In this document: positions 1 to 64,000 of the stretch, in pieces
Layout: each line of letters begins with the position of its first letter
How positions within the stretch are numbered: position 1 is the stretch's first letter
Origin: Halodesulfurarchaeum formicicum
Lineage (GTDB): Archaea > Halobacteriota > Halobacteria > Halobacteriales > Halobacteriaceae
Length of the DNA: 64,000 nt
Reading direction: 5' to 3'
Assembly (NCBI RefSeq): GCF_001886955.1
Contig: NZ_CP016804.1
Location: forward strand, 806,001 to 870,000
Program-made: the position numbers and the translations under genes
Notes under the pieces: model-generated
What the model was told of the DNA's origin: nothing
Databases searched by the model: none
What the model saw: only the letters and a program-made list of their open reading frames with translations

Positions 1-521
1 GCGGCCGAAAGAAGGAGATACCACACCGGCAAGAACTCCCAGCGGACGGCCACGAGCGGTGCGGCCACGAATCCGAACGTGTCGAATGCCATGTCGAGTC
101 GCGCCCCGAGGGGCGTCTCCTCGCCGACCGACCGGGCGATCAGGCCGTCGAGTTTATCGAGGACGACACCGCTCCCGTATGCCACTGCTGGCACCCAGAC
201 GAGGGGCGGCTCGGGTGGAACGACGATGAACCCCGCGACGACTGCATACAGCGCCCCACGGAGCAACGTCAACGTGTTCGCGATCCCGAGTACCCCGCCC
301 AACAGTCGGTCAGTAGCCGCCGCCGGAACGAGGGAGTGATTGACGTACGTCCATTGTGCAGCCAGGAAGAGCCCGGCGAGGATCGCCGGGTCCAAAACGC
401 CGGTGTCAACACGCTCCAGTGGATAGAGCGTCCGGAGCGTGAGGGTGAGTAGAATGGCACCCACGAGCGGTATCCCCACTTCAATACTGACGGGGAGTGA
501 CCGTTTCGGGGACTGTTCCAT
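1..521 (-). CDS. CDP-alcohol phosphatidyltransferase family protein (3' end outside window)
   Basis: Integral membrane enzyme family that transfers a phosphoalcohol from a CDP-alcohol during phospholipid synthesis. Reading the minus strand from the ATG at 519-521 gives about 173 residues with several hydrophobic segments. The family signature D-x2-D-G-x2-A-R-x8-G-x3-D-x3-D is complete: DKLDGLIAR followed by G-ARL-D-MAF-D. The gene runs off the left edge, so the C-terminal membrane helices are not seen. The alcohol (glycerol phosphate, serine, inositol phosphate) cannot be told from this part. Confidence 0.85.
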   Translation of the reverse strand, partial: MEQSPKRSLPVSIEVGIPLVGAILLTLTLRTLYPLERVDTGVLDPAILAGLFLAAQWTYVNHSLVPAAATDRLLGGVLGIANTLTLLRGALYAVVAGFIVVPPEPPLVWVPAVAYGSGVVLDKLDGLIARSVGEETPLGARLDMAFDTFGFVAAPLVAVRWEFLPVWYLLLSA

Positions 522-590
522 CAGTTTCACTTCAGGCCCCCACATCGTTACCGTTTCGACCGGATCAACATCGGGGTGCGGTGCATCGAA

Positions 591-1001
591 TTACGAACGC
601 AAGAGGGCGATGAGAACCCCGACCAACACGAGCTGGGCGATTTTGTCGATGGCCCCGAAGGTGCCGACATCGGCCGGGAAACTCTTTGGCCCACTGGCAA
701 AGTTGATGACGTACCACAGCACGAGTTGGACCAGCACGAAGGGAATGCCGACTCCATAGACCAACCGGCGTCGATATCCACGCAACACGAGCACAATTGC
801 ACCGAGAAATCCGAGTCCTGCGAGCAGGAAGCTGATGCCTAACCCGGACGGAAAGAACCTGAGTCCGAGCAGGAGGTGAATCGCGCCGGTCACGAGGGCG
901 GCACCGATCCCGACCCAGTGGAGCCCGGTCAACGATGCTGTCTGAAGTCCCCCTCTTCCGATGTACTTGTTGCCATGTGACACACATTGGTTGGCAATCA
1001 T
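591..1001 (-). CDS. Small four-helix membrane protein, function unknown
   Basis: A 136-residue protein with about four hydrophobic segments and a short basic loop (RGYRRR) between helices 2 and 3. It resembles the small haloarchaeal membrane proteins of unknown function that begin with a LTGLHWVGIG-like helix. The start is uncertain; an internal GTG could trim about six residues. It diverges from the glycosyltransferase gene at 1137 and probably shares its promoter region. No catalytic motif is visible. Confidence 0.6.
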   Translation of the reverse strand: MIANQCVSHGNKYIGRGGLQTASLTGLHWVGIGAALVTGAIHLLLGLRFFPSGLGISFLLAGLGFLGAIVLVLRGYRRRLVYGVGIPFVLVQLVLWYVINFASGPKSFPADVGTFGAIDKIAQLVLVGVLIALLRS

Positions 1002-1106
1002 ATAGTCGTGCTGTCGTCGGTCCTCCCTGCCGCGGCCAGCTTCGACGGTACGTCGAAAACGGCTGCTCGATTGGCACGGTGGCTACCGGCAGGTGAGGGA
1101 AGGAAC

Positions 1107-1112
1107 AATATA
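1107..1112 (+). promoter_or_regulatory. TATA-like box before the glycosyltransferase gene
   Basis: AATATA lies 25-30 nt before the ATG at 1137, the spacing expected for a leaderless haloarchaeal transcript. No Shine-Dalgarno sequence is seen before the start. Confidence 0.4.
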
Positions 1113-1136
1113 CCGCTCGAACCCACTAGAAATCGT

Positions 1137-2249
1137 ATGGCTCGGGTCGCCGTGGTTCACAACACGCTCGACTTTCAGGGTGGGGCCGATGCCGTCTGCC
1201 TTGCCACCTGTGAAGCGATCCTCCGCGATCACGAGGTCGCCCTGTTCACCATTGGTGAAACGGACCCGGCCGTCCTCGCTGCTCGATTTGACGCGGACGT
1301 AACCGGTCTCGACGTTCAGCGGCCACCGCTGAACTCGGTGATCGGGACGGCCGTTACGGCACTCGGTCCACGTATCGGCCCCCAATTGGCATTCCGGAGC
1401 GTGCTCGTCAGCTGGTACTATCAGTCCCACGCCGATGAGTTCGATCTCGCGGTGAGCACCGCCAACGAGATGGCACTTCCCGAGCCCTCGATCCAGTACG
1501 TTCACGACCCGCAGTACCACCGCAACAGACTCGATGGGACTACTGAAGGGCGACTAAACCCGTTGTGGAGTTGGTTCGGTAGCCCTGACACGGAATCGCT
1601 GCAAGAAGCGACCGTACTCGCGAATTCTTCGTACACTGCCGACCGAATGGCCGAGATATACGGTGTCCGACCACAGGTGGTTCACCCACCGGTCGACGCC
1701 ATCGATAGCACGCGTCCGTGGGAAAACCGGGAGCAAGGAATCGTCGTCGTGGGACGAATCGCCCCGGATAAAAACGTCCTCCAGGGGATCGAAATCGTCG
1801 ATCGGCTCCGCGAGCGCGGGATCGATATCCACTTGCACATTGCCGGCTCGGCACCACCGACCTATCGATCGTATGTGAAGAGAGTCGAGACGGAAGCGAG
1901 AAACCGGTCCTTCGTAACTGTTGAACGAAACCTCTCGCGAGATCGACTCGAGTCCCTGCTTGGCGCACACCGATACGGGCTCAACCTCAAACGGGACGAA
2001 CACTTCGGCATGTCCGTTGCAGAGTACGTCACAGCCGGCATGATTGCCTTTGCACCGAATCACGGCGGCCAGCGGGAGATCCTGGACGACCGCTCCGATC
2101 GATTGTTCGATTCGATTGCTGGCGCCGTTGACCTGATCGAACGGGCGATCGAAACCGGGGCCCGGCCCTCGCTCCCCCGGGATCGATTCGGTCGGGACCG
2201 GTTCAAAAAGGAGATGAGAGAGCACGTCAACGCGACGCTGAACCAGTGA
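1137..2249 (+). CDS. GT4-type glycosyltransferase
   Basis: Retaining GT-B glycosyltransferase of the GT4 type, about 370 residues, likely acting on a lipid-linked or surface glycan in the cytoplasm. The N-terminal Rossmann domain opens with VAVVHNTLDFQGGADAV, a donor/acceptor loop typical of the family. The C-terminal domain holds the phase HFGMSVAEYVTAGMIAFAP, equivalent to the E-x7-E nucleotide-sugar site. The reading frame is open upstream to 987, but the ATG at 1137 is chosen because the family fold begins there and a TATA-like box fits. Substrates are unknown. Confidence 0.8.
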   Translation: MARVAVVHNTLDFQGGADAVCLATCEAILRDHEVALFTIGETDPAVLAARFDADVTGLDVQRPPLNSVIGTAVTALGPRIGPQLAFRSVLVSWYYQSHADEFDLAVSTANEMALPEPSIQYVHDPQYHRNRLDGTTEGRLNPLWSWFGSPDTESLQEATVLANSSYTADRMAEIYGVRPQVVHPPVDAIDSTRPWENREQGIVVVGRIAPDKNVLQGIEIVDRLRERGIDIHLHIAGSAPPTYRSYVKRVETEARNRSFVTVERNLSRDRLESLLGAHRYGLNLKRDEHFGMSVAEYVTAGMIAFAPNHGGQREILDDRSDRLFDSIAGAVDLIERAIETGARPSLPRDRFGRDRFKKEMREHVNATLNQ

Positions 2250-2301
2250 TCGGTTCTGTATTTCGGGAGCGGGAGCCTGCTAACCGTTGAAAGAAGGCTG
2301 T

Positions 2302-2892
2302 TTAGAAGCCGAAGATCGCCCAGATGGCGAGCAGGAGACTCGGCACGAAGGCGAGCACGTAGACGGCGGTGTTCCAGTCCCGGACAGTCGCCCCATCGAG
2401 TGCGCCGATCGGGAGGAGGTTGAAGGCCGCGAGCAGGAGGTTGATCGTCACACCACGACTCCCCAGCAGCGGGGCGAACAGGCTCACCGGAACGAACAGC
2501 GCCGCGAGCGCCAGGTTCGTCACCGGGCCCGCGAGTGCGATGAGGCCGTGCTGGCGATTCGTGAGCTGCCCGCGGTGATAGACGGCACCCGGGGCCGCAA
2601 AGACGATCCCGGCAAGCCCACCAGCGATCGCGACCAGGAGCATGCCGTAATCGGCCTGAAACCGGGCCCACTGGTCGAAGTGGATCGCGACGACCTTGTG
2701 GGCGAGTTCGTGCAGGAGAAACCCCACGCCGACGGTGAGCAGGCTTACGACCATCGCCGAGACAAACGCGGGGCTGAGGAGGAAGGGGACGATCGTGTTG
2801 GGGCGCACACGTTCGAAGAAAAACGCAAAGGCCAGGCCGAGAGCCAGCCAGGCCACGAGCAGATCACGGATTTCCCGACGATCGAGTCTCAT
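2302..2892 (-). CDS. M50-type (site-2 protease-like) membrane metalloprotease
   Basis: A 196-residue polytopic membrane protein with HELAH at residues 61-65, the HExxH zinc site of intramembrane M50 proteases. A C-terminal NLLPIGALDG segment supplies the third zinc ligand (Asp) in the NxxPxxxLDG pattern. Length fits the compact archaeal members. Its start overlaps the end of the TraB gene by 4 nt (ATGA), so the two are translated from one transcript. The substrate is not known. Confidence 0.88.
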   Translation of the reverse strand: MRLDRREIRDLLVAWLALGLAFAFFFERVRPNTIVPFLLSPAFVSAMVVSLLTVGVGFLLHELAHKVVAIHFDQWARFQADYGMLLVAIAGGLAGIVFAAPGAVYHRGQLTNRQHGLIALAGPVTNLALAALFVPVSLFAPLLGSRGVTINLLLAAFNLLPIGALDGATVRDWNTAVYVLAFVPSLLLAIWAIFGF

Positions 2893-4184
2893 AGTAACGC
2901 CTGGACGAGGATGTCCGCGCCGTTTCTGGCCCCCGCGAGCATCGCGTTCGAGATGGCGCCGACACTCTCGAACTCCTCGCCCATGTGTGGCAGGACGAGG
3001 AAGGGAAAGAGCACCGAGGCGATCATGCTACCGACGTTGGTCAATGCGACGATGACGATCAGCCGAAAGAGCCCCACGTCGAGCATGTTCGAGACCAGAT
3101 CGCCAATTGGGGACTCTTCGTCATCGAGAATTTCGTTGAGCCGGCCGATGTCCGAGACGTTGACGGTGGTGTGGCGCAGTTCGACGTAGCCGGCGAACCA
3201 GCCAGGCGCAAGCAGCGGGTTGATACTCGTGAGCCAGGCCACTAGCCCGCCCACGCCGGCCGAGGTCCAGTGGGCACCCGCCAGTTTCGCCAGCGTGAAC
3301 GCGAAGATCCCGTTGAACAGGAACCACGCACCAAAGACGGCGAGCAGCGTGGGCTGGTCGGCCCCGGAGAGCGCAAGCAGGGCGAAAAAGAGCAGGAATC
3401 CCAGGGTGAGCACGTAGCCGAAGGCCTTCCTGAGCGAGAATCGCTTCGACTGGCGCTGCTCCAGGGCGTCCTTCGGGGGCAGAGTCTCGGGTGATTCGAG
3501 GTATTTCAGAATCCCCGCCTCGTGACCGGCTCCGACGACTGCTACCACGTCGAGGCCCGCGGCTCGAAGGTCGTGCAGGTTATGGGCGATGTAGGCGTCC
3601 CGCTCGTCGATCAACGTTTCGGCCGCCGTGGGGCTGAACTGCCGGAACTCCTCGATCATCGCCGTGACCACGTCGTTGTCCGTCAGTTCCTCGAGTTCGA
3701 ACTCCTCGGCCTCCTGTCCGCCAACTCCGGCGATCGCCAGGGTCAACTCCCAGAGCAGGCCCAGTTTCTCTCGCAGGCCGATGCCGGCCCAGAAGCGCTG
3801 AATCGTCAGCTGGATGTCCCGATCGACCAGGGCCACGTCGGCTCCGATTCGTTCAGCGGCGTCGATCCCGGCCCGCATGTCCGCGCCGGGTTCGACGTCG
3901 AACTGATCGCCCAGTCGCTTCTGCACGTAGGAGAGCAGCCAGTAGGCCAGGAACTGGTAGGCTGCACTGCCCCGGAGCAACTCTTTGGGGTCGATGTCCT
4001 CGGGGTCTTTGCCCTTGAACTGCCGGTAGCGGTTCTCGTCGAGTTCGACAGCCACGACATCGGGCTGTTCGGCCTCGATCACCGACTCGACTTCCGCGGC
4101 GCTCTCCTCGGAGACGTGGGCCGTCCCGACGACACGAACGGAGCCCTGTTCGCTTGTGTCCGTCTCCGGGCTCCCGACACTCAT
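2889..4184 (-). CDS. TraB/PrgY-family membrane protein
   Basis: A 431-residue protein of the TraB/PrgY/GumN family. The N-terminal soluble domain (about residues 15-250) contains GTAHVSEESAAEVE and EQPDVVAVELDENRY, the two conserved family blocks, and a later VVGAGHEAGI block. About five transmembrane helices follow. Bacterial PrgY reduces pheromone activity and TraB-like domains are suspected proteases, but the archaeal role is not established. It is upstream of, and overlaps, the M50 protease gene, so a joint membrane or proteolytic task is possible. Confidence 0.88.
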   Translation of the reverse strand: MSVGSPETDTSEQGSVRVVGTAHVSEESAAEVESVIEAEQPDVVAVELDENRYRQFKGKDPEDIDPKELLRGSAAYQFLAYWLLSYVQKRLGDQFDVEPGADMRAGIDAAERIGADVALVDRDIQLTIQRFWAGIGLREKLGLLWELTLAIAGVGGQEAEEFELEELTDNDVVTAMIEEFRQFSPTAAETLIDERDAYIAHNLHDLRAAGLDVVAVVGAGHEAGILKYLESPETLPPKDALEQRQSKRFSLRKAFGYVLTLGFLLFFALLALSGADQPTLLAVFGAWFLFNGIFAFTLAKLAGAHWTSAGVGGLVAWLTSINPLLAPGWFAGYVELRHTTVNVSDIGRLNEILDDEESPIGDLVSNMLDVGLFRLIVIVALTNVGSMIASVLFPFLVLPHMGEEFESVGAISNAMLAGARNGADILVQALL

Positions 4185-4251
4185 TGTACGGGGTGAGGGG
4201 GTCGGCGCTTAAAGGGATGACGAGGGATGGTTCGAAACCGTCTGGTCAAGT

Positions 4252-4467
4252 TCATCTACTTGACCGCCCTTTGAGGTCGTTATCCAGTTCCTCGCGAGTG
4301 TTTTTGACGGATTTCTCAAATCCCTCGACGTCCGACATGGCCCCAAACCCGTCCATAAACAGCTGATCGCGGATGAGCCGGAGAATCGTCTCGCTTGGGC
4401 TTTCTCCCTCTCTTTTCTGTGTTTCGAGTCTCTCCCAGGCTTTCTCGCTAATCTCGATACGTTTCAT
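4252..4467 (-). CDS. VapB-like antitoxin (DUF7557-like), no toxin next to it
   Basis: A 71-residue acidic protein starting MKRIEISEKAWERLETQKR and containing SETILRLIRDQL, a short N-terminal strand and helix-turn arrangement seen in haloarchaeal VapB-like proteins. The frame is open further upstream, but those codons overlap the divergent thioesterase gene, so the ATG at 4465-4467 is chosen. No PIN toxin is adjacent. It resembles the protein at 41698. Confidence 0.65.
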   Translation of the reverse strand: MKRIEISEKAWERLETQKREGESPSETILRLIRDQLFMDGFGAMSDVEGFEKSVKNTREELDNDLKGRSSR

Positions 4468-4573
4468 TGTCAACGGACCAGATTGCCATCTGAGATTTGT
4501 TTCGGGATCGCGTAAGTATTTGCGGAGTGCGCAGGTCGACACACTCAATTCGCCCCCGAGAAAACGGGACTGC

Positions 4574-5017
4574 ATGCCCGACTTACTCTCGACTCGAATC
4601 ACGAACCGCTGGGTCGTCCGCTCCTCGCATGCGAACCACCTCGGGACCGCACACGGCGGGTCGATCGTCAAGTGGATGGACGAGGTCGGCGGGATGGCTG
4701 CAGTCCGGTTTGCGGGCCAGTGGTGTGTGACTGCCCACATGGACAGCGTGGACTTCGTCCAGCCGATCGAGGTCGATGATGCGGTCCGGGTGGAGGGCTA
4801 TGTTTACGAGGCCGGCGAGACCTCTGTCCAGGTGCACGTCGAGGCATTCAAGGAGGACATGCGGACCGGGGAGGGCGAACTCGCGAGCGAGGCGGATATC
4901 GTCTACGTGGCGGTCGACGAGGACGGTGAGCCGTCTCCCGTTCCGGAACTGCAAATCGACTCGGAGGAGGGTGAACGACTGAAACAGGCGGCGGAAAGCG
5001 ACTCGAAAGCAGATTGA
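4574..5017 (+). CDS. Acyl-CoA thioesterase, hotdog fold
   Basis: A 147-residue single-hotdog protein. The motif NHLGTAHGGSIVKWMDEVGG matches the hotdog helix of acyl-CoA thioesterases (N-x-x-G-T-x-x-G-G then MD). It would hydrolyse acyl-CoA to free acid and CoA in the cytoplasm. The acidic C-terminal tail after residue 125 is typical of halophiles. The ATG at 4574 is chosen over the longer open frame because the family fold starts directly after it. Confidence 0.85.
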   Translation: MPDLLSTRITNRWVVRSSHANHLGTAHGGSIVKWMDEVGGMAAVRFAGQWCVTAHMDSVDFVQPIEVDDAVRVEGYVYEAGETSVQVHVEAFKEDMRTGEGELASEADIVYVAVDEDGEPSPVPELQIDSEEGERLKQAAESDSKAD

Positions 5018-5084
5018 CGAAAGAGAGTTAGCTAGCTCTTACTCCGCCCAAAACGACTTGCACCTCCGTTCTGAGTATGGAAGT

Positions 5085-5390
5085 ATGAGCTCGGAACCCT
5101 CTCGAGTTGAGATCCGTGCATCGGAACAATTGATCGAGCGGGTTGTGGTGTTAGCTTCTGTCCTTGGAGAGGACCAGTCGGCGATTCTGGTCCGTGCAAT
5201 CCAGGACTACCTGAAGCGCATCAGCGATGATGAAGAAATTGTTCAGGAGATTGCTGGATCGTACTACGATGACGAGATCTCTTTCGAAGAACTCGAAGGG
5301 CTCCTCGGGACGAAGGAAGCCAAAAATCATCGTGTCCTGAAACAGCAGCTCTCCGCAGAGTTTGTCGACACTGTAGTTGATTCGGAGTGA
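5085..5390 (+). CDS. Ribbon-helix-helix antitoxin-like protein
   Basis: A 101-residue acidic protein whose N-terminal half (VEIRASEQLIERVVVLA, then DQSAILVRAIQDYLK) fits a ribbon-helix-helix or UPF0175-like antitoxin, followed by EISFEELEGLLG. A codon upstream at 5058 is possible, but the ATG at 5085 gives the conventional N terminus. No toxin gene is adjacent. Function is inferred from architecture only. Confidence 0.6.
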   Translation: MSSEPSRVEIRASEQLIERVVVLASVLGEDQSAILVRAIQDYLKRISDDEEIVQEIAGSYYDDEISFEELEGLLGTKEAKNHRVLKQQLSAEFVDTVVDSE

Positions 5391-5456
5391 GTCACAGTGA
5401 TTATCGTTCGAAATCGCTGACCGTTGAACGTTCGTTTTGGCCACTCTATTTCGATT

Positions 5457-5678
5457 TCACCGTTCTAACTCCTGTTGAACGTGCATGTCCACCTGCCTGA
5501 ACAGAAGGAGTGCAGCGAAAAGCCCCGTCAAAATCTTGCCGGCCGTCCCGGAGGCCCCTCTCGTACCGAGAATGACGAGGAGAGCAAGCCCAACGACGCC
5601 TGTCTGGACGAACCAAATAGCGCCCCGGAGATACCAAGCGACGTAGCCGTGAAACCAAGATGCGCTTCTCGACGGCAT
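5457..5678 (-). CDS. Small two-helix membrane protein
   Basis: A possible 73-residue protein with two hydrophobic stretches (about residues 19-38 and 46-60) ending in a charged QQELER tail. It is convergent with the preceding gene and divergent from glpA. The hydrophobic pattern favours this frame over the longer overlapping 5446-5751 frame. I recognise no family. Confidence 0.4.
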   Translation of the reverse strand: MPSRSASWFHGYVAWYLRGAIWFVQTGVVGLALLVILGTRGASGTAGKILTGLFAALLLFRQVDMHVQQELER

Positions 5679-5799
5679 TACTCATGGTGGGTTTCCCACA
5701 GCAGAAAAATCTACAGGTGGAACAGACCGGGGCGGTCCATGCAAACTCCATACTCGAAGTGCGGTACAGTCAAGGAACTACCCCGACCACTCACGGCCA

Positions 5800-8655
5800 A
5801 TGGGACAACGGGTCGTGGTCGTCGGCGGCGGGGTCACCGGGGTTGGCGTCGCTCGCGACCTGGCGATGCGTGGCGCGGACGTAACTCTTCTGGAGCGGGA
5901 TCGACTGGCGGCCGGCACCTCGGGTCGGATGCACGGGCTGCTCCACAGCGGGGCTCGCTACGCGCTCTCCGATCCGGCTGCCGCCGAGGAGTGTCTCCAC
6001 GAGAACGCCATCCTCCGAGAGATTGCGAGTCACTGCATCGAGGACACTGGCGGCCTCTTCGTCTCGCTCCCCGCGGACGACCCCGACTATTACGACTCGA
6101 AGCTGGCCGCCTGCGAGGAGATTGGGATCCCGACCGAGGAACTGACACCCACGGCGGCTCAAAAACTCGAGCCCGCACTGAGTAACGACCTCGACCGTGC
6201 CTTTCGCGTTCCGGACGGCGCGATCGATCCCTTCCGGCTGATCGTCGCGAACGCGAAGAGCGCGGCGAATCACGGTGCGAAAATCGAGACCGACACCCCG
6301 GTCACCGGATTGCTGGTCGAAGACGGCCAGGTTGTTGGGGTGCGAACCGGGGATGAGCGCACCATTCGGGCCAACCACGTCGTCAACGCTGCTGGCCCCT
6401 GGGCGGGGCAACTCTTCGCCGACCTCGCGGTCGACGTTCCGCTCGCGCCGGCCCAGGGGGCGATGGCGGTGACGAACGCTCGCCCAGTCGAGACGGTGAT
6501 CAACCGCTGCCGACCCACCGACGAGGGCGATATCCTCGTCCCCCACGAGACGACGGCGATTCTGGGCACCACCGACAGAGCGATCGACGGGCCGGATGCG
6601 ATCAGCGAGACGGGTGAGGAGATCGAACTGCTTCGCGAGGAACTGGCAAAGCTGGTGCCGGAACTGGCAGACACGCGACTCATCCGGACCTACTGGGGCG
6701 TGCGCCCGCTCTACGATCCCGACGACGGGGGTGAGTCGGGGCGGGATTTCGCGGTCCTCGATCACGGCGAGCGGGACGACTTGCCCGGAGTGACGACGGT
6801 GGTCGGGGGCAAGCTGACCACCTATCGACTGATGGCCGAGGCCGTCTCGGACGCGGTCGCGGAGAAGTTGGGCCTCGACGCCCCCTGCCGAACGGCCGAG
6901 GAACCCTTGCCAGGCAGTGGCGACCGGCCTGGCTGGGAAGCCGTCGCCTCGCGGTACGACCTCCGCAATCCAGTCGCCCACCGGACCGCAACCCGGTTGG
7001 GGGACCGCACGGAGCCAGTTCTCGACGATGCCCAGCCCAATCCCGTCGTCTGTGAGTGTGAAGGCGTCACGGACGCCGAGATCCGTGACGCGATTCGGGA
7101 CGTGGGTGCCGACCTCGACGGCGTGCGCTCGCGCACCCGGGCGACCATGGGGCCCTGCCAGGGCGGGGTCTGTGCCCATCGAATCGCCGGCGTGCTCGCC
7201 GAGGCGGTCGGATCGGACCCGGCTTGGTCGGAACTCTCCTCGTTGGTGGCCGAACGCGACCGGGGCCAGCGCCATCTCGATTCTCCCGCCCAGCGGGCCC
7301 AGATCGAGCGCAACCGACTCCGACGCGGCCGGCTCCTGAACCTGGCGGCAGGAAAGGCCAGCGACGGGCTCCCTCTCGGGGACTTCGCGACGGGGACGGC
7401 GTCGGCCGCAGGCCACTCCTCCAAGGAGTACGGCCAGTCCAGCCCCACGACTGGCCCGCAGGACGTGATCGTCTACGGTGGCGGGCTCGCGGCGCGGCTG
7501 GCCGCGCTCGCGGCTGCCCAGGAAGGGGTGTCGGTCGCGTTGCTGACTCCCGACTCGCTCACGCCGGATGGGTTCACTGGAATGGTGGACCTCCTGGGCT
7601 CGCTTCCCGGGGATACCGGATTGGTGGCCGACCCCATCCCCGCCGTCGACTCGCTCCCCGATTCTCATCCGTTGCGGAGGGCAGGCGCTGCGGGGGTTCG
7701 CGAGGCGCTCGACCGCTTCGACGCGGTGGTGGGATCGACCCTCGCTGGGAGCGCCACGGAGCGGAACGGCCTGGTTTCCTCCCCAGTCGGAACGCCGCTA
7801 CCTGTGGCCCGCTATCCGCCGAGTTTCGAGCCCGGACTGTTGTCCAGGCGATCGGATACCCTGCTCGTCGGCTTCGAATCGATTCCCGATTTCCCGGCGA
7901 AATTCGCGGCCGAGACGCTCTCGAATCGCGTCCCGTACGCGGTCCGGGGGGCCACTATCGAACTCTGCGCGACGGCACCCGAGCGGCCTGTCAGACGACT
8001 CGCCCGGGCCCTGGACCGGAATGAACGCTGGCCGAGTGACGAGCCGATTCGCTCGACCCTGGCACAGGTACTCGACCGGGTCCACGAGGGCGAGAGCCGA
8101 ATTGGACTGCCGTCGATGCTCGGGATCGAGGCAACCTTCGAAATTCGGAGCGAACTCTCCACACAGCTCGGGGCCGAGGTCTTCGAGCTCCCGGTCCCGG
8201 CCCCCAGCGCGGCCGCGATCAGACTGAGCGACCGGCTCGACGCGCAACTGCGCGCACACGGGGTCGAGGTCAGACAACGCGTCGAGGACCTGGCCCTCGC
8301 GGGCCAGGCCCGGATCGAGGCCGTCGACGTGCAAAATGGTCCCCGATACGAAGCCAGCCAGGTCGTCCTCGCGACCGGTGGGGTGGCCGCCGGGGGGCTG
8401 ACCATGGACCGATCGGGCGTCCAGGAACCCACGTTTGGCCTGCCAGTCGAGCACCAGACCGACCACCAGGCGGGACTGGCGGTCGATCCGGACTGGCGGC
8501 CCGGAGCAAACGGCGTGATCTGCCATCCCAACCTCCGGGCCGCGGGCTCGATTCTGGGTGGTTTCGACCCGGCCACCGAGCACTCCCGGGCCGGCGTCGA
8601 AATCGTCACCGGCGTGCAGGCCGGGCTGGCCGCGGCCCGGGAGGTGACGCGATGA
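5800..8655 (+). CDS. glpAB: Anaerobic glycerol-3-phosphate dehydrogenase, GlpA and GlpB subunits fused
   Basis: A 951-residue polypeptide that joins two normally separate subunits. Residues 1 to about 545 are GlpA: an N-terminal FAD site (VVVGGGVTGVGVARDLAMRG), substrate-domain blocks such as GKLTTYRLMAEAV, and a C-terminal [2Fe-2S] BFD-like domain with Cys in VCECEGV (about 416-422) and GPCQGGVC (about 451-458). From about residue 553 a second flavoprotein begins (VIVYGGGLAARLAALAAA) and matches GlpB to the end, including VVLATGG and NLRAAGSILGG. Together with GlpC it oxidises glycerol-3-phosphate to DHAP and passes electrons to the quinone pool. glpC follows with a 4-nt overlap. Confidence 0.93.
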   Translation: MGQRVVVVGGGVTGVGVARDLAMRGADVTLLERDRLAAGTSGRMHGLLHSGARYALSDPAAAEECLHENAILREIASHCIEDTGGLFVSLPADDPDYYDSKLAACEEIGIPTEELTPTAAQKLEPALSNDLDRAFRVPDGAIDPFRLIVANAKSAANHGAKIETDTPVTGLLVEDGQVVGVRTGDERTIRANHVVNAAGPWAGQLFADLAVDVPLAPAQGAMAVTNARPVETVINRCRPTDEGDILVPHETTAILGTTDRAIDGPDAISETGEEIELLREELAKLVPELADTRLIRTYWGVRPLYDPDDGGESGRDFAVLDHGERDDLPGVTTVVGGKLTTYRLMAEAVSDAVAEKLGLDAPCRTAEEPLPGSGDRPGWEAVASRYDLRNPVAHRTATRLGDRTEPVLDDAQPNPVVCECEGVTDAEIRDAIRDVGADLDGVRSRTRATMGPCQGGVCAHRIAGVLAEAVGSDPAWSELSSLVAERDRGQRHLDSPAQRAQIERNRLRRGRLLNLAAGKASDGLPLGDFATGTASAAGHSSKEYGQSSPTTGPQDVIVYGGGLAARLAALAAAQEGVSVALLTPDSLTPDGFTGMVDLLGSLPGDTGLVADPIPAVDSLPDSHPLRRAGAAGVREALDRFDAVVGSTLAGSATERNGLVSSPVGTPLPVARYPPSFEPGLLSRRSDTLLVGFESIPDFPAKFAAETLSNRVPYAVRGATIELCATAPERPVRRLARALDRNERWPSDEPIRSTLAQVLDRVHEGESRIGLPSMLGIEATFEIRSELSTQLGAEVFELPVPAPSAAAIRLSDRLDAQLRAHGVEVRQRVEDLALAGQARIEAVDVQNGPRYEASQVVLATGGVAAGGLTMDRSGVQEPTFGLPVEHQTDHQAGLAVDPDWRPGANGVICHPNLRAAGSILGGFDPATEHSRAGVEIVTGVQAGLAAAREVTR

Positions 8656-9905
8656 GTGCGCCTCGCGTGCCGGATCTCCCCGAGAAGACAGGTGGTCCGC
8701 CGGAGCGGACCCGCACTGACCCGTGTCACTCCTGTCACATCTGCGACGAGGTCTGTCCGGTCACGCCGGTCAACGCGGACTTTCAGGGCCCGAAATCACA
8801 GGGGCCACAGGAGTGGCGACTCCGAGATGGTGACGTTTCGGTCGATCACTCCATCGCGGCCTGCACGAACTGCCTGCAGTGTCACGCTGCCTGTCCCGCG
8901 GACGTGGATCTCATGGCCCTGCACACCGAGGCCCGGGCCGAACACGTCGAAGAGCGAGGGTGGAGTCTGCACGCGCTCCGGGATCGTCTCCTGGCGAACT
9001 ACGGCCTGCTGGCTCGGCTGGGGAGTCGGGTGCCCCGGCTCGCGAACTGGGCGATGGACAACCGTTGGCTGCGCTCGCTGGCCGAGTCGGTCCTGGGCAT
9101 CACGGCCGAACGGGAGGCCCCGGAATTCGCCAACGAGACGTTCCGGGAGTGGTGGGCCGACCGCGGCGGGCCGCAGGTCGAAAGCGAGACCAAACGCGTG
9201 GCGTACTTCCACGGCGATCACGCCAACTACCACCAGCCAGCGGTCGGTAAATCGCTGGTGCGGGTCTACGAGCACCTGGGCTACGAGGTCCGGGTGCCAG
9301 AACAGCGCTGCTCGGGTGCGCCGATGGTCGCCAACGGGCACCTCGAGGACGCCGAGCGGGTCACCCGGAAAAACGTCGAGTCATTCGACCCCTACATCGA
9401 GGCGGGCTATGACGTCATCGCCACCTGTACTTCCTGCTCGCTGACCCTCCGCGAGACCAACCCCCGCGAGTTCGACCTCGATGGTGTGGATCGTCTCGCG
9501 GCCAACACCTACGACGCCGTCGAGTACCTGCGGATGCAGGACGAACTGGCCGACCTCGAACTCGATTCGGCCGCGCTCCCGGACGCCCTCTCCTATCACG
9601 CCCCCTGTCACGCCCGCGATCAGGGCGTCGATGGGGCGGCACTACCGGCGCTGAGAGCGGCCGGTGTCGAGGTCGCCCACCTCGGCGACGACTGCTCGGG
9701 CATGAGCGGCACGTACGGCTGGAAGGAGGAGCGCTACGAAGACTCGATGGCGATCGGCGAAGACCTCTTCGCGGCGGCCGAGGCAGTCGAGGCCGAGGCC
9801 TCGCTCACCGAGTGCCCGACCTGCGGGATGCAACTGGAACACGGGACCGACGAGGAGGCAGTCCATCCGATCGAGGTGCTTTCGGCGGGCCTCGACGGGC
9901 AGTAA
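8652..9905 (+). CDS. glpC: Anaerobic glycerol-3-phosphate dehydrogenase subunit C
   Basis: A 417-residue iron-sulfur subunit that links GlpAB to the membrane quinone pool. Two [4Fe-4S] ferredoxin motifs lie near the N terminus (CHSCHICDEVCP and CTNCLQCHAACP). Two CCG-type cysteine clusters follow: CSGAP with CTSCS, and HAPCH, CSGMSG, CPTCG. Length matches the family. The ATG overlaps the stop of the fused glpAB gene (ATGA), so a complete two-gene operon replaces the usual three. No glycerol kinase or GlpR lies in the window. Confidence 0.95.
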   Translation: MSAPRVPDLPEKTGGPPERTRTDPCHSCHICDEVCPVTPVNADFQGPKSQGPQEWRLRDGDVSVDHSIAACTNCLQCHAACPADVDLMALHTEARAEHVEERGWSLHALRDRLLANYGLLARLGSRVPRLANWAMDNRWLRSLAESVLGITAEREAPEFANETFREWWADRGGPQVESETKRVAYFHGDHANYHQPAVGKSLVRVYEHLGYEVRVPEQRCSGAPMVANGHLEDAERVTRKNVESFDPYIEAGYDVIATCTSCSLTLRETNPREFDLDGVDRLAANTYDAVEYLRMQDELADLELDSAALPDALSYHAPCHARDQGVDGAALPALRAAGVEVAHLGDDCSGMSGTYGWKEERYEDSMAIGEDLFAAAEAVEAEASLTECPTCGMQLEHGTDEEAVHPIEVLSAGLDGQ

Positions 9906-9958
9906 TTTCTCTGGCCATTATCGCGATATTGACGTCCTACGAATGACCTCGGCTCCGA

Positions 9959-10885
9959 TCAGTACTCGACGCCGGCGGTCACACGGTCGAGGACGAGTAC
10001 CAGGCCGCCCCCGAGGATCCCCATCCCCAGCAGAGCGGCGGTCGCCCCTGGCGTCCAAGTCTCAGTGGCCTCAAGAATCTCGCTCCCTGGGGCCCTGAGC
10101 GCGCCAGCCATGAGCGCCACGAGGAAGGTCAGCGTGGCGCTACGGTCGGTTTCGAGCGCCCAGGCGACCACGCGGGCGAAGGCCAACACACCAAGGCCCG
10201 CTCCCAGGGCGAAGACTGCAAGCACTGTTGCCGGCCCGAGGAGGTCCCCACCGCCGACCAGCGCGGTCGTGAGCTCTCGGACCGTCCCCACGATCCGCTC
10301 GTACTGGCCGAGTGCGAGCAGGATGAGCGAGCCGGAGATCCCTGGCAGGATCATCGCGCAGATGGCGACCGCGCCCGAGAGAAAGACCAGGCCGAGCCCG
10401 TCGCCGATCGAGGTGCTGGTCACGCCGGTGAGCACCCAGGCGACGGCGAAGCCGGCCACCGCGATGGCGATGCCTCGCGGGGTGTCGATCGCCATGGCCA
10501 CGCGGAGCACGACCACCGAGGCGGCGATCAGCCCGAAGAAGAAGGCGTAGGTCGGGCCGGGGTAGGACCCCACGGCGAGATGGATCACGTTCGCCGCGGT
10601 GACGGCTGCAGTCACGATCCCGATCCCGAGCACCGCCAGGAAGTGCAGGTCCAGTTCGACGAACCGGTCGACGGCCTCGCGGCGACCCTGGGCCTCGTGG
10701 CTCCCCAGCAGTGCACCGAGGAGCGCCAGCCCGCCCTCGACGTCGAGGCCGGCAATGGCGGTCACCAGGCGGTCGTAGATGCCCGCGATGAGCGCGATCG
10801 TGCCGCCAGAGACGCCGGGGATGGCGTCAGCGGTGCCCATCGCGAAGCCCTTGAGGTAGACCGCGAGCCAGTCTCGGGCGGCCAT
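9959..10885 (-). CDS. DUF368 membrane protein, candidate polyprenyl-phosphate transporter
   Basis: A 308-residue protein with about eight transmembrane helices and the DUF368 hallmark G-x-A-D-x-I-P-G-V-S-G-G-T near the N terminus, repeated as MILPGISGSLILLALG mid-protein. Bacterial DUF368 proteins (PopT) recycle undecaprenyl phosphate across the membrane. The ATG shares one base with the stop codon of aglB (TAATG), so the two are translationally coupled. An inferred role is return of dolichyl phosphate to the cytoplasmic face after AglB uses the lipid-linked glycan. Confidence 0.87.
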   Translation of the reverse strand: MAARDWLAVYLKGFAMGTADAIPGVSGGTIALIAGIYDRLVTAIAGLDVEGGLALLGALLGSHEAQGRREAVDRFVELDLHFLAVLGIGIVTAAVTAANVIHLAVGSYPGPTYAFFFGLIAASVVVLRVAMAIDTPRGIAIAVAGFAVAWVLTGVTSTSIGDGLGLVFLSGAVAICAMILPGISGSLILLALGQYERIVGTVRELTTALVGGGDLLGPATVLAVFALGAGLGVLAFARVVAWALETDRSATLTFLVALMAGALRAPGSEILEATETWTPGATAALLGMGILGGGLVLVLDRVTAGVEY

Positions 10886-13800
10886 TACTCGGTGGGCTGG
10901 GCCGTGACTTCGGGGAGGCCACTCGTGCCGACGGACTCGACGGTCTCGTTCGTGGTGTCAGTCGTGTTCGTGTCGGTCTGGGTGTCCTCCTGGCCCGTGT
11001 CGATCACCTGTTCGTCGAGGGTCACCGTGATGGGCTCGTCGCTCGCTCCGATCACGGTCCCTTCAGGCACGTCGACGGTGGCGCTGTGGGTCGTCATCGT
11101 CTCGTTCGCCCGGTCCACAGTCGTCGGCGTGCTGAACTCGTAGGGGCCGGTGGCCCGCACACTCGTGTTGGTGTACCCGTCCTCGGGGCCCCACGCATCG
11201 TAGTCGGTCGAGGCGTAGGGCAGGGTCATCTCGAAGTCGCCGTTCGCGTCCGTCTCGGCGTGCTGGGTGTAGGTGAACGTGCTGTCGTTGTAGGGAGCGT
11301 TCGACTCCAGCTCGACCGTGGCGGTCACAGTCGAGTCTGCCGGGCCCTCACCCTCGATGGTCGCGCCGGGGACACGCTCGAAGAGCTTGACCCAGGTGGG
11401 CTGTTCGCCCTCGCGGAACTCGAGATTCGCGAGTTTCTGCTGGCGGACGGTGGCGTCCTCGGAGACCCGGACCAGGCGATAGTGCTCCAGGGCTTTGAGG
11501 TCCTCACGCGGGAAGTCGGCCACCCCGCCGACGATCGCGTTGCTGTCGTTTGCGGCGAACTCCTGGGCGGCCTCACTGGACCGGAAGGTCCGGGAGGTGG
11601 CGTAGGTCGGAACCGGGTTCTGGTACTGCTCGTACTCGCGGTTCTCGTACTGGACGACGGTGTTCGCCTCGACCGCGCTCCCGTGGTGGTGATAGAGCCG
11701 GACCATCTGGCTCTCGTAGTAGCGCTGGGTTTTCAGCGTGGTCACGGGTGGCCGGAAGCCCGAGTTGAGGTAGGTCCCGGCGTTCGGGCCCAGGATCTGC
11801 CCGTCGGTCATGTTGTCGTAACTCAGGCTGTCGTTCGCGTTGTAGAAGACCGTGGGCGCGCTGAACTTGCCCTGGGTGTCGACCATCTTGTAGTCGACGG
11901 CCACGTACTGGGTTTCGGCGTCGTCCTCGTCGGTGGCCGCAAGCCGCTCGTTGGCGGTCTCCTCGTCACCGGCGAGCAGGTAGTTCGCGGCCTGGGTGGC
12001 GTGCTGCTGGAACGGGTTCGCGACCGGGATGCGCTCGCCCAGCACCGTGATCCAGTGGCCGTAGTCCCACCAGCTCATCACGCCGTAGGCCCCTTCGGGG
12101 TAGTCATAATCATCACCCTCGGGAATGGCGTAGGTGCCGTCGTAATCGAGTTGATCAGCGTTGCCCGCACCCCCGTAGTTCCCCACTTCGGGGGTGTTGT
12201 TCTGCATCCAGCCCAGGGTGCTGTCCCACTCGGTGACGGCCCCAGGCCCGGCGTTCGCGCCGGTCTGGACGGCGGTTTGCATCTGGACCTGCCGGCCGTC
12301 CTGGTTCGCGAAGCTGATCGGGGCGACCATGGGTGCAAAGAGCAGGAGCACGATGGTCACGACGAGCATGACGTGACTCCAGTCGATCGAGCGCGGGGAG
12401 AGAGTCGCCAGGCTGACGCCGAAGACGTCGATCACGCGCCCGACCGCGTAGGCCGCGAGGATGGCGACCGGGACGACGAGGTAGTAGTTGAACCGGACCT
12501 GGGTGAGTGCCGCGGCGAGCATGAACGCCGCCCAGACCACGAGCAGGATTTGCTCGGTGGGGTAGTCCCCGGCGATCAGTGCGGCGGCGACGGCCAGGCT
12601 GAGCACCAGCAGGCCGAAGAGGTCCCCGCTGAGGCCGATGATGCCCCCGAGGGCCGTGGGAATGGCCGGGAAGCCGACGAAGAGCCCACCCAGCAGGAGC
12701 ACGCCCGCGGCCATGCTGATGCGGCGGGAGTCAGAACTCAGGAGGTGTGGCCGGAGGATCATCCAGAGCCCGCCCAGCAGGGCGAGGAAGAAGGCCGCGC
12801 CGTACTCGTAGAAGAAGGCCTGCCAGGCCCCCAGGCCGAGTCGGTCGGCGCGGGACTGGAGGAAGGGCTGGGCCTCGCTGATGGTGCGGGTGGTTGCACC
12901 CGTGGAGAGGCCGACGATGCGGATGAGTTCATTGAGGATCATTCCGACCAGATCGGGGACGACGAGCAGTCCCGCGCCTGTGCTGACTACCAGGATACCC
13001 AGCACTGCAGGTGGGTAATAGGTCGGTTCGAGGTTCCGTGCCTCCCACTCGCGAGCCAGCCACGAGAGGAAGACTGCTCCGGCGGCGACCACCAGTGGGG
13101 CGATAACTTGGAGTAGTGTGTAGCCCGTCGCGGAAAATTCAAGGTAACGCAGCGGGACGAGCATGAGAATCCCGGTTGTGACCATTGCGATAGTGGCTGG
13201 GATGGCGGTGTGATCCGGGCTGACGCCACTCGTGACGTCACTGGAGAGTGAGACGAGCAGGAAGATGCCGACGATACCCACGAGGAAGACGCCGGGCGGC
13301 CACATCCACATGTACGCGGCCATGGCCACGCCCGCGAGGACGCCCCAGCCGATGACGTTTCGCAGGCCGGCGATATCGAGTTCGAGGAGTTGCTCCCAGA
13401 CCGGGCGTTCGCGGTCGGCGACGGCAAAGGCGACCAAGAGGCCCAGGATCGCCAGGGACATGAAGAGCGGTTCGGCGACGTTGTGGTCCGCTGAACCGAT
13501 GGTGCCACGCTGGAGGAAGAGACCAGGGAGAAGTGCGAGAACGAAGGCAGCGATTACGCCGACGATGTTGCCGCCGAATCTTCGAGCGATGAGGAAGGTC
13601 GGGATCGCAACCAGCGCACCGAAGATTGCGGGGGCGAAGGCCACGACAGTGGCAACTTGCTGGCTCGATGGGTCACCCAGGCCGACAATGAGGGCTGCTG
13701 TGGCGATCAGCTGGTCGAAGAGTGTGCCGAACTGGCCGGAATTGTTTCCTGCGGCGAATCCAGTCCAGACGTCAAATGGCATCGTCGCGAGCCCGTTCTC

Positions 13801-14016
13801 AACGGAGTACTGGACCTGGCGAAGGTGATACCAGGCGTCGTTCCCCGCGAGGTACGTTTTTCCGGGCTGGAGGAATCGATCCGCGGATTGGATCCGGATG
13901 AAGAACATCGTCACGACGGCCAGTACCAGCGCCGGCACGTGGTACCAGCGCCGGAACGTGTCCGTGAGTGCCTCCATGTCGATAGTGGAGCCACTCGCTG
14001 TCGAGTCGTCGCTCAT
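10885..14016 (-). CDS. aglB: Dolichyl-linked oligosaccharide-protein glycosyltransferase AglB
   Basis: The archaeal STT3-type oligosaccharyltransferase, 1043 residues, which moves glycan from dolichol to Asn in N-x-S/T sequons outside the membrane. About 13 transmembrane helices fill the first 600 residues. Catalytic markers are visible: AGNDAWYHLR in the first outer loop, SADHNVAEP (about residue 175), TISEAQPF (about 377, the SVSE-type motif) and WWDYGHWI (about 647). A beta-rich extracellular C-terminal domain ends in a Thr-rich tail. The ATG at 14014-14016 is chosen because a TATA-like box lies about 26-31 nt before it. The DUF368 gene is coupled downstream. Confidence 0.96.
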   Translation of the reverse strand: MSDDSTASGSTIDMEALTDTFRRWYHVPALVLAVVTMFFIRIQSADRFLQPGKTYLAGNDAWYHLRQVQYSVENGLATMPFDVWTGFAAGNNSGQFGTLFDQLIATAALIVGLGDPSSQQVATVVAFAPAIFGALVAIPTFLIARRFGGNIVGVIAAFVLALLPGLFLQRGTIGSADHNVAEPLFMSLAILGLLVAFAVADRERPVWEQLLELDIAGLRNVIGWGVLAGVAMAAYMWMWPPGVFLVGIVGIFLLVSLSSDVTSGVSPDHTAIPATIAMVTTGILMLVPLRYLEFSATGYTLLQVIAPLVVAAGAVFLSWLAREWEARNLEPTYYPPAVLGILVVSTGAGLLVVPDLVGMILNELIRIVGLSTGATTRTISEAQPFLQSRADRLGLGAWQAFFYEYGAAFFLALLGGLWMILRPHLLSSDSRRISMAAGVLLLGGLFVGFPAIPTALGGIIGLSGDLFGLLVLSLAVAAALIAGDYPTEQILLVVWAAFMLAAALTQVRFNYYLVVPVAILAAYAVGRVIDVFGVSLATLSPRSIDWSHVMLVVTIVLLLFAPMVAPISFANQDGRQVQMQTAVQTGANAGPGAVTEWDSTLGWMQNNTPEVGNYGGAGNADQLDYDGTYAIPEGDDYDYPEGAYGVMSWWDYGHWITVLGERIPVANPFQQHATQAANYLLAGDEETANERLAATDEDDAETQYVAVDYKMVDTQGKFSAPTVFYNANDSLSYDNMTDGQILGPNAGTYLNSGFRPPVTTLKTQRYYESQMVRLYHHHGSAVEANTVVQYENREYEQYQNPVPTYATSRTFRSSEAAQEFAANDSNAIVGGVADFPREDLKALEHYRLVRVSEDATVRQQKLANLEFREGEQPTWVKLFERVPGATIEGEGPADSTVTATVELESNAPYNDSTFTYTQHAETDANGDFEMTLPYASTDYDAWGPEDGYTNTSVRATGPYEFSTPTTVDRANETMTTHSATVDVPEGTVIGASDEPITVTLDEQVIDTGQEDTQTDTNTTDTTNETVESVGTSGLPEVTAQPTE

Positions 14017-14041
14017 TGGAATGAGGGACTTTGACGAGGCG

Positions 14042-14047
14042 AATAAG
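14042..14047 (-). promoter_or_regulatory. TATA-like box for aglB
   Basis: On the minus strand CTTATT lies 26-31 nt before the aglB ATG, consistent with a leaderless mRNA and supporting the chosen start. Confidence 0.4.
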
Positions 14048-14139
14048 CCTTGTGAATGTTGCCGAAAACGGCTGCCCAAACGGGGGTTATCTCTGAATGT
14101 ATGTAATTTCAGAACCGCGAACAGAATGCAAATCTGGCC

Positions 14140-15237
14140 TTATGCATTTCTAAATTTTGAAAAACCATACACGTAGCCGAGACCAACACTCACAGTGGCG
14201 AATAGCAAAAACCCAAGCTGCTGGAGGTTTTTGAGACGCTCCCCTCTGACCAGCTGCTTTAACCGGCTGGGAACTGCGCTCGTAACTAGGTTTTTCAAAA
14301 AGTCTGATTCCGATTCTAACTCAGTTTCACTGTATACCTGCATCCCGCGTTTCGAAACTCCTTGCCAGAACGCGCGTTTGAGGAGAAAAACAGGATCTGT
14401 CCGGAATTCGTACACCTTGTGACCGACCTCCGCGTCCGGATTATACAAAACACCGTGTCCCGTTTCTTCTGCAATACGGCCACATAGGTCTGTCTCCGCA
14501 CTTTGAAGGAGGGACCCACCTTTCGGACCGATCTCTGAGTTGAAGCCCCCGATTTCGTCAAAAACTGACTTTTTGACCGAGAGGTTAGACGCGAACGTGT
14601 TTCGAACCTCCGTCATTTCCTCCGGGTGGCCGGCATATGTGACACCAATGAGCCAGTAAAACTCCGGTGGGAGAAACTGGGGGTGTCCAGCAATCCAAAT
14701 TGGAACCATCTTTCCCCCTGCAGCGACCGCATCGTATTCAGTATAGCAGCGGACTAATTCTTGTAACCAATCTTCATCCGCGACAGCATCGTCGTCGAAA
14801 AACGCCACGATCTCCCCTTCAGCTTTTGCTACTGCTCGGTTACGGCTGCTTGCAGCGCCAACGTTGGTCTCGTTTACGAGAATGGAGACTGCCGATTTGT
14901 CCTCCCAACGATCACGAAGGCGTTTGCCGAGTTCCTCTCGCCCATCTACGACTACAATGACATCTCTCTCAGAATAGTTCCCGTCAAGTATACTTTGGAC
15001 CCCTTCGTTGATATCAGGAAATCGTTCAGGGTCATAAGCCGTCACAATGACCGTGACGTGCGGTTCCTTGTTCGTTGACACGCGATTGGATTTTCTTTCG
15101 TTGGCAAAATCTTTTGTGCTACGAATTGGGCGGTGAGTTTCTGATAAATCTATAGAGTGTTTGTTTTGGGATCGATCTAATGGGAAGTCAACCTTTGACC
15201 TGAATCGGGCAGTTGTCGAAGTAGGGAGCTCATCCAC
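14140..15237 (-). CDS. GT2 glycosyltransferase, AglG/AglI-like
   Basis: A 365-residue family-2 glycosyltransferase. The GT-A domain starts near residue 60 (VTVIVTAYD), with NETNVGAASSRNRAVAKA and the metal-binding FFDDDAVADEDWL (DDD motif). EIGGFNSEI and a later ETDLCGRI supply acceptor-loop and base residues. A C-terminal hydrophobic segment (FLLFATVSVGLGYVYGF) anchors it to the membrane. The architecture fits haloarchaeal dolichyl-phosphate sugar transferases such as AglG and AglI. The first 45 residues are atypical, so a start at an internal GTG (V-S-T-N-K) is possible. Codons are AT-richer than in aglB; this gene opens the AT-rich island. Confidence 0.85.
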   Translation of the reverse strand: MDELPTSTTARFRSKVDFPLDRSQNKHSIDLSETHRPIRSTKDFANERKSNRVSTNKEPHVTVIVTAYDPERFPDINEGVQSILDGNYSERDVIVVVDGREELGKRLRDRWEDKSAVSILVNETNVGAASSRNRAVAKAEGEIVAFFDDDAVADEDWLQELVRCYTEYDAVAAGGKMVPIWIAGHPQFLPPEFYWLIGVTYAGHPEEMTEVRNTFASNLSVKKSVFDEIGGFNSEIGPKGGSLLQSAETDLCGRIAEETGHGVLYNPDAEVGHKVYEFRTDPVFLLKRAFWQGVSKRGMQVYSETELESESDFLKNLVTSAVPSRLKQLVRGERLKNLQQLGFLLFATVSVGLGYVYGFSKFRNA

Positions 15238-15392
15238 GGCTGTAGCTGTTTCCGTTGATTTGGGACGACTGGTACCAATCTGCTGTAATGTGTGGTGGCG
15301 GAGGTAACTTCATCCAGTTAGTCAGTAGGAAACTTCGGGCTCTCTGTGGAATTCGAAGACGACATACCGGAGAGTCCGTAATAGAATTTTTA

Positions 15393-16433
15393 ATGAAGAT
15401 ACTGTGGCTTCGCCCGTCCAAAGGAGATAATATCAGTGTTCGGCGGGAGCGGATCGCCTCCGAGTTACGGGAACGAGGTTACACCGTCGACATCGTCGAT
15501 GCTTCTGGATGGGATGCCCCAAAGGCCATCTGGAAGGCGTTGACCGGTTCCTATGATATTATTGCGGGTAACGTTCGAGTTGGGCTCTATCTTGGATATC
15601 CGATTGCTCGACTTCTTCGGACTCCGTTCTTGGGCGACGTGAGCGACCCGATTTCGGATATCGACTATCTTCCTGAACCGCTGTTCCGGTTCTTCGAACG
15701 GTACGAATGGTGGGTGTTGGAACGAGCTGATGCGACGGTGTTTGTCTACAAATCGAGCTATCAAGAAGCACTTGACCGTGGGATAGACGACGCAGTTCGA
15801 CTTCCGAACGCCGTGGATTACGAGGCCTTTGCCGATCCCAATCCGGAAGCAGTGCGAGATGCGGAGTCGATTTTACGGGAGGAAGGCGTTGATCTTGATA
15901 ATCCGATCGCGATATATCTCGGGGTTCTGACACCGAGTTACAAGATCGAAGCGATTCTCGAGACGGCCCAACACGCACCGGAGTGGGAGTTTGTCTTTAT
16001 TGGGGAAGGCGATCTGGCTGATACTGTTCGGCAGGAAGCACAGTCACAGGACAACGTCCACTATCCGGGTGCGTTCGAATACCGACTCATGCCTGGATTT
16101 CTTGCACATGCAGACGTCGGTTTCTGTTTCAAGGATGCTGAACAGCCGTTGAAGCTCAAGGAGTACGGCGCGGCAGGGCTTCCTACTATCGTTCGGCCTG
16201 GGGAGTTGTCGAAATGGTACGATGATAATGAGTTGGCGTTTTTAGAGCCAGATCCCGAAGCCATTGTTGATCGGTTAGATGAATTGGGGAGTAATCAAGA
16301 AATGTACGCGACTTACAGCGAGGCAGGACGTGAGATTGGGAGTGAATGGAGCTGGGAGGAGATTGCAGAAGGTTATATTCGAATTTTTGAGGACAAATTC
16401 CAAGATTTAGTTTCCCATTCTGAACTGCTTTAA
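15393..16433 (+). CDS. GT4-type glycosyltransferase
   Basis: A 346-residue GT-B glycosyltransferase. MKILWLRPSKGDNISVRRERIASELRERG is the N-terminal acceptor domain, PNAVDYEAF the interdomain sugar-nucleotide loop, and EQPLKLKEYGAAGLPTIV the E-x7-E-like donor site. The ATG at 15393 is preferred over the longer frame from 15255, which lacks family features. It diverges from the GT2 gene across a 155-bp gap. Donor and acceptor are unknown; context points to surface-glycan assembly. Confidence 0.82.
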   Translation: MKILWLRPSKGDNISVRRERIASELRERGYTVDIVDASGWDAPKAIWKALTGSYDIIAGNVRVGLYLGYPIARLLRTPFLGDVSDPISDIDYLPEPLFRFFERYEWWVLERADATVFVYKSSYQEALDRGIDDAVRLPNAVDYEAFADPNPEAVRDAESILREEGVDLDNPIAIYLGVLTPSYKIEAILETAQHAPEWEFVFIGEGDLADTVRQEAQSQDNVHYPGAFEYRLMPGFLAHADVGFCFKDAEQPLKLKEYGAAGLPTIVRPGELSKWYDDNELAFLEPDPEAIVDRLDELGSNQEMYATYSEAGREIGSEWSWEEIAEGYIRIFEDKFQDLVSHSELL

Positions 16434-17106
16434 GCACCCAAATAGACTTAAAACCGGGACAAAAGAAATTGTTACAACGAACCGAATAATGTTAGACTAT
16501 TTCCGGAGTTTTTGTTAACTCTATGAGGGACAACAGTAAATATGAACAGGTGACAGGTACGTTACTGAACGTAAGCACATCAGTTGTATAACCAAAAAAT
16601 TCACTGGATGAAAATGTCTCGATCAATTGGACATTATCTCATATGTTCGGCCCAAGTTTGAACATATCGATCAGAAACACGTCGAGTGATGTAACCGATA
16701 AGTTAGCCAATATTAGCTCAAGGTAGATGAGGATGAACACGAAGATGGCGACCCGAGGTTGTAGAAGTTATTAATCCCTTTTTCGTTACGACGAAGTTTG
16801 ATGCGAGAGTCCCTGAACTGATCTGTGGCGTCCACGAAGTCCTGATAGAGCTAATATGTCAATCCGAGAATATGACTGTCTCGTTGTATCGAGAAGCGCG
16901 TCGACATTCCGCCGATGGGCGACAATGTTGTTTTCCGAATCAGATATGAGTGTACCCGTGCGAAGACGCATCTACCACTATGGTTGGTACTTGACCCACA
17001 GAAGTACTCTGACTCCGCGGCACAGGCAAAATACAGGCCCCGGGCTCGGGGGAACATGCTAAAACTTACTTGTCCTCCATGGTTAACATGGTCTAGAAGG
17101 GTTAAA
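16434..17106 (+). other. Long AT-rich intergenic stretch before the Kdo operon
   Basis: About 670 bp with no convincing gene. Reading frames here are short and overlap on both strands, and none has a family motif. The upstream half is AT-rich with stop codons in all frames. The 200 bp before 17107 is more GC-rich and may be a gene remnant. The promoter of the Kdo-type operon must lie here; I could not fix it to a single box. Confidence 0.5.
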
Positions 17107-18300
17107 ATGAGTCAATTAGTTTTTTCAGATGTCGATGGCGTCCTCACAGACTCGAAAATCAATATCGGCCGGGATGGCGAGGTCTTCAAATCGTTTGACG
17201 TAAAAGACGGATACGGAATCGTCCAGTGGCGGGAACAGGACGGCCGCGACTTCGCGATCGTCACCTCAAGGGAATCCCAAGCTGTTGCTAATCGGGCGTC
17301 GGAACTTGGTGTGGACGAGGTCCACCAAGGGGTGGAAAATAAAAAACAAAAAATCGAGGAGATCACACTTCGTCTCGGATTCGATCTCGCGGATTCGGTT
17401 TACATTGGCGACGATCTGACGGACCTACAGGCTATGAAAACTGTTGGGACGGCTTGTTGTCCCGCAGACGCGGCTCAAAAAGTAAAAAACGAGTGTTCGT
17501 ACGTCAGCCAGTACAACGGTGGCGACGGAGCCGTTCGGGACATCCTGAACCACTTAGAAACAGCTTCTCAAATAGCACTTGGCGTTATTCCCGCTCGATA
17601 TGGGTCAACGCGTCTGCCCGGTAAACCATTAGTCGAGATAGCTGGCAAGCCGATGATTCAGCATGTATACGAGCGTGCGAGCAGAGCGAACTTGCTTGAC
17701 GACCTCATCGTTGCAACAGACGATGAACGCATTGTTGAGGCGGTCGAGGCGGTCGGCGGCACCGCAATGATGACCGAAGCTGATCACCCGACAGGAACGG
17801 ATCGGGTGGCAGAAGTGGCTGCGAATGTCGGCGCGGACTTTACGATCAATATCCAGGGCGACGAGCCGCTAATTAACCCTGATCTCATCGACGCAATTGT
17901 GACGGCTCTTAGAGAGAACTCTCCGAAAGTCGCAACGCCGATCTCCCCAATTGAAGATGAATCACTCCTTAACGACGAAAACACGGTCAAGGTTGTAACC
18001 GACGCCGACGGAAGGGCGCTTTACTTTTCGCGGTCGAAAATACCATCAGGTGGAGAAACAGGAACGACGTACAAACATATCGGGCTGTATGGATTCGAGA
18101 CAGAGCTCCTACTCAAATACATCAATATGGAGTCAGAACTCGAATCCGTTGAAGACCTCGAACAACTTCGGCTGCTTGAAAATGGGTACGAAATACAAAC
18201 TGTTGAGACAGACTACAACTCAAAAGAGGTTAACGTGGAAAGTGATATAATGAGGGTGGAAAAAGAAATAGAACAGATACACACCCATGGAACTCAGTAA
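17107..18300 (+). CDS. Fused Kdo-8-phosphate phosphatase (KdsC) and CMP-Kdo synthetase (KdsB)
   Basis: A 397-residue two-domain enzyme. Residues 1 to about 155 are a KdsC-type HAD phosphatase without cap: FSDVDGVLTD with nucleophile Asp8 and Asp10, TSRES, and GDDLTD at 101-106. Residues about 156-397 are KdsB: IPARYGSTRLPGKPL (161-175), QGDEPLI (250-256), KHIGLYGF and the ESVEDLEQLRLLENG block that marks CMP-Kdo synthetases rather than sialic-acid ones. It would dephosphorylate Kdo-8-P and activate Kdo with CTP. The ATG at 17107 begins the HAD fold; upstream codons in frame do not fit. The stop overlaps kdsA by 14 nt. Confidence 0.9.
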   Translation: MSQLVFSDVDGVLTDSKINIGRDGEVFKSFDVKDGYGIVQWREQDGRDFAIVTSRESQAVANRASELGVDEVHQGVENKKQKIEEITLRLGFDLADSVYIGDDLTDLQAMKTVGTACCPADAAQKVKNECSYVSQYNGGDGAVRDILNHLETASQIALGVIPARYGSTRLPGKPLVEIAGKPMIQHVYERASRANLLDDLIVATDDERIVEAVEAVGGTAMMTEADHPTGTDRVAEVAANVGADFTINIQGDEPLINPDLIDAIVTALRENSPKVATPISPIEDESLLNDENTVKVVTDADGRALYFSRSKIPSGGETGTTYKHIGLYGFETELLLKYINMESELESVEDLEQLRLLENGYEIQTVETDYNSKEVNVESDIMRVEKEIEQIHTHGTQ

Positions 18301-19105
18301 CAACATTTCCGTTTCTAACGAAGACGATTTTTTCTTGATCGCGGGTCCGTGTGCGATCGAATCAGAGGAACAAGTGCTGAAGACAGCACGGGAACTGAAA
18401 GACATCACTGACCGCCACGACATCGACCTGATTTTCAAGAGTTCGTTCGACAAAGCTAACCGGTCGTCGATCAGTTCGTATCGTGGTCCCGGGATGGAAC
18501 GGGGACTCGAAATCTTACAGCGGGTCAAAGACGAGTACGACCTTCCGGTTATAACTGACTTCCACGTCCCTGAACAGGCAGAGCCCGCTGCAGACGTCGT
18601 TGACGCTCTCCAGGTGCCAGCGTTCCTCTCACGGCAAACCGATATGCTCACTGCGGCTGGAGAGACGGGACTCCCGATCAACGTCAAGAAGGGGCAGTTT
18701 CTTGCTGCGGACGGTATGGATAACGTCGTGAACAAGATTGAATCGACGGGGAACGAACGGGTGATGCTCTGTGAACGCGGGGCGATGTTTGGATACAATA
18801 ACCTCGTCGCTGATATGCGGAATTTAGATATTATGAAGGGACTAGACAAGCCGGTTGTGTTCGACACGACACACTCGGTGCAACGGCCGGGCGCACAGGG
18901 CGACTCCAGTGGGGGGGATCGTCGGTTTGCGCCGACGTTAGCGCGGGCCGCACTTGGTGTTGGGGTGGCTGGTATTTTTGCCGAAGTGCACCCTGATCCG
19001 TCGTCAGCCAAATCCGACGCGGCGACACAACTTCCGCTCGATGATTTCGAATCGCTCCTAAAACAATGGAAAGCGATTGATAAAGCGGTGAAACATGGCA
19101 AGTGA
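18287..19105 (+). CDS. kdsA: 3-deoxy-D-manno-octulosonate-8-phosphate synthase
   Basis: A 272-residue TIM-barrel enzyme condensing arabinose-5-phosphate with PEP to give Kdo-8-P. Markers are AGPCAIESEE (Cys22), FKSSFDKANRSS (50-61), QVPAFLSRQTDML, NVKKGQFLA, FGYNNLVADMR and the TTHSVQ, EVHPDP and KSDAATQLPL blocks. Cys22, His196, Glu233 and Asp244 line up with the four metal ligands of the Aquifex enzyme, so this should be the metal-dependent class. The usual Cys of AFLCRQTD is Ser here. It overlaps the genes on both sides (14 and 11 nt). NeuB-type sialic acid synthases lack the SSFDKANRSS block, so that alternative is unlikely. Confidence 0.94.
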   Translation: MELSNNISVSNEDDFFLIAGPCAIESEEQVLKTARELKDITDRHDIDLIFKSSFDKANRSSISSYRGPGMERGLEILQRVKDEYDLPVITDFHVPEQAEPAADVVDALQVPAFLSRQTDMLTAAGETGLPINVKKGQFLAADGMDNVVNKIESTGNERVMLCERGAMFGYNNLVADMRNLDIMKGLDKPVVFDTTHSVQRPGAQGDSSGGDRRFAPTLARAALGVGVAGIFAEVHPDPSSAKSDAATQLPLDDFESLLKQWKAIDKAVKHGK

Positions 19106-20087
19106 TCAGGACGGGCTGGCCAAGACAGATGTTCGTGATGCCGTCTATCACACGCTATCGGTTCAAGAAAGTTCAATTTCCACGCTACAGGATACGGAGA
19201 CGGTCGCGGAGATAACCCGTGTGGCGGAAGTGATTAGCGAAGAAGATGGTCGGGTGGTATTTTCCGGAATTGGAAAGTCCGGGGACGTGGGCAAGAAGGT
19301 CTCATCGACCTTCAATAGTATAGGGGTGTCTTCGCACTTCATTCATCCTGTCGAGGCTCTCCACGGAGACTTGGGGGCTCTTTCAGCGGAAGACGTTGTT
19401 GTTCTTATCTCGAATAGCGGAAACACGGACGAGATGGTAGAGCTACTGCAATTTCTTCGCTCGTTCGATGCGACGACTGTATCGATCACGTCCGATCCTG
19501 AATCGAAATTAGGCACAAGGGCGGATTATCATATCAACACGAAAATAGAAGAGGAAGGAGCGGTCGTGGAGTTAGTCCCGATGGCCAGTGCTACTTCCAC
19601 GATGGTCATCGGAGACTGTATCGCTAATGCACTGATGGCAAATCGGGATTTCAGCGAACAGGATTACGGACACTTCCATCCTGGGGGAACAATTGGGAAG
19701 CGTTTGTTGCTTACCGTTGAGGATTTACTACACAAGAATATTCCAAAAACTCGGCCAGCAGACACACTAGCTAAAGTTGCTCTGAAAATAAGTGAGGGCG
19801 GTAAAGGGATTGCTGTGGTTCAGGACGATGATGACTATGTGAAAGGGGTCTTAACGGACGGTGATATACGCCGATTTATTGAATCTGGTACTGACTTCCA
19901 TGATGTGGTAGCCGAAGAAGTGATGATTACGGATCCGATTACGACTTCCGTTGATATGGCCGCAATACGGGCTTTAGAAGTTATTGAGGAGAAAAATATT
20001 TCACAGCTTGTGGTGACTGATGATTCTGACCAGTTCTTAGGTGTCGTTCACATCCATGACATTATGGAGAGAGGGTTGACGGCATAA
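19095..20087 (+). CDS. kdsD: Arabinose-5-phosphate isomerase
   Basis: A 330-residue KdsD/KpsF protein that interconverts ribulose-5-phosphate and arabinose-5-phosphate, the first step toward Kdo. The SIS domain shows SGIGKSGDVGKK (57-68), HPVEALHGDLGAL and SNSGNTDE (107-114), then GHFHPGGTIGKRLL, the family's catalytic His loop. Two CBS domains fill the C-terminal third, each ending in a GVLTDGDIRR- or GVVHIHDIM-type strand. Length and order match bacterial KdsD. It overlaps kdsA by 11 nt and ends one base before the next gene. Confidence 0.93.
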   Translation: MASDQDGLAKTDVRDAVYHTLSVQESSISTLQDTETVAEITRVAEVISEEDGRVVFSGIGKSGDVGKKVSSTFNSIGVSSHFIHPVEALHGDLGALSAEDVVVLISNSGNTDEMVELLQFLRSFDATTVSITSDPESKLGTRADYHINTKIEEEGAVVELVPMASATSTMVIGDCIANALMANRDFSEQDYGHFHPGGTIGKRLLLTVEDLLHKNIPKTRPADTLAKVALKISEGGKGIAVVQDDDDYVKGVLTDGDIRRFIESGTDFHDVVAEEVMITDPITTSVDMAAIRALEVIEEKNISQLVVTDDSDQFLGVVHIHDIMERGLTA

Positions 20088-20088
20088 T

Positions 20089-21372
20089 ATGGACGATATT
20101 CTATTTATCTCAGATACCTCGGATGGGCAGAACTGGGGCTGTTACGAAACCAGTAGACAGTTGAGAAACCTTCTATTGGAGTCAGTGGACATACAATATA
20201 CAGTTTTTTTGAACGAAATCAGGGACCCAATCCGCACTACCGTTCCCCCGTCATTATCTGATGTTCAGTATTTAATCGGAGAGTCTTCGAAGATATTCGA
20301 AAGTTCTTCCCCAATATATAGGCGATTTCTTGATCATGGGTTACGACCAGCAAAACACGTATTTGATATTTATCCTAGAGTTATGGACCAATTTGAAAAC
20401 AAGTCCGAACTGTTTCTCAAATCAAAATTGTTCGGCAAGTATTTCCCAGACCCTGGCAATATCGACCAGGTCGTTATTAATGGTGAAGGGAGCATCCATG
20501 GTAACCGGATTAAATCTCGAATATTATTGTTCTTTGCCTACATATGGCGGGTGAAGCTAGACAAGCCCACACACATTGTCAATCATACTCTGCAAATTGA
20601 CACACCTGAATTGAAGGAGATGATTAAGGTAATATACCCGCAATTGAATTCTATCGCTTTTAGAGAGCCAATCTCAAAATTAGAATATCACTCTAAGATT
20701 GGTGATACAAATAATACTATTCAGGCAGCTGACACCGCTTGGCTGTTAGACGACTGCTTAACAAAGACCGATCTGAACACCATTTTGCGTCAAGGTGGAA
20801 TGTCGGTCTGGCATCCTACAGAAATCCAACCTAGTTTTGATTTCACTGATCGATATGTATGTGTTAGTGGGGGTTCAGGGTTTGGCCACGGGAAAGAGGA
20901 TTCAGAAAAAATAGCCGAAATAATACGGTCACTATTAGATAACAATATTGACGCTAATATACTCCTTGTAGCTCCTGCACAACACGATGAGCATATTCTT
21001 CTTAGAGTGGCTGAAGGCTTCAATCTACCTTTAGCAAAGGTTAGCAATAACTCTCTTGTTGGCGCATCAATAATCGGAAATTCCGAACTGTACTTAGGTG
21101 GTAGATGGCATGGAAGTATATTTGCATTACTAAACGGTGCTAGGTTGGTTAACTTTAAGGCAAACACATTTAAAATGAGGGGGCTGAAAGATATGACAAA
21201 CCACCCATACCAAATCTATCCTTCTCAACAAGCTGGTAACAAAGCAGACGAAATAGCTAAATCTGTTATAAGTGGATTAGACAAGAGTATTGGAGATGGT
21301 CAGGAAAAGATGATAAAATCACTTCAAAGTATGAGTAGGAAAAATTTAGATGGCGTACGCGAGGATGTTTAA
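20089..21372 (+). CDS. Polysaccharide pyruvyl transferase family protein
   Basis: A 427-residue protein of the PF04230-like family, which adds pyruvate from PEP to sugars as ketals, or in some members acts as a glycosyltransferase. VVINGEGSIHGNR near residue 130 and GGRWHGSIFALLNGARLVNF near 345 are the two family blocks. It starts one base after kdsD ends, so it belongs to the same transcript. Codon use is markedly AT-rich (ATA, TTA, AGA common), unlike the core genes of this genome, which points to transfer. Confidence 0.8.
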   Translation: MDDILFISDTSDGQNWGCYETSRQLRNLLLESVDIQYTVFLNEIRDPIRTTVPPSLSDVQYLIGESSKIFESSSPIYRRFLDHGLRPAKHVFDIYPRVMDQFENKSELFLKSKLFGKYFPDPGNIDQVVINGEGSIHGNRIKSRILLFFAYIWRVKLDKPTHIVNHTLQIDTPELKEMIKVIYPQLNSIAFREPISKLEYHSKIGDTNNTIQAADTAWLLDDCLTKTDLNTILRQGGMSVWHPTEIQPSFDFTDRYVCVSGGSGFGHGKEDSEKIAEIIRSLLDNNIDANILLVAPAQHDEHILLRVAEGFNLPLAKVSNNSLVGASIIGNSELYLGGRWHGSIFALLNGARLVNFKANTFKMRGLKDMTNHPYQIYPSQQAGNKADEIAKSVISGLDKSIGDGQEKMIKSLQSMSRKNLDGVREDV

Positions 21373-22821
21373 ATGGTGAATAATAACCCAAAGTCCGACA
21401 GCTCAAGCAGCATAAGGAATGTAGTACTATTATGCCTAGACTCGGTTCGTAAAGACTACTTCGACAGATACGCAAAGAGGTTGAACGAACAATCTGACGT
21501 GGTGTATAACGGTGCGCGTGCGGCTAGTGGGTGGAGCTTACCGAGTCACGCCAGCATGTTCACTGGAGAACTCCCGCATTCGCATGGTGCTCATGCTCAC
21601 TCAGATGGATTTGAACCCATAAGTATAACGGACACCTTTTTATCTGACCTGCCAAACCATTCTATACTAGGAGTGAGCACAAATACATTTGCGGGTGAGG
21701 CTTATGGATTTGATAAATACTTTGACGTTTTCTCAGAAGTACCTCATAATTCGTTCCAACTTTCTAAAGGAGTTTCTCCTGAAGATTTTGGGAAAATAAA
21801 TAAGTTTGAATACTTGAAAGAATCAATAAGGGACAATGACACTATTTACAGTCTGATAAATGGTATAATATCGAAGTTCGGTATGTATGAGCGCATATTT
21901 TCAGGTAGACCATGGCCCGAAATCAACGACAATGGAACAGCCCGTTCACTCCAATTGGCTGAGTCTCATATAACGAATACTGAGTCAGCAGAAAATCCTG
22001 TATTTGTCTTTTTGAATTTAATGGAGTCCCATTCCCCGATGTATGCACATTATAATTACGACAGTACAATTCATACCGTTCCAAATTCATGGACATCCGC
22101 AAATGGCCCAAAAAACAGGGAAGTTTCGTTTGACGCTGATAGCTACCGAGAATATATTAATAATTGGACAGATATTTATAGTGCATCTATTGACTACCTT
22201 GACAGAGTCATAAGTGATTGGATAGAAAGAATCAATACACTCACCGAAAATGAAACCACAATAGTAGTCACCTCAGACCATGGTCAAAATTTGGGAAATC
22301 CATCAGAAGAGGAGTTGTTTGGACATCAATCGAGTCTTAGCGAAGGGATTCTCCATGTTCCTTTACTCATCATTAACCCACCAGATGGCTATCAGGAACA
22401 AGTGGACAGATTGATTAGTCATTTAGAGATTGGTTCGCTGATTACCCACTTGGCGAACGAAGACATGTACAAATTCAGCAATAACAGTGTCACTAGTGAG
22501 GTTGTCGGAACAATAAAAAGTCACAAAAATAACCTTACGTATTGGGATCGCCCTATCCGCTGTTCGTATAAAGATGAAACAAAAAAAGTACTCTGGGATG
22601 GTTTAGAAACGACAAAAATTTATGACATAGATGAAAGTATACCGAACGTACAAAATGAAATAGACATTATTGAAAACATGACTCCCGAAGATGACGATAT
22701 TTTGTTTGAGGTCTCGATAAAGGAGATGAAACGAAAGGCTCTAAGGGATAGATTATCATCAGGTAATCAAGATCTCTCCGATGATGTACAATCAAGGCTA
22801 TCCGACCTGGGATATGTTTGA
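21373..22821 (+). CDS. Alkaline-phosphatase superfamily sulfatase-like enzyme
   Basis: A 482-residue enzyme with the alkaline phosphatase/sulfatase fold. VVLLCLDSVRKDYF carries the first metal Asp; SGWSLPSHASMFTG is the nucleophile region, with Ser in place of the C-x-P-x-R Cys of classical sulfatases; VVTSDHGQNLG provides the metal Asp-His pair. No signal peptide is seen, so it would act in the cytoplasm unless it leaves by another route. It could remove or transfer sulfate or phosphoryl groups on glycans. Its ATG follows the previous stop with no gap. AT-rich codons as in its neighbours. Confidence 0.72.
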   Translation: MVNNNPKSDSSSSIRNVVLLCLDSVRKDYFDRYAKRLNEQSDVVYNGARAASGWSLPSHASMFTGELPHSHGAHAHSDGFEPISITDTFLSDLPNHSILGVSTNTFAGEAYGFDKYFDVFSEVPHNSFQLSKGVSPEDFGKINKFEYLKESIRDNDTIYSLINGIISKFGMYERIFSGRPWPEINDNGTARSLQLAESHITNTESAENPVFVFLNLMESHSPMYAHYNYDSTIHTVPNSWTSANGPKNREVSFDADSYREYINNWTDIYSASIDYLDRVISDWIERINTLTENETTIVVTSDHGQNLGNPSEEELFGHQSSLSEGILHVPLLIINPPDGYQEQVDRLISHLEIGSLITHLANEDMYKFSNNSVTSEVVGTIKSHKNNLTYWDRPIRCSYKDETKKVLWDGLETTKIYDIDESIPNVQNEIDIIENMTPEDDDILFEVSIKEMKRKALRDRLSSGNQDLSDDVQSRLSDLGYV

Positions 22822-22867
22822 ACAACTAAATAGGCAAATAGATCTGTTTCCGTAGTTAATTTCCACT

Positions 22868-23785
22868 ATGTCAATGAAAATGTTACAGAACAGATATGAG
22901 GGAGAGAGGGTTTTTTTGATTGGTAATGGTCCAAGTTTGGATAAAACGCCGCTTGATCGGCTAAATAGTGAATACAGTATAGCTTTGAATGGGATAAATG
23001 ACATATATTCGGAAACTACATGGAGGCCTTCTTTTTACGTTCTCTTACTTGAGGAATTTGAGAAGAACTATGATACCTATTTCATTAATAATTTTAGGTC
23101 AGGCGTAGAATGTATAACATTACGCCAACATAAAGGGAAATTTGGTGATAGGGAAGACATTCATTATGTCAAAAAGAAGAAGCTCAAATGCAATCCGGTG
23201 GAATCCGGTAAAAACTTCCACGAATTAAGTAAAGAGGAAATTCAATCTATGAGGCTCTGTGATCTATATGAGTTCTGGCCTAATGATATCTCTAAATGTC
23301 TATACACATATCACTCGATGTATGCAATTATTCAAATCGCCATATATATGGGTTTCAAAGAAATCTACCTTCTTGGCTGTGATTTGGGCTATAGTACCTA
23401 TGATCCACATATGATATTTAACGAGGGATTAAACCCTCACGGCTGGAAGGAGGGTAAGAACGCCTACTTGCTAGAAAGCTATCGAGAAGATATACTAATA
23501 AAATCAGTTATAAATGAGATCATTTTCAAGATTCTCTCCTCTCCGATTGGAGAACTTGCTGGTCAGGTCTTAGATTATGTGAATGAATTAGATGACGCAA
23601 ACCGGTTCGGTTCGCATACACAGCTTCAACCCGAAGACCTCACACATGTGAACGACGAAATAACGAAAAGTCATATTGCGGCTCAACGAATTGCTTCTGA
23701 TCAAGGAGTTGATATTTATAATGCAACAATTGGGGGAGAGCTAGAAGTATATCCCCGTGTATCACTGGAAAATGTAGTAGATTGA
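22868..23785 (+). CDS. DUF115/MptE-Maf-like protein, copy 1 (candidate sugar transferase)
   Basis: A 305-residue protein of the DUF115 family. VFLIGNGPSLDKTPL (15-29), LNGINDIYSETTWRPSFYVL and MYAIIQIAIYMGFKEIYLLGCDLGY form the nucleotide-binding half; IYNATIGGELEVYPRV is the family's C-terminal block. The same fold core occurs in Maf proteins, which transfer CMP-activated nonulosonic acids to flagellin, and resembles GT42 sialyltransferases; another branch, MptE, makes pterin diphosphate. Neighbouring CMP-Kdo genes favour a CMP-sugar transferase, but this is inference. The following gene is a diverged tandem copy. AT-rich. Confidence 0.72.
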   Translation: MSMKMLQNRYEGERVFLIGNGPSLDKTPLDRLNSEYSIALNGINDIYSETTWRPSFYVLLLEEFEKNYDTYFINNFRSGVECITLRQHKGKFGDREDIHYVKKKKLKCNPVESGKNFHELSKEEIQSMRLCDLYEFWPNDISKCLYTYHSMYAIIQIAIYMGFKEIYLLGCDLGYSTYDPHMIFNEGLNPHGWKEGKNAYLLESYREDILIKSVINEIIFKILSSPIGELAGQVLDYVNELDDANRFGSHTQLQPEDLTHVNDEITKSHIAAQRIASDQGVDIYNATIGGELEVYPRVSLENVVD

Positions 23786-23792
23786 TAATAAT

Positions 23793-24722
23793 ATGGATCT
23801 TATTGAAATTAGAAACGAATACTCGGGCAGAATTTTCTTAATCGGGAGCGGGCCAAGTCTCAAAGAGACACCGCTTGAGTTACTCCAGGATGAATATACA
23901 TTTGCCGCGAATAGCATTTCGGATATATTCAGTGAAACGGAGTGGCGACCGTCATTTTACGCCTGCGTTGACGACGGAGTTGACACAAGTTACTGTGAAG
24001 AAGCAATAGAACTCGGGATACCATGCTTTTTTCCGGAAAAGACTACCCGAGGAACCGCACTAATCGAATCTGTCCCAACCAAGGATAACACTCTGTTTTT
24101 CGAAAATATCGATCTCCGAGATCGCGCCGACTTGGATATATCCACGTTCCAGTTGAATTCTGACTCAATAACGAGCTATCATGACGTTTGGTCTGAGGAC
24201 ATCACAGAGGTCGTGTATGGATATAACACAGTGATGTACCAGATGATGCAAATATCGCTTTACATGGGGTTCGATGAAATCCATCTCGTGGGAAACGACC
24301 TCTACGACGTTTTTGATGGGTATTTGCTGTTTCCAGAAGCTGCAGACCCAGCTGTATTCCATGGAGATGGTGAATCGATACTCCAGAATGGAATCGAATT
24401 TCTACATGATAGTAATTACCTCCTGAAGTCGTTTGCCAATGCGTTATCGTATAAAACGATTAAATCTAAAGTATTCAGCAAACTGTATCCGCAGCTTTCA
24501 AACCATATCGAATTAATTGACCAGGATAATTACTTCTCAGAAGACTATTCCAATGGGGAAATCATAACGCCAGAAAAGAACCGTAGACATATTCTTGCCC
24601 ACGAACTGGCCAAATCAGTCTCTGATGAACTTGGATTCGACATCTATAACGCAACTGTGGGCGGGCATCTGGAAGTTTACCCAAGAACAGATATTACAAG
24701 CGTTGTTGAGGATGGAGAGTAA
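23793..24722 (+). CDS. DUF115/MptE-Maf-like protein, copy 2 (candidate sugar transferase)
   Basis: A 309-residue paralogue of the preceding protein, 7 bp downstream. It has IFLIGSGPSLKETPLELL, ANSISDIFSETEWRPSFYAC, MMQISLYMGFDEIHLVGNDLY and IYNATVGGHLEVYPRT in the same order. The middle (about 60-140) differs most, as expected if the two act on different acceptors. Codons are less AT-rich than in copy 1, so the pair may have diverged before arriving here. Function as for copy 1: a CMP-sugar-dependent transferase is possible, pterin metabolism is the alternative. Confidence 0.7.
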   Translation: MDLIEIRNEYSGRIFLIGSGPSLKETPLELLQDEYTFAANSISDIFSETEWRPSFYACVDDGVDTSYCEEAIELGIPCFFPEKTTRGTALIESVPTKDNTLFFENIDLRDRADLDISTFQLNSDSITSYHDVWSEDITEVVYGYNTVMYQMMQISLYMGFDEIHLVGNDLYDVFDGYLLFPEAADPAVFHGDGESILQNGIEFLHDSNYLLKSFANALSYKTIKSKVFSKLYPQLSNHIELIDQDNYFSEDYSNGEIITPEKNRRHILAHELAKSVSDELGFDIYNATVGGHLEVYPRTDITSVVEDGE

Positions 24723-24807
24723 CGATTAAATTCTACTCCAGCGACAAGATCCTCTGTGATGCTAATAGACCAATTACGTTTAGTAAATGTATGCGAGAGC
24801 TATTATT

Positions 24808-26007
24808 ATGGAACAATTAGGAATTCTGTACTACGTTAGTTCGTTTCCGAAGCTCTCTGAGAGTTTCATACTAAATGAAATCACCGAACTTCACCACCGG
24901 GGGCATAATATCGCAGTCTTTGCCCAAAACGACCCAGGAGAAAATATTACGCATGAGGAATACGAAGACATTGACGTTCCGATTTACTATGTGGATGCCT
25001 CGTATACTGATTTCCCCCAATTACTCTCTAAGAAATCCGCTCAAATGGCACTAGGCCATGCAACAGACGGGCTTTTCAAGCATTTCTCACCAAAGCGAAT
25101 TGGCCACAACTTACTCTTAGGCAAGCAAAGTGCTGAGTTCATCGAATCACTTGATTTCGACATTGATATCGTTACTGCTCACTTTGCGAGTCCCTCCAGA
25201 ATTGGTGCGATGCTCGCTGCACGCTATTACGGTATTCCATGTACGGTTACCGCCCATGCATACGAAATATTCTCTTCTCCGATTGTTCCTCAGATAAAGT
25301 ATATCTGCGATAGTATGGATCACGTGGTTGTCCCATCTGAATACAATCGGAACTATCTTCGCGAAGAGATCGGGATTGCAAACGATATAACGGTTGTTCC
25401 AGCGACGACACAGGTTGAGAAGTTCGAACCGACAGCCCTTACCGTTGAGAACCGACTGTTAACTGTTGCTCGGTTGGTTGAAAAGAAAGGCTATCCGTAT
25501 GGTATTGAGGCCGTGAATAAGCTCATTGAACAAGGGTACGATGTCGAATATCACATCGTTGGAACTGGTGATAGGAAAGACCGCTTACAGCAACAGGTGA
25601 AAGAGTACGGCATTGAAGGTCACGTCGAGTTCTTGGGTCACGTCTCCGATGAACGACTCCAGAAAGAACTGAGTGAAGCCGCTGTCTTTGTATTGCCTTG
25701 CGTTATTGCTGAGGACGGCGATCGAGATGCAATGCCGGTCGTTCTCAAGGAAGCGATGGCGTCAGAAACCGCGTGCGTCTCGACAACCGTCTCTGCGATT
25801 CCGGAACTCATTACTGACGCCCATAACGGGTTGTTGGTTCCAGAGAAAGAACCTAATGAGTTAGCGTCTGCAATCCAAGAACTCCTTGATAATCCGGAAA
25901 AACGGAAAGCCATAGCAACGAATGGGCGAGAAACCGTCCATAATAAGTTTGATATTTCTAAGTCTGTAGATACATTAGTCGAGGTATTTCAGTCCTTGCA
26001 GAACTGA
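24808..26007 (+). CDS. GT4-type glycosyltransferase
   Basis: A 399-residue GT-B enzyme. FPKLSESFILNEITEL is the typical N-terminal acceptor loop of polysaccharide GT4 enzymes; TAHAYEIF and VPSEYNRNYL lie in the linker region; AEDGDRDAMPVVLKEAMASE carries the E-x7-E donor site. Two starts are possible: 24787, or the ATG at 24808 chosen here because the Rossmann strand starts right after it. It closes the AT-rich cluster and has intermediate base composition. Donor unknown. Confidence 0.83.
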   Translation: MEQLGILYYVSSFPKLSESFILNEITELHHRGHNIAVFAQNDPGENITHEEYEDIDVPIYYVDASYTDFPQLLSKKSAQMALGHATDGLFKHFSPKRIGHNLLLGKQSAEFIESLDFDIDIVTAHFASPSRIGAMLAARYYGIPCTVTAHAYEIFSSPIVPQIKYICDSMDHVVVPSEYNRNYLREEIGIANDITVVPATTQVEKFEPTALTVENRLLTVARLVEKKGYPYGIEAVNKLIEQGYDVEYHIVGTGDRKDRLQQQVKEYGIEGHVEFLGHVSDERLQKELSEAAVFVLPCVIAEDGDRDAMPVVLKEAMASETACVSTTVSAIPELITDAHNGLLVPEKEPNELASAIQELLDNPEKRKAIATNGRETVHNKFDISKSVDTLVEVFQSLQN

Positions 26008-26051
26008 ATATAACCGGGTTCCACCAATTTTTCTCGTAGGATTTAATCACC

Positions 26052-26150
26052 TACGAACCAAAACACACGATTCGCGAGGGTGTCGAGAAGTTCATCGACT
26101 GGTATCGCCAGAACCGCGACTGGTACGAACCGCTCGTCCTCAACTCCTAA
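26052..26150 (+). pseudogene. 3' remnant of an SDR nucleotide-sugar epimerase gene
   Basis: Reading from 26052 gives 32 residues and a stop: YEPKHTIREGVEKFIDW then YRQNRDWYEPLVLNS. This is the usual C terminus of extended-SDR UDP-glucuronate/glucose 4-epimerases (GVE-x2-I-x-WYR). Nothing upstream in frame continues the enzyme, so only the tail survives. It marks the right-hand edge of the AT-rich island. Confidence 0.7.
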
Positions 26151-26438
26151 CACCGGCAGAGCCCACCAACCCAGTTACTATATCTCGACAACCAAACCGG
26201 GTGGGACTCTGAAAGGGGCCGCTCGCTGGGCGAGCGAGACGACGCAAGGACCGCAGCGTCGCGAGGACCGCAGCGAGCCCGAGACGAACGAAGTGAGTCT
26301 CGGTGCGCGAGCGGCGCGAGCGTCGCAGCCGTCCAGCGAGCGGGGGCTTTCGGTGGTTGAGAAAGCACAAACGCCACACTCGCCACCGCTCCCCCATCCA
26401 ACAAATTACTTAACCCACAACTGACGAATACACACCCA
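26151..26438. other. Hairpin-rich GC-rich spacer before aglF
   Basis: About 290 bp without a credible gene. It contains several short inverted repeats of the haloarchaeal type, for example GAGAC-gaacgaagt-GAGTCTC near 26280 and CGAGCG-rich arms. Similar short inserts occur inside the broken aglF copies at 28.6 and 33.4 kb. The last 40 bp are AT-richer and should hold the aglF promoter. Confidence 0.45.
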
Positions 26439-27179
26439 ATGCAAGCAGTCGTTCTCGCCGCCGGCAAGGGCACCCGCCTTCGCCCCCTCACCGACGACAA
26501 ACCAAAGGCCATGGTGGATGTCGACGGCCAACCACTCGTCGCCCACGTCTTCGACCGCCTCGTCGAACTCGATGCCTCCGAATTAATAGTAATCGTCGGC
26601 TACCAGAAGGAGGATATCATCAGCCACTTCGGCGACGAGTACCGCGACACGCCAATCACCTACGCCCACCAGCGCGAACAGAACGGCCTCGCGCATGCCC
26701 TCCTCACCGCCGAGGAACACATCGACGATGACTTCATGCTCATGCTCGGGGACAACATCTTCCAGGCCAACCTCGAGGACGTGATCAACAGACAACGAGA
26801 GAACCGCACCGACGCGGCCTTCCTGGTCGAGGAAGTCCCCTCCGAGGAGGCCTCCCGCTATGGCGTCTGTGATACCAATGGCTACGGCGAGATCGTTAAC
26901 GTGATCGAGAAACCCGCGGACCCGCCCTCGAACCTCGTGATGACCGGCTTCTACACCTTCACGCCCGCGATCTTCCACGCCTGCCATCTCGTCCAGCCCT
27001 CCGACCGCGGCGAATACGAACTGAGCGACGCTATTGACTTGCTGATCGAATCCGGCCGTACCATCGACGCGATTCGCATGGACGGCTGGCGTATCGACGT
27101 GGGCTATCCCGAGGACCGCGATAAAGCCGAAGAACGGCTGCAGGAAGAACGCCAGGACGCGACGGGGGAGATCGCTTGA
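26439..27179 (+). CDS. aglF: Glucose-1-phosphate uridylyltransferase AglF
   Basis: A 246-residue nucleotidyltransferase making UDP-glucose for glycan assembly. The N terminus has the nucleotide loop VVLAAGKGTRLRPLTDDKPK; LGDNIF carries the catalytic Asp; VIEKPADPPSN and [19 protein letters not shown] follow. Length and motifs match haloarchaeal AglF. The partner UDP-glucose dehydrogenase AglM lies at 33633, separated by an insert of toxin and transposon genes. Three degraded copies of this gene's 3' end recur within that insert. Confidence 0.88.
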   Translation: MQAVVLAAGKGTRLRPLTDDKPKAMVDVDGQPLVAHVFDRLVELDASELIVIVGYQKEDIISHFGDEYRDTPITYAHQREQNGLAHALLTAEEHIDDDFMLMLGDNIFQANLEDVINRQRENRTDAAFLVEEVPSEEASRYGVCDTNGYGEIVNVIEKPADPPSNLVMTGFYTFTPAIFHACHLVQPSDRGEYELSDAIDLLIESGRTIDAIRMDGWRIDVGYPEDRDKAEERLQEERQDATGEIA

Positions 27180-27196
27180 GATCCGCGCGAAGTCCC

Positions 27197-27556
27197 TCAG
27201 GATTGCAGCCAGCTGTACCAGTGATCCAGGTCGACGATTTCGTCTGCGAGACCGCCCGCTCCGTACTGCTGGAGTACCACGTCGACCGTCCGGGCGAGCC
27301 CCTCGGGGTCGCTGTCGGGAAGTCGTTGATCGAAGACGACCAGGAGTCCAGCGTGCTCGATGGGTTCGTGAAGTTCGATGAAGTCCTTCGCGTTGTTCGT
27401 CACGAGCACCGTCTCGGTCTCGCCACACCACCGAAGGAGCTCGGAATCGGTCGTCTGCTCACCAAATTCGTCCTTCGCTTGCACCACGGCGTGTCCCCGT
27501 TCACGTAACACCCGTTCGAAGACCCGCGTGATGTGTTCGTCGAGGAGGAAGTCCAT
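27197..27556 (-). CDS. PIN-like toxin of the DUF5615 type
   Basis: A 119-residue PIN-like ribonuclease: FLLDEHI at the start, DSELLRWCGE, VLVTNNAKDF and an HAGLLVVFDQRLP strand. Three acidic active-site positions are present. Its stop lies 17 bp from the aglF stop (convergent). It pairs with the DUF433-type antitoxin gene directly upstream, with 3 bp between them. Confidence 0.85.
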   Translation of the reverse strand: MDFLLDEHITRVFERVLRERGHAVVQAKDEFGEQTTDSELLRWCGETETVLVTNNAKDFIELHEPIEHAGLLVVFDQRLPDSDPEGLARTVDVVLQQYGAGGLADEIVDLDHWYSWLQS

Positions 27557-27559
27557 CGA

Positions 27560-27832
27560 TCAGGCCGCGTCTTTTGGGTGCAGGGTCTGCTCACGGACTC
27601 GATTTCGAGCGGTTTCGTTCGCTCGTTCGAACTCGCGGATCTCCGTGCTGTGTGCGTAGTAGTAGGCGAGGGCCTCGTAAACGTCGGACAGCGAAACGTC
27701 CAGTTGGTCTGCGACGTGGGCTGGCGAGGTGTTCCCGTCGACCACCATCTCGGCGACGTGCCGGACTCCGATCCGCGTGCCAGCGAGTCGCGGTTCACCA
27801 CCGAGTATGTCGTCGTCCGACCGAATGGGCAT
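27560..27832 (-). CDS. DUF433-type antitoxin
   Basis: A 90-residue antitoxin with the DUF433 blocks GGEPRLAGTRIGVRHVAEM and LSDVYEALAYYYAH, which form a helix-turn-helix-like core. It precedes the DUF5615 toxin in the same direction. DUF433/DUF5615 is a known pairing in bacteria and archaea. Confidence 0.87.
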   Translation of the reverse strand: MPIRSDDDILGGEPRLAGTRIGVRHVAEMVVDGNTSPAHVADQLDVSLSDVYEALAYYYAHSTEIREFERANETARNRVREQTLHPKDAA

Positions 27833-27923
27833 ACGTACTCATTACCGCCGATAGAACTTAAGGAATCGGTTGGTGAATGGTCACGGCTCCGGCGTGTACG
27901 TGTGCCGTATGCTCGTCAGTCAT

Positions 27924-28355
27924 TCAACCCCCTTCTCGGAGTCGCCGTGCCGCGCCTGTCACGCGTTCGCGAGCACGCTTTAGCGACGGTTCTCGTGCCA
28001 GTTCGGCTTCCAGCTCGTCGCGACGCGATTCGGAACCGACGACGACCGTCCCTTCGCCGAACGCGATACTGGCGAACTCCGGCGACATGGAGTGGACGTC
28101 GACGACGTCCACGTCGCCGGAGATGGCCTCGGCGACGGCGACGTGCGTCCTGAGGTATGTGTCACTGTACCCGTCGTCACCCGGTCGAACGTCCCGAAAT
28201 TCGACGGCTACGTCGAGGTCGCTTTCGCCCGTCGCCGTTCCACGGGCTGTCGATCCGAACACCAGCGCGAACGAAACCGGATGATCTGCGAGGACGTCTC
28301 GAAGGTCCTCAAGTACGGCCTCCCGAGACTGTTCGCTCCCGGTTTCGTCGTTCAT
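27924..28355 (-). CDS. MNT-type nucleotidyltransferase (MntA-like), partner missing
   Basis: A 143-residue minimal nucleotidyltransferase with the GSTARGTATGESDLDVAVE motif (G-S-x10-S-D-x-D-V). In HEPN/MNT modules this protein AMPylates and neutralises a HEPN ribonuclease. No HEPN gene is found within 600 bp on either side, so this is an orphan, a remnant, or works on a distant partner. The end at residues 120-143 is basic, as usual for the family. Confidence 0.78.
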   Translation of the reverse strand: MNDETGSEQSREAVLEDLRDVLADHPVSFALVFGSTARGTATGESDLDVAVEFRDVRPGDDGYSDTYLRTHVAVAEAISGDVDVVDVHSMSPEFASIAFGEGTVVVGSESRRDELEAELAREPSLKRARERVTGAARRLREGG

Positions 28356-28471
28356 GATGAAAAGTTATCGGCGTTTGTGTAATAGTGTTTCTGCCGGAGT
28401 GCTGGGTGTCAGTGCTGTCGGTGTAATCTCGGGCAAATGGTGTACCTGATCTGCCCGACCGCTGTTTCGTT

Positions 28472-28841
28472 GAACCCAAAGACCCACCCTCGGAGCACGT
28501 CATGACGGGCTTCGACACATTCACGCCGGCCAACTTCTTCGCCTCTCATCTCGTCCAGCCCTCCGACCGCGGCGAATAGGGATGAGTGACGCTATTGACT
28601 TACTCCTCGAATCCGGGCGCACCATCGACGCGATTAGCGTGGCTGAACGTAGTGAGGCCACGTTACAAGCGAGCGGGGCGGAACCGACCCGCGATTCGCA
28701 TGGACGGCTGGCGATCCCGCGAACGCAGTGAGGCCTTGAGGGGACGAAGTCCCTCGGTATATCGACGTCGGCTACCCTGAGGACAGAGACGAAGCCGAAC
28801 AGCGACTGCAAGCCGAACAGAAAGAAGCAACAGTGGAGTGA
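28472..28841 (+). pseudogene. Degraded copy of the aglF 3' half
   Basis: Matches aglF from GACCCxCCCTCG (about 26920) to its stop. It has a stop codon where Tyr-Glu should be (GGCGAATAG) and a frame change just after. Two short foreign inserts split it: one after GACGCGATT (28636 to about 28696) and one after GGCTGGCG (about 28713-28759), the latter with the hairpin GAGGGGAC-gaa-GTCCCTC. The tail ends in a normal stop at 28839-28841. Confidence 0.8.
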
Positions 28842-28882
28842 CTGGAACCTTCGAAATCGTCGCTTGCCATCGTACGTCAACC

Positions 28883-28982
28883 GCCTCGGGGTCAAGTGGT
28901 TCGAGACGCTGAAGGCGTCTCGTCATCACGGAAGATCTTCGATCTTCCGAACGACCCCGAGGCTTGTCAGTGGACTCCCGTT
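28883..28982 (-). ncRNA. Candidate TnpB guide RNA (omega/reRNA) scaffold at the element's right end
   Basis: Just after the tnpB stop a branched structure is visible: an 11-bp outer stem (28883-28893 with 28953-28963) encloses two hairpins, 28903-28909/28915-28921 (7 bp) and 28929-28937/28941-28949 (9 bp, loop TTC). TnpB guide RNAs are known to come from this position, 3' of tnpB on the same strand, and end at the element edge, with the guide taken from flanking DNA. The RNA's 5' end probably lies inside tnpB; it is not resolved here. Confidence 0.5.
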
Positions 28983-30254
28983 CTAACCGAGTAATTCGGC
29001 AGGTGTGTAGTCACCATTCACGTTCAACGTCCCTGACTTGAGGGCCAGTTGACTGGTGGCCCATCCACCGCGAGACTTCTGCCCGCGATGGATATACCCG
29101 CAGTATCGGTTGGCGATGTTCTTCGCCGCGTTGTAATCCGCGTTCACCTCATACCCACATGATTGGCACTCGAACGCCTTGTCCTCACGATTGTCCACGT
29201 GGGTAAACCCACAGTGCGAACACCGCTGACTCGTGTACGCGGGATTCACCGTGTCCACGAACAGCGCCGTGGATTCAACCTTGTACTCCACGAGTTCCAC
29301 GAACTTCGCGTAAGCCCACTGCTGGAACTTCGACCCATTAGCGATTTTCTCACGGATATGGTCAAGGTTCTCAAAAATGATGCCATCTACATCCGCGTCT
29401 TGGGCTTCCGCGATGAGGTCGTTGGCGCGGTTGTGCAACCAGTCCAGCGACCAATCCGAAAAGCGGCTACCGATGGACTGGATGGTGAGGTGCGCGGAAC
29501 GAGTGCCAGCCTGTTGCAGTTTGGCGCGGCGTTGTTCGTATTGGTTGCGCTTGTGGGTGAGGTAGTCCGCACTCCCGATGAACTCGCCCGTTGAGGTGAC
29601 GGCGAACGTGCCAGTCACGTTCAGGTCAACACCGAGAACCACTCCGTTCTCGGCACCATCATCATCGTGACCAGCTTCTTGGCGTCCGCTTGCGTCAACC
29701 GTGTAGTCGGGGTTCTTCAGCGTGACGTGCAGGTAGAACGTGTCGTCCTGATCGTCGTACTGGAGCGTGGCGCTGGAGGCATCCCACGCTTCACTCTCGT
29801 AGTACCTTCCGAACGGGGTATCTTCGCGTTCGTCCTCAGGTGGGAGGACGTATTCAGCGGTGACTCTGCCGTTTGGCGTGGAGAGCGTGGCGTGGTCATC
29901 GTTGAACGAAGCGGAGCGTTTGTCGTAGACGACGCTCCACGAGTCGAAATCGGGTTGACTGGTCTTCTCGCCGTCCTTGAGTTTCTCAACGCCTGCATCG
30001 ACGGCTTCGATTGCGCGGCGGATGCCTTTCTGGACGAGGTTGGCGGTGAGGTTGGTTTCTTCGCGCAATTCGTCGTATAGGGCGTTTTCAGCTTTGTTCT
30101 TACTGGTGACACAGTAGTCATCGTAGCGCCACGCCCACTCACTCGTTCGGTTGGCGCAGTGCAGAAATTGGGTTTTGGTTTGTTGGAGGTCGCCACGACG
30201 CTCTTCGGGCACATCGAGTTTGATGGGCACGGTGCGCCGTGGGGCGTCGTCCAT
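28983..30254 (-). CDS. tnpB: TnpB RNA-guided nuclease
   Basis: A 423-residue TnpB. The RuvC nuclease triad is intact by motif: GVDLN (first Asp), FENLD (Glu) and ADYNAAKNIA (last Asp). A zinc finger CSHC...CQSC lies between the second and third. The N-terminal half holds the helical and wedge regions. Full length and intact catalytic residues suggest a working protein. In IS605-type elements TnpB cuts DNA with a guide RNA from the element's right end and preserves the element at its site. Confidence 0.92.
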   Translation of the reverse strand: MDDAPRRTVPIKLDVPEERRGDLQQTKTQFLHCANRTSEWAWRYDDYCVTSKNKAENALYDELREETNLTANLVQKGIRRAIEAVDAGVEKLKDGEKTSQPDFDSWSVVYDKRSASFNDDHATLSTPNGRVTAEYVLPPEDEREDTPFGRYYESEAWDASSATLQYDDQDDTFYLHVTLKNPDYTVDASGRQEAGHDDDGAENGVVLGVDLNVTGTFAVTSTGEFIGSADYLTHKRNQYEQRRAKLQQAGTRSAHLTIQSIGSRFSDWSLDWLHNRANDLIAEAQDADVDGIIFENLDHIREKIANGSKFQQWAYAKFVELVEYKVESTALFVDTVNPAYTSQRCSHCGFTHVDNREDKAFECQSCGYEVNADYNAAKNIANRYCGYIHRGQKSRGGWATSQLALKSGTLNVNGDYTPAELLG

Positions 30255-30468
30255 CTGTGGTTCACATTAACGCCTGTTGCTTAATAAAAATTTACGTGTA
30301 GGGAGAGTCGGCCCTGTTATCGAGCGTGGTGAGTTTCATCGAGTGTCGGCTTCCTCCCCGACCTCAAGGATCGGGGCATCCGCCTCGTACCGCCTGTGAA
30401 CCGTGTTGAGGGGGCGTCTCTCATCGGCGTCCCCCAGGCTTATTGTCGATAACGGCCAAATACCATCT

Positions 30469-30621
30469 ATGAGTCTTACAGCGGATGATTTCCGCAGTGT
30501 GGGGGGCGGAGACCCGTCCGACGACGATTCGATACCACTCGGTGATGCACTTGCCGAGCTGGCGATGGACGTCGAAACAGATGCCGTCGAGGCCGTCCGC
30601 GAATCCCGCGAGGACGTATGA
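30469..30621 (+). CDS. Short VapB-like antitoxin
   Basis: A 50-residue acidic protein (MSLTADDFRSVGGGDPSDDD, then a helix rich in Glu and Val). The ATG at 30469 is chosen because the next gene, a PIN toxin, overlaps its stop (ATGA). Too short for the DNA-binding part of normal VapB, so it may only bind the toxin. Confidence 0.6.
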   Translation: MSLTADDFRSVGGGDPSDDDSIPLGDALAELAMDVETDAVEAVRESREDV

Positions 30622-31013
30622 GACCGTTTCTCGACACGAATATTCTCGTCGCAGCCGTTACCGACGACACCGACCGTTCGTCGGTTGCAGTAACTGTTCT
30701 CAATCGTGCGGATGAGCCATATACCTCAATACTCTGTTTGATGGAGCTTCGCAGTGTACTCTCGAAAAAGAAGGGGTTCGAGCGAGACCGCGTCGACAGG
30801 ATCGAGGCACGGATCGCGTCACGCACGACCGTCACGTTCCCGGATGCGTCGGACATCATCGCGGCGAATGACCTGCAGTCGGAAACACTCCTGTACCCGA
30901 TGGACGCACTCGTTCTCGCTGCTGCAGACGCGTCTGAAACCGAACTCGTTTCGTTCGATACCGAGTTGGTCGAGCATGGCGCTCTGACTCCGAGTGTGTA
31001 TCTGGCCGAGTAA
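30618..31013 (+). CDS. VapC-type PIN toxin
   Basis: A 131-residue PIN ribonuclease. Motifs: FLDTNIL (first Asp), MELRSVLSKKK (Glu), YPMDALVLAAA (Asp) and VSFDTELV (last Asp). All four acidic positions are present. It is translationally coupled to the 50-residue antitoxin. Confidence 0.87.
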   Translation: MRPFLDTNILVAAVTDDTDRSSVAVTVLNRADEPYTSILCLMELRSVLSKKKGFERDRVDRIEARIASRTTVTFPDASDIIAANDLQSETLLYPMDALVLAAADASETELVSFDTELVEHGALTPSVYLAE

Positions 31014-31041
31014 CGCGAACTGGTTCGTCGGTCGTGAATTG

Positions 31042-31083
31042 GCCGAAAAGCGACTGCAGGAGGCACGTCAGGAAGCGACGGAG
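31042..31083 (+). repeat. Short remnant of the aglF 3' end
   Basis: GCCGAAAAGCGACTGCAGG and the following 22 bases line up with the last codons of aglF (GCCGAAGAACGGCTGCAGG...). It is a third partial copy, downstream of the PIN toxin gene, and suggests that each block of the insert ends in an aglF tail. Confidence 0.55.
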
Positions 31084-31136
31084 TACCCTGCCACCGTGGT
31101 ACCCGTAGTCCGACGTGAATCCAGCCAACGCAGGAA

Positions 31137-31571
31137 TTAGTTCGGTTCGTAGGGGTCCGTCGCCCTATCGAGTCGATACACACCATCGGCCGCATCGAAA
31201 TCGTCGTCGAAGGCGTAGAGGTAGCCCAATCCCTCGGTCTGCATGTAGGCGACGATGTTGGCGTCGACGAAGGAGAGTGGCTCGTGTCGACGGAACAGTG
31301 CCTTTCCGGTGGCGAGGGCGTCCGTGGCGAGCGAATCGACGTGGAATCGAGCGTTCTCCTCGAGCCGGTCCAGCAGATCGACGGCCGACTCGTGCCCGGC
31401 GTGCGTGAGGAGGCCGTTGAGCGTTTCCGCGAGCACGTAATCCAGCACCACCGCCTCCGGTAACGAGCCGTCGTCGATGCCCTGGAGTATCGGCAATGCC
31501 ACCTCGTGGGCATCATCACGGCGGTAGGCCGCCGCGAAGAGAACCGTCGTGTCGAGGAGTGCTCGAGGCAT
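31137..31571 (-). CDS. VapC-type PIN toxin
   Basis: A 144-residue PIN protein: ALLDTTVLFAAAYRR (first Asp), VLDYVLAETLNGLL (Glu), LSFVDANIVAYMQ (Asp) and AFDDDFDAADG (last Asp). The ATG at 31571 overlaps the antitoxin stop (TGATG); a GTG one codon earlier is possible. The module is oriented opposite to the toxin at 30618. Confidence 0.87.
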   Translation of the reverse strand: MPRALLDTTVLFAAAYRRDDAHEVALPILQGIDDGSLPEAVVLDYVLAETLNGLLTHAGHESAVDLLDRLEENARFHVDSLATDALATGKALFRRHEPLSFVDANIVAYMQTEGLGYLYAFDDDFDAADGVYRLDRATDPYEPN

Positions 31572-31822
31572 CACTCGACGTGGACGCCCCAGTCGTCGTG
31601 CTCGCTGGTCACGTCCGTCGACGCCGTTCCGTCGTAGCCCTCGAAGCCGGCGAACGTTCCGGCCCGTTGCTGGACGACCTGGACGCGTACCGTCCCGTCC
31701 GCTTCGAGCCGCCAGCGAAGGTGATCTCCGTCGTCGATGTCGAGTTCTTGGCGAATCCGTGCGGGGATGTTCGCCTGGTTCCCCGACACTTTACTCTCGG
31801 CGTCGACCCTGTCGCTGCTCAT
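31571..31822 (-). CDS. AbrB/SpoVT-type antitoxin
   Basis: An 83-residue swapped-hairpin antitoxin: KVSGNQANIPARIRQELDIDDGDHLRWRLE is the AbrB DNA-binding fold, followed by a toxin-binding tail. It directly precedes the PIN toxin at 31137-31571 and probably represses the operon. Confidence 0.85.
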   Translation of the reverse strand: MSSDRVDAESKVSGNQANIPARIRQELDIDDGDHLRWRLEADGTVRVQVVQQRAGTFAGFEGYDGTASTDVTSEHDDWGVHVE

Positions 31823-31853
31823 GTCGGTCTGTAGGTTGCGGGCCCTGAAAAGG

Positions 31854-32030
31854 CTAGTGTTCCATCACACTAGCTACGAACAGAAGAGATCCCCCGAGTA
31901 CGACGACGGGTAATGAGGTGAGTTGGATCGTGTCGTCGTCGCGTTCGACGAGGTCGTCGACGACATCCGTCCCTGGTTCCTGGGCATATCGTTTCGCGAG
32001 TGCAGAGGTATCGAAAAAGTAGTGCGCCAT
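31854..32030 (-). pseudogene. Truncated VapC toxin with frameshifted antitoxin upstream
   Basis: Minus-strand codons from 32030 read MAHYFFDTSALAKRYAQEP, a clear VapC N terminus, but the frame becomes unrelated after about 43 codons and stops at 31854. Upstream, codons ending SEPVDRDRDERIE and a stop overlap the toxin ATG (TGATG), the remains of an antitoxin whose earlier part (TLRKRTVTDF) lies in another frame. The pair is therefore inactive. Confidence 0.7.
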
Positions 32031-32152
32031 CACTCGATCCGCTCGTCACGATCGCGATCGACCGGTTCTGAAAGTGAAATCTGTCACAGTCCGCTTGCGA
32101 AGCGTCGACAGCGACTCGTGCACGTCCTGCGCCCTCGCCGTTACCGACCGCT

Positions 32153-32593
32153 TCACTGATGTTTCGGTAGAACGCGTTCGAAGAGATCCGAGACGATGTC
32201 CCACAGGATCAGCGAGGGTGTCTCGTGTTCGAACGAGAAAGCGCGTCGATTCGTTTCGTCATCGATCGTGTACTGGAAATGCGCTCGGCCGAGATCCGGG
32301 TGATCTTCGTCCTGGTGCCAGCCAGCGTGAATGCCCGTGTTCGGGTCGGTGTAATCGACACGGAACCAATCGTGTGGGTCCTGTCGATACCACCTGATAG
32401 TCAGTTCCGGTGATTCGGGGCCGGTGGCAGGCGGAAGCCGATCAGGGTCGAACACGGCCCGCAATTGTCTGGCCTCGATGGGATCCGGTTCGTACTCGAC
32501 GAGCGTGATCTGCGGAACGCGGTCCAGTACGTCCCGTTTCAGTTGGGCGTACAGATTCGCATTCGGATCGCCGCCGGGATGTGGGACCGACAT
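32153..32593 (-). CDS. Uncharacterised partner of the winged-helix protein (candidate toxin)
   Basis: A 146-residue acidic protein I cannot place with certainty. It contains WHQDEDHPDLGRAHFQYT, which recalls the TumE-type toxin pattern, and a C-terminal helix LILWDIVSDLFERVL. It lies 3 bp after the winged-helix gene and is likely co-transcribed. Two-gene organisation inside a toxin-rich island suggests a toxin-antitoxin-like pair; no activity is shown. Confidence 0.6.
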   Translation of the reverse strand: MSVPHPGGDPNANLYAQLKRDVLDRVPQITLVEYEPDPIEARQLRAVFDPDRLPPATGPESPELTIRWYRQDPHDWFRVDYTDPNTGIHAGWHQDEDHPDLGRAHFQYTIDDETNRRAFSFEHETPSLILWDIVSDLFERVLPKHQ

Positions 32594-32596
32594 TCG

Positions 32597-33166
32597 TTAC
32601 CCGCTTGCCTCGGCGGGGTCCGTCGTAGGAGCGAGGAAGTCCCATTCACGAATAACGAACCCGACGATGTGGATGCGCCGATCGAGATGCGCCCACTCCC
32701 GAGCGATTTCACGACGCCGATCCTCCTCGTCGACGTCGAGTGTGTCGTCTGTAAGCGTTCCGCGGAGCTGGTTCGGCGACTCGACGTCGAATTCGTCTTC
32801 CCACTCACGGATCTGTGCCTTCATATCCGCGAGTCGGTCTGTTAGTTCCTCGACGGTGTGACCGCTGTCCCGGAGACGCATTGCCTCTTGCATCGCCTGA
32901 CGGCGATAGTCGGGATAATACGTCGTGTGCGTCCCGGATTCGTCACGTCGGACGATCCCGTCGTCGACGAGTCGTTCGAGGACACGCTTGGTCGGCTCGT
33001 GGGACCATCCCGCTTCGTCGGCGATCCAGTTGACCGTTCGCGGCTCTGAAAGCTGCAGTGCGACCATCCGAACGCGATCTTCTCCCGTCGTTTGGCGTGT
33101 TAGATATCCTCGATCTGTATGCGGTTCGTCCTCATCCATACCTACTAATCCCTGCTCTGCATCCAT
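32597..33166 (-). CDS. Winged-helix regulator (DUF7342-like)
   Basis: A 189-residue protein. RVRMVALQLSEPRTVNWIA, DEAGWSHEPTKRVLERL and VDDGIVRRDESGTHTTYYPD form a winged helix-turn-helix with wing; a coiled-coil stretch (about 105-150) and an acidic tail follow. An internal ATG at 33139 is an alternative start. Paired with the gene at 32153, it may act as the DNA-binding, antitoxin-like half. Confidence 0.7.
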   Translation of the reverse strand: MDAEQGLVGMDEDEPHTDRGYLTRQTTGEDRVRMVALQLSEPRTVNWIADEAGWSHEPTKRVLERLVDDGIVRRDESGTHTTYYPDYRRQAMQEAMRLRDSGHTVEELTDRLADMKAQIREWEDEFDVESPNQLRGTLTDDTLDVDEEDRRREIAREWAHLDRRIHIVGFVIREWDFLAPTTDPAEASG

Positions 33167-33283
33167 ATAGGTTGGGGCGATTCGTTCTATATTGAAACGC
33201 TGGGCGTTCTCAATCGTGACACGAGTGGGGGAGCAACACGGTGGTACCATCGCTGACTACATGGCGCGCCGACACGTGGACAA

Positions 33284-33570
33284 ACTGATTCAGCCCTCCG
33301 ACCGCGGCGAATACGAACTGAGTGACGCCATCGACCTGCTCATCTAATCCGGACACACCATCGACGCGATTAGCGTGGCAACGTAGCGACCACGGTACAA
33401 GCGAGCGGGGAGGAACCGACCCGCGATTCGCATGGACGGCTGGCGATCCCGCGAGTGTAGTGAGGGACCTCGAGGGGACGAAGTCCCTCGGCGTATCGAC
33501 GTGGGGTATCCTGAGGACCGCGATACAGTCGAAAAGCGATTGCAGGAAAATCGTCAGAAAGAGAGCGCAG
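33284..33570 (+). pseudogene. Degraded copy of the aglF 3' end next to aglM
   Basis: Starts at CAGCCCTCCGACCGCGGCGAATA, identical over 23 bases to aglF, and continues through CTGCTCATC, where a stop replaces Glu. It carries the same two short inserts at the same sites as the copy at 28472. It sits directly before aglM, where the intact aglF tail would be if aglF and aglM were still adjacent. The open frame runs on into aglM but is not thought to be translated with it. Confidence 0.8.
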
Positions 33571-33632
33571 ACGACAGACAGCCGACCGGTCTTCCAGAAC
33601 GCCTTAACCCCTTCCCGCCAAACCCGCGTGCA

Positions 33633-34931
33633 ATGAAACTCAGTATCGTCGGTTCGGGTTACGTGGGAACCACGATTGCGGGCTGTTTCGCCGATCTGGG
33701 CCACGAGGTCGTCAACGTGGACATCGACGAGGAAATCGTCGAGACGATCAACGCCGGCGAGTCCCCGATCCACGAACCCGGCCTCGAGGAACTAATCGCA
33801 ACCCACGCCGGGGAGACACTCAGTGCCACGACCGATTACGAGGCTATCCACGAAACTGATGTCACGTTCCTCGCACTCCCCACCCCCTCCAACGAGGACG
33901 GCAGCATCGACACGGGTTACATCGAGGCCGCCGCTCAGTCGGTGGGCGAGGTCCTCGCCGAGAAAGAAACCCCACACCTCGTCGTCGTGAAGAGTACTGT
34001 CATCCCCGGAACGACCGAGGAGTTGGTCGCCAACGCCATCGAATCCACCGCCGGAAAGCGTGCCGGCGAGGACTTCCATGTCGCGATGAACCCCGAATTC
34101 CTCCGTGAGGGCTCTGCGGTCACTGACTTCCTCGAACCGCACAAGATCGTCTTGGGCACCCAGGACGCGTCGGCTCGCGAAACACTCGAAGCCGTGTACG
34201 ACCCGCTCCGCGAGCAAGCCCCAGGCGATCCACCGGTCTTCGCCACGGGAATTCGCGAGGCCGAGATGATCAAGTACGCGAACAACGCCTTCCTCGCGAG
34301 CAAGATCAGTCTCATCAACGACATCGGGAACATCTGCAAGGAGTTCGACGTGGACGCCTACGAGGTGGCCGAGGCGATCGGCCTGGACGATCGCATCAGC
34401 GAGCAGTTCCTCCGCAGCGGGGTCGGCTGGGGCGGCAGTTGCTTCCCGAAAGACGTGGATGCCATCATCGCCGCCGCGACACAGGCCGGCTACGAGCCAC
34501 CGATGCTCGAAGCCGCCCGGGAGGTCAATGACCACCAGCCGACACGCATGCTCGAACTGCTGGACGGACACGTCGACAGCACAGACAAACGAGTCGCCGT
34601 GCTCGGCCTGGCGTTCAAACCCGGGACGGACGACACGCGGAACTCCCGAGCGATCCCGATCATCCAGGGCCTGCTGGACCGCGATGCAACCGTGGTCGCT
34701 TACGACCCCGTCGCGACCGCGAACATGCAGACTCACTTCCCCGATATCGAGTACGCCGATTCAGCCGCCAGGGCCCTCGAAGATGCCTCCGCGGCGCTGG
34801 TCGTTACCGACTGGGACGAGTTCGCCGCCCTCGACACGGAGTTCGAGTCGATGGCCGAGCCAGTTGTCATCGACGGTCGCCGAATCATCGAGCGTCGCGA
34901 GGGTATCGTGTACGAAGGCCTCACCTGGTAG
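33633..34931 (+). CDS. aglM: UDP-glucose 6-dehydrogenase AglM
   Basis: A 432-residue enzyme oxidising UDP-glucose to UDP-glucuronate with [29 protein letters not shown] is the dinucleotide-binding start; [27 protein letters not shown] and [15 protein letters not shown] (catalytic Cys) follow, with a second Rossmann domain from [18 protein letters not shown]. The ATG at 33633 is chosen because upstream codons are aglF debris. It uses the product of AglF. Confidence 0.94.
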
Positions 34932-35006
34932 GCGTCGGCGGAATCCCTCGATCCCGACAGCATTCACCACCCTTATGCCCGTCCGCTTGAAACTCCCGCC
35001 AATTCG

Positions 35007-36800
35007 ATGACTGCTGCAGATGAGCTCTCGTGGGTGGAAAAGATCGCGGCCCTCCGTCGGGTGGCCGCCTATCGCCCAAAATTCACGTTCGGTCTCGTTC
35101 TCTTTGGCGGCCTGGCTGCAGTCCTCGAGGGCGTCGGCCTGGGGTTTATCTATCCCATCCTGGAAGTCGCCCAGACCGAGGGCCCAGTTGAGGGTGGCGG
35201 CCCGGTACTCGAAACCTTCCTCGCCTTCTATGACTTCATCGGCCTGCCGTTCACGCTGGGCTATCTGATCGTCGGCGTCGCACTCGTGATGATCGTCCGG
35301 TACACCTTCTCTTTCCTGGTGGCCTGGTTGCGAGCGATCCTCGCGAAACACTACGAGAAGTCACTTCGCACGCGTGCCTTCGAGGGTGCACTCGGGGCCC
35401 GAATCAGCTACTTCGACGAGGAGGGTTCGGATGACGTCCTCAACGCTATCATCACCGAGACCCGCTATTCCGGCCGGGTCATCCGTGATGGGGTCCGGAC
35501 GATGGAGTACGTCTTCCTGGTCGCCGTCTACATGGGGGTCATGCTCTACATCACGCCGACGATGACTGGCCTGGCGATCGTCCTCCTGGGCGGGATTACC
35601 GTCCTTTTGCGCTTCGTCATCGAACCGGCTGTCACAGTGGGCAATCGGGTCGCCCAGGCCAACGAAGAAGTCCAGGAGGCCGTCCAGGCCGGCACCCAGG
35701 GCGTGCGGGATGTCAAACTCTTCGGCCTCTCCGAGGAGGTCTTTTCCTCCTTTCGCGAGTCGATCGAGCAGTACGCCGATTCGAGTGTCGATCTTACCCG
35801 GAACAAAGCTGCGATCCAGAACTACTACCAGCTCGCCGCCGCGCTGACGATTTTCGTCCTCATCTACGTCGGGTTTACTTACTCCGGGCTCTCCCTTGGC
35901 GAACTCGGGATCTTCCTCATCGCGATGTTCCAGCTCGCCCCGCGAGTGAGCACGCTCAATAGCTTCTTCTACAATCTGGAGGGCAATATCTCCCATCTCG
36001 TCCGCACCCAGGAGTTCCTCGACCGGCTCAACGAAAACGAGGAGCCGGACGGGGACAAACCAGTCGAGTCCGTCGACGAAATCGAGTTCGAGGACGTTCA
36101 CTTCGCCTACGAGGCAGACGAACCAGTCCTGCAGGGCATCTCCTTCGAGGTTGAGCGCGGCGAGTTCGTGGCCTTCGTGGGCCAGTCCGGTGCTGGCAAG
36201 TCCACCATCGTCTCGCTTTTGGCCCGGATGTACGACCCCGACGCGGGCGAGATTCGTGCTGACGGCACCCCGATCGAGGAGTACGACATCGATCAGTGGC
36301 GCGAACGCATCGCCGTGGTGCGCCAGCAGCCATACATCTTCAACGACACCCTCGAAGCCAACGTCACGATCGGCAATCGGGACGCGACTCGCGAGGAAGT
36401 AAAAGAAGTCTGTGAGATCGCCAAGGTGGACGAATTCCTGAACGAACTCCCGCGGGGGTATGACTCCCAACTGGGTGACGACGGCGTTCGGCTCTCCGGC
36501 GGCCAGCGCCAACGGGTCGCCCTCGCCAGGGCCCTCCTGAAAGACGCGGATTTCCTCGTGCTCGATGAGGCCACCAGCGACCTTGATTCCAATCTCGAAC
36601 GACAGGTCCAGCGCTCGATCGAGTCGATGGACCGGGATTACGGGATGATCGCGATCGCCCACCGCCTTTCGACGGTGCAAAACGCCGATCGGATTCACAC
36701 TGTCGACGCCGGCGAGATTATCGAGTCCGGCACCCACCGGGAGTTACTCGATGCGGATGGGGAGTACGCAGAACTGTACGCGATTCAGTCAAAAGAGTAA
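35007..36800 (+). CDS. ABC exporter, candidate lipid-linked oligosaccharide flippase
   Basis: A 597-residue half-transporter of the MsbA/PglK type. Six transmembrane helices lie within residues 20-330. The ATPase domain has Walker A GQSGAGKST (about 392), Q-loop RQQPYIF, signature LSGGQRQR, Walker B FLVLDEATSD and the H-loop AHRLST. PglK flips lipid-linked glycans in Campylobacter, and this gene lies next to aglM among N-glycan genes, so it may flip dolichyl-linked glycan. Drug or lipid export is the alternative. Confidence 0.82.
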   Translation: MTAADELSWVEKIAALRRVAAYRPKFTFGLVLFGGLAAVLEGVGLGFIYPILEVAQTEGPVEGGGPVLETFLAFYDFIGLPFTLGYLIVGVALVMIVRYTFSFLVAWLRAILAKHYEKSLRTRAFEGALGARISYFDEEGSDDVLNAIITETRYSGRVIRDGVRTMEYVFLVAVYMGVMLYITPTMTGLAIVLLGGITVLLRFVIEPAVTVGNRVAQANEEVQEAVQAGTQGVRDVKLFGLSEEVFSSFRESIEQYADSSVDLTRNKAAIQNYYQLAAALTIFVLIYVGFTYSGLSLGELGIFLIAMFQLAPRVSTLNSFFYNLEGNISHLVRTQEFLDRLNENEEPDGDKPVESVDEIEFEDVHFAYEADEPVLQGISFEVERGEFVAFVGQSGAGKSTIVSLLARMYDPDAGEIRADGTPIEEYDIDQWRERIAVVRQQPYIFNDTLEANVTIGNRDATREEVKEVCEIAKVDEFLNELPRGYDSQLGDDGVRLSGGQRQRVALARALLKDADFLVLDEATSDLDSNLERQVQRSIESMDRDYGMIAIAHRLSTVQNADRIHTVDAGEIIESGTHRELLDADGEYAELYAIQSKE

Positions 36801-36821
36801 CCCACACTGGCGACTGGAAAC

Positions 36822-37202
36822 TCAGTCCTCTGCTCCGGATTCGATCGCGATCCGCCGGTCAGTGACCGCTTCGATCTGTTTGTCCGAGGAGACGATCGGA
36901 TCGGAATCGGCATAGGCGACGTGATAGGCGTCGAAGGCAGTGAGCCCATGCTGGTCCATGTAATCGGCCGCCCGGAAGAGCACCGATTCGTCTTCTTCGA
37001 CGTGAGCGATATCCAGAGCGTAGCTGAGAGCTGCCAGTCGATCGAACTCGAATCGGTCCGAGATGACGAGTAGTTCGAGGAGCGTACTGCGGGACGTGTA
37101 TATTTCGCCCTCGTATTCACGGGCGATCTCCGCGGCCCGCGATTGGAGCCAGTCGTCGTCTTTGACCAGTGCGATGAAAAAGTCTGTGTCCGCATAAATC
37201 AT
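36822..37202 (-). CDS. VapC-type PIN toxin
   Basis: A 126-residue PIN protein: IYADTDFFIALVKDDDW (first Asp), TLLELLVIS (Glu), LTAFDAYHVAYA (Asp) and IVSSDKQIE (last Asp). It overlaps the antitoxin gene by 4 nt (ATGA). Confidence 0.87.
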   Translation of the reverse strand: MIYADTDFFIALVKDDDWLQSRAAEIAREYEGEIYTSRSTLLELLVISDRFEFDRLAALSYALDIAHVEEDESVLFRAADYMDQHGLTAFDAYHVAYADSDPIVSSDKQIEAVTDRRIAIESGAED

Positions 37203-37450
37203 GTCGTGTCCTCGGAGAGGGCCGCTTCACGAGCGGCCTGCCGGGCCTCGGCTTTGATTTCTGCGATCGTCTTCCCCTCGAACGCGTCCCCGACCGCGTC
37301 CTGAAGCCCCTCGATCGGGTCGGATCGGAGGGGAATGAGTTCCACGCGATCGTCGAGTTCGACGATGCGGTAGCGGTCGCCGTGTTTCTCCCGTACCTCA
37401 CGGGGGATGACGATCCGCCCACGATCGTCCGTCTTTGCTGTTCCACTCAT
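37199..37450 (-). CDS. AbrB-type antitoxin
   Basis: An 83-residue protein with KTDDRGRIVIPREVREKHGD, the AbrB/SpoVT hairpin, followed by a helix-rich toxin-binding tail (IAEIKAEARQAAREAAL). Forms a module with the PIN toxin directly downstream. Confidence 0.87.
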   Translation of the reverse strand: MSGTAKTDDRGRIVIPREVREKHGDRYRIVELDDRVELIPLRSDPIEGLQDAVGDAFEGKTIAEIKAEARQAAREAALSEDTT

Positions 37451-37545
37451 TAGGACATCCTACGCGTGGGCGACGCAATAATCTTGTCCCCGATACTGAA
37501 ATCACTCCCACAAAACTTGCGTTACCTGGGAATCCGACTTAACTT

Positions 37546-39345
37546 TCACTGCACAGTAACGCTTTTCGCCAGGTTCCGTGGCTTGTCGATCGCCCGGCCC
37601 TTCGACCGGGCGACGTGATACGCGAACAACTGCATGTAGACGTTTGCCACGACGGGCTCTAACAACCCGGCCTCGGGCACCGAGAAGGAGTGATCGAGCA
37701 CACTTCCATCGCCTTTGGCCTCGCCGAATCCAACTGTCGCCGCCCCACGGGTGTCCACTTCGGCCACGTTGTGCAGCGTCGCTTCTGGATTAGACCCTTG
37801 GGTCAACACCGATAGCACCAACACGTCGTCAGTCACCAGCGCGAGCGGCCCGTGTTTCAACTCGCCGGCCGCGAATCCCTCCGCGTGATCGTAGGAGATT
37901 TCCTTCAGCTTCAATGCACCCTCCAGTGCAACTGGATACCCTAGCCGTCGCCCGAGGAAGAAGAAAGCCTCGCGGTCGGCGTACTCCTGGGCGATCGCCT
38001 CGATCTCTGCCTCCCGATCGAGTACCTGCTGGATCGCGCCGGGCAACCCCCGGAGCGAGTCGAGCACCGCGCTCGCCTCGTCTCGACTCAACGCTCCCCG
38101 AGTCCGCCCGAGTGCGACTGCCAGCATCGTCGCCGTCGCCACTTGCGAGACGAAGGTCTTCGTCGCTGCCACGCCGATCTCCGGGCCGGCGTGGATGTAG
38201 ACGGTCTCGTCGGCCTCGCGAGTGACCGTGCTCCCGACCGTGTTCGTCACGGCGAGCGTGCGGGCACCGCTGGCTTTGGCACTGCGCAGGGCTTCGAGCG
38301 TGTCTGCAGTCTCCCCGCTCTGTGTGATCGCCACGACCAGCGTCTGCCAGGGGTCTCGACCCCCGCCGACGTCGTATTCGCTCGCGACGTGCGTGGTCAC
38401 GCGGACGTCCGCCAGCTCCTCCAGTAACTGTTCGGCGTACAAGCCGGCGTGATAGGAGGTCCCTGCTGCGACGATCTGGATCTCTTCCAGGGATTGCAGG
38501 TACTCCTCGGGCAGTCCCAGATCGAGATCCACGTCTCCGGAAAGCGCGTCAACCCGGCCGGTCAGCGCCTGGCGCAGCGCCCGGGGCTGCTCGTGGATCT
38601 CCTTGAGCATGAAGTGCTCGTAGCCGCCCTTCTCCGCGGCCTCGGCCTCCCACTCGACGGCCGTCCGTTCCCGCTCGATTCGCTCGCCGTCGTGATAGAT
38701 CTCCACCCCATCCGGCTCGATTCGGGCCACGTCCCCGTCTTCGAGGAAGGTCACGTCCCGAGAGTGCTCGACGAAGGCCGGCACGTCACTCGCCAGGAAG
38801 GTCTCGCCGTCCCCGTGACCGATCACGAGTGGACTGTCCTGGCGAGCGGCCACGATCTCGTTTCGTCCTTCGACGAGGACCGCGATGGCGAAACTTCCTG
38901 CAAGCCGATCGACGACCGCCGACACGGCGTCGAGCAAGTCCTCGCCATCCCAGTGTTCCTCGATCAGGTGCGGGACGACCTCCGTGTCCGTGTCGCTCGT
39001 GAAGGTGTGTTCCGCTCCCAGTTCGGCCCGCAACTCGGCGTGGTTCTCGATGATGCCGTTGTGGACGACTGCGATTTCCCCCGTACAGTCCGTGTGGGGG
39101 TGGGCGTTCTCGTCCGTAGGCGGTCCGTGAGTCGACCACCGTGTGTGACCGATCCCGCTTCGCGCCGTGGAACTATCCGGAAGCGTCAATTCGCCGATCT
39201 TCCCCTCGGCTTTGTAGATCTCCAGTTCGGCGTTCCCCAGGGCGACACCCGCAGAATCATACCCTCGGTACTCCAGGTTTGCCAGTGTCGAGGAAACGAT
39301 CGGGAGCGCGTCGCTATCGCCGACGTAGCCGGTAATGCCACACAT
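37546..39345 (-). CDS. glmS: Glutamine-fructose-6-phosphate aminotransferase
   Basis: A 599-residue enzyme making glucosamine-6-phosphate. MCGITGYVG exposes the catalytic Cys as residue 2; GHTRWSTHG and HNGIIEN belong to the glutaminase domain. Two SIS domains follow (AAGTSYHAG, TQSGETADT) and the end is KPRNLAKSVTV, standard for GlmS. Its ATG shares one base with the stop of the nucleotidyltransferase gene (TAATG), so the two are coupled for UDP-GlcNAc supply. Confidence 0.96.
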   Translation of the reverse strand: MCGITGYVGDSDALPIVSSTLANLEYRGYDSAGVALGNAELEIYKAEGKIGELTLPDSSTARSGIGHTRWSTHGPPTDENAHPHTDCTGEIAVVHNGIIENHAELRAELGAEHTFTSDTDTEVVPHLIEEHWDGEDLLDAVSAVVDRLAGSFAIAVLVEGRNEIVAARQDSPLVIGHGDGETFLASDVPAFVEHSRDVTFLEDGDVARIEPDGVEIYHDGERIERERTAVEWEAEAAEKGGYEHFMLKEIHEQPRALRQALTGRVDALSGDVDLDLGLPEEYLQSLEEIQIVAAGTSYHAGLYAEQLLEELADVRVTTHVASEYDVGGGRDPWQTLVVAITQSGETADTLEALRSAKASGARTLAVTNTVGSTVTREADETVYIHAGPEIGVAATKTFVSQVATATMLAVALGRTRGALSRDEASAVLDSLRGLPGAIQQVLDREAEIEAIAQEYADREAFFFLGRRLGYPVALEGALKLKEISYDHAEGFAAGELKHGPLALVTDDVLVLSVLTQGSNPEATLHNVAEVDTRGAATVGFGEAKGDGSVLDHSFSVPEAGLLEPVVANVYMQLFAYHVARSKGRAIDKPRNLAKSVTVQ

Positions 39346-40496
39346 TATTGGACCGTTCCGTTCGGTTCGATGCGGCCGTCGATCTGTGCGCCGTGTGCCA
39401 CTGTCGCTCCGTTCCCGACGAAACTCCCGGGATGGACCGTCACCGCACCCCCAATGACCGCGTTGTCCCCGATCACGCCCCCAAGGGTCACGTCCCGATG
39501 CACTGAATCCTGCAGGATCACGTCTGCTTTCCCGCCCACGATGGTCGCGTTCGGTCCGATCGTGACGTTCTCCGCGACGATGGCGTCCCGGACGACTGCG
39601 CCAGCCTCGACTGTCACGTCGGCCATCAGAATCGAATTCGAGACCGTGGCGTTCGGCCCGATCGTGACGTTGTCACCGATCGCTGTCCCGTTCAACACGG
39701 TGGCGTTCGGGTAGACCTGGGCGTTCGAGCCCACTGCGACGGCAGCAGAGAGGGCAGCCGTCTGATCGACCGATGCCCGATCCGGGACCGGTTCACCTTC
39801 CAGTAACGCTGCATTGACCGTGAGCAGATCCCAGGGGCGAGTTACGTCGAACCACTGCTGGCGGTCGGGAACAGCCTGAATCGGCCGGGCATCCAGGTGG
39901 GTCGAAAGCACGTCGGTCAGTGCGAGTTCACCGTGTGTCGAAGTTGCCCGGATGGCCTCGAAGATCTCAGGCCCGAAAGCGTACACCCCGGCATTGATCA
40001 GATCCGAGTCTATCTCGTGGGGCTCTGGCTTCTCGATGATGTCGATGACTCGATCGCCGTCCAACTCGACCACGCCATAGAGCGAGCGCTCTTCGGCCCG
40101 TGTGACAGCCATGACCGTCTCGCCGGTCGCCTCGCGACGCTCGATGACGTCAGTGAGGACCTGGCTGTCGGTGACCCGATCACCGTTCAGCACCAGGAAG
40201 TCCTCCGCAACGTGGGGCTCGGCCTGCAGGACGGCGTCACCAGTACCGAGCTGTTTTGCCTGCTTTACGTAGGTGACATCGACACCCCAGTCGTCGCCGT
40301 CGCCGATCGCCTGCTGGATGCGATCGGACTTGTAGCCGACCACGAGGAGGATCTCCTCGATGCCGGCCGCGGCGACGGCCTCGATGACCCGTGCCAGGAT
40401 CGGTTCGTTCGCGACTGGAAGCATCGGTTTCGGGCGGACGTTCGTCAGGGGGGAGAGCCGCTGGCCCTCGCCAGCGGCCAGGATGACTGCCTTCAT
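39345..40496 (-). CDS. Sugar-1-phosphate nucleotidyltransferase with left-handed beta-helix
   Basis: A 383-residue two-domain protein. Residues 1 to about 230 are the pyrophosphorylase (VILAAGEGQRLSPLTNVRPKPM, LNGDRV). The rest is a hexapeptide beta-helix (repeats such as IGDNVTIGPNATV) without the acetyltransferase His-Y-V-G motif of GlmU. Likely roles are glucose- or glucosamine-1-phosphate activation. It is the first gene of an operon with glmS. Confidence 0.87.
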   Translation of the reverse strand: MKAVILAAGEGQRLSPLTNVRPKPMLPVANEPILARVIEAVAAAGIEEILLVVGYKSDRIQQAIGDGDDWGVDVTYVKQAKQLGTGDAVLQAEPHVAEDFLVLNGDRVTDSQVLTDVIERREATGETVMAVTRAEERSLYGVVELDGDRVIDIIEKPEPHEIDSDLINAGVYAFGPEIFEAIRATSTHGELALTDVLSTHLDARPIQAVPDRQQWFDVTRPWDLLTVNAALLEGEPVPDRASVDQTAALSAAVAVGSNAQVYPNATVLNGTAIGDNVTIGPNATVSNSILMADVTVEAGAVVRDAIVAENVTIGPNATIVGGKADVILQDSVHRDVTLGGVIGDNAVIGGAVTVHPGSFVGNGATVAHGAQIDGRIEPNGTVQ

Positions 40497-40566
40497 GGCT
40501 GGTGGATTCGCATATTGGGAATCGCTCGGGTTACGTATTCAAACCGCCTCGAAACACAAGTACTCA

Positions 40567-40713
40567 TCAGTCATCGGCCGTTTCAGCTTCGGCTCGCTGT
40601 TCGCTGAGTGTCTCCCAGATCTCCGTGCACCCGGCTCCGCTCTCGACGTCCGCCAGATGGGCCCGATCGGGGTCTTCCCCGTCGGGATCCGGCTCCGACA
40701 ACTGGTTACTCAT
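40567..40713 (-). CDS. 48-residue conserved-type small acidic protein
   Basis: A small frame overlooked by length cut-offs. It starts MSNQLSEPDPDGEDPDRAHL and has GAGCTEIWETLSEQR, a pattern I recall from short haloarchaeal proteins (RAHL-x2-VE-x-G-x-GCTEIWE). It is divergent from the TrmB-family gene across 79 bp. The single Cys and conserved EIWE helix suggest a real product; the function is unknown. Confidence 0.6.
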   Translation of the reverse strand: MSNQLSEPDPDGEDPDRAHLADVESGAGCTEIWETLSEQRAEAETADD

Positions 40714-40740
40714 TTTCTTAGTCACTCATCGTGAGCCCGC

Positions 40741-40768
40741 GGCAAAAAGGTACCGACCCCTTTTTGCC
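40741..40768. promoter_or_regulatory. Perfect inverted repeat between divergent genes, operator candidate
   Basis: GGCAAAAAGG at 40741-40750 and CCTTTTTGCC at 40759-40768 form a 10-bp perfect palindrome with an 8-base spacer. The right arm ends 24 nt before the TrmB-family ATG, overlapping the expected TATA position, so it could be an autoregulatory operator. Confidence 0.5.
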
Positions 40769-40792
40769 TGCGCCCCGCCATCCACGGGACGA

Positions 40793-41632
40793 ATGGACGA
40801 ACCGGATCCCGAGTGGCTGCTCGAACAGCTCGATCTCGGTGAGTACGAGGTCCGAGCCCTCACGGAGTTGCTCACTATCGGCCGGACGACCGCTCCCACA
40901 CTCTCTGAGGCCACGGGTATTCCCAAGGCTCGCATCTACGACGTCCTCTCCGAACTGAGTGATCGTGGCTTTCTCAAAGTCATCCCGGGCCGGCCGAAGG
41001 AGTACCAGCCAAAGCCTCCCGCGGAGATCCTCGATCGGGCCATCGAGAACCGTCGTCAGACCTTCGAATCCGAGCGTCAGTCGATCCAGTCGATGCGCGA
41101 GGAGTTCCTTGAAACCTTCCGGAGCCGCTTCGAGGCGGCCAGCCAGGACATCACGCCAACGGAGGAACTCTTCTGGGTGGTCGACGTGGGCGAGGTTTCC
41201 GAGCGGGAGACCCGACAGCTCTACGCCACGGCCGATGAGCGGATTCGAGTCTTCACGAAGAGTTTCGAGTATCTCCCTGCTGTCGAGGAGGCGCTGTCTG
41301 CCGCCGCGGATCGTGGGGTTGACGTGCGAGTCCTTTTCGTCCACGAGCAGCATCTCGAACCCGACAACCAGGCCGTCCAGGCTGCGCGAATGGACACACT
41401 CGATGCTATCGCGGGTGTCGAGTATCGAATCAGCGAGTCGAAACTCCCCGTCAGAGGCACGCTGGCCGATCCGAGTATGGAGTACGAGTCCGGCAAGGCC
41501 CTGTTCCTGGTCGAGGAGGAGGACATCCCGCTGGCGCTTCGACAGGCAGCAGTCACCGAGAACGCATCCTTCGTGGCCGGGATGAACCGGCTGTTCGAAC
41601 TGACCTGGGAGTACGAATCCCTGGAGGGCTGA
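40793..41632 (+). CDS. TrmB-family transcription regulator
   Basis: A 279-residue protein. The N-terminal winged helix (LGEYEVRALTELLTIGRTTAPTLSEATGIPKARIYDVLSELSDRG, abbreviated here) is followed by a coiled coil with Arg/Glu (about 75-105), then an effector domain with a phospholipase D-like block (VDVRVLFV). TrmB regulators sense sugars and control sugar metabolism in archaea. It adjoins the UDP-GlcNAc genes, a plausible target. The palindrome directly before it may be its own site. Confidence 0.85.
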   Translation: MDEPDPEWLLEQLDLGEYEVRALTELLTIGRTTAPTLSEATGIPKARIYDVLSELSDRGFLKVIPGRPKEYQPKPPAEILDRAIENRRQTFESERQSIQSMREEFLETFRSRFEAASQDITPTEELFWVVDVGEVSERETRQLYATADERIRVFTKSFEYLPAVEEALSAAADRGVDVRVLFVHEQHLEPDNQAVQAARMDTLDAIAGVEYRISESKLPVRGTLADPSMEYESGKALFLVEEEDIPLALRQAAVTENASFVAGMNRLFELTWEYESLEG

Positions 41633-41697
41633 TCGGTTTGGGTTTCGGATTTTGTCTGGACGCAATCACTAACTATTTACAGATACTACTCTGGCAT

Positions 41698-41952
41698 GTG
41701 TCGAGGAAGACGGTTTCCCTCACCGAAGACGCCTACAAGCGCTTGAAGGCCAAAAAACGGGAGAACGAGAGCTTCAGTGACGTCGTGAACCGGCTGATAG
41801 CCGGTGTCAAACTGCAGGATTCTCACGGGGTGCTTGCCGAGGACACCGCCGAAGCGATCTCTGAAGCAGTCGATTCACGGCGAAGCGAGCACGCGACACA
41901 ACACAAGGACCGACAGGGACGATTAATGGACCAAAGCGGAGACACTTCGTAA
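41698..41952 (+). CDS. VapB-like antitoxin (DUF7557-like), no toxin next to it
   Basis: An 84-residue protein starting at GTG: SRKTVSLTEDAYKRLKAKKR, then SDVVNRLIAGV. The fold matches the protein at 4252 and ends in a basic, Gln-rich tail. The downstream neighbour is an SDR gene, convergent; no toxin is seen. Confidence 0.65.
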   Translation: MSRKTVSLTEDAYKRLKAKKRENESFSDVVNRLIAGVKLQDSHGVLAEDTAEAISEAVDSRRSEHATQHKDRQGRLMDQSGDTS

Positions 41953-42006
41953 TTTTCGATACGAAATTTTTCTGGTCGGGTTGCAGAATTCCCAACCGAC
42001 GCGAAT

Positions 42007-43002
42007 TCAATTCACCAGTTGTGCGGTCCGCTTCTCCAACAAGCGCCGGACGCTCGCTTCGATGGTCAACTCGGGCTCCCAGCCAAGTTCCCGCTTTGCT
42101 TTCGACGTATCGATCCCAAATTCGCTCACCATGGACTCGCTCTCGCGTGGGTTCTCGACCAGTGTGACCTCGGTCTCGATCCCCCTCTCGGCGGCGATCT
42201 CCTGGACGGTCTTCGCCACGGACATCACACTAGGGTCCTCGTCGCTCGCGATCTCGTAGGCGGTGGCTCCGGTCTCGCCGGCCTCGCGTTGCTCTAGGAG
42301 TTTCTCGGCGCTCTTGACGTAGGCACGGGCCACGTCATTGACGTGAACGTAGTTGCGGGCCTGGGTTCCCGGCTCGTAGACTGTGAGCGGATCCTCGGTA
42401 AACACGCGATCAACGAAGAAGTTGATCACCGTCCCCTTCGAGACCACCTGATCGCCGATCTCGTGCTCCCCGTAGAGGTTCGACTTCATGAACAGGTGGG
42501 CCGGAAACGCCCCCTCGGCGTAGGTCTCGACGGCCTGCTCGCCCAGGACCTTGCTCCGGCCGTACCAGTTCATCGGGTCCCGTTCGTGGTCCGTCGTGAT
42601 GGGGAACTCATCTGGATTGCCCAGCGTGGTGGCCATGCTCAACGGGAAGACCATCCCCGCACCGGTCTTTCGGCAGAACCAGGCGACGTTGTTCGTCCCC
42701 TGGACGTTGACCTCGTAGGTCAAATCCGGGTTCTCGATGGCGTCGTCCACGCCGCTAATCGCCGCCAGGTGCAAGACGACGTCGGCGCCCGAGAGAGTTG
42801 CCTCCAGGGCATCTCGATCCCGGATGTCGACTGCCTCGACGACGAGGTCCCCGATCTGTTTCACGTCACCGAGGTAGAAGTTATCTAGCGCGATGAGTTC
42901 CCAGTCAGGGTGTGTTTCCTGCAGGTCTTTCACGACACGACTGCCGATGTATCCCGCTGCGCCAGTAATCGCGATCGTCGGTGGATTGTCTGTATTGCTC
43001 AT
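42007..43002 (-). CDS. NAD-dependent nucleotide-sugar epimerase/dehydratase (SDR)
   Basis: A 331-residue extended SDR. IAITGAAGYIGSRVV is the cofactor loop; HLAAISGV and the catalytic WYGRSK pair with SMATT. It is the last gene of a three-gene SDR operon, overlapping the previous gene by 4 nt (ATGA). The substrate is unknown, probably a UDP-sugar for the surface glycan. Confidence 0.85.
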   Translation of the reverse strand: MSNTDNPPTIAITGAAGYIGSRVVKDLQETHPDWELIALDNFYLGDVKQIGDLVVEAVDIRDRDALEATLSGADVVLHLAAISGVDDAIENPDLTYEVNVQGTNNVAWFCRKTGAGMVFPLSMATTLGNPDEFPITTDHERDPMNWYGRSKVLGEQAVETYAEGAFPAHLFMKSNLYGEHEIGDQVVSKGTVINFFVDRVFTEDPLTVYEPGTQARNYVHVNDVARAYVKSAEKLLEQREAGETGATAYEIASDEDPSVMSVAKTVQEIAAERGIETEVTLVENPRESESMVSEFGIDTSKAKRELGWEPELTIEASVRRLLEKRTAQLVN

Positions 43003-43940
43003 GATTCGAACTGGGCTGCCAGATCTCGAATACCCGACCGAAGTGTTTCTTCCGGCTCGAAATCCGTCTCCGTAGCGAGTCGATCGAAGTTCACGTGATA
43101 GGACGGCCCCGGTTTGCGATCTTCCAGATAGGTGATCTCCAGCTCACGATCCAGCTCCGAACGGACCACCGCCGCGATCTCCTTGATCTGATAGTTCTGA
43201 TCGTTCGCGCCCACGTTGTAGACGGGCTGGTCGTACTGCTCGGGATTGAGCGCCGCGTGGGCAAAGGCCCGTGCAGCGTCTCGGACGTGAATGAACGGCC
43301 GCCAGTTGGTGCCGTCGCCGTAGACAGTCAGTGGCCGGCCGGTCAGTGCCTGGAACACGAAATGGTTCACCACGAGATTGAACCGGATTCCGGGGGCGTA
43401 CCCGAAGTTGGTGCTCATCCGCAGCGCAGTCGTCGACAGGTCACTCTCTGCCGCTGTCTCCCGAAGGAGTTGCTCGGACTCGTACTTGGATTCGGCGTAG
43501 GGGTTCAGCGGGTCCGGGTCGGCGTCCTCTGACAGCTCCGTCGCCGCCGCCCGGCCGTAGAGATTACACGAGGAGGCAAAGACTACGGTCTCGACGGCGT
43601 GTTTCTCGGCAGCCTGGAGGACGTTCTCGGTGCCCTCGTAGTTCACCGCGAAGGTCTCCTCGCGGCGGTCGTGCGTGCTCTCCGCGCCGGTGATTGCCGC
43701 GAGGTGGATGACTGCATCGACGCCTCGGGTCGCACTCTCGACGGTGCCATACTCCCGGACATCGCCGGCTCGGACGTCGAGGGGCTGGCCATTGCTCAGT
43801 CCCGAACCCAACAGGTTCCGCGGGCTGCCGGTCGACTGATCGTCGAGAAGCCTGACGCCAGTTACTGACTCCTGGTCCAGCAGGTATGGGACCAGTGCGC
43901 TGCCGATGTATCCCAGACCGCCGGTGACCAGGACCTCCAT
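42999..43940 (-). CDS. NAD-dependent nucleotide-sugar epimerase/dehydratase (SDR)
   Basis: A 313-residue extended SDR: LVTGGLGYIGSALV cofactor loop, HLAAITGAE, SSCNLYG and YAESK catalytic residues. Middle gene of the operon. It resembles UDP-glucose 4-epimerases more than its neighbour does. Substrate unknown. Confidence 0.86.
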   Translation of the reverse strand: MEVLVTGGLGYIGSALVPYLLDQESVTGVRLLDDQSTGSPRNLLGSGLSNGQPLDVRAGDVREYGTVESATRGVDAVIHLAAITGAESTHDRREETFAVNYEGTENVLQAAEKHAVETVVFASSCNLYGRAAATELSEDADPDPLNPYAESKYESEQLLRETAAESDLSTTALRMSTNFGYAPGIRFNLVVNHFVFQALTGRPLTVYGDGTNWRPFIHVRDAARAFAHAALNPEQYDQPVYNVGANDQNYQIKEIAAVVRSELDRELEITYLEDRKPGPSYHVNFDRLATETDFEPEETLRSGIRDLAAQFES

Positions 43941-43941
43941 C

Positions 43942-45111
43942 TCAGTCTTCGAGGACGCCGGGGAGGAACCGGTCCTCGTGGGCCGTGATGATCTCCTCGT
44001 ACTCGCTGATGGTCCCGATAGTCTCGCGCATGCCCTCCTCGAAGGTCACACGCTGTTCGTCGATCAGATCCAGGTAGCGGTCGTTCTCGATCTCCATCTC
44101 GTGGGTCTCGTCCTCGTCACGTGGGTTCTCGAAGTGCTCGACGGCGACGTCGTAGCCGAACTCCCCGGCCACGTCGGCGATGGTCTCTGCCACCTCGACG
44201 ATGCTGATCGGCCGGGTCACCTGGTTGTAGACGGTGTGTCCCGACTCGCGCTCCGCGGGGTCCATGAGTGCCAGTCGCGCCAGCCCCTCGACGGCGTCTT
44301 CGAGGCTACCGAAGGGCTTTCGCTGTTCGCCCTTGCCGTAGACGGTCATCGGATAGCCCGCGACGGCCTGCGCCGCGAAGCGGTGAGCGACCACGCCGAA
44401 GTAGTAATCGAAGTCAAACCGGGTGGCCAGCCGGTCGTCGGCCTGGGTCTCGTCCGTGCCTGCACCGTAGATGATCGACGTTCGGACGTCAGAGATCGGG
44501 ATGTCGAACTGCTGGTGGGCCAGCCGCATGTTCGCGGCGTCGTGGCTCTTTGTCAGATGATACCAGCTACCAGCCATCGCGGGGAACGGAACCGCATCCG
44601 CCTCGCCCTGGTTCTCCATCGTCGCGCCGCCCTCGGGGATCGGGAACTCGGGGGCACCGTAGACACCGGTCGTCGTGGTCTCGATGAAGTGGGTATCGGT
44701 GAGGTCCTGTTCCTCCAGCCCCCAGAGCAGGTTCCGCGTGGCCTGCATGTTGTTGTGCTGGGTGTAATTCGCCCGCTCGCCGTTGATCTGGGAGTAGGGC
44801 GCGGAAGGCTGGGCCGCGGCGTGAACGATGACCTCGGGTTCGTGGATTCCGAGCAGTTCGTCCGTGAACTCCTTGTCCGCCAGGTCGCCCTCGACGAAGG
44901 AGAGGTTCGTGATCCCCAGGACTTCCTCGGCGGCGTCCAGTCGCTCGGAGATCGGGGCGACGGGTGTCGCGCTGCGTGAGCCGACGTTCTCGACCCACTC
45001 GCGGCGGGCGAAATTGTCGACGAGCACGACTCGGTCGTCGGTGCGACTGGCGATCCGCAGGGCGGTCGGCCACCCGAGGTAGCCGTCGCCGCCGGTGAGC
45101 AGAATGGTCAT
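43942..45111 (-). CDS. SqdB/Agl3-like UDP-sulfoquinovose synthase candidate
   Basis: A 389-residue SDR. LLTGGDGYLGWPTALRIA, AAQPSAPYSQI, HNNMQATRNLLWG, TTTTGVYG, YHLTKSHDAANM and TSIIYGAGTDET match UDP-sulfoquinovose synthases (SqdB; Agl3 in Sulfolobus), especially GDGYLGWPTA and QPSAPYS. These enzymes convert UDP-glucose and sulfite to UDP-sulfoquinovose. The gene leads an operon with two further SDRs, and its place near aglJ suggests a sulfonated sugar in surface glycan or lipid. Confidence 0.8.
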   Translation of the reverse strand: MTILLTGGDGYLGWPTALRIASRTDDRVVLVDNFARREWVENVGSRSATPVAPISERLDAAEEVLGITNLSFVEGDLADKEFTDELLGIHEPEVIVHAAAQPSAPYSQINGERANYTQHNNMQATRNLLWGLEEQDLTDTHFIETTTTGVYGAPEFPIPEGGATMENQGEADAVPFPAMAGSWYHLTKSHDAANMRLAHQQFDIPISDVRTSIIYGAGTDETQADDRLATRFDFDYYFGVVAHRFAAQAVAGYPMTVYGKGEQRKPFGSLEDAVEGLARLALMDPAERESGHTVYNQVTRPISIVEVAETIADVAGEFGYDVAVEHFENPRDEDETHEMEIENDRYLDLIDEQRVTFEEGMRETIGTISEYEEIITAHEDRFLPGVLED

Positions 45112-45187
45112 AGTTACTCAGTTCGCGAGTTACTAGCCAATCCCCATAAGCGTACCTACTGCGAAACCGGGTGTGAGAACTGTTGGC

Positions 45188-45309
45188 GAGGAACTACAGC
45201 CGCCTGGCTCGACTCGTTCGACGAGCCCGTCGAAGTCCGAATTGAAACTGAGTACCGCATCGATGTCGCGGGATTCACAGAGTGAAACGATCGTTGTCCG
45301 TGAAACTGA
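45188..45309 (-). pseudogene. C-terminal remnant of a PIN toxin gene
   Basis: Minus-strand codons read RTTIVSLCESRDIDAVLSF, then NSDFDGLVERVEP, the last two motifs of a PIN domain (DIDAVLSFxSDFDGLV). The first half of the toxin is absent; the frame remains open upstream but overlaps glmU. Decayed module. Confidence 0.6.
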
Positions 45310-45372
45310 GATCTTGGTTTTCTTTCGGACCAACTCGTTACATCTTTCCCCCGTCGCCCAGCCAATAGAGCC

Positions 45373-46560
45373 ATGGACACCGTCATTCTCGCCGCGGGCG
45401 AGGGCACTCGAATGCGCCCGCTCACGGCGGATCGCCCGAAACCGATGCTCCCGGTAGCGGATCGGCCGCTTCTGGAGCACACGATCGAGGCGGCTCGGTC
45501 TGCGGGGGCGGACCGGATCATTCTCGTGATCGGCTACGAAGGGGCGGCTATCCGTGAGCACTTCGGCGATGTCTGGGACGGCCTGCCCATCGAGTACGTC
45601 GAACAGTCCACACAGGATGGAACCGCCGACGCCTTGCAAGTAGCGAGCCAGGAACTCGACGACGAGCCGTTCGCCGTGCTCAACGGCGATGGACTCTACG
45701 ACCCGCAATCGCTTCGCGCAGTCTTCGAGGCTGGGCCCGCGGTCGGCGCGATGCGCGTTCCGAACCCGAGTCAGTACGGCGTGCTCGAACTCTCCGAAGA
45801 CGAGAGTCGCGTGACCGGCGTCATCGAGAAGCCGTCGGACCCGCCCTCGGATCTGGTGAACACCGGGGCCTACGTGTTCCCGGGCGAGGCCGTCGATTGG
45901 CTCGACGTGGCCGAAAGCGAGCGCGGCGAGCGGGAACTCACCGACGTGCTAGATCGGGCCTGTGAATCGACCACGGTGGCACCCGTCGAGATGGACCGGT
46001 GGCTCGACGTGGGTCGGCCCTGGGAACTTCTCGACGCGAACGAGTGGTTGATCGGGGAGCGGTCCCGGGCCGTCGCGGGGAACGTCCACCCGGGGGCCGA
46101 CCTCCAGGGACGTGTGGTAGTCGAACCCGGCGCGACTGTCCGCCACGGGGTCGTCATCGAGGGGCCGGCGATGATCCGCGAGGGGGCGACAGTCGGGCCG
46201 AACGCCTACATTCGAGGGACTACCCTGGTCGATCGGAACGCCCAGATCGGTCATGCCGTCGAAGTCAAAAACAGTGTGGTGATGGCCGGGGCGAGTATCG
46301 CACACCTCTCCTATGTCGGAGACAGCGTGATCGGGCCGGACGTCAACTTCGGGGCGGGGACCGTCGTCGCGAATCTGCGACACGATGACCAGAGCGTTCG
46401 GGTGACGGTCAAAGGCGAATCGGTGGATACGGGTCGCCGGAAATTCGGCTGTGTCTGTGGCCCGGGCGCGAAGACGGGCATCAACACGAGTCTCAACGTC
46501 GGTGTGACTCTCGACGCCGGGGCGACTACCAACCCGGGTGCGGTCGTCCGGCGAGACTGA
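45373..46560 (+). CDS. glmU: Bifunctional UDP-GlcNAc pyrophosphorylase/acetyltransferase GlmU-type
   Basis: A 395-residue protein. The N-terminal uridylyltransferase has VILAAGEGTRMRPLTADRPKPM and LNGDGLYD. The C-terminal beta-helix carries HLSYVGDSVIGPDVNFGAGT, the acetyl-CoA site of archaeal and bacterial GlmU with its catalytic His and GAGT loop. It makes UDP-GlcNAc from glucosamine-1-phosphate. It is followed by aglJ. Confidence 0.88.
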   Translation: MDTVILAAGEGTRMRPLTADRPKPMLPVADRPLLEHTIEAARSAGADRIILVIGYEGAAIREHFGDVWDGLPIEYVEQSTQDGTADALQVASQELDDEPFAVLNGDGLYDPQSLRAVFEAGPAVGAMRVPNPSQYGVLELSEDESRVTGVIEKPSDPPSDLVNTGAYVFPGEAVDWLDVAESERGERELTDVLDRACESTTVAPVEMDRWLDVGRPWELLDANEWLIGERSRAVAGNVHPGADLQGRVVVEPGATVRHGVVIEGPAMIREGATVGPNAYIRGTTLVDRNAQIGHAVEVKNSVVMAGASIAHLSYVGDSVIGPDVNFGAGTVVANLRHDDQSVRVTVKGESVDTGRRKFGCVCGPGAKTGINTSLNVGVTLDAGATTNPGAVVRRD

Positions 46561-46603
46561 GCGAAGGATACGCTTTTGGCGATGGCCTCGCGAGAGGGTG
46601 GTA

Positions 46604-47539
46604 ATGGGTGAGGACGGCGAGGTCTGTGTGTTGATTCCGACTCTCGACGAGGCCGAGACGATCGGCGACGTCATCGCCGGGCTTCACGAGGCCGGGCTGG
46701 AGAACGTGCTGGTCGTCGACGGTCACTCGACGGACGACACCGTCGAGATCGCGGCGAACGCGGGTGCGCGGGTGATAACCCAGTCCGGCAGCGGCAAGGG
46801 CCAGGCGGTCAGGGAAGCGATCGAGCAGGTCGAAGCCGAGTTCGTCCTCATGCTCGACGGCGATGGCACGTACGTCCCGAGTCAGGCCGACCGCCTGCTG
46901 GAACCCCTCCGGGCGGGCGAGGCGGACCACGTCGTCGGCAACCGATTTGCCGACATGGAATCGGGCGCGATGACCCGGCTCAACAAGGTGGGCAATCGAC
47001 TCTTCAACCGGGTCTTTCGAGGCGTCCACGGCGAAGATCACGGCGACATTCTCAGCGGCTACCGGGCGTTCACCCGCGACTCCTTCGAGCGCATGCATCT
47101 CTCGGCGACTGGCTTTGGCATCGAGACCGAGATGGCAGTGGAGTGTGTCAAACGTGGACTCGAGGTGTCGGTCGTTCCGATCACGTACCGCGCCCGACCC
47201 GCAGGTTCCGACCCGAACCTGAACCCGATTGCGGACGGCGGCCGAATCCTTTTGACCCTCTACAGCCTGGCGAAGACGACGAACCCGCTCTTTTACTTCG
47301 GGAGCGTCGGTGGGCTCATCTTCGGCGCGGGATTGCTCTTCGGCGGTTACGTCGGTGTGGAGTACTTCACGCAGAACGTTTCACACGAGATTATCGCCGT
47401 ACTCGCGACCCTCGCCATTCTGCTCGGCGGACAGCTAATCCTCTTTGGCTTTCTCGCTGACATGCTCGCGAGCCTGCATCGGGAACGACTGCGGCGGCTG
47501 GACGAAATTGCAGACCGGCTCGAGGAGCTAGAAGAGTGA
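46604..47539 (+). CDS. aglJ: Dolichyl-phosphate glycosyltransferase AglJ
   Basis: A 311-residue GT2 enzyme that adds the first sugar of the N-glycan to dolichyl phosphate. VCVLIPTLDEAETIGDVI, DGHSTDDT, MLDGDGTYVP (metal-binding) and GDILSGYRAF are the AglJ/DPMS blocks; two C-terminal transmembrane helices (about 230-280) anchor it. The ATG at 46604 is chosen over 46538 because it lies after a TATA-like TACGCTTTT. Needs dolichyl phosphate that the DUF368 protein may recycle. Confidence 0.9.
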   Translation: MGEDGEVCVLIPTLDEAETIGDVIAGLHEAGLENVLVVDGHSTDDTVEIAANAGARVITQSGSGKGQAVREAIEQVEAEFVLMLDGDGTYVPSQADRLLEPLRAGEADHVVGNRFADMESGAMTRLNKVGNRLFNRVFRGVHGEDHGDILSGYRAFTRDSFERMHLSATGFGIETEMAVECVKRGLEVSVVPITYRARPAGSDPNLNPIADGGRILLTLYSLAKTTNPLFYFGSVGGLIFGAGLLFGGYVGVEYFTQNVSHEIIAVLATLAILLGGQLILFGFLADMLASLHRERLRRLDEIADRLEELEE

Positions 47540-48187
47540 TCGAAGGCCGGCCAGCCAGGCCTGGGGCAACCGTCGCCGGGCGCCAGTGAGTGCTACGTCC
47601 AGTGCTTCTGCGGCACGATAATCTACGCCTTCGCCGTGGCCAACGAAGATCCGCTCGGGCGTGAGTCCGCGTAACTGGGTGGGTGGGGAGAGTCGGAGCA
47701 TAGGGTGCACGCCGAGGCGTTCCGGTCCAACGGCGAAGTAGCCGGCCGCCCCCAGGGCGTCAGCAAGTACGAGTGTCTCTCCGTCGTAGAGCGCCCCCTC
47801 TTTCCAGAACGGCAGGTCGACCGTTTGGAGCACCCGCACGTCCGAGTCGGGGAGATGAGACCCGAGCCACTCGACGGGTGCGTCGAACTCCCGATCCACG
47901 TAGGGCGGTCGAAAGACGGGGACGTCGAACCGATTTGCGAACGCCGCGGCGTCCCGTTCGTGCCGGTCGAGGAGGACGATGACACCACGGACCTCGCCAA
48001 GCGCCTCGATTCGGTCGTCGATTCCAGGTGCGTCGATGGGATCGATGATCCAGACGCCGTCACCGAAATCGACGGCGTGACTGGCCCGTTCCATTGCCTC
48101 CTCGGGATGCGGAAGCCAGCCGAATCCGCCGTCGAACTGGTCGACGATCGCCGGGTCGGTCGCTGAGCCGTCGTCTCTGATAGGCAT
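47528..48187 (-). CDS. Metallo-hydrolase-like protein (degenerate MBL fold)
   Basis: A 219-residue protein with a beta-lactamase-like outline: VWIIDPIDAPGID, VIVLLDRHERDAAAFA (in place of HxHxDH) and FVGHGEGV at the end. The normal zinc motif is partly missing, so hydrolase activity is doubtful. It overlaps the end of aglJ by 12 nt on the other strand. The ATG at 48187 is chosen; a TTG two codons earlier is possible. Confidence 0.65.
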   Translation of the reverse strand: MPIRDDGSATDPAIVDQFDGGFGWLPHPEEAMERASHAVDFGDGVWIIDPIDAPGIDDRIEALGEVRGVIVLLDRHERDAAAFANRFDVPVFRPPYVDREFDAPVEWLGSHLPDSDVRVLQTVDLPFWKEGALYDGETLVLADALGAAGYFAVGPERLGVHPMLRLSPPTQLRGLTPERIFVGHGEGVDYRAAEALDVALTGARRRLPQAWLAGLRSLF

Positions 48188-48236
48188 ACCCAAGGTACGA
48201 GCGGTGGGTGTTAACCGTTGTTGGCCTCGGAAATCC

Positions 48237-48539
48237 TCAGAGTCGCTCGGTGTCGACCTGCACGCCGGGTGGGCCCACGACCAGAAACCGCCGGAAGTGC
48301 GTGAGCGACCCGCCGTTTTCCTTCACGTCCCGGGCGAACCCGGACGCGAGTTCGTTGAGATCCCCTTCGATGGCGAGGAAGAGGACGTTGCCCCCCTCGA
48401 TTTCGGCCAGCCACTCCTCGTCGGGGGTGGTGCCGTCGAGGGTCCCCAGGACGACTCGACCGCCGAAATCTCCCTCTTCGGCGGCCGAGATGTCGAGTTC
48501 TTCTTCGGCGTTGCGGAGGTCCAGGCTGAAGTCGCTCAT
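48237..48539 (-). CDS. DUF5779-like haloarchaeal protein
   Basis: A 100-residue acidic protein: VVLGTLDGTTPDEEWL, GNVLFLAIEGDLNELASGFARDV, HFRRFLVVGPPGV. The pattern matches a family known only from haloarchaea; no function is established. It is compact and complete. Confidence 0.75.
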   Translation of the reverse strand: MSDFSLDLRNAEEELDISAAEEGDFGGRVVLGTLDGTTPDEEWLAEIEGGNVLFLAIEGDLNELASGFARDVKENGGSLTHFRRFLVVGPPGVQVDTERL

Positions 48540-48581
48540 GCGCGAACCGAACGCGCCAGCGGATAAAAACGTTCGTCCCGG

Positions 48582-49295
48582 TCAGATCTCGACCGTCTCG
48601 TCGCCGTCCAAAACGTCGACGGTCGCCGAACTGCCCGTTTTCTTCACGGCTCGCTCGAAATCCGCCGGGTCCTGTTCGATGGCGGGGAAGGTGTCATAGT
48701 GCATCGGGAAGGCCCGCTCGACCCCGAGCCAGTCGACCGCGATGGCGGCCTGCTCGGGGCCCATGGTGTAGTGATCGCCGATCGGGACCGCGGCCGCGTC
48801 CGGGTCCAGGTACGGTCCGATGACCTCCCGCATCTCGGTCATGAGCGCGGTGTCCCCAGCGTGATAGAAGGTCGTACACTCCGCGGCGTCCTCGGGTGTA
48901 GGCGTCGCGTCGCTGATCGCGAACCCGGCCGGCATGCCGCCGGAGCTAGCATAATCGGTCTCGATGCCGTTCGAGTGGTCGGCCCGGTGCATGGTCACGG
49001 CGGCATCACCGAGTTCGACTGTCCCTCCCAGGTTCATCCCGATGGTGTCCTGAATCCCGTATTCGTCAGCGACGTAGGCAGCCAGTTCGGGTGTCGCCAC
49101 GATCGTACTCTCCGTGAACTCGGGGACGTGCGCGATGTGGTCGGCGTGTCCGTGAGTGAGAAGCACGTAATCGGGAGTGCGTACGTCGATCGGTTCGAGT
49201 GCGGTGTGGGGATTGTCGAAGAACGGGTCGATCAGCAGGTCTGTGTCGTCGACGGTCACTGCCCAGGTCGAATGGCCGTGCCAGGTGAGACGCAT
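48582..49295 (-). CDS. UPF0173-type metallo-beta-lactamase fold hydrolase
   Basis: A 237-residue protein with [11 protein letters not shown], the zinc HxHxDH motif, then [30 protein letters not shown] and FPMHYDTFP, completing the UPF0173 metal site. Probably a general metal-dependent hydrolase. The ATG at 49295 is chosen since the family begins MRLTWHGHS. Confidence 0.9.
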
Positions 49296-49402
49296 GGACG
49301 AATGTTCGGTCAAACATCCCATAAGTATGATGGCGCTTCGACCGGTTGGCAGCCCTTTCCGCCCTCGCAACCCTTAGGCCACGGGGGGTCGAACCCGGTG
49401 GC

Positions 49403-50134
49403 ATGCGAACAGTTCGCTTTCGAGATCCGGCCGGAGCGACACGGACCGGCGAGTGGACGAGTACGGGTATCGAGGCTGCCGGGCAGGTCTACGATCCCGA
49501 GACTGTGGAGGTGCTCCCGCCGGCCGAACCCACGAAGATCATCGCGATCGGGTTGAACTACGCCGATCACGCCGCCGAGCGTGATTCGGAGATCCCCGAT
49601 CGGCCCCTGCTCTTCCTCAAGACCCCAAACACCGTGGCGAGTCATGGTGATACCATCACACTTCCGGCCGCGAAAGAGCGAGTCGATTACGAGGCCGAGT
49701 TCGGGGTAGTGATCGGCGAGCAGGCTCGCAACGTGAGCGAAGCCGATGTCTGGGACGTTGTCGCGGGCTTTACGGCCGTCAACGACGTGTCGAATCGCGA
49801 CGATCAGGACCGCGAGCAGAACTGGATCCGGGGGAAAGCCTTCGACGGCGCAGCCCCGATGGGGCCGGTTGTGGCCGACCCCCAGGATGTGCCCGCAGAC
49901 GCGTCGATCGAGCTTCGGGTCAACGGCGAGGTAAAACAGTCCTCCTCTCGCGCCGAGTTCATCTTCTCCGTGCCCGAACTCGTGGCTGAGATCACGTCCT
50001 ACATGACCCTCGAACCGGGTGATGTCATCAGCACCGGGACGCCGGCAGGTGTCGGCCCGCTCTCAGATGGAGACCACGTCGAAATCGAGATCGAGGGCGT
50101 GGGAACCCTCGAACACGACGTCGTCCAGGGTTGA
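49403..50134 (+). CDS. Fumarylacetoacetate hydrolase family protein
   Basis: A 243-residue FAH-fold enzyme cleaving carbon-carbon bonds in keto acids. IGLNYADHAAERDSEIP, LFLKTPNTVAS, VDYEAEFGVVIG (metal-binding Glu), KAFDGAAPMGP and ISTGTPAGVGP are family blocks. The ATG at 49403 starts the fold. Exact substrate not defined by motif. Confidence 0.9.
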   Translation: MRTVRFRDPAGATRTGEWTSTGIEAAGQVYDPETVEVLPPAEPTKIIAIGLNYADHAAERDSEIPDRPLLFLKTPNTVASHGDTITLPAAKERVDYEAEFGVVIGEQARNVSEADVWDVVAGFTAVNDVSNRDDQDREQNWIRGKAFDGAAPMGPVVADPQDVPADASIELRVNGEVKQSSSRAEFIFSVPELVAEITSYMTLEPGDVISTGTPAGVGPLSDGDHVEIEIEGVGTLEHDVVQG

Positions 50135-50466
50135 ATCAGGCGAAAAACCTGTCCTAGTGAACCGTTAGGCCCGGAACGTTCGCCCCGTTTTCGAGTGTCA
50201 ATTTCGCCCTCTCGAAATCGCTGCTGATCTGGTTACCAGACTCCTAACCGTGCAAACCTCGGGACAGCCCCGAATCCTGTCTCAAGTTATCGGGCCGTTT
50301 AGCGGCTGGTATCGGAATAAAGGGAACCATAGCAATGGCCGTTCCCTGGGATCTCAGACCAAGGACATGTTCCATCTTGGCACGACGATCAGCGGTGGGG
50401 GCCACGGGAGCCACGGCAACCAGTCGGGACCACCGGTGCGGGCCTGGGCACTGACGGGGGGTGAGT
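50135..50466. other. Non-coding stretch before the SipW operon
   Basis: A 332-bp gap. No credible gene or RNA is seen. The palindrome that marks the downstream array is absent. A GGGGGGTGAG stretch just before the start could serve as a ribosome site. Confidence 0.4.
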
Positions 50467-51438
50467 ATGACAGAGCCTGACGGGCTTCGGGTCTCCCGCC
50501 GGACGTTCCTGCTGGCCGCAGCAACCTCTGGCGCAGTCGTCTCTGGTGGCGGGCGGACCCTGGCTCAGTACTCCGATAGCGAGCAACTGGGGGTGACGCT
50601 GGGGACTGGTGAACTCGACCTCGATGTCTCCTGGGAGGGCGAAGGAAGCGAGACTCACCTGGGGGTCGTCAGCGACCCCGGCGATGGCGGCGAGCGACGG
50701 ATCGTCATCGACCTCTCCGAGGACTCCAATCCCGCGTGGCTGTGGTTCCGGACGGGATGTCCCCGGTGTCTCCCCGTCGAGGAACAGATACAGGTCGAGT
50801 TCACGCTCCGAAGCGAAGACGGAACACTTCTCGAAGCGTTCCCACCAGGAACCCTTCGTGAGGCGCGCGAGCGATACGGCCCCGGACATCGATTCGAGCA
50901 GGTGCTCAACTCCGGCGAGACCTGGATACTCACGATCGCCTGGGAGCTCGAGGAGCCGGTCGCGGGCGAACACGGGATCGAGTTCGGATTCGACTTCCAT
51001 GCCGTGCAACACCGCCACTTCCAGAATCCGGACGCAAGCGCGCCGAATTGGGAGTGTGAGAGCTGTTCGGACGACTCCGGGGGGGACACGGAGCGAAAAG
51101 ACATTAGCTGGGTCGCCTTTGCCGGCGAAACGAATGCGACGGTCGAGGACCTTTCTGTGGAAATCGATGGCCCGACACTCGAGTACGATCTCGACGATTC
51201 GGCTGCTGCCGTCAAGTCGATCGCACTCAAGTACGGACAGACGCTGGAGGTGTTCGCTGACGTTCCGGATACGGGACCGCTCACCGTTGGCGAGGGCGAT
51301 GAGACCTTCCAGCAACAGGGGAACGGGTTCGAGGGGACCGACCACACCAACAGCGAGCCCTTCCCGAATTTCTGCTGGACAGCCAAGCTCGAAGCGGGTT
51401 CCGACAGTTTCGAATCCATCTCGGGGTGTGACCAATGA
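50467..51438 (+). CDS. Tat-type TasA-like secreted protein, first gene of the SipW operon
   Basis: A 323-residue protein. VSRRTFLLAAATSGAVVSGG is a twin-arginine-type signal; mature part begins AQYSDSEQLGVTLGTGELDL, the layout of TasA/camelysin proteins. A pair of CxxC elements (CPRC, CESC) is visible. No anchor follows, so it is expected outside the cell. The ATG at 50467 is chosen over the GTG at 50461 as it lies behind a G-rich site. It overlaps the signal peptidase gene by 4 nt. Confidence 0.72.
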   Translation: MTEPDGLRVSRRTFLLAAATSGAVVSGGGRTLAQYSDSEQLGVTLGTGELDLDVSWEGEGSETHLGVVSDPGDGGERRIVIDLSEDSNPAWLWFRTGCPRCLPVEEQIQVEFTLRSEDGTLLEAFPPGTLREARERYGPGHRFEQVLNSGETWILTIAWELEEPVAGEHGIEFGFDFHAVQHRHFQNPDASAPNWECESCSDDSGGDTERKDISWVAFAGETNATVEDLSVEIDGPTLEYDLDDSAAAVKSIALKYGQTLEVFADVPDTGPLTVGEGDETFQQQGNGFEGTDHTNSEPFPNFCWTAKLEAGSDSFESISGCDQ

Positions 51439-52358
51439 GCGAGTCAGAGACGGAATCCGCGGACGGGACGGAGCCGGGACGGCTCACCCGGCTGGGTGCA
51501 TTCCTCCGTGCCAAACTCGTTCCGTCGACGCCCCGCGAAGCAGTTCACCTGCTCGCGTTGGCAGTCCTATTGGCCATCGTCATCCCCTTTGTCATCTTCG
51601 CCATTCCACAGGTCGTCGGGGCCGAGCAGAGTTACGTGGTGCTGAGTGGCAGCATGGAGCCGGCCATCAGCCCGGGAGATGTCGTCATCGTGAACGCGGT
51701 GCCGGCCTCGGCCGTCGAAGTGGGTGATGTAATCACCTACGGGGGGAGTCAGACGAGTCCCCCGACGACCCACCGCGTGATCGACATTCAGCAACAGGAC
51801 GGGGAGCTGGTCTTCGAGACGAAAGGTGACAACAACGAGAACGCCGATATCGCGCTGACGGCGGCCTCGTCGCTCCGGGGGAAAGTGATGGAACTCCCGG
51901 TCGGGATCCCCGGAAACAAGCACAACCTGTTCGTGATGCCGTTCATCGGTTTCGTCGCGCAGTTTGCCCAGACCCAGTTAGGATTCCTGCTCTTCGTGGG
52001 AATTCCACTTTCCCTACTGGCGATCTCGGAGTTCTGGCGATTCATTTCGCTGAGTCGTGCGGAGGCTGAAGAGCGGGAAACGGAACCGGCCGCCGATCCG
52101 GAGGAGCAGCCGACCTACAGCGTTCCACAGACCTGGATCTTCGTCGCCGTGGCTGTCCTGGCTGGGGCGGGCGGGTTTGGCGCACACTACGCGTATCAGA
52201 CCCAGAACCCGCTGATCGCAACGGTCGCAGTGGGCGCGCTGGTGGCTGGAATACTACTAGCTGCGATGCTCGTCGTGCAGGCCGAACCGGCGAACCAGGA
52301 GCGTGACGCCGGCGAGCCTGCGACCCAACCCCAGCCTGATGGGGAGGTGAAACAATGA
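51435..52358 (+). CDS. SipW-type signal peptidase I
   Basis: A 307-residue membrane peptidase. SGSMEP holds the Ser nucleophile; THRVI contributes His, as in SipW/Sec11 enzymes, not Lys; KGDNNE gives the Asp. One helix precedes and three follow the catalytic domain. Known SipW enzymes mature TasA-type proteins. The gene lies between a TasA-like protein and an acidic secreted protein, with 4-nt overlaps on both sides, and the array of likely substrates starts 4 kb away. Confidence 0.92.
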   Translation: MSESETESADGTEPGRLTRLGAFLRAKLVPSTPREAVHLLALAVLLAIVIPFVIFAIPQVVGAEQSYVVLSGSMEPAISPGDVVIVNAVPASAVEVGDVITYGGSQTSPPTTHRVIDIQQQDGELVFETKGDNNENADIALTAASSLRGKVMELPVGIPGNKHNLFVMPFIGFVAQFAQTQLGFLLFVGIPLSLLAISEFWRFISLSRAEAEERETEPAADPEEQPTYSVPQTWIFVAVAVLAGAGGFGAHYAYQTQNPLIATVAVGALVAGILLAAMLVVQAEPANQERDAGEPATQPQPDGEVKQ

Positions 52359-53677
52359 CCCGCACTGCCTGGACCTCGATCGTCGGCACGGTGATCGTCG
52401 TGATCGCGCTCGTCGGTGCGCCGTTCGCCGCGAGTACGGCTCTGGATGACCAATCGGGCCAAACGGTCGCCCTGTTCAGCGACGACGATAGCGTGAACGC
52501 GACCTTGACAGTCCAACAGAGCGAAATCGACGGCACGGTGGAGACCTGGACCGAACGCCGTGGCGATGGGTTTACCCTGTTCGTGAAACTGCCACCGGGA
52601 TTCGATAACCCGGAGACGTTAGAGATCGGCCATCGGACGGACGGGACCTGGAAACTCCTGGAGACGACCGTGGTCGAGTCCGGGAACGAGTCTGACCGTC
52701 CAGTGTTGCGGGCGACGGTCTCCGGGTTCAGTCCGTTCGGGGTCTTCGACTCGAATGTTACCACGGAAAATGCCTCGGCGATGAACGAGTCCGCGCTCCT
52801 GACCGTCGACGTTCAGGGTCCGGAGGAGAGTGGGGGTGACGAGGAGCCGACCCAAGATGGTGAATCGAACGCCACCAACAGCAACGAAACGGATTCACCG
52901 GCGGTCTCGAACGGAACCGTCCAGAACGAGACTGCGGACAACGAAACTGAGCCGCGTTCACAGGGCGACGCAGGTGGATCCGATGAGGGGCAACAGGAGT
53001 CCGATGGCGAGGCTGAAAACGAAACCTCGCCAACTGACGACAGAAACGAGACGAACACGACGCCCTCGACGAACGTCACAGACGACGAGTTCGCAAATGA
53101 ATCGACTGACGACGGGAACGTGACGACTGAGATGCCCGATCAGGAGAACGAAACCGTCGAGGACTCGAACGTGAGCGGTAGCGACACCAACGAAACTGTC
53201 GAGAACGAGACCACAACTGAATCCGACGTTGTCGAAAACGACACCGATGTGGTGGAGAACGAGACCACCACAGAAAGTACGGAGTCCGAGCAGGAGTCGG
53301 ACGAGAATGACACGACGACTGCGGACAGCGAGGATGAAGAGCAGGACCTGTCACAGACAGATGACGATGAAGACGAGACTGACGATGATGGTGATGGTGA
53401 GGAAAGCGGCGATGCCGACGCTGATGATGAGGAAGACGAAGAAGAGGACGACTCCGACGACGAAGAAGACGAAGAAGAGGACGACTCCGACGACGAAGAA
53501 GACGAAGAAGAGGACGACTCCGACGACGAAGAAGACGAAGAAGAGGACGACTCCGACGACGAAGAAGACGAAGAAGAGGACGACTCCGACGACGAAGAAG
53601 ACGAAGAAGAGGACGACTCCGACGACGAAGAAGAGGACGAAGAGGGCGATTCCGACGACGAAGAAGACGAAAACTGA
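52355..53677 (+). CDS. Secreted acidic protein with many N-glycosylation sequons and a Asp/Glu-rich repeat tail
   Basis: A 440-residue protein. An N-terminal helix (VGTVIVVIALVGAPFAAST) serves as signal or anchor. A globular domain ends with VSGFSPFGVFDS. About residues 130-330 carry dense N-x-S/T sequons; I count about 23 in the protein, mostly NET, NVT and NDT. The C-terminal 80 residues are an 11-residue acidic repeat (DDSDDEEDEEE-like). No C-terminal anchor is seen. It is a likely substrate for AglB and perhaps a mucin-like surface layer or fibre partner; function unknown. Confidence 0.72.
   Translation: MTRTAWTSIVGTVIVVIALVGAPFAASTALDDQSGQTVALFSDDDSVNATLTVQQSEIDGTVETWTERRGDGFTLFVKLPPGFDNPETLEIGHRTDGTWKLLETTVVESGNESDRPVLRATVSGFSPFGVFDSNVTTENASAMNESALLTVDVQGPEESGGDEEPTQDGESNATNSNETDSPAVSNGTVQNETADNETEPRSQGDAGGSDEGQQESDGEAENETSPTDDRNETNTTPSTNVTDDEFANESTDDGNVTTEMPDQENETVEDSNVSGSDTNETVENETTTESDVVENDTDVVENETTTESTESEQESDENDTTTADSEDEEQDLSQTDDDEDETDDDGDGEESGDADADDEEDEEEDDSDDEEDEEEDDSDDEEDEEEDDSDDEEDEEEDDSDDEEDEEEDDSDDEEDEEEDDSDDEEEDEEGDSDDEEDEN
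53447..53674 (+). repeat. 33-bp tandem repeat coding for an acidic tail
   Basis: The unit GACGACTCCGACGACGAAG and the next 14 bases recurs with a period of 33 bp; the Ser codon TCC appears seven times from 53453 to 53651. The first five units are almost exact, the last two drifted. The repeat should be prone to copy-number change in frame. Confidence 0.9.
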
Positions 53678-53791
53678 GTCGGCCCAGCAACCGCCGACCA
53701 GGATAACCGTCGCAAGCGAAATGCAAATCGGCCACGCCCACACGCCGACTAGCCCGAGCAATTGCCACGCAACTGACGGTTTCCCAAATAG

Positions 53792-54346
53792 CTAAGTACC
53801 CGAGTTCACCAGCGAGTGGCAGTCCGATACTGACGGTTGATGGGAGGCGGTGGCCTGTGCGGTGCCGATCAGTGCCAGCGCAGCGATCAGCACGAGGACG
53901 GGATACATCCACCACGCCGGAACGATCCCCTCCGCAAGAAGCATTCCCAAGGGAGCTGCGAGGACTGCCAGGACACCAGCGAGGAGATACTCGCACTCCC
54001 AGGTTTTCTCGGTGTCGACGCCGGCGTACTGTAATAGCTCCCATGTCCGCTGGTTTCTGGCGATCCGGGCCGTCCGCGCTGTGTCGTCGTACTCCACCAC
54101 CCCGGCCTCAGCCAGACGTGGCACGTGGTTTTGATATAGTGCCACGTAGACACTTCGATAGTCCGCGTCCTCGACCTTGTCCGGGTCGACGTCGTTCATT
54201 CTGGAGGCGATCTCGGTGGCGACATCACTCAGTGGGACCGCCTCGCCGCGCTCGGCCAGGAGACACAACACGTGCCGACGCCGCTGGTTGCTGAGAAGCG
54301 AGAACGCGGTGTCGGGGTCCATGGCACCGGACCTAATTGTTGGCAT
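53792..54346 (-). CDS. Membrane-bound winged-helix regulator (DUF7344-like)
   Basis: A 184-residue protein. DTAFSLLSNQRRRHVLCLLAERG begins a winged helix; SVYVALYQNHVPRLAEAGVVEYD completes it. Two C-terminal transmembrane helices follow (about 120-165). The start could be the ATG at 54346 or 54322; the longer frame to 54481 has no family support. This arrangement is common in haloarchaeal regulators. It lies between the SipW operon and the paralogue array. Confidence 0.82.
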   Translation of the reverse strand: MPTIRSGAMDPDTAFSLLSNQRRRHVLCLLAERGEAVPLSDVATEIASRMNDVDPDKVEDADYRSVYVALYQNHVPRLAEAGVVEYDDTARTARIARNQRTWELLQYAGVDTEKTWECEYLLAGVLAVLAAPLGMLLAEGIVPAWWMYPVLVLIAALALIGTAQATASHQPSVSDCHSLVNSGT

Positions 54347-54539
54347 TACCCAGGCGTATGGCTCCCAATTTGTTAGTAAACGATCTCCTGTCCAGGTTAA
54401 CGGCGACCTATGGGAGTCCGACCGTTCGTTCGATCGGGACGGTTGTCCTTTCCTAACGACCGGTTGTACCTGATTCTGCAAACTGACTGCTGATTTAGTA
54501 GCTCGATTACAAAGGTAAATCGTGGGGTAGGCCTTCTCA

Positions 54540-55337
54540 ATGGCGCTCCACTCGCAGTATCAGAACTCGCAGTATACGGGAGCGAATCGCTGTGCGAAAT
54601 GTACCGTCTTCAACCTCGTCGCAACCGTGCTGGCGGCAGGGCTGATCGCGACGGCGAATTTACTGGTGGGTGCCTTCGTATTCGTGATCGGGTTGGCCTC
54701 AATCTACTTTCGGGGGTATCTGATCCCCGGGACGCCGACGCTCACGAAGCGATATCTCCCCTTGAACGTGCTCAGGTGGTTCGGCCACGAGCCGACAGCC
54801 ACGGACGGCCGCGGGCCGTCGATCGAATCTGTCCTCCTCGAAGCCGGTGTTCTTCACGAGGGTGCACAGGATCTCTACATCGATCCCGACTTTCAGCAGG
54901 CCTGGCGGACCCGGGTTCAGGAACGCCGCGGAGCGGCGGACGACCAGCTGTTGGGACAAATCGGTGGGCTCGAAGCCGAGCAACTCGACCAGGCCAACGT
55001 GGAGTCGAGCGAAGACGGAGTGGCTGCAGCCGTGAGTGACGTGCAGATCGCTCGGTGGGATTCTCGTGGGGTATTTCTCGCCGACGTGGCCGCCGCTCAG
55101 GAACTCGAACAGCGCTATGGTTCCTGGGAAACCCTCAGCTTCGACGAGCGCACAGCCGTCCTGGGCGGGCTTCGGCTCTGGCTCGAATGGTGTCCGTACT
55201 GCGATGGCCGTGTCACGCTCGGCCAGGAGACCGTCGAAACCTGCTGTGACACTATCGAGGTCGTCGTTGGTGCCTGTGAGGATTGCAATCGGCGGCTGTT
55301 CGAACTCCGGGCGTCGGGTGCCCAACTGGCGGCCTAG
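54540..55337 (+). CDS. Membrane protein with C-terminal zinc-binding CxxC pairs
   Basis: A 265-residue protein I do not recognise. Two hydrophobic segments (about 25-60) are followed by a soluble part ending with WCPYCDGRV and CEDCNRR, a likely zinc ribbon. Cys pairs near the N terminus (CAKC) may add a second site. It overlaps the convergent regulator gene at 55334 by 4 nt. Confidence 0.65.
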   Translation: MALHSQYQNSQYTGANRCAKCTVFNLVATVLAAGLIATANLLVGAFVFVIGLASIYFRGYLIPGTPTLTKRYLPLNVLRWFGHEPTATDGRGPSIESVLLEAGVLHEGAQDLYIDPDFQQAWRTRVQERRGAADDQLLGQIGGLEAEQLDQANVESSEDGVAAAVSDVQIARWDSRGVFLADVAAAQELEQRYGSWETLSFDERTAVLGGLRLWLEWCPYCDGRVTLGQETVETCCDTIEVVVGACEDCNRRLFELRASGAQLAA

Positions 55338-55894
55338 GAGAAGAGACTTCGGACGTAGATCCAGCGCCGGGTCCAGAGCTGATAGCCAACCGAGAGGGCC
55401 AGCACAACGAGCGCAACTGTGAGGACCGGAAGCGGGTCGATCGCGGCGAAGACGGCGACCTCCATTTCGACGAGCAGTGTTACGAGCAGACTCGTCACGG
55501 CGAATAGCTGATAATACTCTCCCCAGGAAACTCCATGGGCCGGTCGGAGGTGGAGGTATCGATCGACCGCTCTGGAGTTCGTCGTCAGTCGAACGACGTT
55601 CGAGTCCTCGTCGTAGGCGACCACGTCGGCCCCTTCGAGTTTCGGAATATGGGTCTGGTGTAACGAGCTATAGACACTCTGTCGAAGGCTCTTGGTGTCG
55701 GATTCTTGATCGGCCTCCCGATGCACGATCGCGGTCGTCAATTCGTTGATGTGGGCCTCTCCGGCCCGCTCGCGCAGAAACTGCAGGGCTGCCCGACGGC
55801 GCTCGTTCCTGAGGACGTCGTGGATCTCCGGCTCGGGCAGGCCATCGCCCCGCGAGAACGCGGGGACGTGATCGACGACGCTCACGACTCCCAC
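55334..55894 (-). CDS. Membrane-bound winged-helix regulator (DUF7344-like)
   Basis: A 186-residue protein like that at 53792: IHDVLRNERRRAALQFLRERAGE, then SVYSSLHQTHIPKLEGADVVAYD, and two C-terminal transmembrane helices. It faces away from the array starting at 56358 and is a candidate local regulator. Confidence 0.82.
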   Translation of the reverse strand: MGVVSVVDHVPAFSRGDGLPEPEIHDVLRNERRRAALQFLRERAGEAHINELTTAIVHREADQESDTKSLRQSVYSSLHQTHIPKLEGADVVAYDEDSNVVRLTTNSRAVDRYLHLRPAHGVSWGEYYQLFAVTSLLVTLLVEMEVAVFAAIDPLPVLTVALVVLALSVGYQLWTRRWIYVRSLFS

Positions 55895-56357
55895 CCCCAG
55901 CGACTGGTGATTCGGCCCACGTGTCTCCAGGATTCGCTGGTCCGTCTCCGTAGCATGTGTCTACCCTCAACGGGGATGGCCTTTGGTATCGCTTCGTTTA
56001 CCTGTGAAATGACTCCTTTTCGCTTTGGGTTACCTCCCGCTTTACCAGTTCAGTAACTTCAAGCCCTGTGGTGGCTGGGTTCGTGTGCGCGAACGAAGTC
56101 TAGAACGACCCTGTTGAGTTCCCTCTCGGTGACTCCTCAGCATTCAGGCGCGTCATACGGATGGCGTTGGAATCCCTCGCGCTGATGGGCACGGAACAAT
56201 TCGGATGACCCGGCAACCCGTTACATGTTTTGGGTTAGCAATCACCAAACCCCGAATACCGGGCCGTTAGTCGACTTATCCAGTTCTTTGCAAAGGTCTT
56301 CCGGGGAGACCATTCAGTTGCTTGCTCGGCAGGCGGGTCCGCCGAGCGGAGAAACTC
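55895..56357. other. Control region upstream of the paralogue array
   Basis: A 463-bp gap containing the divergent promoter of the regulator gene and the first copy of the CTTTGCAAAG palindrome. No gene is seen. Tandem T- and A-rich tracts around 56225-56270 may hold TATA boxes. Confidence 0.45.
56286..56296. promoter_or_regulatory. Array palindrome, copy 1
   Basis: CTTTGCAAAGG with a perfect 10-bp palindromic core. The distance to the ATG at 56358 is 72 nt. Same motif and similar spacing occur before the four following genes. Confidence 0.7.
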
Positions 56358-57917
56358 ATGACCGAAAACGAGGATACCAACACGTTCGAGATCTCGCGGC
56401 GGAAGACACTCGCCGCACTGGGTACCATCGGTGCCGCCTCCGCGGGGGCGGGACTGGGAACATCGGCCTGGTTCAACGACACGGAGAACTTCGAGGGCAA
56501 CACACTGACCGCTGGCTCACTCGATCTGAAGGTCGACTGGGAGGAGCACTACTACGATGGGTCCGCTGGCGAGGATTTCGTCAGCTGGATCGGGGCAGCG
56601 GAACGGGTTCCCGATGGGTCACAGGCCTTCCCCATGACCGCAACCGGAGCCCTTCCTCGGGCGACCGTTTCTGAGGGGGATGTCACGGCGTTCATGCAGG
56701 CGACGGCCGTCGAGGCCAACCCTGACGAAGACGGCGACAACCTCGTCGATGGTGGCCCCTACGATGAAGTGAACGACGAAACGGACGGGCAATGGGACGT
56801 CATCGCGTGTGAGGATTACCCGGACCCGGACGCACTGGAACGCCCGATGATCGAGATCGAGGACCTCAAGCCGGGGGACTTCGGCGAGGTCACCTTCAGT
56901 CTCCACCTGTGTGACAACCCGGGCTACGTCTGGATGACCGGTGAACTCCTGGAGGCCGATGAGAACGGCGTCACCGAACCCGAAGGCGCTGACCCGGCTG
57001 AGATCGACGACCTCGTCGAACTGCTCGACGTCGTTCAGACGTCCCTCTGGTACGACGAGGACTGTGACAACCAGGCGGACGGCGAGGAGACGGTCATTTT
57101 CGAGAATCTCTCCTTGCGCTCCGCGCTGGACCTGCTCTCAGGGACCGACCCCGGACTCCCGCTGAAGCCCCAGTTCGTCGATTCGGAACCCAACGGTGAG
57201 GTTGACAACCCACTTGTGGGTCCGGGAACCTGCAGCACGGAATCCACATTCGACACCGAGCACACTACTGGCGACGTGGTCACCGTGGACGAAGAGGAAG
57301 TCGAGATTTCCGGGAACCCCAAGTGTGGGGAATTCGGGCTCGAAGAAGTAATCAAGGTCGAATCCGAGGACCTGCCGGGTGACGGCAACACGGACGTCTA
57401 CACCACAACCTACGGCGACATCGAGATCACCCAGAAGGGCCAGACGATCCAGTGGCGGACCGACTCCTCACCGGACGGCGAGTTCAACGAAGCGGAGGAC
57501 GGCTTCTGTATGAGCAAGGTCGCTGTCAAGGGCGGTCAGTCTGGCGGCAACGTCTACAGCTACGACAACGACAACGGGAACGACAACTTCGACGACGATG
57601 CCGAGGCCGAACTAAGCAGTGGGGAGACCGAAGAATGGCTCGAAACGCCGACCGGTCAGGACATCAGTCACATTAGCTTCTGTGTCGATCCCGAGTACAC
57701 CGGCTCCAACGGGAACGGTGGGAATGGGGAAGAGGAGAACGGCGAGTGCTTCGAGAACTCCACGACCCAGTGCATCGGCTTCGAGTGGTGGGTCCCGGCC
57801 GATACGGGCAACGAGATCCAGTCGGATCGTGCCGTCTTCGACCTGGGCTTCTACACCGAGCAGTGCCGCCACAACGACGGGTCGGGGACGCAAGTCTCAG
57901 AGGGAAATAGCAGCTAG
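56358..57917 (+). CDS. TasA/camelysin-like SipW-type secreted protein, array copy 1
   Basis: A 519-residue protein. The signal has ISRRKTLAALGTIGAASAGA followed by GTSAWFNDTENFEGNTLTAG, typical of SipW substrates (AxFSDTE). The mature part shows LDLKVDWEEHYY and DLKPGDFGEVTFSLHLCDNP (cf. TasA LKPGD). A central insert (about residues 270-430) is unlike its paralogues. The end FENSTTQCIGFEWW...GFYTEQCRHNDG is shared. Many Cys pairs are probably disulfides. Likely forms extracellular fibres or surface coat. Confidence 0.8.
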   Translation: MTENEDTNTFEISRRKTLAALGTIGAASAGAGLGTSAWFNDTENFEGNTLTAGSLDLKVDWEEHYYDGSAGEDFVSWIGAAERVPDGSQAFPMTATGALPRATVSEGDVTAFMQATAVEANPDEDGDNLVDGGPYDEVNDETDGQWDVIACEDYPDPDALERPMIEIEDLKPGDFGEVTFSLHLCDNPGYVWMTGELLEADENGVTEPEGADPAEIDDLVELLDVVQTSLWYDEDCDNQADGEETVIFENLSLRSALDLLSGTDPGLPLKPQFVDSEPNGEVDNPLVGPGTCSTESTFDTEHTTGDVVTVDEEEVEISGNPKCGEFGLEEVIKVESEDLPGDGNTDVYTTTYGDIEITQKGQTIQWRTDSSPDGEFNEAEDGFCMSKVAVKGGQSGGNVYSYDNDNGNDNFDDDAEAELSSGETEEWLETPTGQDISHISFCVDPEYTGSNGNGGNGEEENGECFENSTTQCIGFEWWVPADTGNEIQSDRAVFDLGFYTEQCRHNDGSGTQVSEGNSS

Positions 57918-57934
57918 ATTTCCCCCATCTCGGA

Positions 57935-57954
57935 CCACGCTGTAACCAGCGTGG
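57935..57954 (+). terminator. Hairpin after array copy 1
   Basis: CCACGCTG-TAAC-CAGCGTGG is a perfect 8-bp hairpin followed by GTTT, 18 bp after the stop. The same hairpin follows array copy 4 at 63704. Confidence 0.65.
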
Positions 57955-57959
57955 GTTTC

Positions 57960-58060
57960 AAACCTGTTTTCGTTTCGACCGATTGAACCCAACAGCTCGG
58001 ACGTGACCAAACTCATCTATCCCTACCCAAGCTGGTCACGTTGAGATCGCGCCGATATTT
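57960..58060. repeat. Conserved spacer element, copy 1
   Basis: Related to the spacers at 61608-61704 and 63720-63811. Shared parts are GGACGTGA, TACCCAAG and GGTCACGT. The arms GACGTGA and TCACGT(C/T) are inverted relative to each other about 30 nt apart. Confidence 0.6.
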
Positions 58061-58141
58061 TTGATTCGTTATGAGCTCCGACGAAGACCAATTAGAGCCC
58101 GCCAAACCCGTCTATTGGCTCGTTATTGCAGTAATTCGGCT

Positions 58142-58152
58142 CCTTGCAAAGG
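58142..58152. promoter_or_regulatory. Array palindrome, copy 2
   Basis: CCTTGCAAAGG, one base off the perfect palindrome, 72 nt before the ATG at 58214. Confidence 0.65.
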
Positions 58153-58213
58153 TCACCCACGTTGTAGGAGCGAGTGGACATCCGGGGTCGAAAACTGTCC
58201 GGGTGTGAGAACA

Positions 58214-59593
58214 ATGTCAAAGGACGACAACAACACGTTCGAGATTTCGCGGCGGAAGACACTCGCCGCACTGGGTACCATCGGTGCCGCCTCCGCGGGG
58301 GCGGGACTGGGAACGAGCGCTTGGTTCAACGACACCGAAACGTTCGATAACAACATCGTCACGGCGGGAACTCTGGACCTCATCGTCAACTACTACTCCT
58401 GGTGGGACCAGGGAATGGCCGGATCGGGATCGGTTTCCGGCACAGCCGATGGTGAGGCGGTCACGGCCGAATTATCAGACGTCAAGCCTGGTGACAACGG
58501 CCGCATTGTCCTCTCGCCACGGATCGAGACCAACCCGGCGTATCTGTGGCTCTGTGGCGAACTGACCGCCAACGACGAGAACGGCCTCACCGAACCCGAG
58601 GCACTCGTCGACGACACCGGCGGTGACCCTGGTGAGTGGCAGGGCGAACTCGCCCAGAGCATCGATGTCACCGTTGGGTATTGTGACATCCAGATGGATG
58701 GTGGCGACTTGGGACCGAACGACGTCAGCACCGAACAGGAGATTTGGACCGGATCGCTTGCGGACTTCCTGATGGCCATCGAGGCTGGTGTTCCCCTCGA
58801 TGGGGGCTCGGGAGTTCCTGAGGAGGGTAGCTTCTTCGAGCCAGGAGATCAGTCCTGCTTCGCGGGGACCGAAGACGAGGGTGACACACCTTCGCTCTGT
58901 CTCGAGTGGGAGGTGCCGGGTGAAGAGGTCGGTAACGAGATCCAGGGCGACTCACTCGAATTCGATCTCCAGATGTACGCCGAACAGTGCCGGCACAACG
59001 ACGGCACTACGAACCCGTGTGCGCCAGCGCGTACGGTCTCGACAGGTGATGGGTTCAGCGACATTTCGTTCGAGAAGGCGCTGAACATGCAGGCACTCGC
59101 CCGCGGTGGCTCCGGTCGCGGGGAGATACAGGTCCACGGCGACAGCGGCGGTGTTGAGGACACCAACGTGTACGGTAGCGATACCTACCCGAGTAACACC
59201 GATATTCCGTTCACCGCGGAGATTGATCCTACAGCGCAGACTGCTTCGCTGACCGTGAACGAAGTGACCGTGACAGACGACGACGTAACAGACGGCGACG
59301 CGAACGGCGATTCGACGGGCGACCCCGAGTGGCCGAGCGGCGTTCCCGACTACATCGACGTCTCAATCAACGCCAGCAGCGCCTCCGGGAACGACGTCAC
59401 GACGGTCGTCGAGGACGTCGTGATCAACGGCTCGCCCGTCTCCACGTCGATTAGCGAGAACGACGGCAAGGAGTACCTCGCCGTGACGAACGTCGACGCC
59501 TCCAGCACCGCCACCGTCGAGGGGACAATCCGCTTCGAAGGTTCGCAGAGCGACTACACCACCGAGGACTGGGTCGGCATCGACTTCCGCTGA
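58214..59593 (+). CDS. TasA/camelysin-like SipW-type secreted protein, array copy 2
   Basis: A 459-residue paralogue. Signal and start of the mature chain match copy 1 (ISRRKTLAALGTIGA then SAWFNDTETF). The TasA-type core has SDVKPGDNGRIVLSPRI and LCGEL. The end of the shared core, MYAEQCRHNDG, is followed by an extra C-terminal domain of about 150 residues rich in Ser, Thr and Asp, absent in other copies. The Tat-type RR is retained. Confidence 0.8.
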   Translation: MSKDDNNTFEISRRKTLAALGTIGAASAGAGLGTSAWFNDTETFDNNIVTAGTLDLIVNYYSWWDQGMAGSGSVSGTADGEAVTAELSDVKPGDNGRIVLSPRIETNPAYLWLCGELTANDENGLTEPEALVDDTGGDPGEWQGELAQSIDVTVGYCDIQMDGGDLGPNDVSTEQEIWTGSLADFLMAIEAGVPLDGGSGVPEEGSFFEPGDQSCFAGTEDEGDTPSLCLEWEVPGEEVGNEIQGDSLEFDLQMYAEQCRHNDGTTNPCAPARTVSTGDGFSDISFEKALNMQALARGGSGRGEIQVHGDSGGVEDTNVYGSDTYPSNTDIPFTAEIDPTAQTASLTVNEVTVTDDDVTDGDANGDSTGDPEWPSGVPDYIDVSINASSASGNDVTTVVEDVVINGSPVSTSISENDGKEYLAVTNVDASSTATVEGTIRFEGSQSDYTTEDWVGIDFR

Positions 59594-59650
59594 CCGACAC
59601 CGGAAGCCACGACCTGCACTCTGACCCATCCGGGTAGGCCGGGCGCTTCC

Positions 59651-59690
59651 GGCGTCCGCGGCGGTTCGACTCCGCCGGTGGGCTTTCTCC
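59651..59690 (+). terminator. Strong hairpin after array copy 2
   Basis: GGCGG-TTCGACT-CCGCC at 59660-59676 sits in a GC-rich stretch and is followed by TTTC. It probably ends transcription. The loop happens to look like a tRNA T-loop; see rejected items. Confidence 0.5.
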
Positions 59691-59870
59691 TGTCTGTGAA
59701 GGTTGAATCACACATCGAACAGACCCGCACTCGCTCGACCACGGAGACACGTCGTTTCGATTTTTGAATCAGCTGAGACGGGACACTTCTCGATCCATAC
59801 ATCCGTCAAAGGAATTCGGCGACGGCCGAGCAGATTCCCAATAATCGCCTGTTATCCAATTAACGCAGGT

Positions 59871-59881
59871 CTTTGCAAAGG
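59871..59881. promoter_or_regulatory. Array palindrome, copy 3
   Basis: CTTTGCAAAGG, perfect core, 67 nt before the ATG at 59938. The flanking spacer is unrelated to the other copies, so the motif is conserved on its own. Confidence 0.7.
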
Positions 59882-59937
59882 TCTCCCCTGCCATATTCGC
59901 GTGTGTACACCCGGTCACGATCACGGGTGTGAGAACA

Positions 59938-61584
59938 ATGTCAGAGGAAGACAGCAACAACACGTTCGAGATTTCGCGGCGAAAGACACTCGCCGCGTTA
60001 GGTACCATCGGTGCCGCCTCCGCGGGGGCGGGACTGGGAACGAGTGCGTGGTTCAACGATACAGAGTCATTCGAGAATAATACGATCTCGGCCGGCGACC
60101 TCGACCTGAAAGTTGATTGGCAGCAGACCTACAACGGACCGCACCCGGAAACGGGAGAGATCGGATGGCATCCTGTCAACGCGTATCCGGATACTGATGG
60201 TGATGGTCTCCAGGACCTCAACGGCGTCAGGTACTCCGGTGCGGGGGACGTGGATCCAGTATTCGATGCGGCTGATATTCCCGGCTGTTGTGACTGTGAA
60301 GAGGGTGAATACTACCTGACCTTCGGTGGCGAATCGTACTGTATCGAACCGTTGAGTGGGGTGGGGAGTGTCGAAGACTTTTACGACTACGTCGGGACTG
60401 GAGGTGCGGTCGAGTACTCCTCCCAAAACGATGCAATTCAGCGAGAAGATGCGAGCGTCATTTTCCTTTACGAAGATGGTGATGGGAATCTCAGCCTCGT
60501 CTTTGTCAACGATGCATACACGAACGAGGACGGCGGAAGCGCTGCCTCGTTTACCATAGAGGGGGCTCCCCAGGACACCGGTTGGTTGGTCGGAGATGGT
60601 GAATGGAAGGTCAAAGATGACACTGAGGGCGACCTCAATCAAGGATTCGAGCAGTACGAAGAGTGGGAGATCGACTGGGCATGGGGCCCCGATCGGACAG
60701 ACGGGGGAGCAATTGGCTACTTCGAAGATGACTTCGCTATCGAAATCTCGCCTTCCTTCAACGGTGCGGCCGACCGAGACCAACTCGGTTCGGGCCAAAT
60801 CGAAGAGCTGGTCGTTCTGAGTGGCGGGAGTGGACTCGGAGACGGCTCTGACGAGATCCTCCTTAGAGACGGGATTGGCGATGAGGCAGTAGGTCCCATT
60901 GCACTTCACAGTGCATGCGGCATCGAAAGCGGTGAGGAACTTCCGGAGGACGTCTTCACCAGCGATCTCTACCCCGACCAGGAACACCTCATCGAGTTCG
61001 CCGACCTCAAGCCAGGCGACGAGGGCGAGGTCACCTTCAGCCTCCACCTGTGTGACAACCCTGGCTACATCTGGATGAACGGCCAGCTCGTCAGTGCTTC
61101 CGAAAACGGCGTGACCGAACCCGAGGCCGCGGCAGAGGGCGAAGAGGAAGACGTCGTCGAACTCCTCGACAAAGTCGAAGTCACGCTCTGGTACGACACG
61201 GACTGTGACAACGAACTCGGGGATGAGGAAGAGATCATCGCCGACGGAATTCCGCTTCGGGACGCCCTCGATGCCCTCTCGCAGAACGGGGGCCTTGGCA
61301 TTCCGCTCGACGGCGACCGCAGTACGGAGTTCGACGAACTCGAGGACGCCGCGGATGACGAGAATCGCGATCCCTTCGAGAACTCCACCACCCAGTGCAT
61401 CGGCTTCGAGTGGGAGCTGCCGGGTGAGGAGGTCGGGAACGAGATCCAGACCGACAGCGCCGTCTTCGATCTGGGCTTCTACACCGAGCAGGCCCGCCAC
61501 AACGACGGTGCGGGACAATCCATCGACGAGAACGACACTCAGGATGGGGACCACGGCACCGACGAAAACGGAACTGGGGTCTGA
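59938..61584 (+). CDS. TasA/camelysin-like SipW-type secreted protein, array copy 3
   Basis: A 548-residue paralogue. ISRRKTLAALGTIGA, SAWFNDTESFENN, then LDLKVDWQQTYNG. A central variable region (about residues 80-320) includes a CCDCEEGEYY Cys cluster; the core returns at DLKPGDEGEVTFSLHLCDNP, with IGFEWELPGEEVGNEIQ at the end. The acidic tail is typical of the family. Confidence 0.8.
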   Translation: MSEEDSNNTFEISRRKTLAALGTIGAASAGAGLGTSAWFNDTESFENNTISAGDLDLKVDWQQTYNGPHPETGEIGWHPVNAYPDTDGDGLQDLNGVRYSGAGDVDPVFDAADIPGCCDCEEGEYYLTFGGESYCIEPLSGVGSVEDFYDYVGTGGAVEYSSQNDAIQREDASVIFLYEDGDGNLSLVFVNDAYTNEDGGSAASFTIEGAPQDTGWLVGDGEWKVKDDTEGDLNQGFEQYEEWEIDWAWGPDRTDGGAIGYFEDDFAIEISPSFNGAADRDQLGSGQIEELVVLSGGSGLGDGSDEILLRDGIGDEAVGPIALHSACGIESGEELPEDVFTSDLYPDQEHLIEFADLKPGDEGEVTFSLHLCDNPGYIWMNGQLVSASENGVTEPEAAAEGEEEDVVELLDKVEVTLWYDTDCDNELGDEEEIIADGIPLRDALDALSQNGGLGIPLDGDRSTEFDELEDAADDENRDPFENSTTQCIGFEWELPGEEVGNEIQTDSAVFDLGFYTEQARHNDGAGQSIDENDTQDGDHGTDENGTGV

Positions 61585-61607
61585 TCAACTCGAAACTGCG
61601 CCGTAGC

Positions 61608-61704
61608 CAGCGTGGTTTTCGAACCCGTTCCCTTCCGGCCGGTTGACTACAACGGCACGGACGTGATCGAACCCACGAATCCCCTACCCAAGGCGGTCAC
61701 GTCT
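61608..61704. repeat. Conserved spacer element, copy 2
   Basis: Contains GACGTGA at 61660-61666 and TCACGTC at 61697-61703, perfect inverted arms, followed directly by TTTTTT. This could act as a terminator. The preceding hairpin is degraded here (CTGCGCCG opposite CAGCGTGG). Confidence 0.65.
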
Positions 61705-61802
61705 TTTTTCTTGGCTATTCCCGATTGTTTCGAACCTCGACTAACGAGTCGTTAGCTCCCACGAAACGCGTCTACCAGCACGTTATTCGCCGTTATTCGG
61801 CC

Positions 61803-61813
61803 CTTTGCAAAGG
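61803..61813. promoter_or_regulatory. Array palindrome, copy 4
   Basis: CTTTGCAAAGG, perfect core, 75 nt before the ATG at 61878. It lies within TTATTCGGC-CTTTGCAAAGG, similar to copy 5. Confidence 0.7.
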
Positions 61814-61877
61814 TGGAGGCTTCCCATGGTGTACCTGTTCACTCGGTGGCCGATTTGGGCCCCGGGTGATGCAAACC

Positions 61878-63692
61878 ATGTCAGAGGAAAACAACACGTT
61901 CGAGATATCGCGGCGGAAGACACTCGCCGCGTTAGGTACCATCGGTGCCGCCTCCGCGGGGGCGGGACTGGGAACGAGCGCCTGGTTTAGTGATACGGAA
62001 ACGTTCGAAGGTAACACGATCACGGCTGGCGAACTCGACCTCAAGGTCGACTGGGAGGAGCACTACTACGACGGCAGTAGTGGTCGGGAGTTCGTCTCCT
62101 ACAGCGAGCCTGCGGATGGAGACCACGTTGCGCTGCCCGATCCGGAGGATCCCCAGGTGTGGGTCCCTCGTGATGAGTTGGGTGAGTTCATGAACGCGAC
62201 AGCCCTGGAGGCGTTCCCCGACCCAGACGGAGACGGGATCCAGGAAATGGAGTACGAAGGGATGGACGGTCTGTGGACCTACGATCCCTGTTCAATGGGT
62301 GCGGATACGCCCCAAGACCTCGACCCCAAGATTGCGAACGCTCTTCGGACTGATAATGGGGATACGTACGACGACGGGGCAGGAGAGTACAAACCGCTCA
62401 TCGCCCTGGACGACGTCAAGCCGGGTGACTTCGGCGAACTCACCTTCAGCCTTCATCTGTGTGACAACCCAGGATACCTGTGGATGCAGGCGGGGAACGT
62501 CACATGGTGGGAAAACGGCACGACTGAGCCCGAGGCTGAGGCAGACGATGAGACTGGTGGGTCAATGCAAAACAACACGGACGGAGCGGACATCGAATTG
62601 GCCGACGCCATCAAGACTGTTTGGTGGTACGACGCGCGCGGGGACAACGTCATTCAGGACTGCGGCGAGGAAACGCTCTACCTCACCGACAGTGTCAGTG
62701 GTTCGGATACCCCGACGAGGCTCTTTGAAGTCACTCTGACGGGGGGTAACGCCGAGCTAGTTGAGCTCTACGAGGACGATACGGGCAACTTCAACCAGAC
62801 TGACGCAATCGCGGCGACGCTCAATGGTGATGCCATCCTCTTCTTCGACAAGAGCTCACACCACCTCGGACGGTACAACATCGGTTCTGATACCTTCGAG
62901 GATCTGGGTGAGGTCGACGGGGCAACTGGTGGAATCGTCCTCGCTGGACATTCCCCATCCGGAACACTCTGGGCAGCGTCTCAGGACGACGACAACCTGT
63001 ACACGATCGATCCGTCTGGCCCGTCGATGACTGCGATGGGCGACACCGGGATCGATATCCAGGGTGCGGACCTCGTGTTCGCCGCGGACGGCACGATGTA
63101 CATCTGGACGGCTGCGACTGACGAAGCCGGCCTCTACAAGGTCGATGACCCGGCAAGTGACACGACCGCTGAGCCAGTGGACGAGGCCAACATTGGTGAC
63201 TTCACCGAGACCATCACTGGGCTCGCGATCCGTGGGAGTGGAACGGGTCAACTGGTCGGTTCCGATCGTGAGAACGACGCGATCGTCACCATCGACCGGA
63301 CTGATGGGAGTATCATCGAGAGCTACCCCATGCAGGTGGGGGACGAGGCCTACGATTACGACTACGGTGACATGACTTCGGGCAAGTTCTGTGGCGAAGT
63401 CTTCCACCGTGGAACCCTCGGCGGCGATCTCGCAGCGCTCAGTAACGGCAATGGCATCCCACTGGACGGGAATCGTGCCACGCCGTTCGATGAGATCGAG
63501 GGCGAACCGGCAAGCGACGATCGTGACACGTTCGTCCCGGGTGTGAACCACTACGTCGGATTCGCGTGGTACGTGCCACCCGAAGTCGGCAACGAGATCC
63601 AGACCGACGCCGTCGAATTCGATCTGGGCTTCTACACCGAACAGGCCCGCCACAACGACGGTGCGGGCATGGAGAACGAGAACGAGGCCTGA
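61878..63692 (+). CDS. TasA/camelysin-like SipW-type secreted protein with beta-propeller-like insert, array copy 4
   Basis: A 604-residue paralogue. Signal as in its neighbours, then SAWFSDTETFEGNTITAGELDL and VDWEEHYYDG, shared almost exactly with copy 1. The TasA core DVKPGDFGELTFSLHLCDNP lies near residue 180. Between about 275 and 510 a new domain is inserted, with regularly spaced strands (GRYNIGSDTFEDLGEVDG, NLYTIDPSGPSMTAMGDTG, GLYKVDDPASD) of a beta-propeller type. The family end GFYTEQARHNDG follows. Likely displays a binding domain on the fibre. Confidence 0.8.
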   Translation: MSEENNTFEISRRKTLAALGTIGAASAGAGLGTSAWFSDTETFEGNTITAGELDLKVDWEEHYYDGSSGREFVSYSEPADGDHVALPDPEDPQVWVPRDELGEFMNATALEAFPDPDGDGIQEMEYEGMDGLWTYDPCSMGADTPQDLDPKIANALRTDNGDTYDDGAGEYKPLIALDDVKPGDFGELTFSLHLCDNPGYLWMQAGNVTWWENGTTEPEAEADDETGGSMQNNTDGADIELADAIKTVWWYDARGDNVIQDCGEETLYLTDSVSGSDTPTRLFEVTLTGGNAELVELYEDDTGNFNQTDAIAATLNGDAILFFDKSSHHLGRYNIGSDTFEDLGEVDGATGGIVLAGHSPSGTLWAASQDDDNLYTIDPSGPSMTAMGDTGIDIQGADLVFAADGTMYIWTAATDEAGLYKVDDPASDTTAEPVDEANIGDFTETITGLAIRGSGTGQLVGSDRENDAIVTIDRTDGSIIESYPMQVGDEAYDYDYGDMTSGKFCGEVFHRGTLGGDLAALSNGNGIPLDGNRATPFDEIEGEPASDDRDTFVPGVNHYVGFAWYVPPEVGNEIQTDAVEFDLGFYTEQARHNDGAGMENENEA

Positions 63693-63703
63693 TCGATCCG
63701 AAA

Positions 63704-63723
63704 CCACGCTGTCCCCAGCGTGG
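63704..63723 (+). terminator. Hairpin after array copy 4
   Basis: CCACGCTG-tccc-CAGCGTGG followed by TTTT, 12 bp after the stop; equivalent to the hairpin at 57935. Confidence 0.7.
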
Positions 63724-63811
63724 TTTTCGAACCCGTTCCCTTCCGGGCGGTTGACTACAACGGTACGGACGTGATCGAACCCACCCATCCCCTACCCAAG
63801 GCGGTCACGTC
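63724..63811. repeat. Conserved spacer element, copy 3
   Basis: Close to 61620-61704: GACGTGA at 63768-63774 and TCACGTC at 63805-63811, with TACCCAAGGCGG between. Base differences are few, so duplication seems recent. Confidence 0.65.
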
Positions 63812-63915
63812 AAATCTCGCCGTTGTTGTCTAATTTTCCCCATGATTCAAATCTCGAAAACCGTTATCGCTCCTCAAAACCTGGCTACTGGTACGTTATT
63901 CTTCGTTATTCGGCA

Positions 63916-63926
63916 CTTTGCAAAGG
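63916..63926. promoter_or_regulatory. Array palindrome, copy 5
   Basis: CTTTGCAAAGG, perfect core, 72 nt before the ATG at 63988, preceded by CGTTATTCGGCA as before copy 4. Confidence 0.7.
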
Positions 63927-63987
63927 ACTCCCACGCTGTAGGTGTGAGTGGACACCTGGGGTGGAACACCGCCCGGGTGTGAGAACA

Positions 63988-64000
63988 ATGTCAGAGGAAA
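63988..64000 (+). CDS. Start of array copy 5 (cut by the window)
   Basis: ATGTCAGAGGAAA matches the start of copies 3 and 4 (MSEE), following the same GTGAGAACA leader as copies 2 and 3. Only four codons are visible, but leader, palindrome and spacing all indicate a fifth paralogue. Confidence 0.75.

Follow-up and report, generated by a model that had tools for sequence, protein, structure and literature searches.

A predicted CMP-Kdo biosynthesis cassette beside aglB in a haloarchaeal surface-glycan island

The window analysed here (64,000 nucleotides of Halodesulfurarchaeum formicicum) corresponds to positions 806001-870000 of one closed haloarchaeal contig of 2,085,946 bases. At 17107-20087 it contains three overlapping open reading frames, encoding a KdsC-KdsB fusion, KdsA, and KdsD, in this order. 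The fusion (17107-18300, forward strand) has a predicted Kdo-8-phosphate phosphatase of the HAD superfamily, KdsC, as its N-terminal half (17113-17559, forward) and a predicted CMP-Kdo synthetase, KdsB, as its C-terminal half (17578-18276, forward). It overlaps by 14 nt the gene of KdsA (18287-19105, forward), a putative Kdo-8-phosphate synthase of the metal-dependent class (Cys22), which overlaps by 11 nt that of KdsD/KpsF (19095-20087, forward), a putative arabinose-5-phosphate isomerase with SIS (PF01380) and two CBS domains. A longer frame of the fusion, starting at 16915, is unsupported: the other full-length haloarchaeal copies begin at the residue encoded at 17107. A fusion of the same two activities is found in a polysaccharide cluster on a plasmid of Pseudomonas sp. 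TMW 2.1634, but there KdsB comes first. We therefore rejected the idea that the haloarchaeal protein is simply this bacterial fusion, because the domain order is reversed.

The cassette forms the start of a run of eight genes, within a glycan island that adjoins aglB. After KdsD, the run encodes a polysaccharide pyruvyl transferase-like protein (20089-21372, forward; PF04230, 61 bits vs 25.3), a sulfatase-superfamily protein whose role as hydrolase or transferase is unresolved (21373-22821, forward; PF00884, 72.5 bits), two MptE-like proteins described below, and, last on this strand, a GT4 glycosyltransferase (24787-26007, forward; PF00534, 129.6 bits). Another GT4 glycosyltransferase lies upstream of the cassette (15384-16433, forward; PF00534, 41.8 bits). 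On the reverse strand are an AglG-like GT2 glycosyltransferase (14140-15237; NF041394, 373.7 bits, under the cut-off of 440) and an oligosaccharyltransferase (10885-14079), which we take to be AglB from its sequence and from knowledge of the family. AglB has homologues in all five other genomes with the cassette, and is 89% identical in a sister genome (G001). This sister genome matches the window at 89-98% identity on both sides of the island, but has unrelated glycan genes at the same place: sister genomes swap this island at one constant site next to aglB. No repeats of at least 20 bases were found within 13500-28500. Homologues of the pyruvyl transferase-like protein adjoin the cassette in G016 (43%) and NeuA/NeuB in G360.

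An earlier note on this DNA had claimed that the three overlapping genes cover the four steps from ribulose-5-phosphate to CMP-Kdo. The positions of the reading frames bear this out, and all four enzymes pass the curated NCBIfam cut-offs of their families: KdsA with 389.9 bits (TIGR01362, cut-off 314), KdsB with 190.7 bits over residues 158-390 (TIGR00466, 155.2), KdsC with 130.8 bits over residues 3-151 (TIGR01670, 107), and KdsD with 267.5 bits (TIGR00393 KpsF/GutQ, 203.7). The stricter enterobacterial equivalogs of NCBIfam for KdsC, KdsD, and GutQ did not reach their thresholds (for KdsC, 125.5 vs 208 with PRK09484). The family motifs reported in the note for each enzyme are also present in alignments with E. 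coli K-12. In KdsA, these include the four metal ligands (C22, H196, E233, D244), residues K51, K56, N58, R59, D91, K134, and R164, and the KANRSS substrate motif, which matches that of E. coli. Residues K61, H90, E113, and H195 of KdsD correspond to K59, H88, E111, and H193. The KdsC domain is 36% identical to its E. coli counterpart, with the DVDGVLT, TSR, K, and GDD motifs aligned. The KdsB domain is 45% identical, shows the signature blocks PARYGSTRLPGKPL, QGDEP, and LEQLR, and has as best solved match 1gq9, annotated as a 3-deoxy-manno-octulosonate cytidylyltransferase. Nearly all catalytic residues are kept across the four enzymes, with the sole exception of one metal ligand of KdsB. We take the Mg2+ ligands of the E. 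coli enzyme to be Asp100 and Asp235. The first is present, within QGDEP, and the position of the second is occupied by Asn376, an Asn in all haloarchaeal copies and in three other operonic KdsBs (of G470, Thalassovita, and L092).

KdsA shares PF00793 with the DAHP synthases and is the only protein of the genome to have this domain, yet the idea that it serves aromatic amino acid synthesis beside incidental neighbours is hardly tenable and, as far as sequence can tell, already contradicted by the NCBIfam and PDB scores (in the latter, 296 bits for KDO8P synthases vs 117 for the best DAHP synthase), by the KANRSS motif, by the presence of KdsA in just 6 of 392 haloarchaea, and by its position next to KdsCB and KdsD in every case. 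Grouping of KdsA with DAHP synthases or NeuB, which would have refuted the earlier claim, is not what we find; identity with NeuB was rejected, as a search of the genome found no NeuB.

A bacterial-archaeal chimera would equally have undone the claim, and is excluded because the contig that holds the genes is haloarchaeal, closed, and 2.09 Mb long (the genome is 99.97% complete and 0.16% contaminated). Searching archaeal genomes for Kds proteins revealed the cassette—C-B fusion, A, and D—in five further haloarchaeal genomes, that is, in 6 of the 392 sampled and in five genera. The set had been described as that of a haloarchaeon, which is true but understates its spread because three genomes of the phylum, outside the haloarchaea, also carry Kdo gene sets. 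The six haloarchaeal KdsA form one clade with a support of 100/100 and a long stem, whose position among the bacterial sequences is unresolved. The cassette is under strong purifying selection (dN/dS of ~0.04 to 0.14 where computable), and its proteins are acidic, as in halo-adapted organisms. The single clade, the acidic proteins, and the strong selection argue against recent contamination. One might still see in the cassette non-functional bacterial DNA captured recently, or an assembly artefact, since the GC content drops from ~0.65 to 0.38-0.50 across the island and one of the six copies (in G253) is cut near a contig end, where a KdsCB fragment with a stop is followed by unrelated sequence. 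This is very improbable, and already contradicted by the closed contig, the sharing among five genera, and the selection and acidity just described; furthermore, bacterial relatives of KdsA reach about 60% identity at most among the matches listed.

The two MptE-like proteins are candidates for the use of CMP-Kdo. The first (22868-23785, forward) is a predicted CMP-Kdo-dependent glycosyltransferase of the GT42/Maf/WaaZ superfamily and matches PF01973 with 37.5 bits (cut-off 34.6). The second (23793-24722, forward), its tandem paralogue (33% identical), falls just under this cut-off (32.9 bits). Both share with CstI/CstII and Maf a GNGPSL motif, along with His and Asn residues that are conserved. 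A profile of 15 members of the family matches CstII (E=9e-6), CstI, and Maf. A profile of six members gave just a non-significant Maf match in the PDB, and a single protein compared with the PDB by phmmer gave no match at all. The AlphaFold2 model of the first protein is of modest confidence (pLDDT 67, pTM 0.68), and its top Foldseek matches are CstII, Maf, and a Pasteurella sialyltransferase, all with low TM-scores. By profile and predicted fold, the two proteins meet the expectations for members of the GT42/Maf sialyltransferase superfamily, even if their overall identity to it is low, they are paired with genes for CMP-Kdo synthesis, and, unlike Maf, they span only ~300 amino acids without flanking domains. 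The likeness to WaaZ, the Kdo-III transferase of the E. coli LPS core, is one of remote homology only: hhalign gave 95.5% probability over 161 columns, and the matches to TIGR04437 (E=1.9e-5 and 1.8e-5) are far under the equivalog cut-off (24 vs 200 bits).

The genomic distribution of these proteins bears indirectly on their donor. In all six haloarchaeal genomes with the MptE-like family, a gene like KdsB or NeuA lies within ~10 kb, whereas a strong match to a CMP-ulosonate synthetase occurs in only 50 of 242 genomes. This is a small test of genes that all occur together in glycan islands. Elsewhere, a Thalassovita plasmid gathers kdsA, kdsB, and kdsD with three MptE-like genes. There is precedent for a Maf protein using CMP-Kdo (PMC11339370). 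The genome has no match to PF04413 (WaaA/GT30) and, as mentioned, no NeuB, and thus offers no alternative of the LPS or the sialic acid type. We consider it probable, from this indirect evidence and without data on donor use, that the MptE-like proteins are Kdo transferases. Of the six genomes, only two have them together with the cassette; the other carriers have different or no evident candidates. The PF05159 proteins of G145, G253, and G614 (22-28 bits, C-terminal part only) might have been Kdo transferases of the KpsC/KpsS type. They remain leads only, given these weak and partial matches and the lack of a match to any NCBIfam Kdo-transferase model for the two that were searched.

On sequence grounds, four enzymes with conserved active sites are present, maintained by selection and placed in a glycan island. 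Genes for 6-phosphogluconate dehydrogenase and ribose-5-phosphate isomerase make a supply of ribulose-5-phosphate plausible. KdsD would convert it into arabinose-5-phosphate, which the metal-dependent KdsA would condense with phosphoenolpyruvate to give Kdo-8-phosphate. Of the two halves of the fusion, KdsC would then remove the phosphate and KdsB would link the free Kdo to CMP. Its transfer from CMP-Kdo to a lipid-linked surface glycan may be the task of one or both MptE-like proteins. The pyruvyl transferase-like and sulfatase-like products may modify this glycan, and AglB would most likely attach it, once complete, to the S-layer protein. We give this reading as a whole a probability of about 0.62, in the absence of biochemical or glycan data. 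Its first part, the synthesis of CMP-Kdo, is inferred from homology and very probable. The bacterial pathway to CMP-Kdo for LPS and group 2 capsules uses the same four enzyme families with the same conserved active sites, and the operon organisation resembles that of capsule-type clusters. In contrast with the bacterial systems, the haloarchaeal host lacks WaaA, KdsC is fused ahead of KdsB, KdsA forms its own clade, and KdsB has Asn for Asp235.

Some of these peculiarities could mean that the product is another 3-deoxy-ulosonic acid, like Kdo but with altered stereochemistry or substituents, made from a different aldose phosphate or modified later. The long stem of the KdsA clade and Asn376 of KdsB are compatible with this, as is the KdsB-like gene of a haloarchaeon without KdsA (G217), which indicates that Kdo is not the only sugar handled by the wider CMP-transferase family. 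However, the KANRSS motif and all tested catalytic residues of KdsA and KdsD are those of E. coli, and arabinose-5-phosphate is the substrate suggested by the KdsD gene within the operon. Such a product is thus quite unlikely.

It is harder to tell where Kdo ends up. The location beside aglB, among agl-type glycosyltransferases, is that of haloarchaeal N-glycosylation clusters. In Halorubrum sp. PV6, legionaminic acid is part of the N-glycan, and the genes around aglB include one for a sulfatase (PMC6137143). The two loci have in common genes for a CMP-activated ulosonic acid, glycosyltransferases, and a sulfatase in an aglB-centred cluster; they differ in that the PV6 genes make a nine-carbon legionaminic acid, whereas those described here would make the eight-carbon Kdo, without NeuB. 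Together, the two genes with a sialyltransferase fold and the aglB context, both outside what the earlier note had described, make the N-glycan a plausible destination, which we infer with a slight preference over other surface polymers. CMP-Kdo could instead be used for a secreted or capsule-like polysaccharide, or for a glycolipid, independently of AglB. Bacterial cassettes of this kind are located in capsule clusters, and capsule-type PF05159 proteins lie near the cassette in G145 and G253. The cassette is 3 kb from aglB in the window; in G026 the distance grows to 11.5 kb and in G016 to 45 kb. In G145 and G296, aglB is far from the cassette, and in G253 it is on a different contig, so that not every carrier can be presumed to place Kdo on an N-glycan. 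Against this use of CMP-Kdo stand the island of the window, which abuts aglB and the AglG-like gene, the MptE-like genes of G112 and G217, which also adjoin aglB/aglG, and the direct precedent of PV6. We regard it as the less likely use, though not a remote one. The N-glycan of the S-layer may contain Kdo in some haloarchaea, possibly pyruvylated, and added by a so far uncharacterised class of small archaeal enzymes with the sialyltransferase/Maf fold that act as Kdo transferases; in this specific form the proposal is tentative. Pyruvylated Kdo is part of the exopolysaccharide of Cobetia marina (PMC6801904).

The literature we searched contained no description of Kdo or Kds enzymes in haloarchaea, and neither Kdo in an archaeal glycoprotein nor an N-linked Kdo glycan. 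Kdo is a sugar known above all from Gram-negative bacteria, where it belongs to the outer membrane. Its presence is taken as a mark of Gram-negative envelopes and of plant cell walls, and its measurements serve as proxies of endotoxin. If our reading is correct, Kdo in hypersaline samples would not necessarily be bacterial, Kdo as part of an archaeal glycoprotein and N-linked glycans that contain it would be new with respect to the literature searched, and the MptE-like proteins would represent a new family of Kdo transferases. The swapping of sugar cassettes would also lend itself to a simple test of the way in which archaea alter the identity of their surface. More generally, the range of archaeal surface sugars would be wider, with CMP-Kdo pathways in several haloarchaeal genera that are swapped as a module of surface-glycan islands.

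The earlier note had placed all four CMP-Kdo steps in three overlapping genes at 17107-20087, and the open reading frames lie at exactly that place: a KdsC-KdsB fusion (KdsCB, 397 aa, 17107-18300), KdsA (18287-19105, overlapping the fusion gene by 14 nt), and KdsD (19095-20087, overlapping kdsA by 11 nt). All four activities exceed the curated NCBIfam cut-offs: KdsA with TIGR01362 (389.9 bits, cut-off 314), KdsB with TIGR00466 (190.7 bits, cut-off 155.2), KdsC with TIGR01670 (130.8 bits, cut-off 107), and the KdsD/KpsF group with TIGR00393 (267.5 bits, cut-off 203.7). The stricter NCBIfam enterobacterial equivalogs of KdsC and KdsD score below cut-off, as expected for distant orthologues. None of the cassette enzymes represents a new family; the novelty lies in the archaeal setting, the C-B fusion, and the linkage to aglB.

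Catalytic residues were read from alignments to the E. coli K-12 enzymes, whose residue assignments we take to be established for these families. KdsA shares E. coli Lys55, Lys60, Asn62, Arg63, Asp95, Lys138, Arg168, His202, Glu239, and Asp250 (window K51, K56, N58, R59, D91, K134, R164, H196, E233, and D244). Its Cys22 replaces E. coli Asn26, which places it in the metal-dependent class. KdsD conserves E. coli Lys59, His88, Glu111, and His193, KdsC its HAD motifs, and KdsB its signature blocks. The family motifs claimed for each enzyme, including the KdsA metal ligands, are present. The sole deviation among the residues checked is the second Mg2+ ligand of KdsB (E. coli Asp235), which is Asn376 in every haloarchaeal copy. 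Because the same Asn occurs in the KdsB of G470 (an archaeon of this phylum but outside the haloarchaea), Thalassovita, and one Sphingomonadaceae genome, this substitution is not diagnostic of lost function; KdsB activity stays a prediction from sequence.

The possibility that KdsA is instead a DAHP synthase or NeuB-type enzyme is contradicted by its PDB matches, which reach 296 bits for Kdo-8-phosphate synthases versus 117 for the best DAHP synthase, and no NeuB was found in the genome. A bacterial-archaeal chimera, also raised in the earlier note, is excluded because the window sits in a single 2,085,946-base contig of an assembly 99.97% complete and 0.16% contaminated. Recent contamination as the source of the cassette is ruled out by low dN/dS and acidic proteins. 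Relative to the window copies, dN/dS is ~0.08-0.14 for KdsCB, 0.04-0.07 for KdsA, and 0.11 for KdsD where computable, the remaining pairs being saturated at synonymous sites; the pI of haloarchaeal KdsA is 4.7-5.2, whereas 80 bacterial KdsAs have a median pI of 5.9. Judging from selection, the cassette genes are long-resident and functional.

The search of archaeal genomes proposed earlier gave KdsA above the cut-off in 6 of 392 haloarchaeal genomes (5 of 86 genera). KdsA is also present in three genomes of the same phylum outside this class, where the kds genes are separate and distant. In the tree, also proposed earlier, the six haloarchaeal copies form one fully supported clade with a long stem, separate from other archaeal copies; the tree leaves their donor unresolved. 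All six carriers have the cassette in identical gene order. In one of them (G253) the KdsCB part breaks off close to where the contig ends; a stop and unrelated sequence precede it, so five complete cassettes are seen.

The cassette heads an eight-gene same-strand run (17107-26007) with overlaps or short gaps between genes. Downstream of kdsD the run continues with one gene each for a PF04230 pyruvyl-transferase-like and a sulfatase-superfamily protein, then a pair of MptE-like genes (PF01973; 22868-23785 and 23793-24722, both +), and ends with a GT4 glycosyltransferase gene; directly upstream of the cassette lie a second GT4 gene, an AglG-like gene, and aglB (10885-14079, -). GC drops to 0.38-0.50 across the island. 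In the sister genome G001, aglB is 89% identical and the far-side genes are conserved (nucleotidyltransferase 98%, UDP-sugar dehydrogenase 93%, ABC transporter 98%), and the block between them consists of unrelated glycan genes. The cassette thus sits in a swappable surface-glycan island adjoining the oligosaccharyltransferase gene. The distance between kdsA and aglB is short or moderate in the window genome, G026, and G016, and large or unlinked in the other three carriers. Just past the island, a TnpB-like ORF (28983-30254, -) has a 42% identical ORF at the corresponding place in G001.

The two MptE-like proteins are likely TRANSFERASES, as judged from remote homology and association. Both match the WaaZ Kdo-III transferase model at E ~2e-5, far under its cut-off, and profile alignment with E. 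coli WaaZ gives 95.5% probability. Among solved structures, a 15-member MptE-like profile matches two CMP-sialic acid transferases, CstII and CstI (best E=9e-6), as well as a Pasteurella sialyltransferase and the flagellin glycosyltransferase Maf. Foldseek searches with an AlphaFold2 model (pLDDT 67, pTM 0.68) return CstII, Maf, and the Pasteurella enzyme on top; given the low TM-scores, it is the agreement between methods that carries the fold call. CMP-Kdo is a known substrate of one Maf protein (PMC11339370). His269, invariant in the haloarchaeal members, is by inference a candidate catalytic base.

The family occurs in six genomes of the haloarchaeal sample, and in each of them a CMP-ulosonate synthetase resembling KdsB or NeuA is encoded no more than ~10 kb away. 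Strong PF02348 matches (E<=1e-15) occur in just 50 of the 242 haloarchaeal genomes, so chance would rarely produce an association in all six (0.21^6, ~1e-4); residence of both in glycan islands is a confounder. Independently, a Thalassovita gelatinovora plasmid (L107:7948-22863) pairs kdsA/B/D with three MptE-like genes, one product being ~1579 aa; it also carries an acylneuraminate cytidylyltransferase-family gene. The MptE-like proteins are probably new Kdo transferases.

MptE-like genes are flanked by two NeuA-like cytidylyltransferases in G074 (L120:5216-10788) and G112 (L122:5475-12127). Where KdsA or NeuB would stand, these loci have an HpcH/HpaI aldolase together with an Ldh_2 dehydrogenase (the family searches covered G074 alone), possibly for a different, aldolase-made CMP-activated keto-sugar acid. 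In G217 (L121:9925-13584), a KdsB-like gene (NF009905, 291 bits), a D-2-hydroxyacid dehydrogenase gene, and an MptE-like gene are clustered with aglB/aglG; no KdsA was found in this genome, and its KdsB homologue probably activates an ulosonic acid other than Kdo. PF05159 (capsule synthesis) proteins near the cassettes of G145 (L008:12869-14584) and G253 (L009:1209-2816) are weak leads for other Kdo-transferase-type enzymes.

In the pathway we propose, ribulose-5-phosphate, available through the 6-phosphogluconate dehydrogenase and ribose-5-phosphate isomerase that the genome encodes, would be converted by KdsD, KdsA, KdsC, and KdsB to CMP-Kdo. An MptE-like protein would move Kdo onto a lipid-linked glycan (no WaaA was found in the genome), Kdo might be pyruvylated, and AglB would link the finished glycan to protein. 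Sequence supports the first four steps, remote homology and association support the transfer, and the AglB-linked destination has only its context behind it. 7,8-Pyruvylated Kdo is known from Cobetia marina EPS (PMC6801904). A haloarchaeal precedent exists in Halorubrum sp. PV6, whose N-glycan contains legionaminic acid, an acidic ulosonic sugar; the genes for it, like the window cassette, are grouped around aglB, with a gene for a sulfatase among them (PMC6137143).

No paper describing Kdo or Kdo synthesis in haloarchaea turned up in the literature searched; most subscription journals were not covered, so this absence is not proof. No bacterial match much above 60% identity was among the matches listed, and there was no near copy in the plasmid collection. 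Archaeal Kdo genes are rare but recurrent. In G470 (L102:4571-13642), kdsD/B/C/A share a locus with genes resembling neuA, neuB, and neuC and with a radical SAM gene, and from this gene content both Kdo and sialic-acid-type sugars may be produced. A plasmid of the Gram-positive actinomycete Streptomyces sp. NBC_00963 (L105:4551-6726) carries kdsA, a SIS-domain gene, and kdsB, a further setting of kds genes without an outer membrane.

Follow-up and report, generated by a model that had tools for sequence, protein, structure and literature searches.

The stretch of the Halodesulfurarchaeum formicicum genome analysed here (contig NZ_CP016804.1; 64,000 nucleotides, hereafter the window) carries a glycan gene island bordered by the genes aglB and aglF. 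Within the island lies kdsCB, a single gene for a KdsC-type phosphatase joined to a CMP-Kdo synthetase, followed by kdsA and kdsD. The features of the locus are listed below.

10885..14016, minus strand: aglB, archaeal oligosaccharyltransferase, left island border (TIGR04154, 834.5 bits, cut-off 450)
14140..15237, minus strand: AglG-like glycosyltransferase beside aglB (NF041394, 373.7 bits, below the cut-off of 440)
15387..16433, plus strand: GT4-type glycosyltransferase upstream of the cassette (PF00534)
17107..18300, plus strand: kdsCB, fusion of a KdsC-type phosphatase with CMP-Kdo synthetase, 397 aa (family models, conservation, structure model)
17107..17562, plus strand: KdsC (HAD, YrbI-type) half, residues 1-152 (TIGR01670 over its cut-off; residue counts)
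17578..18297, plus strand: KdsB half, residues 158-397, with Asn376 in place of the second Mg-A aspartate (NF003952, TIGR00466; column counts; 1gq9 alignment)
18287..19105, plus strand: kdsA, Kdo-8-phosphate synthase (TIGR01362, 389.9 bits, cut-off 314; NF003543, 403.2 bits, cut-off 242)
19095..20087, plus strand: kdsD/kpsF-type arabinose-5-phosphate isomerase with SIS and two CBS domains (TIGR00393, 267.5 bits, cut-off 203.7)
20089..21372, plus strand: polysaccharide pyruvyl transferase-like protein (PF04230), 43% identical to the gene in the same place in genome G094
21373..22821, plus strand: sulfatase-superfamily protein (PF00884)
22868..23785, plus strand: MptE-like/DUF115 protein, candidate CMP-Kdo-dependent glycosyltransferase (PF01973 just over its cut-off)
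23793..24722, plus strand: second MptE-like protein, 34% identical to the first (PF01973 below its cut-off; weak WaaZ match)
24787..26007, plus strand: GT4-type glycosyltransferase (PF00534), 42% identical to a gene in the island of the congener G002
26439..27179, plus strand: aglF, UTP-glucose-1-phosphate uridylyltransferase, right island border (NF041313, 435.7 bits, cut-off 400), 98% identical to that of the congener

The island (14140-26007) has a GC content of 45%, versus 64% and 61% in its flanks. The flanks are collinear in G002 (aglB 89% and aglF 98% identical, genes beyond them mostly more than 90%), but the roughly 12 kb that separate aglB from aglF in this congener contain other genes, most of them low in GC, one of which encodes a Wzx-like flippase (C1:1761217-1773179). 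From this comparison, the interval between aglB and aglF looks like a fixed site at which glycan cassettes are exchanged.

Three other features of the window were recorded. Near the right edge of the island lies a TnpB-family RNA-guided nuclease gene (28983-30254, minus strand; NF040570), a 42% relative of which is found near the same place in G002. Another apparent fusion, a 951-aa frame at 5800-8655, matches GlpA (residues 5-493) and GlpB (554-950). Four tandem paralogues at 56322-63692 have common SRRKTLAALGTIGAASAG N-termini, and the first of them matches the SipW-dependent signal model TIGR04088.

A KdsC-KdsB fusion conserved in six haloarchaeal genomes

Positions 17107-18300 (plus strand) translate as a single 397-aa frame with no internal stops. 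The frame can be extended upstream to 16915, giving 461 aa, but translation probably starts at the ATG at 17107, where three of the four complete aligned relatives also begin; the fourth has a three-residue extension. The KdsC-type HAD phosphatase occupies residues 3-151 and KdsB residues 158-390, both above the curated cut-offs of Pfam and NCBIfam. The initial annotation, which had placed KdsC and KdsB in one polypeptide with a boundary at residues 155/156, is therefore borne out, the boundary being correct to within a few residues. No bifunctional KdsC-KdsB model is among the 24 NCBIfam models listed, and a phmmer search of the PDB with the fusion retrieved KdsB chains and KdsC chains, one set for each half, none of the 35 distinct sequences covering both.

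An AlphaFold2 model of the 397-aa protein, calculated as a monomer from a mixed alignment (16 of the 26 available KdsC rows and 10 of the 76 available KdsB rows), reached a mean pLDDT of 87.2 and a pTM of 0.79. Foldseek matched it to the CMP-Kdo synthetases 1gqc and 2y6p and to the KdsC structures 2r8x and 3i6b, with no structure covering both domains among the 50 rows listed. In the model, the final KdsC helix (140-154) appears to continue into the first KdsB strand (157-163), in a block with a pLDDT of about 91. On this point the earlier claim that the domains meet without a linker is nearly right, but 13 residues separate the C-terminal KdsC motif GGxGAVRxIL from the KdsB motif IPARY in all five complete copies.

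In a survey of 391 haloarchaeal genomes, the first pass of which scored at most four candidates per genome, the KdsC-KdsB architecture was found in six genomes of three families, at 68-85% identity. The complete copies are those of the window genome (G000), G094 (81%), G191 (81%), G319 (78%) and G101 (68%), and the G279 copy (85% and 82%) is interrupted by the ends of contigs C29 and C37. In the window genome the fusion itself is the sole match, with no second copy; it is absent from two other genomes of the genus, G001 (72% complete) and G002. The dN/dS ratios of both halves are 0.06-0.17 in the six pairs without G101 (dS is saturated in every G101 pair) and indicate that purifying selection acts on both halves.

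These data bear on the possibility that a sequencing or frame error merged two neighbouring genes. One Burkholderia plasmid, with the order kdsA-kdsC-kdsB-kpsF, does have separate but overlapping kdsC and kdsB genes in the same order, which a lost stop could fuse. However, an error of this kind was ruled out by the recurrence of the architecture across genomes, the same spacing in five complete copies from different genomes and the low dN/dS in both halves, and we give it practically no credence. The KdsC-KdsB fusion is genuine.

A standalone KdsB-like protein is present in seven further haloarchaea (L003, L004 and L025-L029). It branches elsewhere in the KdsB tree, and KdsA has no match in these seven genomes, which were therefore left out of the count of Kdo makers. 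In the two such loci that were read (L004 and L025), a 2-hydroxyacid dehydrogenase-like gene adjoins the standalone gene.

Catalytic residues and the predicted route to CMP-Kdo

The KdsC half scores 130.8 bits with TIGR01670 over residues 3-151 (cut-off 106.95) and 125.5 with the stricter KdsC equivalog PRK09484, which is below its cut-off of 208. KdsC enzymes are tetramers in which the tail of a neighbouring subunit lies at the active site, and their HAD signature consists of DxD, Ser/Thr, Lys, DD and a C-terminal GGxGA tail. All of these catalytic residues and the tail are found in the haloarchaeal protein: D8, D10, K79 and D102, as well as G138, G139 and G141, are invariant in 39 of 39 aligned rows, position 53 (T53) is Thr in 30 and Ser in 9, and D103 is Asp in 37. 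The half has the same fold as the bacterial enzyme (E. coli YrbI, 2r8x), to the chains of which it is 36-37% identical.

The KdsB half likewise has the fold of bacterial CMP-Kdo synthetases, with 43% identity to KpsU (1gqc) and 40% to A. aeolicus KdsB (2y6p). It exceeds the cut-offs of NF003952 (288.8 bits, cut-off 193), TIGR00466 (190.7 bits, cut-off 155.2), NF009905 and NF003950, and stays below that of the KdsB equivalog NF003948 (212.9, cut-off 281). Family models, HAD residue counts and fold matches thus support the domain identities proposed initially and, with them, the view that the two halves catalyze consecutive steps.

One metal ligand differs. The available text on A. aeolicus KdsB names D95 and D219 as the Mg-A aspartates and terms D219 strictly conserved (PMC3149649). 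The first of them corresponds to D252 of the fusion, kept in 100 of 100 KdsB rows, and the second position is Asn376, a column with 91 Asp, 8 Asn and 1 Lys. Asn376 pairs with position 225 (Asp) of KpsU 1gq9 in the alignment, and the offset at the end of the 2y6p match (residues 160-389 against 6-232) lets us infer that it takes the place of D219. The eight Asn rows are the five complete fusions together with L062, L102 and the archaeal L127, that is, 5/5 complete fusions versus 3/95 other KdsB rows. Since Asn376 replaces the second Mg-A aspartate, the half was classed as a KdsB variant; its remaining KdsB motifs are intact.

The substitution in every complete copy could mean that the KdsB metal site is lost, leaving chiefly a phosphatase (or, conversely, that only the synthetase is active). 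We consider a single active half improbable, as the other KdsB motifs including D252 are intact, dN/dS is low in both halves, the same Asn occurs in three other KdsB rows, and the window genome has no other match to the fusion. The Asn in those three rows makes synthetase activity possible for the fusion as well, though it may be altered.

Together, kdsCB, kdsA and kdsD encode the full CMP-Kdo gene set (KdsD, KdsA, KdsC and KdsB) within 17107-20087. Successive genes overlap, kdsCB and kdsA by 14 bp, kdsA and kdsD by 11 bp; KdsD equivalog models, including PRK10892, remain below their cut-offs. This three-gene, 3-kb cassette is predicted to cover all steps from Ru5P to CMP-Kdo: the N-terminal HAD domain would dephosphorylate Kdo-8-phosphate and the C-terminal domain would couple the released Kdo with CMP derived from CTP, while the Kdo-8-phosphate synthase and the arabinose-5-phosphate isomerase would complete a self-contained route. 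The gene order is the same in all six genomes (with kdsCB of G279 cut at contig ends). Six of the 391 haloarchaeal genomes have a KdsA match (TIGR01362), the same six that have the fusion; in the sampled haloarchaea, KdsA hence never occurs without it.

The product could instead be another, related ulosonic acid with eight or nine carbons, for instance of the amino-Kdo or KDN type. A KDN-9-phosphatase model matches the KdsC half with 111 bits (below its cut-off of 180), and a change in the handling of metal or substrate may lie behind Asn376. We regard this as unlikely, if somewhat less so than the loss of one activity: KdsA scores far above the cut-offs of its equivalog models, an arabinose-5-phosphate isomerase-type kdsD is present, Kdo enzymes are the best matches of both domains, and the nine island proteins scanned include no aminotransferase or oxidoreductase.

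As for the advantage of a fusion to a Kdo pathway, Kdo activation had been described initially as an unfavourable step that benefits from channelling. The usual description is a different one: CMP-Kdo formation is termed rate-limiting, and CMP-Kdo labile. Joining the phosphatase to the synthetase may give channelling, or no more than a fixed stoichiometry and joint inheritance.

Domain order among fusions and origin of the cassette

In bacteria, KdsC and KdsB are generally two polypeptides, whereas here they form one, archaeal, with Asn in place of a Mg-A aspartate. Fusions with KdsB first and KdsC second were found in Herbaspirillum frisingense (L104, 426 aa) and on a Pseudomonas plasmid (P0002, 428 aa). 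Like the haloarchaeal protein, they unite both activities in a single chain, and kdsA and kpsF are neighbours, but the domain order is reversed; they are 34-35% (KdsC half) and 49-52% (KdsB half) identical to it. The joining of KdsB and KdsC is therefore not unique, and the unusual part is the KdsC-first order. NeuA-type CMP-sialate synthetases with a C-terminal HAD domain also unite a cytidylyltransferase and a KdsC-like HAD in one chain; in the archaeal examples G480, G484 and G508 the cytidylyltransferase comes first, the neighbour looks like NeuB on reading, and the sugar is presumably a nonulosonate. The reversed order that the initial annotation had ascribed to sialate-type fusions is thus confirmed and extends to the two KdsB-KdsC cases. 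A further fusion of Kdo genes lies between kdsB and kdsA at L134:964-2010 (G485, same phylum, other class), where an archaeal KdsC carries a KpsF-like tail with CBS domains.

The KdsC-first fusion was found at none of 80 bacterial genome-contig loci (the best 80 of 546 relatives, none of them titled as a haloarchaeon). It was equally absent from the matches listed in three bacterial phyla (299, 109 and 82 genomes), a result that in one of the three sets leaves aside some frames of more than 400 aa, for example those of G695, G687, G683, G718, G651, G767 and G822. None was found in 23 plasmids, 24 phages and 88 viral contigs, and the one relative from the viral contigs, L170, matches residues 159-391 only; one record listing behind this survey covered the best 40 of 115. 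A common bacterial KdsB architecture, which would have spoken against the initial interpretation, was accordingly not found in the bacterial, plasmid, phage and viral sets examined. Among the literature matches listed, in a collection that leaves most subscription journals outside its coverage, there was no report of a KdsC-KdsB fusion or of Kdo in haloarchaea; one of them, in its available text, concerns the missing KdsC of Rickettsia (PMC5615194). The chemistry of the fusion is ordinary; its domain order and its domain of life are unusual.

Quick tree searches without bootstrap placed the fusions in one clade on a long stem, both for KdsC (39 rows, SH-aLRT 99) and for KdsB (100 rows, SH-aLRT 100), so that a single fusion event suffices. 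Ectobacillus antri is among the nearest bacterial rows in both trees, via weak branches. The order kdsB-kdsA-kdsD-kdsC was observed at 24 of 82 bacterial loci (80 genome-contig and two plasmid loci, many incomplete). From overlapping kdsC and kdsB genes like those of the Burkholderia plasmid, a KdsC-first fusion could arise by loss of a stop. Residence in a salt-in host is expected to give proteins an acidic composition, and the net charge of the fusions is -17 to -28 in the KdsB half, versus a mean of -5.8 in 81 bacterial rows, and -6 to -11 in the KdsC half, versus -2.7 in 27. The cassette was probably gained by lateral transfer and has been adapted to salt. A comparable case outside the Gram-negatives is the Gram-positive Bacillus coahuilensis m2-6, for which the available text describes a likewise laterally acquired Kdo island with kdsB, kpsC, kdsD, kdsC and kdsA (PMC4744853); that island, too, is low in GC, with kpsC in it, but it is bacterial and its kdsB and kdsC are separate.

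Candidate Kdo transferases and surface glycans

The genes after the cassette vary. Pyruvyl transferase-like and MptE-like genes, the latter with weak WaaZ similarity, are common to the window and G094; G319 has a methyltransferase-like gene with a 64% relative in G279, G191 has weak sulfatase-like and Capsule_synth genes, and G101 has a GT61-type gene. Our guess, from weak matches, is that the Kdo transferase of the window may be an MptE-like protein. The model of WaaZ (Kdo III transferase) gives 24.1 bits on the product of 22868..23785, far below the cut-off of 200; a PDB profile search with this protein had a best E-value of 0.98, and its structure model, from a two-row alignment, has a mean pLDDT of 31.7 and was set aside. 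Maf and MptE-like proteins have the DUF115 domain in common. A Maf glycosyltransferase accepting CMP-Kdo is reported in the available text of PMC11339370.

In G191, G279 and G319, a gene of PF05159 (Capsule_synth), the KpsC/KpsS family of Kdo transferases in bacteria, is found at a distance of 4-15 kb from the cassette; no recognised KpsC/KpsS gene was found in the window genome, G094 or G101. Three of six cassette genomes thus have such a gene near the cassette, and 24 of the 385 remaining genomes have one anywhere (Fisher p 0.005). PF05159 occurs in 27 of the 391 haloarchaea, 20 of which also have a CMP-sugar synthetase-like match, within 20 kb in 19 (Fisher p 8e-15). This association hints that archaeal PF05159 proteins may use CMP-activated ulosonates. 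A related known system is the legionaminic acid pathway of Halorubrum sp. PV6, where a CMP-ulosonate sugar feeds a haloarchaeal S-layer N-glycan (PMC6137143). Its product is a nine-carbon nonulosonate, unlike that predicted for the Kdo cassette, and Kdo is not mentioned in the available text of that paper.

The reading that we favour, and hold to be probable, is that kdsCB encodes an acquired, salt-adapted, bifunctional CMP-Kdo enzyme which, with the kdsA/kdsD cassette in an exchangeable island, would feed archaeal surface glycans; the predicted activities would yield Kdo, and the genome-variable downstream transferases would place it on the S-layer/archaellin N-glycan or on a surface polysaccharide. 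A bolder version is only tentative: some haloarchaea may build Kdo into N-glycans or surface polysaccharide via a transferable cassette, one enzyme passing Kdo from site to site and working with Asn in place of a metal aspartate, and Kdo may serve as an exchangeable surface antigen.

Kdo is a textbook sugar of bacterial envelopes that is also found in plants; with a whole salt-adapted Kdo cassette next to aglB, its range would widen to the surface glycans of archaea. Whether linking the phosphatase to the synthetase accelerates or protects the formation of CMP-Kdo is a question for which nature provides a test case in this fusion and its conserved Asp-to-Asn change.

Follow-up and report, generated by a model that had tools for sequence, protein, structure and literature searches.

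Two adjacent haloarchaeal genes encoding DUF115 proteins, here called D115a and D115b, were analysed as part of a gene cluster for Kdo. The observed gene content and homology, together with the predicted fold, the linkage to CMP-sugar synthetase genes and the replacement by KpsC/KpsS-type proteins, lead us to infer that one or both proteins are likely to be the Kdo glycosyltransferases of the cluster, with Kdo specificity, inversion, the type of acceptor and activity in either copy as predicted properties. The first-pass annotation had proposed the same role and had named both proteins as relatives of Maf and GT42 enzymes. This core idea was supported by the exclusion of an MptE function, by the synthetase linkage and by fold and profile comparisons, and gained additional backing from homology to WaaZ and from kds clusters in which DUF115 and KpsC/KpsS-type proteins take each other's place.

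The window, the whole stretch of 64,000 nucleotides that was analysed, covers positions 806001 to 870000 of a single contig of 2.09 Mb. D115a and D115b are indeed tandem open reading frames, separated by 7 bp, and are located near the end of a plus-strand run with the full CMP-Kdo gene set, in the order fused kdsC-kdsB, kdsA, kdsD, PF04230 gene, sulfatase, D115a, D115b and GT4 (Table 1). Each of the four kds activities exceeded the curated NCBIfam cut-off of at least one model, including the KdsB part (190 bits against TIGR00466, cut-off 155) and the KdsC part (130 bits against TIGR01670, cut-off 107) of the fusion protein. The real start of this fusion is probably about 60 codons downstream, at the start of its homologues (MGxLVFSDVDGVLTDSK). 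The same single-protein fusion was seen in the haloarchaeal genomes G016, G026, G145 and G296, while in G253 it is interrupted by the contig end; it looks typical of haloarchaeal kds operons. The GC content of the island fits what an acquired island would show. Just to the right of it, an open reading frame on the minus strand (28983-30254) resembles a TnpB/OrfB transposon protein, which may bear on the arrival of the island.

Table 1. Features of the glycosylation island and its surroundings (positions within the window)
Feature	Position	Strand	Basis
AglB/STT3 oligosaccharyltransferase, left edge of island	10885..14079	-	
Low-GC glycosylation island, 38-52% GC versus 57-70% on either side	14000..26000	.	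GC content
GT2 glycosyltransferase	14140..15237	-	Pfam
GT4-type glycosyltransferase	15255..16433	+	Pfam
KdsC-KdsB fusion: Kdo-8-P phosphatase (residues ~67-215) and CMP-Kdo synthetase (residues ~222-454)	16915..18300	+	Pfam, NCBIfam
KdsA, Kdo-8-phosphate synthase	18287..19105	+	TIGR01362, 389.9 bits (cut-off 314)
KdsD, arabinose-5-phosphate isomerase (SIS and CBS)	19095..20087	+	TIGR00393, 267.5 bits (cut-off 203.7)
PF04230 polysaccharide pyruvyl transferase family protein	20089..21372	+	Pfam; homologue in G016 operon
PF00884 sulfatase-family protein	21373..22821	+	Pfam
D115a, DUF115/MptE-like fold, candidate CMP-Kdo glycosyltransferase of 305 aa with Arg246 at putative base	22868..23785	+	ORF, Pfam, NCBIfam, alignment, AlphaFold model
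D115b, diverged second DUF115, 309 aa, candidate CMP-Kdo glycosyltransferase, Tyr at putative base	23793..24722	+	ORF, Pfam, alignment, AlphaFold model, tree
GT4-type glycosyltransferase	24787..26007	+	Pfam

Both proteins carry the blocks noted in the first annotation, GNGPSL or GSGPSL on the N-terminal side and IYNATIGG or IYNATVGG on the C-terminal side. Among 69 aligned relatives, G-P-S-L was found in 68 and N285 and T287 in 67 to 68, while P54, Y160, G162, L168, G170, D172 and L292 are invariant; given this conservation, the blocks are family signatures and not a chance likeness. Each protein covers most of the Pfam model PF01973 (MptE-like, cut-off 34.6), D115a scoring above the cut-off (37.5 bits) and D115b below it (32.9 bits). 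Searches with each single protein against PDB sequences gave no match and a family profile was required, which matched CstII (E 7.8e-5) and Maf (E 4.5e-4).

AlphaFold modelling of D115a and D115b used alignments of 69 and 55 sequences, respectively, and gave good models (mean pLDDT 87.5 and 84.8), which were compared with Maf and CstI as had been suggested. The Maf structure 5mu5 was the top VIA-align match of both (Z 14.0; rmsd 3.5 and 3.1 over 191 and 185 residues), followed by CstI and CstII with about 190-200 residues aligned (Z 12-13); for CstI, Z was 12.3 over 199 residues with D115a and 13.0 over 200 residues with D115b. The Foldseek ranking for D115a agrees with this order. Together with the profile matches, the model folds bear out the kinship to Maf and GT42.

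Maf proteins (5mu5 of Magnetospirillum, CbMaf of C. botulinum and PseD) thus offer the closest solved fold, and their donors are CMP-ulosonates. However, 5mu5 has about 630 residues with additional domains, whereas D115a and D115b consist of one domain and fall short of the multi-domain size of Maf (about 600 residues or more). Maf enzymes glycosylate Ser/Thr of flagellin, while the D115a and D115b genes adjoin surface-glycan genes. Two Maf enzymes that contain the domain, one from Clostridium botulinum and one from Geobacillus kaustophilus, transferred Kdo from CMP-Kdo to flagellin in E. coli (PMC11339370), which shows that the domain is able to use this donor. CstI and CstII of GT42 share the fold, the GNGPSL loop and a GxxEIYLxGxD block with D115a and D115b, but use sialic acid donors.

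The first-pass annotation had seen no known Kdo transferase. This stood for the WaaA N-domain PF04413 (GT30) and for PF05159 (Capsule_synth, the family to which KpsC and KpsS belong), neither of which was found at E <= 1 in the whole 2.09 Mb genome. It needs correction for WaaZ, since D115a and D115b are themselves, judged by profile comparison, distant homologues of this enzyme. WaaZ of E. coli K-12 is the Kdo-III transferase (PMC4651636). It scored 29.6 bits against PF01973, below the cut-off (hhalign E 2.5e-5), and matched the family profile at E 6.5e-9 as the sole protein of the waa region below 0.2. In turn, the WaaZ model was matched by 33 of the 69 family members and PseD by 14. Against the WaaZ equivalog model TIGR04437, D115a and D115b reached 24.1 and 24.2 bits in the N-terminal part only, short of the cut-off of 200. 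WaaZ is also of comparable length (283 residues), but the similarity is limited to the first two thirds, with no detectable alignment in the C-terminal part that holds IYNATxGG, and its substrate is the inner core of LPS, which archaea do not possess.

The strongest evidence for a role in Kdo transfer is the mutual replacement of DUF115 and PF05159. Where kdsA is linked to a DUF115 gene, PF05159 was present in none of 13 genomes (two haloarchaea and 11 Bacillota), while it was located near kdsA in all seven genomes without a linked DUF115 gene (four haloarchaea and three Bacilli). Six of 391 haloarchaeal genomes contain kdsA. The present genome and G016 have DUF115 and no PF05159 anywhere; G026, G145, G253 and G296 have no DUF115 and encode PF05159 at a distance of about 8 kb or less from kdsA in three cases and about 16 kb in G296. 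The match in G026 is weak (E 0.0096), although the protein shares 26% identity with that of G145 across 574 residues and contains the KxHP motif. The 11 Bacillota genomes in which DUF115 is linked to kdsA gave no match to PF05159 or WaaA. Three further kdsA loci, taken from an evenly drawn sample of 299 Bacilli genomes, all had no DUF115 within 10 kb and a PF05159 gene adjoining the kds genes or a few genes away. A plain Fisher test on 0 of 13 versus 7 of 7 gives one in 77,520 arrangements (about 1e-5), a value not to be taken at face value, as 11 of the 13 genomes were found through DUF115 and the genomes are related and not phylogenetically independent. A published Kdo island of Bacillus coahuilensis also carries kpsC (PMC4744853). 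In the archaeal and Gram-positive Kdo clusters examined, DUF115 proteins of the Maf/WaaZ/CstII type and KpsC/KpsS types stand in for each other. KpsC/KpsS, WbbB and KrkA (GT107, GT99 and GT140) are retaining beta-Kdo transferases with a modified GT-B fold (PMC12887879); they share the proposed role of Kdo addition in kds clusters, but belong to sequence families unrelated to DUF115.

Whether both copies are active was considered from their residues. GT42 enzymes are inverting and use a histidine base, His188 in CstII (PMC4202792). At the column that probably corresponds to His188, where the alignment is weak, most relatives have His or Tyr. The histidine is kept in neither D115 protein: D115a has Arg246, unique among the 69, and D115b has Tyr. 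The four aligned haloarchaeal relatives of D115a and the G016 protein have His at this column. His or Tyr at this position does not set the kdsA-linked members apart (eight His and seven Tyr among 17). In D115a, either another residue would serve as base or the protein is altered, and with an Arg at the putative base it might be altered or inactive. A reading with somewhat less than even chances is that Kdo transfer is the work of a single active copy, while its neighbour is inactive, a partner subunit or specific for a different sugar; it overlaps with our preferred explanation, for which one active copy suffices. In line with it, the two proteins are only 33% identical, D115b lacks the histidine of the DPHM motif and sits on a long branch apart from the haloarchaeal clade of D115a (the pair is thus no recent duplication), and G016 has a single D115. 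On the other hand, the G-P-S-L loop, N41, W52, D172 and the IYNAT block are kept by both, the models fold alike, and multiple copies occur in Bacillus kds loci too. The two putative transferases might, as the first-pass annotation had suggested, make two linkages or act on two acceptors.

The first-pass annotation had named, as an outcome that would speak against its idea, a family living mostly apart from CMP-sugar enzymes. The reverse was found: of the 80 genome loci with genes for relatives, 75 contain a CMP-sugar synthetase gene, which is directly adjacent in 36 of these 75 (48%, versus 12% for other genes of those loci; reached by 0 of 10,000 permutations). All haloarchaeal DUF115 loci examined (G016, G217, G074, G112, a Salinibaculum and G359) have such a gene. 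G016 shows the same kds operon arrangement, with the pyruvyl transferase gene and its one D115. In 12 bacterial loci, mostly Gram-positive, kdsA lies within 10 kb of a DUF115 gene; the order in Bacillus sp. ISL-41 is D115-kdsB-kdsA-kdsD-kdsC-D115-D115, and that in B. pinisoli is nearly identical.

Within the haloarchaea alone, the co-occurrence of D115 and kdsA is modest: each was found in six of 391 genomes and both in two (hypergeometric P 0.003). The other four of the six DUF115 genomes have CMP-sugar synthetases other than that for Kdo, and the haloarchaeal family is not confined to Kdo. A single clade of kdsA-linked members, by which sequence could predict Kdo, was rejected by the tree, on which the kdsA-linked label switches at least six times on well-supported branches. 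Donor choice is thus labile, and it is the operon and its neighbourhood, not the sequence, on which the assignment of Kdo is based. D115a and D115b could then be CMP-ulosonate transferases for a Kdo derivative or another CMP-sugar, given that donors vary within the family, known Maf enzymes are promiscuous (PMC11339370) and the relatives in G074 and G112 accompany other cytidylyltransferases. We regard this as unlikely, the only CMP-sugar pathway found in the operon being a complete Kdo pathway with scores above the cut-offs.

Some neighbourhoods of relatives differed in gene content. In the halophilic archaeon SHRA6 (L034, 4716-9034 and 9386-10288), DUF115 genes occur with two CTP_transf_3 genes, a Pfam-confirmed HpcH/HpaI-type aldolase gene and an Ldh_2 dehydrogenase gene; in Haloferax larsenii (L035, 5478-9116), a DUF115 gene occurs with two CTP_transf_3 genes and an HpcH/HpaI-type aldolase gene recognised by similarity. 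These sets possibly represent a different, undescribed CMP-ulosonic acid pathway. The H. larsenii DUF115 gene (7127-8375) is in pieces in different frames, as a pseudogene or through sequencing error. On two IMG/VR contigs (L121, 3593-6493; L122, 5775-8669), genes for a KdsA-like synthase (38%), for two cytidylyltransferases and for a DUF115 protein follow one another; they are either CMP-ulosonate glycosylation genes of putative viral contigs or mislabelled host sequence. In a Bacilli kds cluster (L156, 7376-8671), a fusion of a cytidylyltransferase with an RraA-like domain (PF03737) takes the place of plain KdsB. Several kds or CMP-sugar clusters of haloarchaea share a protein of about 320 residues (L031, 12336-13283; L030, 15433-16422; L144, 15666-16607; 36-39% identical), and searches with the L031 and L030 copies gave no Pfam match.

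The PF04230 protein might be the real Kdo transferase, leaving another task to the DUF115 proteins. Both here and in G016, whose protein is 42.7% identical, its gene is placed after kdsD and before D115, and in G026, too, PF04230 is encoded near kds. We hold this to be quite improbable: PF04230 is the family of pyruvyl transferases, D115 was not accompanied by a detected homologue in G217, G074 and G112 or, by blastp at 1e-8, in any of the loci of 92 relatives including the bacterial kds-D115 loci, and the kds cluster of G026 additionally holds a KpsC-like protein.

The first-pass annotation had recognised that a clear assignment to the MptE pterin kinases would refute its proposal. A role of D115a and D115b as such kinases or as kinases of another kind, to which the Pfam name points, is hardly credible, since a separate MptE is encoded in the same genome (C1:1047681; PF01973 E 2.3e-15), the motifs TDLD, HGDN and GFTDGDR, all present in this MptE, occur in 0 of 75 DUF115 family members including D115a and D115b, and genes of the D115 type are located in sugar clusters. 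The archaeal HPPK of M. jannaschii (8sd5) shares the core fold and is among the best fold matches, with close scores over fewer residues (Z 11.7 for D115a and 12.9 for D115b); fold alone would not decide, but the motifs, the gene context and the second MptE do.

According to the proposed Kdo transferase function, KdsD would supply arabinose-5-phosphate, KdsA would join it with PEP, the KdsC part would take off the phosphate and the KdsB part would form CMP-Kdo, from which the DUF115 proteins would move Kdo onto the growing glycan. The nucleotide is expected at the GNGPSL loop of the Maf/GT42-type fold. By analogy to GT42, D115a and D115b are probably inverting and would give alpha-Kdo. AglB/STT3 at the island edge suggests an N-glycan as end product, and legionaminic acid in a haloarchaeal N-glycan offers a precedent for an ulosonic acid there (PMC6137143). 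The proximity of AglB prompts the guess that Kdo is probably added to a lipid-linked oligosaccharide used in AglB-dependent N-glycosylation, or else to a related surface glycan.

Textbook accounts treat Kdo as a hallmark of the outer membranes of Gram-negative bacteria. Full kds operons in haloarchaea and Gram-positive bacteria raise the question of what attaches Kdo there, and a literature search for Kdo biosynthesis in haloarchaea, within a limited literature collection, found no paper. The results support D115a and D115b as short stand-alone CMP-ulosonate transferases of the Maf/GT42/WaaZ superfamily that serve Kdo clusters of LPS-free organisms. We lean slightly towards the broader view that short stand-alone DUF115 proteins form a distinct class of Kdo transferases in LPS-free haloarchaea and Gram-positives, functionally interchangeable with the unrelated KpsC/KpsS but, as GT42-like enzymes, giving the opposite (alpha) anomer; this would be the first archaeal Kdo transferase, with a part in the assembly of surface glycans or N-glycans. 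The replacement pattern is a testable answer to the question of attachment, with alpha-Kdo predicted alongside DUF115 and beta-Kdo alongside KpsC/KpsS-type proteins, and with it a large family currently named 'MptE-like' would gain a function.
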